A stretch of 33,618 nt of DNA, taken from assembly GCA_946481025.1 (NCBI GenBank), contig CAMLNA010000037.1, forward strand, positions 1-33,618, read 5' to 3'. How positions within the stretch are numbered: position 1 is the stretch's first letter; the number at the start of each line of letters is the position of its first letter. A program made the translations under genes and the position numbers. The stretch is from an uncultured Rivibacter sp. GTDB taxonomy: Bacteria > Pseudomonadota > Gammaproteobacteria > Burkholderiales > Burkholderiaceae. Under the pieces are notes generated by a model. That model searched no databases and was not told the DNA's origin. It worked only from the letters and a program-made list of their open reading frames with translations. Positions 1-33,618 of this stretch are shown in pieces.

Positions 1-272
1 GGCCCGGCGCGGCGGCCCGGAGGGATGTCGGCACCCCGCTCGCCGAGTACGGCGATCGACCCTCCGCGAGGGTCGGGCCTTGCGCGGGAGTGAGTGCCGC
101 GGCTCCAAGCCGGCCTGCGCCGGCTTGGACGGCACGAACGCCGGCAAGCTCTGCGGCCGGCAGGCCCGGCGCGGCGGCCCGGAGGGATGTCGGCACCCCG
201 CTCGCCGAGTACGGCGATCGACCCTCCGCGAGGGTCGGGCCTTGCTTGGGGCGGCCCGGCGCGGCGGCCCGG
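1..272. repeat. GC-rich intergenic direct repeat, two full copies plus a partial third
   Basis: An 83-bp unit at 1-83 recurs identically at 163-245, an offset of 162 bp. Its first 20 bases appear a third time at 253-272. Each full unit contains a perfect 7-bp hairpin with a 3-nt loop (58-74 in copy 1, GACCCTC/GAGGGTC). The spacer holds another perfect hairpin, arms 104-113 and 120-129 with a 6-nt loop. No convincing gene lies in 1-314, and the short open frames here only follow the repeat. The array begins at the window edge, so more copies may lie to the left. It follows the stop of the substrate-binding protein gene and could act in transcription termination or be a dispersed extragenic repeat. 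That role is inferred. Confidence 0.85.
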
Positions 273-314
273 GAAGTACACGTTGACACGGGATGTCTCA
301 TGAGCGCGCGTGCT

Positions 315-1777
315 TCAGCGAGCCGCGACCTGCGCACCACCCGCGCGCAATGCGGCGTAGTCGTACACCTGACCCTTGTTGGCGCGGGCATACGCCACGG
401 CTGCATCCTTCTGCAGGAAGGCGCTGACCTGGCCCTTGGCATCGCTGGCGAACCACGACAGCGGTGCCAGCAGCTTGATGCGCTGGATGAGGTCGTGCAC
501 GTACACCGCGAGGGCGCTCCTGCCGGCCGCCTCGAGCTTGCGCAGGTCACCGAAGGCCGATTCGATGCTGGCGTAGTAGCGCACCTTGGGTTCGCCCTGC
601 ACCCAGATGGCGGCGAGCCGCTGGGTGTCGGTGATGGGCTTGCCGGTCAGGTGGTCGCCGGCCTTGAGCGGGAGCTTGTCGTCGTTGCGCAGCCGAGCGT
701 CGTAGTCGAGGCCGGCGCTCCTGAAGGCCGCGCGCAGGTAGCGGTCGTCGATCGCGCGTTCGGCCGTGAGGTCGGTGTCGGTGCGGCGCAGCAGCTTCAA
801 TGTGTCGATCGAGGTCTGCAGCGCCTGGCGGTATTCGGGCTTCCAGGTGAAGTCGCGCGTCTGCAGGCCCAGCGGGCCGTGGTAGAGGTAGTTCACTGCG
901 GCTTCGATGCCGGTCACCTTCTCGATCAGCTCGCTGTACTTCTCGGGCTCGGCCGCGAACAGGCGGTCGGCCTCGATGGCCGCGCGCAGGAAGGCGGTCA
1001 CCACCTCGGGGTACTTCCTTGCGTACTCCGCATTGACCAGCGAGCCGTGATAGGTGGGCGCATTGGCCTGTGCGCCGTCGAAGATCTTGCGCGCGAAGCC
1101 GCGGTGGACGAACAGCTCGGCAAACGGCACGAAGTCGGCATGCGCCTCGACCTTGCTGGCCTGCAGCGCCGGCCCCGCCACTTCGGGCGCCTGCGTGATG
1201 ATGTGGACGTCCTTCTCCGGGTCCCAGCCCTGGGCCTTGACGGCCCGCAGCAGCATGCCGTGGGCGGTGGAGGCAAACGGCACCGAGATCGTGCGGCCCT
1301 TCAGCTCCGACAGCGACGTGACCGGCGAGTCCTTCGGCACCACGATGCCGTTGCCGCTGCCCAGCGTGCTGCCCGAGAGCACGGAGATGAACAGGCTCTG
1401 CTTGCCGGCCTTCTGGAAAGCCGCCAGGTTGTTGGAGCCGGGGAAGTCGGCCATCGAGCCGATGTCGAGCTTGTCGGCCAGCATCTCGTTGGTGAGCGGC
1501 GCGCCCGAGGTGAAGTTCTTCCACTGGATGTCGTAGGTCACGCCCTTGTAGCGGCCGTCGCGCGGCAGGTACTTCTCGAGCAGCTTGAGCTCGCGGATGA
1601 GAAGGCCGCCGGTGGCGCAGTTGATGGTGGTGTCCTGCGTGCCGATGGCCACGCGAATGGTCTCTGCCTGGGCGGTGGCGGCCAGGCCGAGGCCGAGCAC
1701 GATGGCGGGCAGGGCAGTCAGCAAGCGGGCGATCGATCGCATGTCGGTGTGTGGTGTCTTGACCGTTTCGTGGTTCA

Positions 1778-1778
<1 letters not shown>
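315..1778 (-). CDS. ABC transporter periplasmic substrate-binding protein (nitrate/sulfonate/taurine type)
   Basis: This is a periplasmic binding protein of the NrtA/SsuA/TauA group, expected to deliver a small anion or sulfonate to an inner-membrane ABC permease. The ATG at 1778 overlaps the upstream regulator's TGA by one base (TGATG), which implies translational coupling; a TTG one codon earlier is less likely. A signal peptide begins about 12 residues in (MRSIARLLTALP... ending near ATAQA). The mature start TIRVAIGTQDTTINCATGG and the later SVPFASTAHGMLLRAV segment are typical of the family. At about 487 aa it is longer than the usual 320-350 aa. The last ~90 residues (YVHDLIQRIK, WFASDAKGQ, AFLQKDAAVAYA) loosely recall NosL-type domains, a tentative link. 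No permease or ATPase gene is adjacent. Regulation by the coupled sigma54 activator is likely. The substrate is unknown. Confidence 0.85.
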
Positions 1779-2932
<1,154 letters not shown>

Positions 2933-2990
2933 CTCGTGTGCTTGTGGTGAGGGCTCGACAACAGCCCGTGCACGATAGGAGACAGCCGCG

Positions 2991-3008
2991 TTGGCGCGAA
3001 CTCAGCAT
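2991..3008 (+). promoter_or_regulatory. Possible sigma54 (-24/-12) promoter ahead of exbB
   Basis: The sequence TTGGCGCGAACTCAGCAT has the GG-N10-GC spacing of a sigma54 promoter and matches TTGGC.CG at -24 and GCA at -12, but lacks the TT of TTGC. It points toward exbB, about 140 bp upstream of the ATG, in the intergenic region shared with a sigma54 activator gene. Single matches of this quality occur by chance, so confidence is low. Confidence 0.3.
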
Positions 3009-3024
3009 TTCGCGCTTGCATATT

Positions 3025-3036
3025 CGAAGCGCTTCG
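3025..3036. promoter_or_regulatory. 12-bp perfect palindrome in divergent intergenic region
   Basis: CGAAGCGCTTCG is a perfect palindrome midway between the divergent sfnR-like gene and exbB. It is a plausible operator for a dimeric regulator, but no binding protein can be assigned from sequence. No AT-rich Fur-box-like sequence was seen in this interval. Confidence 0.3.
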
Positions 3037-3150
3037 GAGGGCGCTCCGCCGTGCAGGCGCGCATATCCATCTGCAAAAGTCTTTCTTCTTGCGCACGGTG
3101 CCCGCCCGCAGACTGCGCGCACCACGTCGTCATACACATCAGACACAACG

Positions 3151-3918
3151 ATGAAGCAGAGCCTCTTCTCCGTCAGCGTCCGGCGCCTTGTCGTTGCCGC
3201 GGCCTCCCTCGCATGGGCTTCGCTGGCCCGGGCCCAGAACGCGGCCTCGGCCGCCGCGGTGAGCAACCCCTACGGCCTCGAAGCGCTGTGGGTGCAAAGC
3301 GACTTCGTCGCCAAGGGCGTGCTCGTGATCCTCGCGGTGATGAGCCTGGGCAGCTGGTACATCATCCTCACCAAGCTCGTCGAGCAGGCGCGCCTGGGCC
3401 GCCAGGGCAAGGACGCGACGCAGAACTTCTGGAACGCGGGCACCGTGCAGCAGGGTGCCCACGTGCTGAAGCCGGACAGCGCCTACCGCTACATCGCCGA
3501 GGCCGGCATCGAAGCCACAGGCAAGCACGAAGGCCTGCTCAGGCACATCGCCCTCAACGAGTGGGTGACGCTGGGCATCCAGCGCGCCATCGAGCGCGTG
3601 CAGGCCTCCTTGCAGAACGGCCTCGCCTTCCTGGCCACGGTGGGTTCCACCGCGCCGTTCGTGGGGCTGTTCGGCACGGTGTGGGGCATCTATCACGCAC
3701 TCACCGCCATCGGCGTGGCGGGGCAGGCCAGCATCGACAAGGTGGCGGGGCCGGTGGGTGAAGCGCTCATCATGACCGCCATCGGCCTGGCCGTCGCCGT
3801 GCCGGCGGTGCTGGGCTACAACTGGCTGCTGCGGCGGAACAAGGCCGCACTCGACTCGGTGCGCGCCTTCGGCAACGACCTGCACTCGGTGCTGCTCGCC
3901 CAGGCGGCGGGCCGTTGA
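3151..3918 (+). CDS. exbB: MotA/TolQ/ExbB proton-channel family protein
   Basis: ExbB is the inner-membrane proton-channel subunit that, with ExbD, energises TonB. The 255-aa protein starts at the ATG that begins a signal-like segment (MKQSLFSVSVRRLVVAAASL...ARA), as in the larger ExbB class with an N-terminal extension. Transmembrane segments lie at about 55-75, 158-185 and 206-226. The conserved stretch LATVGSTAPFVGLFGTVWGI (160-179) and the region VGEALIMTAIGLAVAVPAV are diagnostic of the family. A longer reading frame runs upstream but would read through the intergenic region, so this start is preferred despite a weak Shine-Dalgarno. It is the first gene of an exbB-exbD-exbD-tonB operon, 13 bp ahead of the first exbD. 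Confidence 0.93.
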   Translation: MKQSLFSVSVRRLVVAAASLAWASLARAQNAASAAAVSNPYGLEALWVQSDFVAKGVLVILAVMSLGSWYIILTKLVEQARLGRQGKDATQNFWNAGTVQQGAHVLKPDSAYRYIAEAGIEATGKHEGLLRHIALNEWVTLGIQRAIERVQASLQNGLAFLATVGSTAPFVGLFGTVWGIYHALTAIGVAGQASIDKVAGPVGEALIMTAIGLAVAVPAVLGYNWLLRRNKAALDSVRAFGNDLHSVLLAQAAGR

Positions 3919-3931
3919 GGAGCGGGTCCCC

Positions 3932-4363
3932 ATGGCCATCAACCCGGCTTTGCCTGCGACCGGCGATGAAGACGAGGTCGTCTCGGCCATCAACACCACG
4001 CCGCTGGTCGACGTGATGCTGGTGCTGCTGATCATCTTCCTGATCACCATCCCGGTGGCGAACTACTCGGTGCCGGTGGAACTGCCGAAACAGCGCAACG
4101 AGGTGCGCGAGAGCAAGCCCGAGAACGTGGTGATCAGCGTCGATGCGCAAGGTGCGCTGTATTGGCACGACGCACGCGTCGCCGACACCGCGGCCCTGGT
4201 GGACAGGCTCAGGAAGCTCTCGGTGCAGCAGCCGCAACCGGAGGTGCACATTCGCGGCGACCTGCGGGCCGATTTCGAGTCGGTGGGCCGCATCGTCCTG
4301 GCCTGCCAGCGCGCGGGCATCGCGAAGGTGGGCTTCATCACCGAACCGCCGCCCCGCGGCTGA
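3932..4363 (+). CDS. exbD: ExbD/TolR biopolymer transport protein (first copy)
   Basis: ExbD is the partner of ExbB; its single transmembrane helix carries the proton-responsive aspartate. The 143-aa protein has INTTPLVDVMLVLLIIFLIT, with the conserved Asp at residue 27, followed by a periplasmic domain (VISVDAQGALYWHDARV...EVHIRGD) typical of ExbD. A GGAG lies 9 nt before the ATG. The gene is 13 bp after exbB and is followed 14 bp later by a second, diverged exbD. Length and motif are normal for the family. Confidence 0.94.
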   Translation: MAINPALPATGDEDEVVSAINTTPLVDVMLVLLIIFLITIPVANYSVPVELPKQRNEVRESKPENVVISVDAQGALYWHDARVADTAALVDRLRKLSVQQPQPEVHIRGDLRADFESVGRIVLACQRAGIAKVGFITEPPPRG

Positions 4364-4377
4364 CCCGGAGTTCACCC

Positions 4378-4815
4378 ATGGGCATGCAAGTGAGCGCCGA
4401 GGCCAACGGCAGCGCGGACCCCGAACCGATCATGGACATCAACACCACGCCGCTCATCGACGTGATGCTGGTCCTGCTGGTGATGCTCATCATCACCATC
4501 CCCATCCAGCTGCATGCGGTGAACCTCAACCTGCCGGTGGCCAACCCGCCGCCGGCCGAGGTGAAGCCCGAGGTGGTGAAGATCGACATCGACGGCGCCA
4601 GCACCCTCTACTGGAACGGCACGCCCGTGCAAACCCACGCCGAACTGCAGGGCAGGGTGTCGGCCGCCGCGGCACAGCCGGTGCAGCCCGAGGTGCATGT
4701 GCGGCCCGACCGGCGCGCGAAGTACGAGCGTTTCGTCGAGGTGATGGTCGCGCTGAACCAGGCCGGGCTGCACAAGATGGGTGTGGTCGGCAGCGAGCAA
4801 TACATCGAGAAGTGA
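4378..4815 (+). CDS. exbD: ExbD/TolR biopolymer transport protein (second copy)
   Basis: This second ExbD-type subunit has 145 aa. The helix INTTPLIDVMLVLLVMLIIT carries the conserved Asp at residue 28, and the periplasmic part (KIDIDGASTLYWNGTPV, EVHVRPD) is related to the first copy but clearly diverged. The ATG at 4378 has GGAG 7 nt upstream; an in-frame ATG two codons later is also possible. The gene ends 10 bp before tonB. Tandem exbD genes are known in dedicated TonB systems, where the two may form mixed assemblies with ExbB. Here both keep the key aspartate, so neither looks degenerate. Confidence 0.93.
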   Translation: MGMQVSAEANGSADPEPIMDINTTPLIDVMLVLLVMLIITIPIQLHAVNLNLPVANPPPAEVKPEVVKIDIDGASTLYWNGTPVQTHAELQGRVSAAAAQPVQPEVHVRPDRRAKYERFVEVMVALNQAGLHKMGVVGSEQYIEK

Positions 4816-4825
4816 GGTCCTGAAC

Positions 4826-5536
4826 ATGAGTGCAGTCCTTCCGCCGCAGGGCGCCTTTGCGCTGCCCGCCGCGCCGCGACCCGACACGTTGCGGCACCCG
4901 CCGGCCCCGCCCGGCTCGAGCCGCGGCACGGGCCTGGCCGTCGTGGTGGGGCTGCATGTGCTGGTCGGCTGGGCGCTGGCTTCGGGCCTGGCGCGCCAGG
5001 CGGTCGAGATCGTCAAGAAGCCGATCGAGATGGCCGTGATCCCCGAGGTCGCGCCGCCGCCGCCACCACCGCCCCCTCCGCCGCCCAGGGTCGAGAAGAT
5101 CCGCGAAGCGGCCAAGGCGCCGCCACCGCCGGCCTATGTGCCGCCGCCCGAGGTGGTGCCCGCCGCCCCGCCGCCCGAGCCGGTGATCCAGGCCGTGCAG
5201 GCCGAGCCGCCGAAGGCGCCGCCGGTCATCGAGCCGCCGGCCCCGCCCGCACCGCCGCCTGCGCCGGTGGTGGTGAAGCAGGAGATCAGCGTGGCCTGCC
5301 CCGGCTACCAGGCGGTGCTGGCGCAGGCGCTGGAAGAAGCGGTCGATCGCGTGGGCATCGTCGGCACGGTGCGCACCCTCATCAAGGTGCGCGGCTCGCA
5401 GGTGGTGGACGTGGTGCCGCAGTCCGGCCCCAGGGAGTACTACAAGTACCTGCAGACCGCGGTCAAGCGCATGCGCTGCTCCGCAGGTGGCGCGGAAGAG
5501 GTGCTGGTGAGCCTGGACGTGTTGTTCAAGAAGTGA
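4826..5536 (+). CDS. tonB: TonB energy-transducing protein
   Basis: TonB spans the periplasm and transmits ExbB/ExbD energy to outer-membrane receptors. The 236-aa protein has an N-terminal membrane anchor at about 36-56 (GLAVVVGLHVLVGWALASGL), a very proline-rich spacer (about 73-150, including an uninterrupted 11-Pro run) and a C-terminal TonB domain from about 153. The ATG at 4826 has GAGG upstream (4814-4817) and gives the expected short cytoplasmic tail. Two cysteines in the C-terminal domain (C158 and C218) could form a disulfide. It is the last gene of the operon, followed by an intrinsic terminator. The likely client is the TonB-dependent receptor at 13965-16721, by proximity only. 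Confidence 0.93.
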   Translation: MSAVLPPQGAFALPAAPRPDTLRHPPAPPGSSRGTGLAVVVGLHVLVGWALASGLARQAVEIVKKPIEMAVIPEVAPPPPPPPPPPPRVEKIREAAKAPPPPAYVPPPEVVPAAPPPEPVIQAVQAEPPKAPPVIEPPAPPAPPPAPVVVKQEISVACPGYQAVLAQALEEAVDRVGIVGTVRTLIKVRGSQVVDVVPQSGPREYYKYLQTAVKRMRCSAGGAEEVLVSLDVLFKK

Positions 5537-5578
5537 GGGCGTTCGGGTGGGAGGCCCGATCGGTTGGTGGTATGCCGC

Positions 5579-5611
5579 AACGAAGAGCCCTTGAAGGGTT
5601 CTTCGTTTTTT
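5579..5611 (+). terminator. Rho-independent terminator of the exb-tonB operon
   Basis: A 13-bp stem (5579-5591 paired with 5595-5607, one G-T wobble, 3-nt loop) is followed by a T run (5606-5611). It lies 43 bp after the tonB stop codon. Confidence 0.92.
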
Positions 5612-5937
5612 GGGGTGGCGGTCAGCGGGGGGCGGGTTGAACGTTGCGGGATGACCCGTTGCAGTCCTTTGGCTGGTAGCTTGGAGCCGACTGCAATGCA
5701 GCGTCTCCGGTCGGTCGGCCTTCGGCTTCGTACTCACGGTCAAGGCCACCTACCAGTCAATGACCGGCCCAGGCAGTCTTCTTGCCACCGATCGCTTCCG
5801 AAGGGGTTCGGCCTTGCGGTCTGGTGTCGTTTCGTGATCTGACGACTCCGGCGCGAACGCCTTCCCCTAGCCCACAGGATTGACAGGTCGACCCGGCCAG
5901 TTTTTGAATCGCCTTCCATGACGTCAAACAGGGGGGA
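5612..5937. other. Non-coding interval at left border of the unknown-gene segment
   Basis: About 325 bp with no gene I can support. The short open frames on both strands lack recognisable motifs or good ribosome-binding sites. Base composition shifts from the GC-rich tonB side to a more balanced composition here. No clear att repeat, integrase remnant or tRNA end was found. A promoter for the gene at 5938 should lie here but could not be pinned down. Confidence 0.5.
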
Positions 5938-7806
5938 ATGATGAGGAAGTTCATCGCGGCGTTGCTGTGGGCTTTCCCTCTGGGCGTTGTGGCCCAAGTG
6001 CGTCCACCTGCCACATGGGACGAGTTCCTGACACGGATCCCAGCCTATCCGTTTGCCCACATTGGCGATGAGATTCCCGTCCCCCTGATTGACGGCTGGC
6101 GCAGCAAGGCGTTCACGTGCCCTTCGACGTCAGGAGGGGGCGACTTCCCATCTAAGGATGAGGAAAAGAACGGGCAAGGAACCAAGGACTATCCCTGCGA
6201 TGATGGTGACGCGACGCTGTTCAACGGGCTGCTGTGCGCTTCGGGCGAGGAGGCTGGCTGCCGCGCGGTGGCTAACGCGCAGGCACGCGCTCGAGGGGCG
6301 AAGGCCGGGCAGTGGTATCGCAGCCCGAATCGCAGGGCCATGGGCCTCGGTGCGTGTACCAATGGCGAGGCCAGGGTGGGTACAGAGCGCTACTGCCGCG
6401 AATGCATCAACTCGTTCTCGCCCGACCAGATGCTGGGTCTTTCGCTGTACCTCGTCGTCAAGCACGACACCGACGCCGCCCAACACTGGCTCGATTGGAT
6501 CGAGCGCAACGCCAAGTCCACCACGCTGACACACAAGCCTTCGGGAAAGAAGTCGACCCTGCCCTGGCCGCGCTTGTGCGACCTGGATGAGCCAAGCAAC
6601 GCCTGCATCGCCATCTCCAAGAAAAAGAAGCCCGGCGAGGTACTCGGCTACCACGCCGGTGCGTGCTTCTATCTGCCCACAGACATTCGTGACCTAGCCT
6701 ACATCGCGGATAAGCTCGAGGTAGATTTGCCACCGGTCACTGCAAGAGCAGCAGCTCTTTCGCGAGCTACCGTGTCGGCCTTGGCGGGCGGCACGCCACC
6801 GCTCGTTCTCGATCAGATCGCTGCCGAGGCCGGGCCGGACAACTTCGTGCTGCATCTGCAGGCGGTGAGGGTGCTGATCCGCATGATCGTGCGCAACCCG
6901 AGCCTCAAGTACGAAAACTTGCCGCCATTGCCGACATCCTCGAGCACCATTGCAGCCCCTTGGGACGAGGGCATCTCCGAAGATCCGATTCTGTTGCATG
7001 AGCGCGCCAAGTCCATTGCGAGCCGCCAACCGTGGAATGCGTTTTACGCATTGCTCGCCTCCGGCCCCACCCCTGCAGTGCGAGACCTGATCGCCTCCGG
7101 CTGCCCGAAGAACGGGCAAGAGCTTGCCGAACGCTTTGAGTGGCTGTGGAACAAGACCGAGTTGCTCACCGCCAGGAGTTCAGGGTGGGACTGCGTCTTC
7201 GTTGCGCAGCTCTACAACAAAATGCGCGTGCGAAAGGACCTCTTCAAGGAACTGGCCCAGAGGCTGGATCCGGTGAACAAGCTGCTCGGCGATGCGTTGG
7301 CTGCGATGGAATTCGCCAACCGTCGCGACCAGGAGGCTGAGGCAGCAGAGAGCGCGGGGCTCGCGGCGTTATCCTCCGCGCAAGATGCTGTGGCCAACGC
7401 TGCGCACGAGGCTGTCCTGCGCAGCACGTTGGCCGCGACTGCCGCAGCTGCTGCTGCGGCGGAAGCCCATGCGGCCGGGTTGCGTCATGCGTACCGGGTG
7501 TACCGTCGCACGCATCCACCAGATCCGGCTCAGATTGCAGCCATTCGTGCAGCGGAGGCGGCGTCGGGGGCTGCGAGCAGCGCACACGGAGCAGCACAGA
7601 GCCAGCTAGACGAGTTCCTGTCGACGCTGGCCGATGCTCGCAATAAGCTGGACGACGAGGCCAAGAACCAAACCCAGAAAGCGCTTGCGGAAGCACATCG
7701 CGTCACGAGGTTAGTGCTCGCAGAGCAGACCAAGAAGCTCGCCCAGTTGCGGAGCGACTACGGCCGCGTGCAGCAGCTTCTGGGCATGTGGGAAGGCAAG
7801 GACTGA
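5938..7806 (+). CDS. Large secreted protein of unknown function
   Basis: I do not recognise this 622-aa protein with certainty. It starts with a clear Sec signal peptide (MRKFIAALLWAFPLGVVAQ), so it is exported. The ATG-ATG start at 5938/5941 is preceded by a GGGGGG tract; the second ATG has better spacing. Residues ~80-230 contain DGDATLFNGLLCASGEEAGC, GQWYRSPNRR and FSPDQMLGLSLYLV, with several cysteines. This looks like a folded catalytic or binding domain, but no function is claimed. About residues 440-610 are alanine-rich and strongly helical (EAEAAESAGLAALSSAQDAV onward), probably a long coiled coil or periplasm-spanning stalk. It opens the run of unknown same-strand genes to 11506. The domain reading is inference from composition. 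Confidence 0.75.
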   Translation: MMRKFIAALLWAFPLGVVAQVRPPATWDEFLTRIPAYPFAHIGDEIPVPLIDGWRSKAFTCPSTSGGGDFPSKDEEKNGQGTKDYPCDDGDATLFNGLLCASGEEAGCRAVANAQARARGAKAGQWYRSPNRRAMGLGACTNGEARVGTERYCRECINSFSPDQMLGLSLYLVVKHDTDAAQHWLDWIERNAKSTTLTHKPSGKKSTLPWPRLCDLDEPSNACIAISKKKKPGEVLGYHAGACFYLPTDIRDLAYIADKLEVDLPPVTARAAALSRATVSALAGGTPPLVLDQIAAEAGPDNFVLHLQAVRVLIRMIVRNPSLKYENLPPLPTSSSTIAAPWDEGISEDPILLHERAKSIASRQPWNAFYALLASGPTPAVRDLIASGCPKNGQELAERFEWLWNKTELLTARSSGWDCVFVAQLYNKMRVRKDLFKELAQRLDPVNKLLGDALAAMEFANRRDQEAEAAESAGLAALSSAQDAVANAAHEAVLRSTLAATAAAAAAAEAHAAGLRHAYRVYRRTHPPDPAQIAAIRAAEAASGAASSAHGAAQSQLDEFLSTLADARNKLDDEAKNQTQKALAEAHRVTRLVLAEQTKKLAQLRSDYGRVQQLLGMWEGKD

Positions 7807-8063
7807 GCTTCAGAATGCAGCAGCGGCGACAGCGCTGCGGGCGGGGCAGCGAGGCTGGCCACAGCGTGTCCGAGCCTTGCTTCTCTTCAGGGAGGTCGGG
7901 ATGCACTGTTTTGCTAGCGGTCGCCCAAAGCGGCGGCGAGAGTCTGCTTCCGCTGTAAGCGTGTGAGGTACAACCAAGTCATCGCCGCCGCCCGGGTTGT
8001 CGAGGACAGAAACTCAGTGGCAACGGCATGTGCTAAGCCCTCCATGGAAGAACTGAGAAAGAG
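7807..8063. other. Intergenic interval ahead of the ATPase/STAS-like pair
   Basis: 257 bp without a supportable gene. It separates the secreted-protein gene from the ATPase gene and is long enough to carry an independent promoter. Only weak short inverted repeats are visible (for example CAGCG/CGCTG near 7822-7838), with no T-run terminator. Confidence 0.4.
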
Positions 8064-8990
8064 ATGATCTGGAATGTGCTGTTCCCGGTCGAGCGAACTG
8101 TCCTGCTGCCGCAGTCGTTCAACGCCGACACGATGTTGCCGTTCTTGTCCCAAGTCGTGGACGAGCAGCGTGATGCCAAGTGCTCGAAGGTCATCTTCGA
8201 CTTTGCACGGTTGAACTTCGTCGAACCCGTCGGTGTCGTCGTTCTGTCCAATGTCATCGAGTACTTCAAGCTTCTGAGTTGCAAGGTGATGTTCAAGAAT
8301 CACACCAAGCAGACTCCCGGGGCGAAATTCCTGGATGACTCGCTGTTCTTTCAGCGGTACCTGGGGAAGAAGCTTTTTGGCGCTGCGCCTGTGCGGTCCA
8401 CAACGATCCCGCTCAATCTCATCCACAGTCGGGAGGCACAGGGTTACTTGCTCAAGACCTTGATACCGTGGATCGGTGACGCTGTTGGGATGTCAACCGA
8501 GTCGCTGGCCGGCGTCCGTGTGTCGCTGGAGGAGGTGCTGCACAACGTCCGCGATCATTCGGGGGTGGAGGTCGGCTGCACATTCGCGCAGCACTTCCCG
8601 AACAAGAACAGGATTCAGATTGCCATCTCCGACTTCGGGGCAGGTATTCCCAACGTCGTGCGCAACAAGCTGCCGGACACCTCGGATCCCGCAGCACTGC
8701 GTCTTGCTTGCCAAGAAGGATTCACGACGAAGAGCAACGTGCAGAACCGAGGGGCCGGGTTGCCGACGCTAATCAAATACGTGACGCAGAACAACGGTGG
8801 GAACGTGCTCATTGCGGCGGGCTTGGGCCACCTATCGGCCGCTCCCACGCCCCATGGCCAACATCGATTCAAGATTACGACTCGAGCTGCCGATGGGTTC
8901 TATCCGGGAACGTTGGTGCGCGTCATACTTCGGACTGACACCCTAGAGCTTGCCGCAGGCGATGCAGAAGTCGAGCCCTTCACATGGTAG
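8064..8990 (+). CDS. GHKL-family ATP-binding protein with STAS-like N-terminal half
   Basis: The 308-aa protein combines two regions. Residues ~20-90 resemble a STAS-type fold (KVIFDFARLNFVEPVGVVVL). Residues ~140-300 form a GHKL/histidine-kinase-like ATPase: the N-box EEVLHNVRDHS (N161), G1 box DFGAGIP (D190, G192, G194) and G2-like NRGAGLPTL (228-236). There is no phospho-accepting His domain, signal peptide or membrane helix, so it is a soluble ATPase or kinase akin to anti-sigma/partner-switch kinases rather than a sensor kinase. The stop codon lies inside a 7-nt overlap with the next gene (ATGGTAG), so the two are translationally coupled and likely interact. The target process is unknown. 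Confidence 0.85.
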   Translation: MIWNVLFPVERTVLLPQSFNADTMLPFLSQVVDEQRDAKCSKVIFDFARLNFVEPVGVVVLSNVIEYFKLLSCKVMFKNHTKQTPGAKFLDDSLFFQRYLGKKLFGAAPVRSTTIPLNLIHSREAQGYLLKTLIPWIGDAVGMSTESLAGVRVSLEEVLHNVRDHSGVEVGCTFAQHFPNKNRIQIAISDFGAGIPNVVRNKLPDTSDPAALRLACQEGFTTKSNVQNRGAGLPTLIKYVTQNNGGNVLIAAGLGHLSAAPTPHGQHRFKITTRAADGFYPGTLVRVILRTDTLELAAGDAEVEPFTW

Positions 8991-9295
8991 TCAAGGTGGC
9001 AGAGCACATAAGGAGCGCGTCGTCCTACGAGGACGGTGAGGTCATCTTTCGCCTGATCCTGCCCGCTGTACAGGCCGGCGAGGAGGTCCTCGTCGACTTC
9101 TCCGGCATCACCTCTGTGCCGTCTGCCTTCGTCAACTCCGCGTTCATTCGACTACTGGAGCATGTGCCGTTTAGCCAAGTAAAGAGCACGCTGGCATTCA
9201 CGCAGTCGACTCGCCAGATCAACCAACTCATCCGAAGCCGCTTTGAGTTCGTCGCTCAGAGCAAGTCTGGCCTGCCTCCCGCCAGCCAGTATTAA
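8984..9295 (+). CDS. STAS-like domain protein (DUF4325 family)
   Basis: This small soluble protein of 103 aa has core VLVDFSGITSVPSAFVNSAF (35-54), which matches the DUF4325 STAS-like pattern of a hydrophobic strand, an S-P/S-S-A/F-F-V-N turn and a helix. Such proteins commonly sit beside or are fused to GHKL ATPases. Its ATG overlaps the upstream ATPase stop by 7 nt. By analogy with SpoIIAA/SpoIIAB and RsbV/RsbW it may be the switch partner of that ATPase, with S44 or S47 as candidate modified residues. That analogy is inferred and no sigma factor gene is nearby. Confidence 0.82.
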   Translation: MVVKVAEHIRSASSYEDGEVIFRLILPAVQAGEEVLVDFSGITSVPSAFVNSAFIRLLEHVPFSQVKSTLAFTQSTRQINQLIRSRFEFVAQSKSGLPPASQY

Positions 9296-9451
9296 GACGG
9301 TCCCATCGAGTGAAGAGGTGCATCGCGTTGGGTGCACCGCATCTTGTCGATCCACAAGTTTGGGGATAGACGGGCCGCGCTGTCGCACGAAAATTGACAG
9401 TAGCGTTGTGGCCGATGTAGGGGCCAGCAGATCCAACCATGGGGCTCAACC

Positions 9452-10618
9452 ATGTCGGCACCTCCATCACTCACACCGCCTCCGGACCCACCGGCAGGAC
9501 CGGCGGCCGGGCATTGGGACGTCGCAAAGTGGCTGATCCCATCGGTCGGGGCGCTGTTCATCATCGTGGGCTACGTCGCCAAGCGTGCGCACTACGCCTA
9601 CCTCGGATTCAGCCCGGGTCTCCTGGAGCCGAACCAGTACATCGCCACCGCTGCCGACTTCTTCCGCTACCTGCTGAGACTGCCGGTTGGCGGCGTGGGC
9701 GCCTGGAGGCACGCACTCACGGACGTGGCGCACCTATTGTCGGTAGTTCCAGCGCTGCTGTTGTTGGCCGCCTGCCTAGTCTGGCAATGGAAGGCCCGTA
9801 ATTTCAAGCCAGGCACCACGGACTGCCGGCGGCGGCTGGACTTCTTCTTCCTCGCGCTGATCGTGGTCACGATCCTGCGGCTCGTAGCCCTGGATGCCCC
9901 CGTCGGCAAGCTGGAAGGTTCACTCATCGCCGTGGCGGAGGTGACGGCTGCGGAAGACATGCCGTCGGCGGAGTCACGCAACCTGATCGAGGCCCGGCTC
10001 CGAATCGGCCAAGCGAGCGATAGCAGTGTGGAAAAGTGGGCGTCAAGCCGAGCCCTGATGCTTTGGGCCGCGGTCCGCTGTGCCCGGCATTCCGCCGTCT
10101 TGATCGCCGCACCCGTCGGTGCAGACACGCTGTGCAGGGACCATTCGGTGACCCATGCCATGGTGGACGGGGAGGGGCTTGCCCATTTGCTGATGGTTCT
10201 GGTGATCGTGGTGATCGCATGGCTGATCCTCCGAGCGGACTCAAGGCGTGCCCGAGTTCTTGTCGCCTGGTTGTCGATCTTCTCGTGTATCTCGATGGCC
10301 GCAACGTACGGCAAGCTGGGGCACTCGCTCACTTACGAGTTCGTTGAAATCGCCCTGGAGAGTTCCATGGACGCAACCGATAAGAGCTCGGACGCCTCGA
10401 AACTTCTGCACGGCGTCGTGCTCCACGCCGACGGTGACTGGACTACCGTCGCCCGGTCCCAGGTGCGGGCCGGATGCTTCGGCCACATCGAGATCCTGAG
10501 GGTCTCGAACTCGCAGATTCTCTGGCAGCGCGACATCTTTAACACCGATCTCGTGTTCTGGAGCGTGGCCAAGACATTCGACCGTTGCGTGTCGAACAAG
10601 CAGAAGCCTCGGGGGTAA
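9452..10618 (+). CDS. Multi-pass inner-membrane protein of unknown function
   Basis: This 388-aa protein has no family I recognise. Predicted membrane segments lie at about 27-43, 92-111, 129-147, 244-261 and 267-285. A soluble region at ~150-240 lies between the third and fourth segments, and a ~100-residue soluble tail follows. The N-terminal 20 residues are proline-rich. The start at 9452 is the first ATG in frame; another ATG at 9439 is out of frame. The gene lies 156 bp after the DUF4325 gene and ends 6 bp before the next gene. This tight spacing suggests co-transcription with the secreted protein downstream, possibly as a membrane/periplasm pair. Confidence 0.72.
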   Translation: MSAPPSLTPPPDPPAGPAAGHWDVAKWLIPSVGALFIIVGYVAKRAHYAYLGFSPGLLEPNQYIATAADFFRYLLRLPVGGVGAWRHALTDVAHLLSVVPALLLLAACLVWQWKARNFKPGTTDCRRRLDFFFLALIVVTILRLVALDAPVGKLEGSLIAVAEVTAAEDMPSAESRNLIEARLRIGQASDSSVEKWASSRALMLWAAVRCARHSAVLIAAPVGADTLCRDHSVTHAMVDGEGLAHLLMVLVIVVIAWLILRADSRRARVLVAWLSIFSCISMAATYGKLGHSLTYEFVEIALESSMDATDKSSDASKLLHGVVLHADGDWTTVARSQVRAGCFGHIEILRVSNSQILWQRDIFNTDLVFWSVAKTFDRCVSNKQKPRG

Positions 10619-10624
10619 GTCGAG

Positions 10625-11506
10625 ATGAACGTCTTGTGCAACTTGCGCCGCACGACCACCCGCACGCAGGTGGCGGGCGTTCAGATGGGGTTCTTGCGAC
10701 GATTTCTCTGCGCATCGGCGCTCGCGACAGTAGCTAGCGGCGTCCATGCGCAGGTTCCCAAGAGCAGGCTTGCATCTCCGCCGGAAGGCAAGCCAGACGT
10801 CTCTGTGATCACGCCGGCCACGGTGTTCCTGAAAGAGGCCGTCCCGATTTCTGCACGCCTCGAGCCGGTCGTCGTGCACTCCGGCGCAACGCCGGCCGCA
10901 CGCGCAGCGCGCAAGCAGCTGAAGCAGGTTCGAATGTTCCGACTCCCTGTAGGGAAGGACCGGCCCGATCCGCATCTCAGTTTCGAGGATTGCGACATCT
11001 ATGTAACGTCGGTCATCCCCGTCCCTGCTGCGGTTCCAGGCGATCCAGACGAAATTTCGCTCGGTGCCTTCAGGGACCTGGAATGGTTGGACCCAGACCC
11101 GGTTCGAAACGTAGTCAGGCCAGGCCGCTGGCTCGTGGTCATGGAGCAGTACGAAGACACGTCGAACGTGTTTCGACTTAAGCAGAACTCCAGAGAAACC
11201 TACTTCTCCGGCGGATGGGTTCTGATTCTGCTCGGCGTGGCCGGGCGGCAGTACACGCCGGAGGACATCATGCGGGCAGTCGCGAACATGCTTACGTTCA
11301 AGGATGTGGAAGCCGAGGCTCGGATCAACAACTCGACGCGGACTTGTCACGTGGCCAAGGCGACGACCATAGCCGACGCAGGCGTGCAGGGAGTAGAGCT
11401 GGTTGCTTGCCTACCCCCGGAAGGAGATGCCAGGCAGGGCGAGGACACTGGTCTGCTCCCACAGGCCGCACCCGCTGCACAGCCTCCGCTCGTCGGCGCG
11501 AGCTGA
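10625..11506 (+). CDS. Secreted protein of unknown function
   Basis: The frame encodes 293 aa from the ATG at 10625, 6 bp after the membrane-protein gene. A typical signal peptide begins only at residue 21 (MGFLRRFLCASALATVASGV, ATG at 10685), so the true start may be 10685. The mature part has a few cysteines, a region rich in short beta-like stretches (RPGRWLVVMEQYEDTSNVFR) and a low-complexity C-terminus (PQAAPAAQPP). I recognise no family. Immediate coupling to the membrane protein suggests they act together at the envelope. It ends the same-strand run that began at 5938. Confidence 0.68.
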   Translation: MNVLCNLRRTTTRTQVAGVQMGFLRRFLCASALATVASGVHAQVPKSRLASPPEGKPDVSVITPATVFLKEAVPISARLEPVVVHSGATPAARAARKQLKQVRMFRLPVGKDRPDPHLSFEDCDIYVTSVIPVPAAVPGDPDEISLGAFRDLEWLDPDPVRNVVRPGRWLVVMEQYEDTSNVFRLKQNSRETYFSGGWVLILLGVAGRQYTPEDIMRAVANMLTFKDVEAEARINNSTRTCHVAKATTIADAGVQGVELVACLPPEGDARQGEDTGLLPQAAPAAQPPLVGAS

Positions 11507-11817
11507 GAGTCAGAAGCGGGGCAGAACTTCCAGTTCCCCGGCATCGCGAGCGGTCACTGGCCGAACCAGTCGACGCGTAGGCGCATGTGGCAATCGGAGG
11601 TCAGGCCCTCAATGTCAGATTCCGGCAGTCACCGACTTCCGACAGCGAATCCTGAGCGGCAGCAATCAGCCTTGAAGCGACGGCCGGCGTGTCGTCAGCG
11701 ATGACCGCTCCTAACCGACTCCCAACACCCAGCCGCGCAGGTGGCTGGCCGCTCGACGATCGAACCGACCACCCGGCCCGTGCCAGGTGGGCCACGCCGT
11801 TCAGCGGCAACCTTGCC
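11507..11817. other. Non-coding interval at right border of the unknown-gene segment
   Basis: About 310 bp between the converging last gene of the plus-strand segment and the cytochrome c' gene of the minus-strand cluster. No supportable gene, T-run terminator, integrase remnant or obvious repeat matching the left border was seen. GC content rises again toward 11820. Confidence 0.45.
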
Positions 11818-12303
11818 TCAGCTGCCCGACACCCGGTAGTCGTCGTGGCAGGCCTTGCAGGTGCGCGTGAGCCTGCCGTACTGCGCGCGCACCGCTGCTG
11901 CGTCACCGGCCGCGGCCACGCGGGCCAGTTCGTTCGCTTCGGTGCTGAACGCCGCGGCGTACTCGCCGACCTTCGAGCCGTCGGCAAACAGCGTGGGCTT
12001 CACCGTGGTGTCGCGCCAGCCCTTGCCGGTTTCGGTGCCGGGCACGAACAGCGAGCCCAGGCCCGAGTTGGCCAGCGCGGCGATGGTGTTGGCGGCCTTC
12101 ACCACTTCTTCCTTGTCGTAGCGGCCGTCGAGCGAGGCCTTGATGCGGCCCGAGTTCCAGCCGATCACCTGGTAGGCGGACTGGCGCCACTTGATCAGCT
12201 GCTCGGGCTTGGGCGCCTGTTGCGCCCAGGTGGCCAGGGAGGCGGCCAGCACGGTGATCGCAAGCGCGGGGGCGGCGAATTTCTTCTTCAGCATGGGTTT
12301 CAT
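11818..12303 (-). CDS. Cytochrome c' family protein (secreted, mono-haem)
   Basis: This 161-aa periplasmic c-type cytochrome has an N-terminal signal peptide (MLKKKFAAPALAITVLAASLATWAQ) and a single haem motif CKACH (149-153) near the C-terminus. That arrangement is characteristic of the cytochrome c'/c-556 four-helix fold, as are KWRQSAYQVIGWN near the mature start and the short tail after the haem site. The start is the ATG at 12303; an in-frame ATG three codons later is possible. It is the last of four minus-strand genes, 28 bp after the SMP-30-like gene. It probably transfers electrons or binds a small gas for the cluster; the partner is unknown. A related but shorter paralogue is at 18396-18773. 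Confidence 0.9.
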   Translation of the reverse strand: MKPMLKKKFAAPALAITVLAASLATWAQQAPKPEQLIKWRQSAYQVIGWNSGRIKASLDGRYDKEEVVKAANTIAALANSGLGSLFVPGTETGKGWRDTTVKPTLFADGSKVGEYAAAFSTEANELARVAAAGDAAAVRAQYGRLTRTCKACHDDYRVSGS

Positions 12304-12331
12304 CGTCGGTGGGTGGTGGATGCGGTGTGCG

Positions 12332-13306
12332 TCATTTCGCGCGGCCGTTGAAGCCGGGCGTCAGCGCGGTGATGCGCCAGGCCGAGCCGCGGCCCACGGC
12401 GTAGAGCGTGCGCTTGTCTGCGCCGGCGAAGGCGATGTTCTGCGGCGCCTTGGGCAGCGGCACGATGCCGAGCGCGGCGCCTTTTTCGTCGAACACCTGG
12501 ATGCCGGCGGTGGAGGCCACGTACAGGCGGCCGAGGGCGTCCACCGCCAGGCCGTCCGCCCCGCTGCTCGGGCCGTTGTCGGTCTGCCGCCAGCCTTCGA
12601 GCCTGGCGAAATTGCGGCGCGCGCCCACCGTGCCGTCGGCGGCGATGTCGAAGGCCAGCACGTGTTCGCCCGCGGTGTTGGCCACGTAGAGCACCTTCTC
12701 GTCGGGGCTGAGGGTGATGCCGTTGGGCCGCTCGATGTCGGCCGCCAGCCGCTGCAACGCACCCGACGGCGTGATGCGGTAGACCGCCGGCCTCGCCACC
12801 TGGGTGGGCACCGGCTGGTCGGGGCGGCGCGGCGCACCGGAGTCGGTGAAGTACACCGTGCCGTCCTTCGCCACCACCAGGTCGTTGGGACGGCCGAAGG
12901 GCAGGCCTTCGAACTGATCGGCCAGCACGCGGGCGCGCCCGGCGGGGTGCACGATGCCCACGCGCGGCTGCAGCACCTGCACCGCATAGAGGTCGCCGTT
13001 GGCGGCAAGGCCCAGGCCGTTGGAGCCGTTGCTGTTGTCGAGGAAGGTGGAGGTGCTGCCGTCGGCCGCGATGCGCGTGATGCGGTTGGCCGGCGTCTCG
13101 GTGAAGAGCAGGCTGCCGTCGGCCAGGGCCACCGGCCCTTCGGTGCCGTTGAAGCCCTCCTTGATGAGTTCGATCGGCGTGCCGGCCGAGAACACGCCGG
13201 CGATGCCCGGTGTGAGCGTGGCGGCGGCCGGCTTGTCCTGTGCGAAGGCCGCCGCGGCGGCGAGGGCGAGCGCGCAGGCGCTGAAGCTGCTTTTGAGGGG
13301 TCTCAT
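12332..13306 (-). CDS. Secreted SMP-30/gluconolactonase-like beta-propeller protein
   Basis: This 324-aa protein has a signal peptide ending near AAAAFAQ and repeated propeller blades (GPVALADGSLLFTE, PNDLVVAKDGTVYFTDSG, RPNGITLSPDEKVLYVANT, GADGLAVDALGRLYVAS). E56, N195 and D251 occupy the positions expected for the divalent-metal ligands of SMP-30 lactonases, with N141 a likely substrate contact. The site therefore looks intact, and the protein may open a sugar-type or other lactone in the periplasm. It lies 20 bp after the peroxiredoxin gene in the same operon. Whether the substrate is a lactone is unknown, since many family members have undetermined activity. Confidence 0.9.
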   Translation of the reverse strand: MRPLKSSFSACALALAAAAAFAQDKPAAATLTPGIAGVFSAGTPIELIKEGFNGTEGPVALADGSLLFTETPANRITRIAADGSTSTFLDNSNGSNGLGLAANGDLYAVQVLQPRVGIVHPAGRARVLADQFEGLPFGRPNDLVVAKDGTVYFTDSGAPRRPDQPVPTQVARPAVYRITPSGALQRLAADIERPNGITLSPDEKVLYVANTAGEHVLAFDIAADGTVGARRNFARLEGWRQTDNGPSSGADGLAVDALGRLYVASTAGIQVFDEKGAALGIVPLPKAPQNIAFAGADKRTLYAVGRGSAWRITALTPGFNGRAK

Positions 13307-13326
13307 GATGGGTACGGGTGGTCGGT

Positions 13327-13929
13327 TCAGGGCTTGCGGGCGGCGGCGAGCTTGCGCACGGCCTCGAGCGCCTGCTGCACGTTGAGGTCGGGCGCCACGC
13401 CGCCGATGGTCTGCGCGATGCGGCCGTCGGGCGTGACGATGAAGGTGGTGCGCTCGGCGCGGCCGTGGTCGATGTCTCGCCCGCGCGTGTCCTTGCGGCC
13501 GGCGAGCGCGTCGGCGACCCTGAGGTCGTAGGCCTTCGCGATCGCGCCGCCCACGTCGGAGGCCACGGGCAGCTTGCCCGCGCAGTAGAGCGGGTCGGCC
13601 GAGAACTCGTTGAGCCGCGCAATGCTGTCGAGCGACACGCCGACGATGGAGGCGCCGGCGGCGGCGAACTTGTCGGCGTTCTCGGCGAAGCTGTGCGCCT
13701 GGATGTTGCAGCCGCCGGTGAAGGCCGAGGGGTAGAAGTACACGACCACCGGCCCCTTGCGCAGGGCGTCCGTCAGTGTGTAGGCGAAGGCCTTGCCGGC
13801 CAGCGAGGCCTGTGCCTTGAAGTCGGGCGCGGCGTCGCCTGCCTTCAGCGCGGCTGTCGCGGGGGCCGCCATGGCGGCTGCCACCAGCGCGGCCATCAGC
13901 CGTCTTGCATTTGCCGGGTAACGGATCAT
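13327..13929 (-). CDS. Exported peroxiredoxin (AhpC/TSA, PrxQ/BCP-like)
   Basis: This 200-aa thiol peroxidase uses a peroxidatic cysteine. The motif YFYPSAFTGGC places Cys74 in the PxxxT(x)xC active site, and Cys116 (DPLYCAGKLP) is a candidate resolving cysteine. The N-terminus has a signal peptide (RLMAALVAAAMAAPATA), so the protein should act in the periplasm, whereas most PrxQ proteins are cytosolic. The ATG at 13929 follows AGGAGG by about 11 nt; the frame extends further upstream but overlaps the receptor gene. It sits 35 bp after the TonB-dependent receptor, which suggests a role against peroxide formed by the cluster's chemistry. That last point is inference. Confidence 0.9.
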   Translation of the reverse strand: MIRYPANARRLMAALVAAAMAAPATAALKAGDAAPDFKAQASLAGKAFAYTLTDALRKGPVVVYFYPSAFTGGCNIQAHSFAENADKFAAAGASIVGVSLDSIARLNEFSADPLYCAGKLPVASDVGGAIAKAYDLRVADALAGRKDTRGRDIDHGRAERTTFIVTPDGRIAQTIGGVAPDLNVQQALEAVRKLAAARKP

Positions 13930-13964
13930 CGGTACAGGTCCCTCCTGGGTTGATGGGCGGCGCC

Positions 13965-16721
13965 TCAGAGCCGGCCCGTGAATACGACGCTCACCGTGCG
14001 CGGGATCGCGGGCGTGTAGCTGTTCCATGTCTGGCTGCGCGGCGTGTCGTCGTCGAACAGGTTCGTGACGACCAGGCTCACGTCGAAGCCCTTGTTGCGC
14101 CTGCCCAGGCCGACGGCCCAGTCCACCAGCACGTTCTTCCTGATCCACGAGTAGCTCGACAGCGAGTTGTCGGAATAGAAGCCGCTGGTCGCCGCCACGT
14201 TGGCGCTGGTGTGGAACTCCTGGTCGCCGAACACCGGGTAGCGGTAGTCGGCGCCAACGTTGAAGGTGTACTTCGGCGCGCCGGCCAGCGGCTGCCCGGA
14301 GATGTCGCGGTACGGCGATGCGCCGGCATAGCCGTTTTCCACCGGCTGCGCTGCGTTGGGGAACTCCTTGTAGATCGCGCGGTTGTAGGCCCCGGAGAAG
14401 CGCAGGGTGAGGTTGCGGATGCCCGCGTACACGCCGTCCACCTCCAGGCCGGAGACCTGCACCTTCGGTACGTTGCCGGTGGCCGAGGTGTAGGTGAGCA
14501 CGCCGCTTTGTTCGGTGGTGTATTCGTCGAGGATGCGCACGGACTGCTGGTAGTCCTTGATGCGCGTGAGGAACACGTCGGCGTTGAGGACCAGCGTCTT
14601 GTCGAGCAGCGCCGACTTGAAGCCGAGTTCGAAGGACGTGGTCTTTTCGGCCTTCACCGGCGTGGAGCGCCCATTGACGAACTGCGAGATGCCGGCCTTT
14701 TCGCCGTACTGCAGCGAGGCGTAGGCCGTGAGGTCGGGGTTGATCTTGTAGCTCGGGCTCAGCACGAAGGCGGGCTGCGTGTCCTTGTAGGGCTCGGCCT
14801 CGGCCTGGTGGAACAGCACGCCGATCTGTGCGGCGCGAATCGCCTTGGCGTCGGCCACCTGCCGGCGTTGTGCATCGCTGAGGCTGTTGTAGGCCTCACC
14901 CGGTGTCGCCGTGGGGGCCACGCCGAAGTAGCGTTGCGCCACCTGGTCGGCCAGGCCCAGCTGGGCCGCGGTGTTGCCGGCCGCCAGCGCGCCGAGGGCG
15001 TCGGAAGCGAAGCCGCCGAGGTTCACGTTGCCCACGGCCACCGGGTTCAACTCGGGCGCATTGCCGTGGCTGCGGATGGCCGAGCGGCCCGAATTGCGGC
15101 GGTCTTCGCGGGTGAGGCGCAAGCCGGTGGTCAGCGTGAGAGGCTCGCTCAGGTGCCAGTTGGCCTGCCCGAAGCCGGCCAGGCTGTCGTTGCGGATGTC
15201 CTGCACCCCGGCCGGCGAGTTGAACGACATGCTCAGGTTGGCCAGCGAGTTCAGCATCAGCAGGCGGCCGGCCGCGTCGGCGTCGAGCCGGCCGTATTGC
15301 GCATTGCTGGCGAACCATGCGCCCGCGTCGTTGCCCCACAGGCGCTGGTATTCGGCGCTGTTGTGCACGCGAATGAAGTACAGCCCTCCCTGGTAGTCGA
15401 CGAAGCCGCCCAGCGGCGAGGTGATGCGCAGCTCCTGGCTGAACTGCTTGTAGTCGTTCCAGAAGCCGCCGGAGTTGCGGTTCACGTCGAACGGGGTGCC
15501 TTCGTCGTTGACCGCATTGAAGTGGTAGTCCTTGTGGGCGGTGATGGAGGTCAGCGTGTGGCCGTCGGCCAGCTTCCAGTTCAGCTCGGCGGCCGCGCCG
15601 CGGCTGCCGGTGACCAGCGGGCGAGCGCCGTCGTTGTTGACCGAGCGTCCGTCAGGGCCGCCGTAGAGGTAGTCGCCCACCGCGAAGCCGGTGTTCTGGG
15701 TGAACCAGCGGCGCGCGAGCCGTACCTCGTTGGTGACCGAGGTGTTCGGCGTGCCGTTGGAGTAGGTGCCGGGCGTGGGCGTGTTGATGGTGCGGCCGTT
15801 GGTGGCTTCGCCCGCGCGCGGCTGCAGGTCCACCGCGATGCGTGCGTTGAAGTCCGGCGTCGGCGTGAAGAGGAACTGCACGCGGCCCGACACCCGGTCG
15901 GTGTTGGTGTAGGTGACGTCGCGGTTGTAGCGGTTGACCACGTCGCCGCGCTGCTTGCTCACCGAGAAGGTGCCGCGCCAGGCCAGCAGGTCGTCGATCA
16001 CCGGGCCGCCGGCGGCCAGCGTGCCGGTGAAGCCGTCGCGGTCGCGGAAGGCGAGCGAGTAGTCGGCGGAAGGCGTGAACGACGGGCGGCGCGTGGTGAT
16101 GTTGACCACGCCCATGCTGGTGTTCTTGCCCAGCAGCGTGCCCTGCGGACCGCGGGTCACTTCCACCGCCTCGATGTCGGTGAAGTCGAAGCTGGAGGTG
16201 AGCGCGTTGTAGGCGAAGTTCACGCCGTCGACGATGGTGCCGACGCTCGGGTCCTGCGCTTCGGTCTGGCCGATCTTGCCGACGCCGCGGATCGACAGGC
16301 TGCTGGTGCGCTGGTTGCCCTGGTTCCACGACACGTTGCCCAGTCGCCTGGTGATGGCGCCGATGTCGTAGGCGTCGAGCCGCGACAGCTCGTTGCCGGT
16401 GACCACCGAGATCGACAGCGGCACGTCCTGCAGCTTCTCGATCCGGTTGCGGCTGCGCACGACCACGGCATCGAGCGCGGGGGCCTGTTCCTGCTGATCC
16501 TGCGGCTGCTGTGCGGCGGGCCCGGCCGGTTGTGACGCGGCGGCTGCCGGCGGCTCGGGTTGGGCCTGTGCTTGCGCCGCCGAGACACCGAACAGCGCGA
16601 TGCCGGCCACGATGGCCGAGACGGCTGGCAACCGGAATGGAACGGGCTGCTGCAGCTTCGTGCGGGGATGACGTTGCGCCTTTCGTCGAAGGGCTCGGGT
16701 GTGACTCACAGGCTCTCTCAC
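13965..16721 (-). CDS. TonB-dependent outer-membrane receptor
   Basis: This 918-aa outer-membrane beta-barrel with an N-terminal plug imports a ligand using TonB energy. The signal peptide region is ~30-52, a TonB-box-like LDAVVVRS lies at ~83-90, and the plug runs from VPLSISVVTGNEL through DFTDIEAVEVTRGPQGTLLGKN, the classic plug motif. The barrel ends with IPRTVSVVFTGRL, ending in Leu rather than the usual Phe. There is no N-terminal STN signalling domain, and no sigma/anti-sigma pair is adjacent. The start is a GTG at 16721 within an AGAGAGAG tract; a second GTG four codons on is possible. It is the first gene of an operon with peroxiredoxin, SMP-30-like and cytochrome c' genes, divergent from the rhodanese-like gene. 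The ligand is unknown. Confidence 0.94.
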   Translation of the reverse strand: MREPVSHTRALRRKAQRHPRTKLQQPVPFRLPAVSAIVAGIALFGVSAAQAQAQPEPPAAAASQPAGPAAQQPQDQQEQAPALDAVVVRSRNRIEKLQDVPLSISVVTGNELSRLDAYDIGAITRRLGNVSWNQGNQRTSSLSIRGVGKIGQTEAQDPSVGTIVDGVNFAYNALTSSFDFTDIEAVEVTRGPQGTLLGKNTSMGVVNITTRRPSFTPSADYSLAFRDRDGFTGTLAAGGPVIDDLLAWRGTFSVSKQRGDVVNRYNRDVTYTNTDRVSGRVQFLFTPTPDFNARIAVDLQPRAGEATNGRTINTPTPGTYSNGTPNTSVTNEVRLARRWFTQNTGFAVGDYLYGGPDGRSVNNDGARPLVTGSRGAAAELNWKLADGHTLTSITAHKDYHFNAVNDEGTPFDVNRNSGGFWNDYKQFSQELRITSPLGGFVDYQGGLYFIRVHNSAEYQRLWGNDAGAWFASNAQYGRLDADAAGRLLMLNSLANLSMSFNSPAGVQDIRNDSLAGFGQANWHLSEPLTLTTGLRLTREDRRNSGRSAIRSHGNAPELNPVAVGNVNLGGFASDALGALAAGNTAAQLGLADQVAQRYFGVAPTATPGEAYNSLSDAQRRQVADAKAIRAAQIGVLFHQAEAEPYKDTQPAFVLSPSYKINPDLTAYASLQYGEKAGISQFVNGRSTPVKAEKTTSFELGFKSALLDKTLVLNADVFLTRIKDYQQSVRILDEYTTEQSGVLTYTSATGNVPKVQVSGLEVDGVYAGIRNLTLRFSGAYNRAIYKEFPNAAQPVENGYAGASPYRDISGQPLAGAPKYTFNVGADYRYPVFGDQEFHTSANVAATSGFYSDNSLSSYSWIRKNVLVDWAVGLGRRNKGFDVSLVVTNLFDDDTPRSQTWNSYTPAIPRTVSVVFTGRL

Positions 16722-16874
16722 TCTCTCTTGATCGTTGTGCGGGTGACGGGGAAACCGTTCGCAATGCAGAGCCCGTGCCCATGGCTAGCAGCATTGCTTC
16801 TAAGCACATGCGAGCGGCGAGACACAGGGGTCGGCAGCGGTATTCGAGAGGTGCACAGGCACAGAAAGGAGAAG

Positions 16875-16952
16875 CGGCCGCGCTGCTGCACGTGCGGTGA
16901 AGGGCTGCCGGGGCTGCACGGCGGCATGGCTGCACCGGCCGCGCTGCTGCAC
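16875..16952. repeat. 17-nt direct repeat with clustered CTGCAC boxes
   Basis: CGGCCGCGCTGCTGCAC occurs at 16875-16891 and again at 16936-16952. The embedded CTGCAC is also present at 16914-16919 and 16930-16935, with a further copy at 17045-17050. This makes five same-strand boxes in ~165 bp of a divergent promoter region, consistent with a multi-site operator. The function is inferred. Confidence 0.55.
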
Positions 16953-16965
16953 TTGCAGCAGCGCG
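16940..16965. promoter_or_regulatory. Perfect 11-bp hairpin/inverted repeat (possible operator or attenuator)
   Basis: CGCGCTGCTGC (16940-16950) pairs perfectly with GCAGCAGCGCG (16955-16965) across a 4-nt ACTT loop. It overlaps the second copy of the direct repeat. No T run follows, so it is not a standard terminator. A dimeric operator or RNA stem in the 5' leader of either divergent gene is possible. Confidence 0.5.
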
Positions 16966-17094
16966 CGTGCAGGGCCTGTCGCGCAGGCAGCAGGCCGCGA
17001 TGTCCAGGCCGGCTTTTTTGCCCCACGGGCCACTGGCACGAATGCTGCACCCGGATGCGCCGGCTTCCATGAACGACTCCACCAGCACATCAAC

Positions 17095-17655
17095 ATGAAA
17101 CGCAGATCCCTTCATCGCCTCGCGCTCATGCTTGCGCTTGCCGCGGGCGCCACGCACAGCGGGGCACAGCAGCCTTCGTCTGCGGCACCGGCAGCCCGGC
17201 AACCCGCCGCGCAGGCGTGGAAATACAAGACCAGGCGCCTCAACCGCGCGGAGGTCGACGCGCTGCTCGCGCAGCCCGAGACGCTGCTCGTGCTCGACGT
17301 GCGACGCCCCGACGAACTCATCAAGTACGGCAGCTTCCCGGTCTTCCTGAGCGTGCAGAACCGCGACCTCGAGAAGTACGTGGCCTACCTGCCGAAGGAC
17401 CGCACCATCCTCACCGTGTCGAACCATGCGAACCGCGCAGGCGCGGCCGGCGACCTGCTGGCGGCCAGGGGATTCAAGGTGGCGGGCGCCACCGGCTCGG
17501 AAGACTACGAACAGGAAGGCGGCAAGGCAGTGGCTCACATCCAGCCACCCCGCCTCGTGCAGCGGCTTCCGCTGCGCAGTGACCACGAGCACCACGACCT
17601 CCGCCCCGGCCGCAACACCCATGGCCGGACCCGTGCCCCAGCGCTAGTCCACTGA
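17095..17655 (+). CDS. Secreted rhodanese-fold protein lacking the catalytic cysteine
   Basis: This 186-aa protein has a signal peptide (RRSLHRLALMLALAAGATHSGA). It has the rhodanese pattern: LLVLDVRRPDEL (64-75) and the active-loop equivalent ILTVSNHANRAGAAGDLLAARG (105-126). Sulfurtransferases have Cys where this protein has Ser109, and the whole protein contains no cysteine, so thiosulfate:cyanide sulfurtransferase activity is unlikely. A binding or structural role in the periplasm is more probable. The ATG at 17095 begins the signal peptide; the frame is open further upstream but without plausible coding. The last ~35 residues (after HIQPP) are rich in His/Arg and look unlike the family, so a late frameshift is possible. 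It is divergent from the receptor operon and convergent with the cytochrome c4-like gene. Confidence 0.8.
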   Translation: MKRRSLHRLALMLALAAGATHSGAQQPSSAAPAARQPAAQAWKYKTRRLNRAEVDALLAQPETLLVLDVRRPDELIKYGSFPVFLSVQNRDLEKYVAYLPKDRTILTVSNHANRAGAAGDLLAARGFKVAGATGSEDYEQEGGKAVAHIQPPRLVQRLPLRSDHEHHDLRPGRNTHGRTRAPALVH

Positions 17656-17679
17656 GTCGGACGCCGGCACGGCGCGGGC

Positions 17680-18393
17680 TCAGCGCTGCGCCGCCAGGTA
17701 GTGCGCCAACGCGTCGATGTCGGCGTCGCTCAGGCTGCGCGCGGCTTCCTTCATCGCCGCGTCGTTCTTGCGCCAGCCGCTGCGCCACTGCAGCAGTTGC
17801 TGTTCGAGATAGCGCCAACCCTGGCCGCCGATGACGGGCGCCAGCGGCCGGGCGCCCGTGCCGGCGCGGCCGCCGTCGCCGTGGCAGCTTGCGCAGGCCG
17901 GGATGCCGCGTGCCGCATCGCCTTGTGCGTAGAGCGTGCGGCCGGCCGTGGAGTCGGCCTTCGTTTCTTCGCCCTGCATGCGGGGCCGTGAGGCGAACCA
18001 GGCCACGATGTCGCGCAGGTCGGCCTCCTCGACATTGCGCACTGCCACCAGCATCAGGTCGTCCTTGCGCGCGCCGCTCTTGAAGTCGCGCAGCTGCTTG
18101 TGCAGGTATTCGGGGTGCTGCCCGGCCAGCTTGGGGGCCCGAGCTTCAGTCGCACCGGCGCCGGCATGGGCAACGCCGTGGCCCTCGACCCCATGGCATT
18201 CGACGCAACGTTCGGCGTCGGCCTTCTCACGGCCGGCTTCGGCGTTGCCGCCGGCCGCTGCCGGCGCGGCAGCGGCCGTGCGGGGCGCCGTCGGCCGCTC
18301 CCTGTCGGCCTGCGCTGCACTGTCGGCCGAAGCGGCCAGCAGGAGGCAGGCGCTGGCGATGCCGGCCAGGGCACGGGCTGGGTTGAGCGTCAT
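17680..18393 (-). CDS. Di-haem cytochrome c4-like protein
   Basis: This 237-aa periplasmic cytochrome has two haem c sites, CVECH (63-67) and CASCH (167-171). They lie in two similar halves, each ending in a KSGARKDDLM / RSGWRKNDAAMK-type segment and an axial-ligand helix (DLRDIVAWFASR, DIDALAHYLAAQR). This is the duplicated cytochrome c4 architecture. The ATG at 18393 has AAGGAG 5 nt upstream, within the end of the previous gene, and is 2 bp after its stop, so the two are coupled. A GTG two codons earlier is less likely. A signal peptide is present. It is the last gene of the minus-strand operon from 22759 and probably carries electrons from the cluster to a terminal oxidase. Confidence 0.92.
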   Translation of the reverse strand: MTLNPARALAGIASACLLLAASADSAAQADRERPTAPRTAAAAPAAAGGNAEAGREKADAERCVECHGVEGHGVAHAGAGATEARAPKLAGQHPEYLHKQLRDFKSGARKDDLMLVAVRNVEEADLRDIVAWFASRPRMQGEETKADSTAGRTLYAQGDAARGIPACASCHGDGGRAGTGARPLAPVIGGQGWRYLEQQLLQWRSGWRKNDAAMKEAARSLSDADIDALAHYLAAQR

Positions 18394-18395
18394 GC

Positions 18396-18773
18396 TCACT
18401 CCTTCTTGTAGAAGGTGTGGCAGGTGCGGCAGGTGCGCGACAGGTCGGTGGCCGCGTCGGTGGCGGCCGTGAAGTCGCCCGAGCTCACCGAGCTGATGAT
18501 CTGCGTGGCGAGGCCGCGGCTCTTCTTGGACAGCTCCACCGCATTGACGGCGTCGCCGCGCTGGACGAAGTGGGCCTCGACCTCCGCAAACAGGGTGTCG
18601 AGGTCCTTTGCGTCGGCGATGGCCGCCTTGCCGTCACGCAGCGCGATGTTGGACGCGAGGCTCTTGTTGCTGTCCTCGATGTTCTGCATGAGTTCCATGC
18701 CGAGCTCGGCCGCGGCCGGCACGGCACCGGCGGCCGTCAACAGCACGGCCATCGTGAGTACTGCCTTGCGCAT
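18396..18773 (-). CDS. Small cytochrome c'-like protein
   Basis: This 125-aa exported protein has a signal peptide (MRKAVLTMAVLLTAAGAVPAAA) and a C-terminal haem motif CRTCH (115-119) followed by only FYKKE. The helical body is mostly free of other cysteines. The arrangement is that of a short cytochrome c'/c-556-type four-helix cytochrome. I chose the ATG at 18773 because the signal peptide starts there; an upstream in-frame ATG would add 16 residues from the REP-like element. The stop is 2 bp before the cytochrome c4-like start, whose Shine-Dalgarno lies inside this gene's last codons. It is a shorter paralogue of the cytochrome at 11818-12303. Confidence 0.87.
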   Translation of the reverse strand: MRKAVLTMAVLLTAAGAVPAAAELGMELMQNIEDSNKSLASNIALRDGKAAIADAKDLDTLFAEVEAHFVQRGDAVNAVELSKKSRGLATQIISSVSSGDFTAATDAATDLSRTCRTCHTFYKKE

Positions 18774-18816
18774 TGGTTGAAACGAGTACCTGCTGCTGTT
18801 GGGAAGCCGGAATGCA

Positions 18817-18913
18817 TTCACCGCGGAGGCGCGGAGAGCACTGAGTGAACGCGGAGAACACCAAGGTTGAATTCCTCCGCGAACCTCCGTGCTCTCCGCG
18901 CCTGCGTGGTGAA
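18817..18913. repeat. REP-like imperfect palindromic element
   Basis: The arms 18817-18840 and 18890-18913 are inverted repeats matching at 22 of 24 positions (core GGCGCGGAGAGCA / TGCTCTCCGCGCC). An inner pair with CGCGGAG/CTCCGCG is also visible. The element fills the gap between the DUF1501 gene and the cytochrome c' gene, inside an otherwise tight operon. It resembles dispersed palindromes common between genes in betaproteobacteria and may stabilise the upstream mRNA or attenuate downstream expression. Confidence 0.8.
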
Positions 18914-18929
18914 CAGTTCTGAATGGGCC

Positions 18930-20399
18930 TCAGGCGGCGAGCAGGTCCTTGACCACCTTGCCGTACACCACCGTCGGCCGCTCCGAACGGCCGTTGTTGA
19001 GGTAGGTGGTCTTCAGGTGATCGAGCCCCAGCAGGTGCAGCACGGTGGCGTGCAGGTCGTAGGTGTCGACCGCGGTGTCCTTGTCGGCCACCTGCAGGCC
19101 GATCTCGTCGGTGCCGCCATGGGTGTAGCCCGCCTTGATGCCGCCGCCGGCCACCCATTGGGTGTAGCCCCAGGGGTTGTGGTCGCGGCCCGATCCGCTT
19201 TCGCCCCACGGCGTGCGGCTGAACTCGGAGGTCCACACCACCAGCGTGCTGTCCAGCAGGCCGCGCGACTTCAGGTCGGCCAGCAGGCCGGCGATCGGCT
19301 TGTCGACCATCCTGGCCATGAGGCCGTGGTTGTCGTCGAGGTCGTTGTGCGCGTCCCAGCTGCGGCGGTCGTTGTCGGAAACGCCTTCGGGGTGGCCCGA
19401 GACCACCTGCACGAAACGCACGCCGCGCTCCACCAGGCGGCGCGCACGCAGCAGCACCTTGCCATAGCTTTCGCTGGTCTTGTCGTCCAGGCCGTAGAGC
19501 TTCTTCGTGGCGTCGGTCTCCTTGCCGAGGTCCACCGCGTCGGGCGCGGAGGCCTGCATCTGCTCGGCCAGTTCGTAGGCCTTCACCCGCGCGCGCAGCT
19601 CGCTGTCGTTGGGGTATCGGGCCGCGCCCATCTGGTTCAGGTGCTTCAGCAGGTCGAGCTGGGCGCGCTGCTGGCCCTCGGTGCGCAGCTCGGGCCGCTC
19701 GAGGTAGAGGATGGGCGACTCGCCCGGGCGGAAGGCGGTGCCCTGGTACACGGCGGGCAGGAAGCCCGAGTTCCAGTTCTGCGAGCCGGCGCTGGGCTCG
19801 CGATCGCTGTTGTAGAGCACCACGTAGGGCGGCAGCTTCGGGTTGGCCGAGCCCAGCGCATAGCTCACCCAGGCGCCCAGCGACGGCCGGCCCGGGTTCA
19901 GGTCGCCGGTGTTGAGCTTCAGGATCGAGATGTCGTGGGTGGCGCCAACGGTCACGCTGGACTTGATGAAGGCCAGCTTGTCGGCATGCTCGGCGAGGTG
20001 GGGCAGCAGGTTCGAGAACCAGGCGCCGCTTTCGCCGTGTTGCTTCCAGGTGCGGGTGTTCGACACCCACAGTTTGTTCACGCCGCCTTGCGTGCTGGTC
20101 TTGATGCCCTTCAAGAAGGACGCCGGCACGCCCTGGCCCGCGAGCTTCACCAGCTCCGGCTTGTAGTCGTAGAGGTCGAGCGTGCTGGGCGCGCCGTTCT
20201 GATGCAGCCAGATGACCGACTTGATCCTGGCCGGGAAGTGCGGCTGCTTCGGCGCGAGCGGGTCGACCAGGTCGGCGGCAGTGGCCACCGAGAAGAGGCC
20301 CAGGCCCGGCACCAGACCTGACAGCGCAACGCCCACGCCGCCTTGTGCCGCGGCGTCGAGGAACGCGCGGCGCGAATGATGATGATCGTGATGGCTCAT
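18930..20399 (-). CDS. DUF1501 family protein, Tat-exported
   Basis: This 489-aa protein belongs to the DUF1501 family (alkaline-phosphatase/sulfatase-like fold), whose reaction is not established. A twin-arginine signal (SRRAFL, 9-14) indicates folded export, often a sign of a bound cofactor or metal. Family landmarks are WLHQNGAPSTLDLYDYKP (where many members have GG-P-SQ), LNTGDLNPGRPSLGAWVSY, SEFSRTP and GRDHNP, then VAGGGIKAGYTHGGTDEIG. The ATG at 20399 starts a His-rich leader (MSHHDHHHSRR) and has AAGGA about 11 nt upstream. It is 20 bp after the DUF1549/DUF1553 gene. These two families are typically paired in Planctomycetes, which supports a joint function. Confidence 0.92.
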   Translation of the reverse strand: MSHHDHHHSRRAFLDAAAQGGVGVALSGLVPGLGLFSVATAADLVDPLAPKQPHFPARIKSVIWLHQNGAPSTLDLYDYKPELVKLAGQGVPASFLKGIKTSTQGGVNKLWVSNTRTWKQHGESGAWFSNLLPHLAEHADKLAFIKSSVTVGATHDISILKLNTGDLNPGRPSLGAWVSYALGSANPKLPPYVVLYNSDREPSAGSQNWNSGFLPAVYQGTAFRPGESPILYLERPELRTEGQQRAQLDLLKHLNQMGAARYPNDSELRARVKAYELAEQMQASAPDAVDLGKETDATKKLYGLDDKTSESYGKVLLRARRLVERGVRFVQVVSGHPEGVSDNDRRSWDAHNDLDDNHGLMARMVDKPIAGLLADLKSRGLLDSTLVVWTSEFSRTPWGESGSGRDHNPWGYTQWVAGGGIKAGYTHGGTDEIGLQVADKDTAVDTYDLHATVLHLLGLDHLKTTYLNNGRSERPTVVYGKVVKDLLAA

Positions 20400-20419
20400 G
20401 ACGTGTTGTCCTTGGTTGT

Positions 20420-22759
20420 TCAGAAGCGGTAGGCGAAGTCGTTGGAGTTGGCGACCGTGTGGACGAGGTCCACGAAGGCCGCGGCGCGCAGCGGGTTGGC
20501 CGGCGCGGCATCTGCCTTCACGCCGGTGGGCACCGCCACCTCGAACCGGCCGTTCGAGGCCGGGCTCGCCAACTTGGCCGCGATGGTCTTCTCCTGCTGG
20601 TTGAGGAAGCCCTTCAGCGCGGTCTTTTCGGTGGGCGTGGGCTTGCGCGCGAACAGCACTTCGTACAGCCGGTCGAGCTGGGACGACTCGTCCCTGCCGG
20701 CCTCGTTGATCACGCGGCCGGCCAGCGCCTGCGACCACGCGAAGGTGATGTCGCTGTTGAACAGCGTGAGCGCCTGCAGCGGCGTGGTCGTGACGTTGCG
20801 CTTGTGGTGCGGCTGCGCCGGATTGGCCGGGTCGAAGTTCACCGTGAGCGGGTAGGGGACGCTGCGGCGCACGAAGGTGTAGATGCTGCGGCGGCGTGTC
20901 TCCTCCTCGTTGCGCGGCGCCTGCCACAGGTTGCCGGCGTTGAGCTGCGCCGGCACCGGCGGAAACACCGCCGGGCCGCCCACCTTGTCGACCAGCTGGC
21001 CCGAGGCGTAGAGCAGCGAGTCGCGGATCTCCTCGGCCTCCAGGCGCTTGCGGGGGTAGACGGCGAGCAGCTTGTTGTCGGGGTCCACCTTCAGCACGTC
21101 GGCACGTTCGGCCGACGACTGCCGGTACACGCTGGACAGCAGGATCTCGCGGTGCAGCCTCTTCACGCTCCAGCCGTTGCCGGTGAAGCTGGCGGCCAGG
21201 TGGTCGAGCAGCTCGGGATGGGTGGGCTTCGTGCCGGCGCGGCCGAAGTCCTGCACCGTGCTCACGATGCCCTTGTCGAAGTACTGGCTCCACACGCGGT
21301 TGACGTACACCCGTGCAGTCAGCGGGTTCTGCTCGCTGGCCAGCCAGTTGGCCAATGCCGTGCGGCGGCCCGAGGTCCGGACACCGGGCTCCACTCTGGG
21401 CTGCGTTCCACCGGCCAGCCACAGCGCCGGGATGCCGGGCTGCACTTCTTCGGTGGGCCGCTCGTGGATGCCGCCGAAGCGCACGAAGGTCGGCGGCACC
21501 TCGCGGCCGAGTTCAGTCGCGGCGGTGAAGTTGCCGGTCACGCCGGTGGCCTTGGGCCGCTGGCTGTCGAACTTGTTCAGCTCTGCGGTGAGCTTCTGGT
21601 AGTCCTTCCACTTCTCGACGATCTCGGGACTGTGTGCCGGGAAGGTCGGGTCTTCGGCTGCCAGGCGCAGGTAGGCCTGCGCTGCCTGCTGGTCGGTGCT
21701 CACATGCTTGTGTCGCCAGTTGACCCAGCGGTCGAGCGCGGTCCATTCGGCCTCGGGCTTGAACAGCGATTCCCGTGTGTCGGTGAGGTAGCGCTCCTTC
21801 TGGTACTTGATGCCCGCTTCCGTCACCGTGGCCAGGATCGCGCGCTGCTGGTCGCGGATCGCCTTGGTGGCGGCCTGGTAGGCGGCCTGGGCCTTTTCGT
21901 ATTCAGGGTCGACCGGCGCCTTCTCCTTGAGTGGCACGCGCTCGTCGAACGCGGTGTTGGCAAAGAAGGCCTGCAGCTGGAAGTATTCCTTCTGGCTCAC
22001 GCGGTCGGCCTTGTGGTTGTGGCAGCGCGCGCAACCCACGGTGGAAGCCAGCAGCGCCTCGCCCACGAGATCGGTCATGTCGGTCTCGATCTGGTACTTG
22101 CGCTGCACCATGTCGCGCGAGTTGCTGTTGTCGGGGTAGCCGGCCAGAAAGCCGGTGGCGATGCGCGCCTCCTGGCTGTCGGGCCAGAGTTCATCGCCGG
22201 CGATCTGCTCCTTGATGAAGCGGTCGAACGGCTTGTCCTTGTTGAACGCGTCGATCACGTAGTCGCGGTAGCGGTAGTTGTTGGGCCGCGTGTTGTCGTT
22301 CTGGAAGCCCGAGCTGTCGGCATAGCGCGCGAGGTCCAGCCAGCGGCGCGCCTGGCGCTCGCCGAAGTGATGAGACGCGAGCAGCCGGTCCACCAGCTTT
22401 TCGTGCGTGTTGGGCGACTTGTCATTGACGAAGGCGTGCACTTCCTCGGGCGTGGGCAGCAGGCCCCAGGCGTCGAGGGTGGCGCGGCGGATGTAGGCCG
22501 CGCGTCCGGCGTCGGGCGAGGGCTTCAGCCCCTTGGCTTCGAGCTGCGCGAGCACGAAGCTGTCGATGGGCGAGCGCACCCATTGCTTCTGCTTCACGGC
22601 CGGCGGCTCGGGAGGCTTCACCGGCTGATAGGGCGACCACGCGCGGGCAGCCGGGGCCGTGGCGGCCTGCTTGCGGGGCGCTGTCTGCGCGCCCTCGGCC
22701 GCGAGCGCCGCTGCGGCCGCCAGGCCGAGCCAGATCGCGAGGTACAAGTTCTTCTTCAT
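20420..22759 (-). CDS. DUF1549/DUF1553 (PSD1-type) protein with haem-binding motif
   Basis: This 779-aa exported protein has a signal peptide (MKKNLYLAIWLGLAAAAALAAEG). The N-terminal half is DUF1549 (SPIDSFVLAQLEAKGL, RRATLDAWGLLPTPEEV, RWLDLARYADSSGFQND), including a c-type haem motif CARCH (243-247) with NHKADRVSQKEYFQL after it. The C-terminal half is DUF1553 (TALANWLASEQNPLTARVYVNR, ETRRRSIYTFVRRSVPYP, LQALTLFNSD). It lacks the separate N-terminal planctomycete cytochrome domain found in many relatives. The reaction is unknown, and haem attachment implies a redox step or electron relay. The ATG at 22759 begins the signal peptide; the frame stays open upstream without coding character. 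It is the first gene of the operon with DUF1501 and two cytochromes. Confidence 0.92.
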   Translation of the reverse strand: MKKNLYLAIWLGLAAAAALAAEGAQTAPRKQAATAPAARAWSPYQPVKPPEPPAVKQKQWVRSPIDSFVLAQLEAKGLKPSPDAGRAAYIRRATLDAWGLLPTPEEVHAFVNDKSPNTHEKLVDRLLASHHFGERQARRWLDLARYADSSGFQNDNTRPNNYRYRDYVIDAFNKDKPFDRFIKEQIAGDELWPDSQEARIATGFLAGYPDNSNSRDMVQRKYQIETDMTDLVGEALLASTVGCARCHNHKADRVSQKEYFQLQAFFANTAFDERVPLKEKAPVDPEYEKAQAAYQAATKAIRDQQRAILATVTEAGIKYQKERYLTDTRESLFKPEAEWTALDRWVNWRHKHVSTDQQAAQAYLRLAAEDPTFPAHSPEIVEKWKDYQKLTAELNKFDSQRPKATGVTGNFTAATELGREVPPTFVRFGGIHERPTEEVQPGIPALWLAGGTQPRVEPGVRTSGRRTALANWLASEQNPLTARVYVNRVWSQYFDKGIVSTVQDFGRAGTKPTHPELLDHLAASFTGNGWSVKRLHREILLSSVYRQSSAERADVLKVDPDNKLLAVYPRKRLEAEEIRDSLLYASGQLVDKVGGPAVFPPVPAQLNAGNLWQAPRNEEETRRRSIYTFVRRSVPYPLTVNFDPANPAQPHHKRNVTTTPLQALTLFNSDITFAWSQALAGRVINEAGRDESSQLDRLYEVLFARKPTPTEKTALKGFLNQQEKTIAAKLASPASNGRFEVAVPTGVKADAAPANPLRAAAFVDLVHTVANSNDFAYRF

Positions 22760-23110
22760 GGTCGGACCCCCGTCACGATGAGGTTGTTGTTCAAAGGCAG
22801 CTGTGTCTGATGCGTCACGCCTCTCCTTTCGCAAGCCCCGCGCCAGCGCACGGTCCATCGCATGCCTGCCTGCAGCGCTGCCAAGTCCTTGATTCGCCGG
22901 CATATTTCCAAGGCGCGCTTGGTCATTCGGAATTCGACTTGCTGCATTGCCAGCAAGCGCAGCGCGTCGTGCTGTGAAGCGCGCATCGGGTTTCAGGGGG
23001 CGAGGCCCGCGGCCCGTGCGGGGGCGGGGCTCACGCATGCGCGCCAGGTGGCGTCGATGGAGCTCGGCCGAGAGAAGCGGCTGGGCAGCGCTCGGTGGGA
23101 ACCGTGCGCG
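22760..23110. other. Intergenic region upstream of the PSD1 operon
   Basis: About 350 bp between the ends of the GGDEF gene and the start of the PSD1 operon. It must carry the operon promoter. A 76-codon minus-strand frame (22756-22986) exists but has no recognisable motif. No sigma54-type GG-N10-GC match of quality and no AT-rich Fur-like box was seen. Confidence 0.5.
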
Positions 23111-24331
23111 TCAGGACGTGGTGAGCCCCAGCGGCCTGCTGGCGCCGAAGACGGCTTCGCCGTCTTCCTGGCTGCCGGCGATGACGGCGCGGCTGCGGCC
23201 CTGGCGCTTGGCCTCGTAGAGCGCCTCGTCGGCGCGCCGCAACGCCTGGGAGAGCGATTCGCCCGGCAGGGCCTGCACCGCGCCGAAGCTCAGGCTCAGC
23301 ACCGGGTAGGGCTGGTGCAGGCATTCGTCTTCGATCTGCGCCACCATGCGGTCGGCCACGTGGAGTGCCGCGTTCACGTCGGTCTCGGGCAGCAGCACGA
23401 CGAATTCGTCGCCGCCCAGGCGGCCCACCACGTCGCCGGTGCGCAGCAGCTGCCGCGCGCAGCGGGCCACCAGCCGCAGGGCGTCGTCTCCGGCGGCATG
23501 GCCGTGCGAGTCGTTCACCTGCTTGAAATGATCGATGTCGAACAGCATCAGCGACGCAGAGCCCGGCGCGCTCATCGCGAGGGCCCGCGACGCGAGCTCT
23601 TCGAAGTGGCGGCGGTTGGGCACTTCGGTGAGCATGTCCATGTCGGCCAGCACGCGCAGCTGCCGCTGCGACTCGCGCAGGTTGTCGCCGGTGCGCTCGT
23701 AGGTGAGCACGAGCGCGAGGTACAGCAGGCACAGCGTGGTGAGCACCATGGGCAGCACCATGCCCGGCGTGGCCGGCTGGGGCGCAATGGCGCCGGACCA
23801 CACCAGTGCCAGATGCGCCGCCTGCACCGAGGCGTTCGCCAGCAGCAGCAGCCGCAGCGCCTGCAGCGTCGGCCGGCGCGAGCGCGCCGGCAGCCGGCCC
23901 AGCACCCAGGCGGCATGGCAGAACACGAGCGCCATGCCGAACGAGAACGCGGTGACGCGGGGCAGCAGCGTGCCGGGCCCCGCCCAGGCGACCAGCCAGC
24001 CGGCGGTGACGGCGGCCAGCAGCAGCAGGTCGGTGAGGACCGAGCCGGGCAGGGCGCTGCGGGCATGGAAGCGCCGCATGCCGACCAGCAGCGTGACCGG
24101 CCATTGCAGCAACAGCGCAATGGACAGCGGCAGCACGGCAGGCCAGGCGTCGCGGGCCAGCTGCAGGCCGACCCCGACGCTGCCCATCCACTGGGCGGCG
24201 GTCCACCACCAGAAGCCCCGGTAGATGTGCTGGGTGCAGCCGAACAGGGTCATGATGCCCGCGACCACCAGCATCACGACCGTGCTCACGCCCATCAGCG
24301 TGGGCAGGTGGAGGTCGGCAAGCGGGGGCAT
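23111..24331 (-). CDS. Membrane-bound diguanylate cyclase (GGDEF)
   Basis: This 406-aa protein makes cyclic di-GMP from two GTP. The N-terminal ~210 residues hold about six hydrophobic segments (TLMGVSTVVMLVVAGIMTLF through VLPMVLTTLCLLYLALVLTY), a membrane sensor module of unknown ligand. The GGDEF domain follows from ~227, with DMLTEVPNRRHFEE, LMLFDIDHFKQVND and an intact active site GGDEF (306-310). An RTGD motif at 297-300, five residues before GGDEF, is a complete inhibitory I-site, so product inhibition is expected. I chose the ATG at 24331, which gives the normal short N-terminus. No EAL domain is present. The gene appears to be a single transcription unit unrelated to the redox cluster. 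Confidence 0.93.
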   Translation of the reverse strand: MPPLADLHLPTLMGVSTVVMLVVAGIMTLFGCTQHIYRGFWWWTAAQWMGSVGVGLQLARDAWPAVLPLSIALLLQWPVTLLVGMRRFHARSALPGSVLTDLLLLAAVTAGWLVAWAGPGTLLPRVTAFSFGMALVFCHAAWVLGRLPARSRRPTLQALRLLLLANASVQAAHLALVWSGAIAPQPATPGMVLPMVLTTLCLLYLALVLTYERTGDNLRESQRQLRVLADMDMLTEVPNRRHFEELASRALAMSAPGSASLMLFDIDHFKQVNDSHGHAAGDDALRLVARCARQLLRTGDVVGRLGGDEFVVLLPETDVNAALHVADRMVAQIEDECLHQPYPVLSLSFGAVQALPGESLSQALRRADEALYEAKRQGRSRAVIAGSQEDGEAVFGASRPLGLTTS

Positions 24332-24515
24332 GGCGGCAGGCGGGATGGAACGAGGGGGTGACTCGGCGAAGTGAGGCGCATTCTCCCCAGGGCCCGTGCC
24401 GCCTTCACTCCCCCAAAAGGCGGCTTCCGCCACGCACCCCCGGGGGGGCGGGCGGCCTGCGCCGATTCGTTACCATCGGCGCCCTCTGGATCAACGCTCC
24501 CGCAGGAGAGACGAC

Positions 24516-25328
24516 ATGGCGATGGATGTAGTGGACTACGAGATCAAGGGCTCCGAGATGCAGTTCGTGGAGGTCGAGCTCGACCCGGGCGAGGCGGCCA
24601 TCGGCGAAGCCGGCAGCATGATGTTCATGGACGCCGGCATCGACATGGACTCGGTGTTCGGCGACGGCTCCAAGAACCAGGGCGGCTTCTTCGGCAAGCT
24701 GCTGGGCGCCGGCAAGCGCCTGATCACCGGCGAGTCGCTGTTCACCACCGTCTACACCAACGCCGGCCAGGGCAAGAAGCGGGTGGCGTTTGCCGCCCCC
24801 TATCCCGGCAAGATCCTGCCGATGGACCTGCGGCAGATGGGCGGCATGCTGCTGTGCCAGAAGGACGCCTTCCTGTGCGCGGCGCGCGGCGTGAGCCTGG
24901 GCATCGCCTTCCAGCAGAAGCTCTCGGTCGGCTTCTTCGGCGGCGAGGGTTTCATCATGCAGAAGCTCGAGGGCGACGGCCTGGCCTTCGTGCATGCGGG
25001 CGGCACCGTGGTCAAGCGCGAGCTGCAGCCCGGCCAGACGCTGCTGGTCGACACCGGCTGTGTGGTGGCCTACACGCCCAACGTGAACTTCGAGATCCAG
25101 TACGTCGGCAAGATCAAGACCGCGCTGTTCGGCGGCGAGGGCCTGTTCTTCGCCAAGTTGACCGGACCCGGCACGGTGTGGCTGCAAAGCTTGCCGTTCT
25201 CGCGGCTGGCTTCGCGCGTCTTTGCCGCGGCGCCGCAGATGGGCGGCTCGCGTGAAGAGGGCTCGGTGCTCGGCGGTTTCGGCGCCGGCGGCCTGCTGGG
25301 CGGCGTGCTCGGCGGCGACGACGAGTGA
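24516..25328 (+). CDS. TIGR00266/AIM24 family protein
   Basis: This 270-aa protein belongs to the TIGR00266 (AIM24) family, beta-rich proteins of unknown biochemical role, related by fold to mitochondrial AIM24. The family features are [19 protein letters not shown] near the N-terminus, [11 protein letters not shown], repeated GGEG turns ([41 protein letters not shown]) and a glycine-rich C-terminus ([15 protein letters not shown]). The ATG at 24516 is preceded by CAGGAGAG at suitable spacing; the frame is open upstream without coding character. No signal peptide is seen. It is monocistronic and followed by a strong hairpin. Confidence 0.92.
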
Positions 25329-25357
25329 TGCTGCTGCGGCAGTGATGCCCATGCTGA

Positions 25358-25409
25358 CCCCCTGAGGCTCGCTTGCCGCAGCGCGGCAAGCGGCATGCCT
25401 GTCAGGGGG
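25358..25409. terminator. Strong two-part hairpin between convergent genes (probable bidirectional terminator)
   Basis: Outer arms CCCCCTGA (25358-25365) and TCAGGGGG (25402-25409) enclose a perfect inner 10-bp stem (25370-25379 with 25383-25392, 3-nt loop). It lies between the convergent TIGR00266 and ppc genes. There is no T run, so factor-independent activity is uncertain. Similar CCCCCTGA-framed elements are frequent between genes in Comamonadaceae. Confidence 0.6.
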
Positions 25410-25463
25410 CTCGGGAGCCGTGCGTCAAGCCGCAGGCTGGGCGGCTTCTGCCGAGCAGAGGCC

Positions 25464-28295
25464 TCAGCCGGTGTTGCGCAGGCCCGCGGCCACGCCGTTG
25501 ATCGAGATGTGGATGCCGCGCTGGACCCGCTCGTTCACCGTGCCGTGCTCTTTCTGCTCGCGGTAGCGCCGCATCAGCTCGACCTGCAGGTGGTTCAGCG
25601 GGTCGAGGTAGGGGAAGCGGTGCTCGATCGAGCGCGCCAGCGCCGGGTTCGACGCCAGGCGCTGCTTCTCGCCGGTGATGAGCGACAACGCCGCGTTCGT
25701 GCGCTGCCATTCGTCCTGGATGGCGGTGAAGATCTTCTTCGCCGTGCGCTTGTCTTCCACCAGCTCGACATAGCGGGTGGCCAGGGCCAGGTCGCTCTTG
25801 GCCAGCACCATGTCCATGTTCGACAGCAGCGTGCGGAAGAACGGCCACTGCCGGTGCATGCGCTGCAGCAGGGCGAGCCGCTCCTTCCTTTCCTTCGGCT
25901 GGGCGCCGAGATAGCCCTCGATCGCCGCGCCGAAGCCGTACCAGCCCGGCAGCGCCACGCGGCACTGGCCCCATGAGAAACCCCAGGGGATCGCACGCAG
26001 GTCCTCGATGGCCCGGGTGGCCTTGCGCGATGCCGGCCGCGAGCCGATGTTCAGCTCGGCGATCTCGCGGATCGGCGTCGCGGCGAAGAAGTAGTCGGTG
26101 AAGCCCGGGGTCTCGTACACCAGGCGGCGGTAGGCCGACATGCTGGCGTTCGAGATCTCGTTGGCCGCCTCGAGGAAGGCCTTGGGCGCGCTCTTGGTGG
26201 GATGCAGCAGCGTGGCCTCCAGCGTGGCGGCCACCAGCGTCTCCAGGTTGCGCCGGCCGATCTCGGGGTTGGCGTACTTCGAGGCGATGACCTCGCCCTG
26301 CTCGGTGAGGCGGATCTGGCCGTTCACCGTGCCCGGCGGCTGGGCCAGGATGGCCTGGTAGCTCGGACCGCCGCCGCGGCCCACCGTGCCGCCGCGGCCG
26401 TGGAACAGGCGCAGCGTGACGTCGTGGCCGTTCTTCAGCTCGCCGAAGAGCTCGACCAGCGCGATCTCGGCGCGGTAGAGCTCCCAGTTGCTGGTGAAGA
26501 AGCCGCCGTCCTTGTTGCTGTCGCTGTAGCCCAGCATGATGTCCTGCTCGCCGCCGGAACGCTTCACGAGGTCGAGCACGCCGGGCACCGCGTAGAACTC
26601 GCGCATGATGGGCGCGGCATTGCGCAGGTCTCCGATCGTCTCGAACAGCGGCACCACGATCAGGTCGGCTGTGGCGCCCTCGTCGAGCGTGCCGCGCACG
26701 AGGCCGGCTTCCTTCTGCAGCAGCAGCACCTCGAGCAGGTCGCTCACGGTTTCTGTGTGGCTGATGATGTAGTGGCGGATCGCCTGCCGGCCGTAGCGGG
26801 CGCGCATCTCGCGCGCGGCCTCGAAGATCGCCAGTTCGCCCTCGGCATGCTCGCTGTAGGCGGCGCCGCGCACCTTGAGCGGCCGCGCGTCGTTGAGCAG
26901 CTTCACCAGCAACTCGACCTTGGCCGCCTCGTCGAGCGCCGCATAGTCGGGTTGCAGCCTGGCGGTGGCCAGCAGCTCGGCGATCACCGCCTCGTGCTTG
27001 TCGGAGCTCTGGCGCAGGTCCACCGTGGCCAGGTGGAAGCCGAACACCTGCACCGCGCGGATCAGCGGGCGCAGGCGCACGTCGGCCAGCGCCGCGCCGA
27101 AGTGCGACAGCAGCGAGGCCTCGATCACCCGCAGGTCGGCCAGCAGCTCGTCGGGCGAGGCATAGGGTGTCGACGGTGCCACGGCGTGGCGCAGCGCCTC
27201 GGTGCCGGTGAGCGCCTGCAGCGTGCCGGCCAGGCGCGCATACATGCCGATGAGCGCGCGGCGATACGGCTCGTCCTTGCGGTGTTCGTTGGTGTCGGGC
27301 GAGCGCTCGGCCAGCGCCTTCATCTCGGGCGTCACTTCCACCAGCATGGCCGAGATCGACAGCTCCGCGCCCAGCTCGTGCACCTCGGTGAGGTAGAAGC
27401 GCAGCGCGGTTTCACCCTGCTGCTGCAGCGCGAAGGCGAGTGTCTGCGCGGTCACGTTCGGGTTGCCGTCGCGGTCGCCGCCGATCCAGTTGCCCATGCG
27501 GAAGAACGGCGCCACCTCGAAGCCGGGCAGCGAACGCTCGATCTCGCGGTACATGCGCGGGATCTGCCGCAGGAAGGTCGCGTGGTAGTACGACAGCGCG
27601 TTCTCGATCTCGTTGGCCACCGTGAGCTTGGTGTAGCGCAGCATGCGGGTCTGCCACAGCTGCGTGACGCGCGCGCGCAGCAGCGCCTCGTTGTCCTCGC
27701 GCTCGCGATCGCTGACCAGGCCGTCGCGCTGGTGGATCAGCTCGGCGATGGCGCGTTCGGCGTCGAGGATGGACTTGCGCTGCACTTCGGTGGGGTGCGC
27801 GGTGAGCACCGGCGAGATGTACGCGTTCTCGAGCGTCCTGGCGATGTCGGCGGCGCGAATGTCCTTTTCGGCCAGGCGCTCGAAGCACATCGGCAGCGAG
27901 CCTTCCTGCATGTGGCCCTGGTGCTCGTGATGCTCGCGGCGCCGCACGTGGTGGCGGTCCTCGGCGATGTTGGCCAGGTGCGAGAAGTAGCTGAAGGCGC
28001 GGATCACCGACACCGTCTGGTCGCCCGAAAGGTTCTTCAGCAGGCGGTCGAGCGCCTTGCCGGCGCTGGCGTCGCGCTTGAGCCGGTAGGCCACCGACAG
28101 CTGGCGGATGCGCTCGATGAGGTCGAAGGCCTCGCGGCCTTCCTGCTCGCGGATCACGTCGCCCAGGATGCGGCCGAGCAGCCGGATGTCCTCGATCAAG
28201 GGGCGGTTCTTCTCGGCGGCGTCGTTGTCGGCGCGTGGCGCGCGAGCGGACTTGACGGCGGGGGAGGCGGCGGATGATCGGGCGGCACGCGGCAT
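25464..28295 (-). CDS. ppc: Phosphoenolpyruvate carboxylase
   Basis: This enzyme carboxylates phosphoenolpyruvate with bicarbonate to oxaloacetate, replenishing the TCA cycle in the cytoplasm. The 943-aa protein is of normal family length. It has the catalytic-His motif [13 protein letters not shown] (His167), the [10 protein letters not shown] signature near residue 593, [14 protein letters not shown] and the conserved C-terminal QRG...RNTG ending. The ATG at 28295 follows GAGGG. The first ~30 residues are basic and Ala/Ser-rich, probably disordered. It is divergent from hemC, a pairing conserved in Burkholderiales. Confidence 0.97.
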
Positions 28296-28413
28296 GGGTC
28301 CCTCAGGCGATGTAACTTTGTTTCACCCACGATGGTAACAGCGGTGCTTCGCACGACTGTGCGCTGCAGCGTGCGCACGGCTGCGCGAAGAGGCCTGCTG
28401 CTAGCATCGCCGG

Positions 28414-29355
28414 ATGCCTGAAACCCTTGCCCCCTGGATCATCGCCACGCGCGAGAGCCGGCTCGCCTTGTGGCAGGCCGAGCATGTGCGTGCGCTGCTG
28501 CGCGAGCGACATGCGCGCCCGGTCGAACTGCTGGGCATGACCACCCGCGGCGACCAGATCCTCGATCGCACCTTGTCCAAGGTCGGCGGCAAGGGGCTGT
28601 TCGTCAAGGAACTCGAGGTCGCGCTCGAAGAGCGCCGCGCCCACCTCGCGGTGCATTCGCTGAAAGACGTGCCGATGGAGCTGCCGCAGGGCTTCGTGCT
28701 CGCCGCGGTGCTCGAGCGCGAGGACCCGCGCGACGCCTTCGTGTCGAACCACCACGCGCGGCTCGCGGAGCTGCCCCAGGGCGCCAAGGTGGGTACCTCC
28801 AGCCTGCGCCGCGTGGTGCAGCTGCGGGCCCTGCGGCCCGACCTGCAGGTCGAGCCGCTGCGCGGCAACCTCGACACGCGCCTGCGCAAGCTCGACGAAG
28901 GGCAGTACGACGCCATCGTGCTGGCGGCCGCGGGTCTCAAGCGGCTGGGCCTGGCGCCGCGCATCCGCGACCTGTTCGATGCAGCCGAGATGATTCCGGC
29001 GGCCGGCCAGGGCGCCCTGGGCATCGAGACCCGCGCCGATGAGCGCGAGCTGCGCGCGGCGCTCGCGCCCCTGACCGACATGCCGACCTGGCTGGCCGTG
29101 CATGCCGAGCGGGCCGTGTCGCGTGCGCTCGGCGGCAGCTGCAGCATGCCGCTGGCGGCCTATGCATCGTGGGACGCCGACCAGCTCGTGCTGCATGTCG
29201 CGCTGGGCCACCCCGAGGACGCGCGGCAGCCGCTCGTCAAGGCGCAGGCCAGGGCCGCCGTCGGCGACGACACGCGGGCCGCCGAGGCGCTGGGCCTGCA
29301 GGCGGCGCAGCTGCTGCGCGACGCGGGAGGCGCCGCCCTGCTCGCGAGCCTGTGA
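28414..29355 (+). CDS. hemC: Hydroxymethylbilane synthase (porphobilinogen deaminase)
   Basis: HemC condenses four porphobilinogens into hydroxymethylbilane in haem biosynthesis. The 313-aa protein has [12 protein letters not shown] at the N-terminus, [38 protein letters not shown] and the cofactor-attachment motif [12 protein letters not shown], with Cys243 carrying the dipyrromethane. All key motifs are intact. It is divergent from ppc with a 118-bp intergenic region and overlaps or abuts hemDX. It is the first gene of hemC-hemDX-hemY. Confidence 0.97.
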
Positions 29356-29363
29356 GCGAACCG

Positions 29364-31319
29364 ATGCGTGTGCTGGTGACCCGCCCGCAGGCCCAGGCGG
29401 CCACGTGGGTGCAGCGCTTGCGCGAGCGTGGCATCGATGCCCACGCGCTGCCGCTGATCGGCATTGCGCCTGCGGCGGATGCCGCTGCGGTGCAGTCGGC
29501 CTGGCATGCGCTGCCGGGCTATCGGCTGGCGATGTTCGTGAGCCCCAATGCCGCGGAGCAGTTTCTTGCGGTGCGGCCGCACGGGCAGGCCTGGCCGGCC
29601 GGCGTGCGCGCGGCCTCGCCGGGCCCCGGCACCAGCGAGGCGCTGCTGCACGGCGGCGTGCCGGCCGAAGCCGTGGCGGCTCCGCCGGCCGATGCGCCGC
29701 AGTTCGACTCCGAGGCCTTGTGGCAGGTGCTCGAGCACGAGGACTGGCACGGCGCGCGGGTGCTCGTCGTGCGGGGCGGCGACGGCGCCGCGGGCAGCGG
29801 ACGCGAATGGCTGGCCGACACCCTGCGCGGGCGGGGCGCACAGGTCGACTTCGTGGCCGCCTATTCGCGCACCGCGCCGGCGTGGGACGCCGCTGCCGAT
29901 GCGCTGCTGCGCCGCGCGGTCCTGTCACCTCGCGAACACCTGTGGCTGTTCAGCAGCTCCGAGGCCATCGGGCATCTGCTGGCCCGCCTGGCGGAGCTGC
30001 AGCTGGGCTTGCCCGGCAGCGCCTGGTCGGCGTGCGCCACCCATGCGCGGATCGCGCAGGCCGCGCAGGCCGCAGGGTTCGGCCGGGTGCTGTCGTGCGC
30101 GCCGCCGTTCGATGACGTGCTGGCCTGCGTGGCCTCGGCCGCGAAGGACCCGTCGATACAATCGACCGCCGCTGCCCCCTCCGTGCTGCCAATTTCCCCC
30201 GTGACCGACACCGCCTCTCCTGCTGCCGTTGCCGATCCTTCGCCGCCGGGCGTGCGCCCTGGCACCAGGCGCAAGACAGCCTGGGCAATGCCGGTGGCCG
30301 TGGTGGCGCTGCTGGCGGTGGCCGCCAGCGTGTGGCTGGCCTGGTCGGCCCAGCAGCGCGTGCACGGCCTCGAGCAGGAGCTCGTGCGCCGCCAGCAGGA
30401 CAGCCAGGGCGAGGCCACCGAGGCACGCGTGCTTGCCAAACAGGCGCAGGACGTCTCCCGCGAAACCGCGGCCAAGGCGGCGCTGCTCGAGGCGCGCGTG
30501 GCCGAGGTGGCGCTGCAGCGCGGCCAGCTCGAAGAACTGATCCAGTCGCTGTCTCGCTCGCGAGACGAGAACCTCGTGGTCGACATCGAGGCCGGCTTGC
30601 GCGTGGCCTTGCAGCAGACCGCCATCACCGGCAGCGCCGAGCCGCTGGTCGCCGCGCTCAAGTCGGCCGACGAGCGCCTGGTGCGGGTGAACCAGCCACG
30701 CCTCGAAGGCGTGCGTCGCGCCATCGCCCGCGACCTCGATCGCGTCAAGGCCGTGGGGGTGGCCGACATCTCCACGCTGGTCATCAAGCTCGACGAGGTG
30801 GTGCGCCTGGTCGACGAACTGCCGTTGCTGAGCACGGCCGGCGATGTGGAGACCAAGTCTGCGAGCTCGGCGCCGTCCAGGTCGCAGCGCGCTGCGGGCG
30901 CGCGCGCGGGCGCTTCGGCACCGGCCGCGCCGGCTTCGGCGGCCGCGGGCTGGCGTGAGCAGCTGCAGCAGTGGTGGTCGCCTGCCTGGAACGAACTGCG
31001 TTCGCTGGTGCGCGTCACGCGCATCGACGCGCCCGAAGCCATGCTCATCGCGCCCGAGCAGGGCTTCTTCCTGCGCGAGAACCTCAAGCTCAAGCTGCTG
31101 AACGCGCGGCTGGCCCTGCTCAGCCGGCAGTTCGACACCTCTCAGTCCGACGTTCAGGCAGCGCTTGCGGCGCTGAACCGCTACTTCGACGGCAGCTCCC
31201 GCAAGACCACCGTGGCGACCGAGCTGCTGCGCCAGGTGTCTGCGCAGAGCCGCCAGGGCGGCGTGCCGCGACCCGACGACACGCTGGCGGCGCTGGCCGC
31301 CGCCGCGGCAGGCCGCTGA
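29364..31319 (+). CDS. hemDX: Fused uroporphyrinogen-III synthase HemD and HemX membrane protein
   Basis: The N-terminal ~260 residues are HemD (RVLVTRPQAQAATWVQRL, FVSPNAAEQF, VLVVRGGDG, WLFSSSEAI), which cyclises hydroxymethylbilane to uroporphyrinogen III. After a low-complexity linker, HemX follows: one transmembrane helix (WAMPVAVVALLAVAASVWLA), a coiled coil (HGLEQELVRRQQD onward) and a C-terminal domain (LNARLALLSRQFDTSQSDV). HemX may scaffold haem synthesis at the membrane. The ATG at 29364 gives 651 aa; a GTG at 29352 overlapping the hemC stop (GTGA) would add four residues. The fusion is known in Burkholderiales. An in-frame GTG at 30201 with an upstream TACAAT could allow separate HemX. 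Confidence 0.92.
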   Translation: MRVLVTRPQAQAATWVQRLRERGIDAHALPLIGIAPAADAAAVQSAWHALPGYRLAMFVSPNAAEQFLAVRPHGQAWPAGVRAASPGPGTSEALLHGGVPAEAVAAPPADAPQFDSEALWQVLEHEDWHGARVLVVRGGDGAAGSGREWLADTLRGRGAQVDFVAAYSRTAPAWDAAADALLRRAVLSPREHLWLFSSSEAIGHLLARLAELQLGLPGSAWSACATHARIAQAAQAAGFGRVLSCAPPFDDVLACVASAAKDPSIQSTAAAPSVLPISPVTDTASPAAVADPSPPGVRPGTRRKTAWAMPVAVVALLAVAASVWLAWSAQQRVHGLEQELVRRQQDSQGEATEARVLAKQAQDVSRETAAKAALLEARVAEVALQRGQLEELIQSLSRSRDENLVVDIEAGLRVALQQTAITGSAEPLVAALKSADERLVRVNQPRLEGVRRAIARDLDRVKAVGVADISTLVIKLDEVVRLVDELPLLSTAGDVETKSASSAPSRSQRAAGARAGASAPAAPASAAAGWREQLQQWWSPAWNELRSLVRVTRIDAPEAMLIAPEQGFFLRENLKLKLLNARLALLSRQFDTSQSDVQAALAALNRYFDGSSRKTTVATELLRQVSAQSRQGGVPRPDDTLAALAAAAAGR

Positions 31320-32569
31320 TGCGCACCGTCGTCTGGTTGCTGCTGCTGGCCGCCGTGGCCGTCGTGACGGCGGCCACGCTCGGTACCAACGATGGCCTCG
31401 TCTCGGTGTACTGGGCGCCGTGGCGCATCGACTTCTCGCTCAACCTGTTCCTGGTCGGCCTCGTGGCCGCCTGCTTCGCGGTGTATTCGGTGGTGCGCAC
31501 GCTCAATGCGCTCATCGGGCTGCCGCAACGCGCGCGCGAGTGGCGCGTGGCGCGGCGCGATCGCACGGCGCAGGCCGCGCTGCGCGAGGCGCTGGCGCTG
31601 TACTTCGGCGGCCGCTACACGCGGGCCCACAAGGCAGCCCAGCGCGCGGTGACCATCCAGGCCGACACGCCCGAGCTTTCGCAGGACCACGACTTCGCCG
31701 CGCTGGGCCACCTGCTGTCGGCCGGCAGCCTGCACCGGCTGCAGGACCGCGCGCGTCGCGACGAACACCTCGACCGGGCGCTCGACCTGTCGCGCCGCCT
31801 CGCCGTCGGCGTGCGGCCCACCGAGGAAGGTGCGCGTCTGCTCGCGGCCGAGTGGGCCCTCGACGATCGCGACGCGGGCCGCGCGCTCGAAGGCCTGAGC
31901 GAGCTGCCGCCCGGCGTGGCACGCCGCACGCATGCGCTGCGGCTCAAGCTGCAGGCCGCGCGGGTGGCCGACCAGCCGCTCGAGGCCCTCAAGACCGCGC
32001 GCCTGCTGGCCAAGCACCAGGGCTTTTCGCCGGTGGCGGCGCAAGGGCTGCTGCGGTCGCTCGCCTGCCAGGCCCTCGAGTCGGCGCGCGACGCCGACCA
32101 GCTGCGGCGCACCTGGATGCAGTTCGACGCGGTCGATCGCCGCGATGCGCACGTGGCCGCGCGTGCCGCCACCCATGCCAGCAAGCTCGGCGCCCCGGAG
32201 ACCGGCCGCGCCTGGCTGCGCCCGTTCTGGGAACGCCTCGACGCCGCGAGCGCCGACGACCGTGCCGTGCTGGCAGCCGCGCTGGTCGCCTCGATCCGCG
32301 GCCTGACCGCCGACTGGCTGCCCGTGCTCGAGGCGGCGGTGCAGGCCTTTCCACGCGAACCGGCTATCGCCTACGCCGTGGGCAGCGCGCTGGCCGAGCG
32401 CGAGCTGTGGGGCAAGGCCCGGCGCCTGCTCGAGTTCGCGGCCGAGGCGCCTGCGCTCGACGGGGCGCAGCGGCGCCACGCCTGGCGGGTGCTGGCCGGC
32501 ATGGCCGAGAAGGAAGACAACGCCGAACGCGTGGCCGCCTGCTACCGCGCCGCCGCCCTGATCGACTGA
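31319..32569 (+). CDS. hemY: HemY-type membrane protein of haem operon (TPR repeats)
   Basis: This 416-aa inner-membrane protein is of the proteobacterial HemY family (not the Bacillus protoporphyrinogen oxidase of the same name). It has two N-terminal membrane segments (VVWLLLLAAVAVVTAATLGT and NLFLVGLVAACFAVYSVVRTL) with the family motif NDGLVSVYWAPWRIDFSLNL between them. A helical TPR-like cytoplasmic or periplasmic region follows (ARALEGLSELP, ALKTARLLAKHQ, AVGSALAERELWGKARRLLE). The ATG overlaps the hemDX stop (TGATG), so translation is coupled. It is thought to help coordinate late haem synthesis; the exact role is unknown. Confidence 0.93.
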   Translation: MRTVVWLLLLAAVAVVTAATLGTNDGLVSVYWAPWRIDFSLNLFLVGLVAACFAVYSVVRTLNALIGLPQRAREWRVARRDRTAQAALREALALYFGGRYTRAHKAAQRAVTIQADTPELSQDHDFAALGHLLSAGSLHRLQDRARRDEHLDRALDLSRRLAVGVRPTEEGARLLAAEWALDDRDAGRALEGLSELPPGVARRTHALRLKLQAARVADQPLEALKTARLLAKHQGFSPVAAQGLLRSLACQALESARDADQLRRTWMQFDAVDRRDAHVAARAATHASKLGAPETGRAWLRPFWERLDAASADDRAVLAAALVASIRGLTADWLPVLEAAVQAFPREPAIAYAVGSALAERELWGKARRLLEFAAEAPALDGAQRRHAWRVLAGMAEKEDNAERVAACYRAAALID

Positions 32570-32573
32570 ATTC

Positions 32574-32601
32574 TTGGCAGCACGCCAAACCGTGGTATAG
32601 T
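32574..32601 (+). promoter_or_regulatory. Sigma70-type promoter of tRNA-Arg
   Basis: TTGGCA (32574-32579) and TATAGT (32596-32601) are separated by 16 bp and lie just upstream of the tRNA, with the -10 box 12 bp before its first base. Confidence 0.8.
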
Positions 32602-32613
32602 CTCTGGCTCAAC

Positions 32614-32690
32614 GCGGCTGTAGCTCAGTTGGATAGAGTACTTGGCTACGAACCAAGGGGTCGTGGGTTCGAATCCTGCCAGCCGCGCCA
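32614..32690 (+). tRNA. tRNA-Arg (anticodon ACG)
   Basis: The acceptor stem GCGGCTG pairs with CAGCCGC (32680-32686), followed by a G discriminator and an encoded CCA. The anticodon stem CTTGG/CCAAG frames loop CTACGAA with anticodon ACG at 32648-32650, read as ICG after deamination. The T-loop GGTTCGAATCC is canonical. No duplicated tRNA 3' end or integrase is seen nearby. Confidence 0.97.
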
Positions 32691-32708
32691 GAATTTCGGT
32701 TCTAGATC

Positions 32709-32747
32709 AACGGGTTAGATGTTTCGGCATCTAGCCCGTTTTTCTTT
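32709..32747 (+). terminator. Rho-independent terminator after tRNA-Arg
   Basis: A 13-bp stem (32709-32721 with 32728-32740, one wobble pair, 6-nt loop TTTCGG) is followed by TTTTTCTTT. It lies 18 bp after the tRNA. Confidence 0.93.
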
Positions 32748-32872
32748 GCTGGGGGACTTCACTTCCGCACCGGCTTTTCAGCCGTTGACGACCCGCAGCA
32801 GCGTGGTCCGGTCCCTGTGCGAGGCCCTTGTGGGGTGTTTCCGTCAGCGTCCGCCCGGGCCACAGCCGAGCC

Positions 32873-33328
32873 TCACACCCATCGGCGCACCCTGCCCTTG
32901 TAAGCCTCGTACTCCGCGCCGAACAGAGACGCCAACACACGTTCTTCCGGAATGATCTGGAACCGGGTGATGTAGAGCACGTACACCACAACCCAAAGGG
33001 CCGTCAGCGGGTTCGCCAGAAACACGGCCCACGCCAACAGGGTCAGCAGGAAGCCGAGATACATCGGATTGCGCGTGTAGCGGAACACGCCCCGGACGAC
33101 CAATGAAGACGCTCGGTTGGCCTTGACCGGGTCCACCGTGGTGTTGGCGCGCCGAAACGCGACCAGCCCGGCGATGCCGATGCTCTGACCAACGCCTGCC
33201 AGGACGAGGGCGCAGAGCACGCGGACCGCATCGGGAATCTGTACGAGGCCCGCGGCGGCCGGCGTCAACCACATGAGGAGCGCCAGCACGAGCGTCACGA
33301 AAGGCGGAGGAACCCTCAGTTCGAGCAC
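32873..33328 (-). CDS. Isoprenylcysteine carboxyl methyltransferase-like membrane protein
   Basis: This 151-aa membrane protein has about four hydrophobic segments. The C-terminal signature is VRGVFRYTRNPMYLGFLL, a two-residue turn near ANPL, then EERVLASLFGAEYEAYKGRVRRW. This is the ICMT/PEMT-like methyltransferase pattern, with Arg-Asn-Pro-Met-Tyr and Glu-Glu/Tyr motifs for S-adenosylmethionine binding. The bacterial substrate is usually unknown and is unlikely to be prenylcysteine. The start is a GTG at 33328 with GAGG upstream, 9 bp after the flavoprotein stop, so the two are probably co-transcribed. Confidence 0.88.
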   Translation of the reverse strand: MLELRVPPPFVTLVLALLMWLTPAAAGLVQIPDAVRVLCALVLAGVGQSIGIAGLVAFRRANTTVDPVKANRASSLVVRGVFRYTRNPMYLGFLLTLLAWAVFLANPLTALWVVVYVLYITRFQIIPEERVLASLFGAEYEAYKGRVRRWV

Positions 33329-33337
33329 GATGTGTCC

Positions 33338-33618
33338 TCACACCAGCATCGATTGCTGCGCAAAGATGCCCGCCATCGCGCCCTGTGACGATGCCTGCGT
33401 GACCGAGGGCAGGAAGGTCGTGGCGAGGTCGCCGGCGGCGTAGATGCCGGGCATGCTGGTCTGGCGGCGCTCGTCGACCTTGAGGACGATGCCGGTGGGC
33501 GTATCCACCGTGGCGAGGCCCAGTGATTCATGCAGGCTTGCGGACGGCTTGTTGCGCGGATGGGCGAACAGGACGTCGACCGCGACATTGCGCCGGGTAT
33601 CGAGATTGACGGTGGCGA
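33338..33618 (-). CDS. Pyridine nucleotide-disulfide oxidoreductase (thioredoxin-reductase-like), partial
   Basis: Only the last 93 codons lie in the window; the 5' part is cut by the right edge. The C-terminal signature MPGIYAAGDLATTFLPSVTQ, then QGAMAGIFAQQSML, is the FAD-binding GD motif and C-terminal helix of thioredoxin-reductase-like flavoproteins. Upstream DVLFAHPRNKPSASLHESLG fits the NAD(P)-binding domain exit. Whether the CxxC redox centre is present cannot be judged. It is upstream of, and spaced 9 bp from, the methyltransferase-like gene. Confidence 0.85.
   Translation of the reverse strand, partial: ATVNLDTRRNVAVDVLFAHPRNKPSASLHESLGLATVDTPTGIVLKVDERRQTSMPGIYAAGDLATTFLPSVTQASSQGAMAGIFAQQSMLV

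Follow-up and report, generated by a model that had tools for sequence, protein, structure and literature searches.

The window (the whole 33,618-nt stretch of DNA that was analysed) contains a gene cluster that we read, with a probability of roughly 60%, as one sigma-54-controlled periplasmic system through which the cell draws sulfur from an organic source in times of sulfur shortage. The firmer part of this reading is the tie of the cluster to sulfur, which we hold to be probable; the chemistry, which would combine hydrolysis with oxidation, is a guess and rather doubtful. Its parts are conserved as a cluster in some proteobacteria and are apparently under joint control. All nine genes as first described are located at 11818..22759, with assignments backed by Pfam. 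Two of the gene labels in the initial annotation are weaker than given: the rhodanese-like protein scores 21.1 bits against a cut-off of 22.2, and the second cytochrome c' scores 20.7 against 26.5.

The PSD1 gene (20420..22759, minus strand) encodes a PSCyt2 (DUF1549) and PSD1 (DUF1553) protein with both domains over the Pfam cut-off (PF07583, 266.4 bits; PF07587, 308.3 bits), and its single CxxCH motif, at residues 243-247, is invariant in all 70 aligned relatives. Next to it lies the gene of a DUF1501 protein (18930..20399, minus strand; PF07394, 443 bits, cut-off 27), for which Tat export had been proposed; signal peptides were called by eye, and the SRRAFL start, with both arginines invariant across 72 aligned sequences, fits such export. 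The predicted DUF1501 fold is that of the alkaline phosphatase/sulfatase superfamily, as expected of a member. As candidate metal ligands, Asp349, His351, His407 and His461 are present in 72/72 sequences, and position 406 is Asp or Asn. The window protein has zero cysteines in its sequence and hence no cysteine-derived formylglycine, so a sulfatase of that type was rejected as a candidate. The exported rhodanese-like protein (17095..17655, plus strand) likewise has no cysteine, as is true beyond residue 40 of the frame for 17 of its 18 relatives, and 10 of the 18 carry an SNHxxRAG-type loop (a pattern defined in this analysis). We therefore discarded a catalytic rhodanese, and the protein is not a classical sulfurtransferase.

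Searching with the PSD1 protein, we listed 80 loci, 31 proteobacterial and 49 from other phyla, with phylum labels taken from record titles. The pairing of PSD1 with DUF1501 had been called characteristic of Planctomycetes, which proved too narrow, since titles among the 80 loci also name Acidobacteria, Verrucomicrobia and Alpha-, Beta- and Gammaproteobacteria. DUF1501 was found in 31/31 proteobacterial loci listed and 43/49 of the others. PSD1 identity to the window protein was 55-84% for the proteobacterial form vs 34-44% for other phyla among the loci listed, and by sequence the proteobacterial form stands apart as its own group. The closest named relatives are Burkholderiales (Paucibacter, Piscinibacter, Ideonella and Leptothrix), and hosts with strain names include Derxia gummosa DSM 723 and Sapientia aquatica SA-152.

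The remaining parts vary in how often relatives occur in the 31 proteobacterial loci listed, as counted with bit-score thresholds set in this analysis. On the minus strand, the short cytochrome c'-like protein with one CxxCH (18396..18773) has relatives in 27, the exported AhpC-TSA peroxiredoxin (13327..13929; 93.1 bits) in 26, the c4-like di-haem cytochrome c with two CxxCH motifs (17680..18399; 62.1 bits) in 20, the TonB-dependent receptor (13965..16721; plug 61.5 bits, barrel 85.9 bits) in 20 and the cytochrome c' (11818..12303; PF01322, 107.5 bits) in 14; the rhodanese-like protein has them in 18. The SMP-30/gluconolactonase-like gene (12332..13306, minus strand; SGL/SMP-30, 142 bits) is an optional part. 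Cytochromes, peroxiredoxin, receptor and rhodanese-like protein were found in 0/49 of the listed loci from other phyla, many of which have less flanking DNA. The frequent order in proteobacterial relatives is one run of PSD1, DUF1501 and c' (then c4 and peroxiredoxin), next to which lie the genes of the receptor and the rhodanese-like protein. Linkage in relatives, on which the initial annotation had in advance staked its proposal of a single periplasmic redox system that includes a TonB receptor, is present in the proteobacteria as far as sequence goes; that proposal is partly supported, by the linked parts and their common promoter motifs, and the lactonase it included is optional.

The separate transcription units of the cluster have candidate sigma-54 -24/-12 motifs in common. 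Allowing at most one mismatch, 40 such motifs were detected in 655 kb, and 33 of these fell in the 450 bp upstream of a gene for PSD1 (14), the TonB receptor (10) or the rhodanese-like protein (9). With up to two mismatches, a site was present in 17/30 PSD1 upstream regions vs 130/3000 random windows of the same loci; 30 of the 31 loci were counted because L012, with about 100 bases upstream, was left out. In the window itself, motifs precede the PSD1 gene (22830..22845, minus strand) and the receptor gene (16765..16780, minus strand), each with two mismatches and a position derived from its offset, and the rhodanese-like gene (17034..17049, plus strand; one mismatch). The likely regulator is a sigma-54 activator encoded at 1778..2932 (minus strand), in which the AAA+ domain (Sigma54_activat) begins at residue 33 of 384 and a sensor domain is absent. 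SfnR likewise lacks a sensor domain, and the window activator shares this trait. Where names were given among 120 listed of 7500 activator relatives, they were generic sigma-54 names.

Beside the activator are genes for an ExbB/TolQ-type proton channel subunit (2938..3918, plus strand; MotA_ExbB, 109.1 bits) and an ExbD/TolR-type subunit (3932..4363, plus strand; ExbD, 94.1 bits), followed by a possible TonB-type proline-rich protein (4781..5536, plus strand), recognised by eye and with no Pfam match at E 0.01. The regulator and ExbB/ExbD of the window, like the sulfur-related surroundings of the relatives, had not been part of the first description. An SsuA/NMT1-like binding protein (315..1781, minus strand) is of uncertain membership: its NMT1 match (44.6 bits) is over the cut-off, its SsuA_fam match (115.8 bits) is below the cut-off of 163.5, and as a query it gave matches at 50 bits in 0/31 proteobacterial loci listed. 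The window itself thus offers little evidence on sulfur.

Evidence for sulfur comes from relatives, in which genes of sulfur starvation (an encapsulin with cysteine desulfurase, serine O-acetyltransferase and a sulfate-binding protein) are far commoner near the cluster than by chance; neighbour families were named when over the cut-off in the loci tested. Whole-genome searches covered the genomes of 27 of the 31 proteobacterial loci (without L011, L013, L020 and L037) plus G039 and G085, with 29 genomes searched for encapsulin and activator, 21 for PstS and SsuA, and 14 for Sbp; SsuA matches were many and weak, and no count was drawn from them. Within 35 kb of PSD1, a distance picked after a first look, we found the activator in 16/29 genomes (expected 0.64), a family 2A encapsulin in 11/29 (expected 0.52), a sulfate-binding protein in 5/14 (expected 0.41) and the phosphate-binding transport control in 1/21 (expected 0.46). 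At 50 kb the control was also raised (3/21, P 0.03), and P values serve as guides only since the genomes are related. Away from PSD1, the activator lies about 4-6 kb from encapsulin in three genomes (G006, G313 and G314) and adjoins sulfate-binding genes in L088 and L118. Encapsulin was present in 25/29 PSD1 genomes vs 29/300 Burkholderiales with a match over the cut-off, among them all 4 PSD1 genomes of that 300-genome sample; G002, as the genome on which the sample was centred, had not been drawn at random. Twenty encapsulin operon regions held 4 sigma-54 sites, and no recognised gene had one in the 600 bp upstream of it. Encapsulin is therefore a neighbour and not a shown regulon member; a common sigma-54 regulon was dropped, and linkage alone is claimed.

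A route consistent with these parts would begin with the TonB receptor, powered by ExbB/ExbD, taking in a bulky or scarce organosulfur compound. This compound may then be processed in the periplasm by the DUF1501 protein, whose predicted fold is of the metal-hydrolase type, together with the CxxCH-bearing PSD1 protein, with electrons from PSD1 presumably passing to the di-haem cytochrome and the cytochrome c', and also to a b561 present in many relatives. Peroxide formed along the route could be removed by the peroxiredoxin, and the freed sulfite, sulfate or small sulfonate would go to Ssu- or Cys-type transporters.

The cluster could instead serve periplasmic oxidation of carbohydrates or other carbon, with PSD1/DUF1501 acting on a receptor-imported glycan fragment, the lactonase opening a sugar lactone, the cytochromes accepting electrons and the sulfur neighbours being incidental or secondary. 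On a Saccharobesus plasmid, a relative (54.7% identity) indeed places PSD1, DUF1501, cytochrome c, cytochrome b and TonB receptor genes among GH88, pectinesterase and pectate-lyase genes, which counts against the sulfur reading; SMP-30 occurs in 9/31 proteobacterial loci listed, and Verrucomicrobia PSCyt genes can bear carbohydrate-binding modules according to the available part of PMC5615132. However, the glycan setting is that of one distant relative alone, no glycoside hydrolase was recognised, from the sequences or the families scanned, among the neighbour families shared by four or more members of the set of 31 loci and window, and it is activator, encapsulin and sulfate-binding genes that are enriched nearby. 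We consider carbohydrate oxidation unlikely.

A response to nitric oxide, peroxide or redox stress, in which cytochromes c' and peroxiredoxin detoxify while PSD1/DUF1501 mend damaged envelope material, seems highly unlikely. Cytochromes c' bind nitric oxide, an exported peroxiredoxin is found in 26/31 loci listed, and NorR gives the best NCBIfam score of the activator; this score (313.7) is nevertheless below the cut-off of 476, the activator has no sensor domain, and a TonB receptor with ExbB/ExbD suits uptake better. Sulfur starvation itself is reported to induce antioxidant defences in the accessible text of PMC12581299. Uptake of iron, copper or haem is the least probable explanation: the best NCBIfam match of the receptor is the TonB-siderophore subfamily, but at 109.8 bits it falls below the cut-off of 223.5, and neither siderophore synthesis nor an iron transporter was recognised in the part of the conserved neighbour families scanned.

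PSD1 and DUF1501 are abundant families with function unassigned; the PSD1 and PSCyt2 domains occur 41 times each in Rhodopirellula baltica (PMC2754498, available portion). The proteobacterial cluster makes them testable in a concrete setting, with candidates for the regulator and the promoters, sulfur shortage as the likely inducer, and strain-named hosts. A more speculative and rather doubtful reading is that PSD1 and DUF1501 together make up a new periplasmic enzyme, coupled to cytochromes, which releases sulfur from complex organic material. Some proteobacteria would use it under sigma-54 control when starved of sulfur, and the many uncharacterised copies of Planctomycetes, Verrucomicrobia and Acidobacteria would carry out related reactions on polymers with sulfate or other modifications.

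In the literature searched (excluding subscription-only papers and preprints), the accessible portions of PMC5615132, PMC2754498, PMC5888151 (a correlation table), PMC4960237, PMC5122149, PMC6653060 and PMC6123633 describe neither the cluster nor a sulfur-starvation role for these families. The PSCyt2/PSD1-DUF1501 pairs of Planctomycetes, Verrucomicrobia and Acidobacteria consist of the same two families, adjacent to each other, to which the proteobacterial form adds cytochromes, peroxiredoxin, receptor and rhodanese-like protein. Both PSCyt2/PSD1 and DUF1501 are without assigned function in the portions available of PMC5615132 and PMC2754498, and excerpts of PMC4960237 and PMC5122149 cite an earlier description of a DUF1501 module from PVC bacteria. 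Proteobacterial DUF1800/DUF1501 operons resemble the cluster in a DUF1501 with a twin-arginine start that adjoins a protein of unassigned function; as described in the excerpted PMC5122149, they are set apart by DUF1800 in place of PSCyt2/PSD1 and by a tie to chitin synthase. Set beside enzymes of the alkaline phosphatase/sulfatase superfamily, the window DUF1501 differs in having no cysteine and hence no cysteine-derived formylglycine. In Synechococcus, sulfur starvation induces SrpI, the family 2A encapsulin that goes with a cysteine desulfurase and is found near PSD1 in the relatives; SrpI knockouts had no growth defect (PMC8049743, available sections), which counts against the sulfur reading. 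This encapsulin forms a nanocompartment in the cytoplasm, has an operon of its own and lies outside this window, and no sigma-54 site was found for it in the 20 regions. Sulfone and sulfonate use under SfnR in Pseudomonas likewise pairs a sigma-54 activator with a sulfur-starvation setting; that system employs FMN-dependent monooxygenases with reduced flavin (PMC8234197, accessible part), whereas the cluster here has exported haem- and metal-type proteins and a TonB receptor. If the sulfur role is true, a periplasmic haem-protein route would stand beside the known flavin monooxygenase routes for organic sulfur.

Nine genes at 11818-22759 had been read in the initial annotation as one periplasmic oxidative system built on a TonB receptor, DUF1501/PSD1, a lactonase and cytochromes, and all nine were present, with Pfam in agreement. 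Most of their labels were likewise upheld by Pfam, the rhodanese-like gene (17095-17655, plus strand) and the shorter cytochrome c' (18396-18773, minus strand) being weak matches slightly under the cut-offs. The others, all on the minus strand, encode PSD1 (DUF1549/DUF1553, 20420-22759), DUF1501 (18930-20399), a di-haem c4-like cytochrome (17680-18399), the receptor (13965-16721), a peroxiredoxin (13327-13929), an SMP-30 protein (12332-13306) and a second cytochrome c' (11818-12303). Beyond this region lie an NMT1/SsuA-like binding protein (315-1781; Pfam NMT1 over the cut-off, SsuA under it), a sigma-54 activator (1778-2932) whose AAA+ domain starts at residue 33 and so leaves no space for a sensor domain, and ExbB-type (2938-3918) and ExbD/TolR-type (3932-4363) genes. 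Between this regulator/ExbBD block and the cytochrome operon, a stretch of lower G+C (5938-11506; ~0.60-0.63 versus 0.68-0.70 in its surroundings) holds several open frames without Pfam matches and one weak HATPase_c match (8064-8990), and may be an insertion. The right flank (23111-32690: GGDEF protein, AIM24, PEP carboxylase, HemD/HemX, HemY, tRNA-Arg) looks like ordinary chromosome.

Genomes searched with the PSD1 alignment yielded at least 80 loci; the 80 listed were split by record title into 31 proteobacterial (including Zoogloea, Derxia, Pseudoduganella, Methylocapsa, Methylosinus, Methylocystis, Methylobacter, Solimonas and Cellvibrio) and 49 from other phyla, and their open frames were searched using the window proteins. 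The proposed co-occurrence of PSD1, DUF1501, TonB receptor and cytochrome c' was borne out as linkage in the listed proteobacterial loci (n = 31): DUF1501 was found in 31/31, short c' in 27, peroxiredoxin in 26, di-haem cytochrome and receptor in 20 each, rhodanese-like gene in 18, b561 in 15, second c' in 14, activator and secreted protein in 13 each, and SMP-30 in 9. Among the 49 listed loci of other phyla, DUF1501 occurred in 43 and the remaining parts (cytochromes, peroxiredoxin, receptor, rhodanese-like, b561, activator, secreted protein, SMP-30) in none. In the conserved order, PSD1 and DUF1501 precede the short cytochrome c', after which the di-haem cytochrome and the peroxiredoxin come in varying order; SMP-30, a cytochrome c' and a DUF1554-like secreted protein often come next. 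The window's two operons, there separated by the receptor and rhodanese-like gene, form one continuous run in many relatives. Distribution was patchy, with PSD1 in 4/300 Burkholderiales genomes.

Four relatives' loci (L001, L006, L007, L013) carry a second, diverged PSD1-DUF1501 pair adjoining the first, PSD1 identity to the window being ~55% in L001, L006 and L007. The secreted protein at L002:17179-17913 matched DUF1554 weakly (21.1 bits, cut-off 27.5); its relatives, in 13/31 listed loci, often directly follow the last cytochrome c' gene. In the methanotroph loci L014, L015 and L019 (Methylocapsa, Methylosinus), PSD1-DUF1501-c' is accompanied by genes for a rhodanese-like protein, a dienelactone hydrolase and a b561.

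Sigma-54 sites were scanned with a consensus whose GG/GC core was fixed. Sites with up to two mismatches occurred in 17/30 PSD1 upstream regions (450 bp) and in 130/3000 random windows from the same loci. With up to one mismatch, 40 sites were found in the 655 kb of 32 loci, one of them the window, versus 7 in total after one mononucleotide shuffle; within 450 bp upstream, 14 preceded PSD1, 10 receptors and 9 rhodanese-like genes, the rest being assigned to cytochrome c' (1), b561 (1) or no gene (5). The window's own sites have two mismatches before the PSD1 and receptor units and one before the rhodanese-like unit. The initial annotation had doubted a single system should the operons never be co-expressed; such motifs before separate units would answer that doubt as far as sequence can.

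De novo neighbour comparison surfaced the activator; transport genes of the Ssu and Cys types appeared in a smaller number of loci. NCBIfam matches over the cut-off placed a family 2A encapsulin shell with cysteine desulfurase cargo in L004 and L015, and EpsC serine O-acetyltransferase in L004 and L009. In the methanotroph locus L015, encapsulin and its desulfurase lie ~4 kb from PSD1. Encapsulin was detected in 25/29 PSD1 genomes, versus 29/300 Burkholderiales with a match over the cut-off; the four PSD1 genomes of the latter sample were all among these 29. Within 35 kb of PSD1, a distance picked after initial inspection (results were also computed at 10, 20 and 50 kb), we found encapsulin in 11/29 genomes (expected 0.52), the activator in 16/29 (0.64), sulfate-binding protein in 5/14 (0.41) and the phosphate-binding control in 1/21 (0.46). 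At 10 kb, encapsulin fell to 2/29 and sulfate-binding protein to 2/14, and at 50 kb the control reached 3/21 (P 0.03), P values here being guides only because the genomes are related. In the Sapientia aquatica locus (L104), the genes that could be identified lie in the order DUF1501, c', c4, peroxiredoxin, dienelactone hydrolase, c', secreted protein, activator, sulfate-binding protein, CysA, rhodanese, EpsC, encapsulin and desulfurase. Sulfur starvation induces the SrpI encapsulin in Synechococcus, according to one report (PMC8049743).

Several observations weigh against a role in sulfur metabolism. No sigma-54 site was found within 600 bp upstream of recognised genes of the encapsulin operons (20 regions), which are therefore neighbours rather than demonstrated regulon members, and SrpI knockouts showed no growth defect in that report (PMC8049743). 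Inside the window, there is little sulfur evidence apart from the activator, and its SsuA-like protein, used as query, matched 0/31 listed proteobacterial loci at 50 bits. Carbohydrate is another candidate substrate: a Saccharobesus plasmid relative (54.7% identity) is surrounded by pectin and GH88 genes, and PSCyt genes of Verrucomicrobia can carry carbohydrate-binding modules (PMC5615132).

What the analysis shows is the linkage of the genes, their promoter motifs, the fold prediction and the sequence motifs. In a putative scheme, the receptor would import an organosulfur compound, DUF1501 and PSD1 would hydrolyse and/or oxidise it, and electrons would pass to the cytochromes. DUF1501 is predicted to adopt an alkaline phosphatase/sulfatase fold (mean pLDDT 87.6). 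Across 72 aligned sequences, Asp349, His351, His407 and His461 were invariant and position 406 was Asp or Asn, a pattern that would fit metal ligands. A cysteine-derived formylglycine is ruled out in the window DUF1501, which has no cysteine. The CxxCH motif of PSD1 was invariant. The window's rhodanese-like protein has a serine in its loop and no cysteine, and so may bind sulfur instead of transferring it.

No description of the proteobacterial PSD1/DUF1501 cluster delineated here was found in the literature searched. Its component families are already known, their function uncharacterised, and we regard the cluster as a probable organosulfur-acquisition system.
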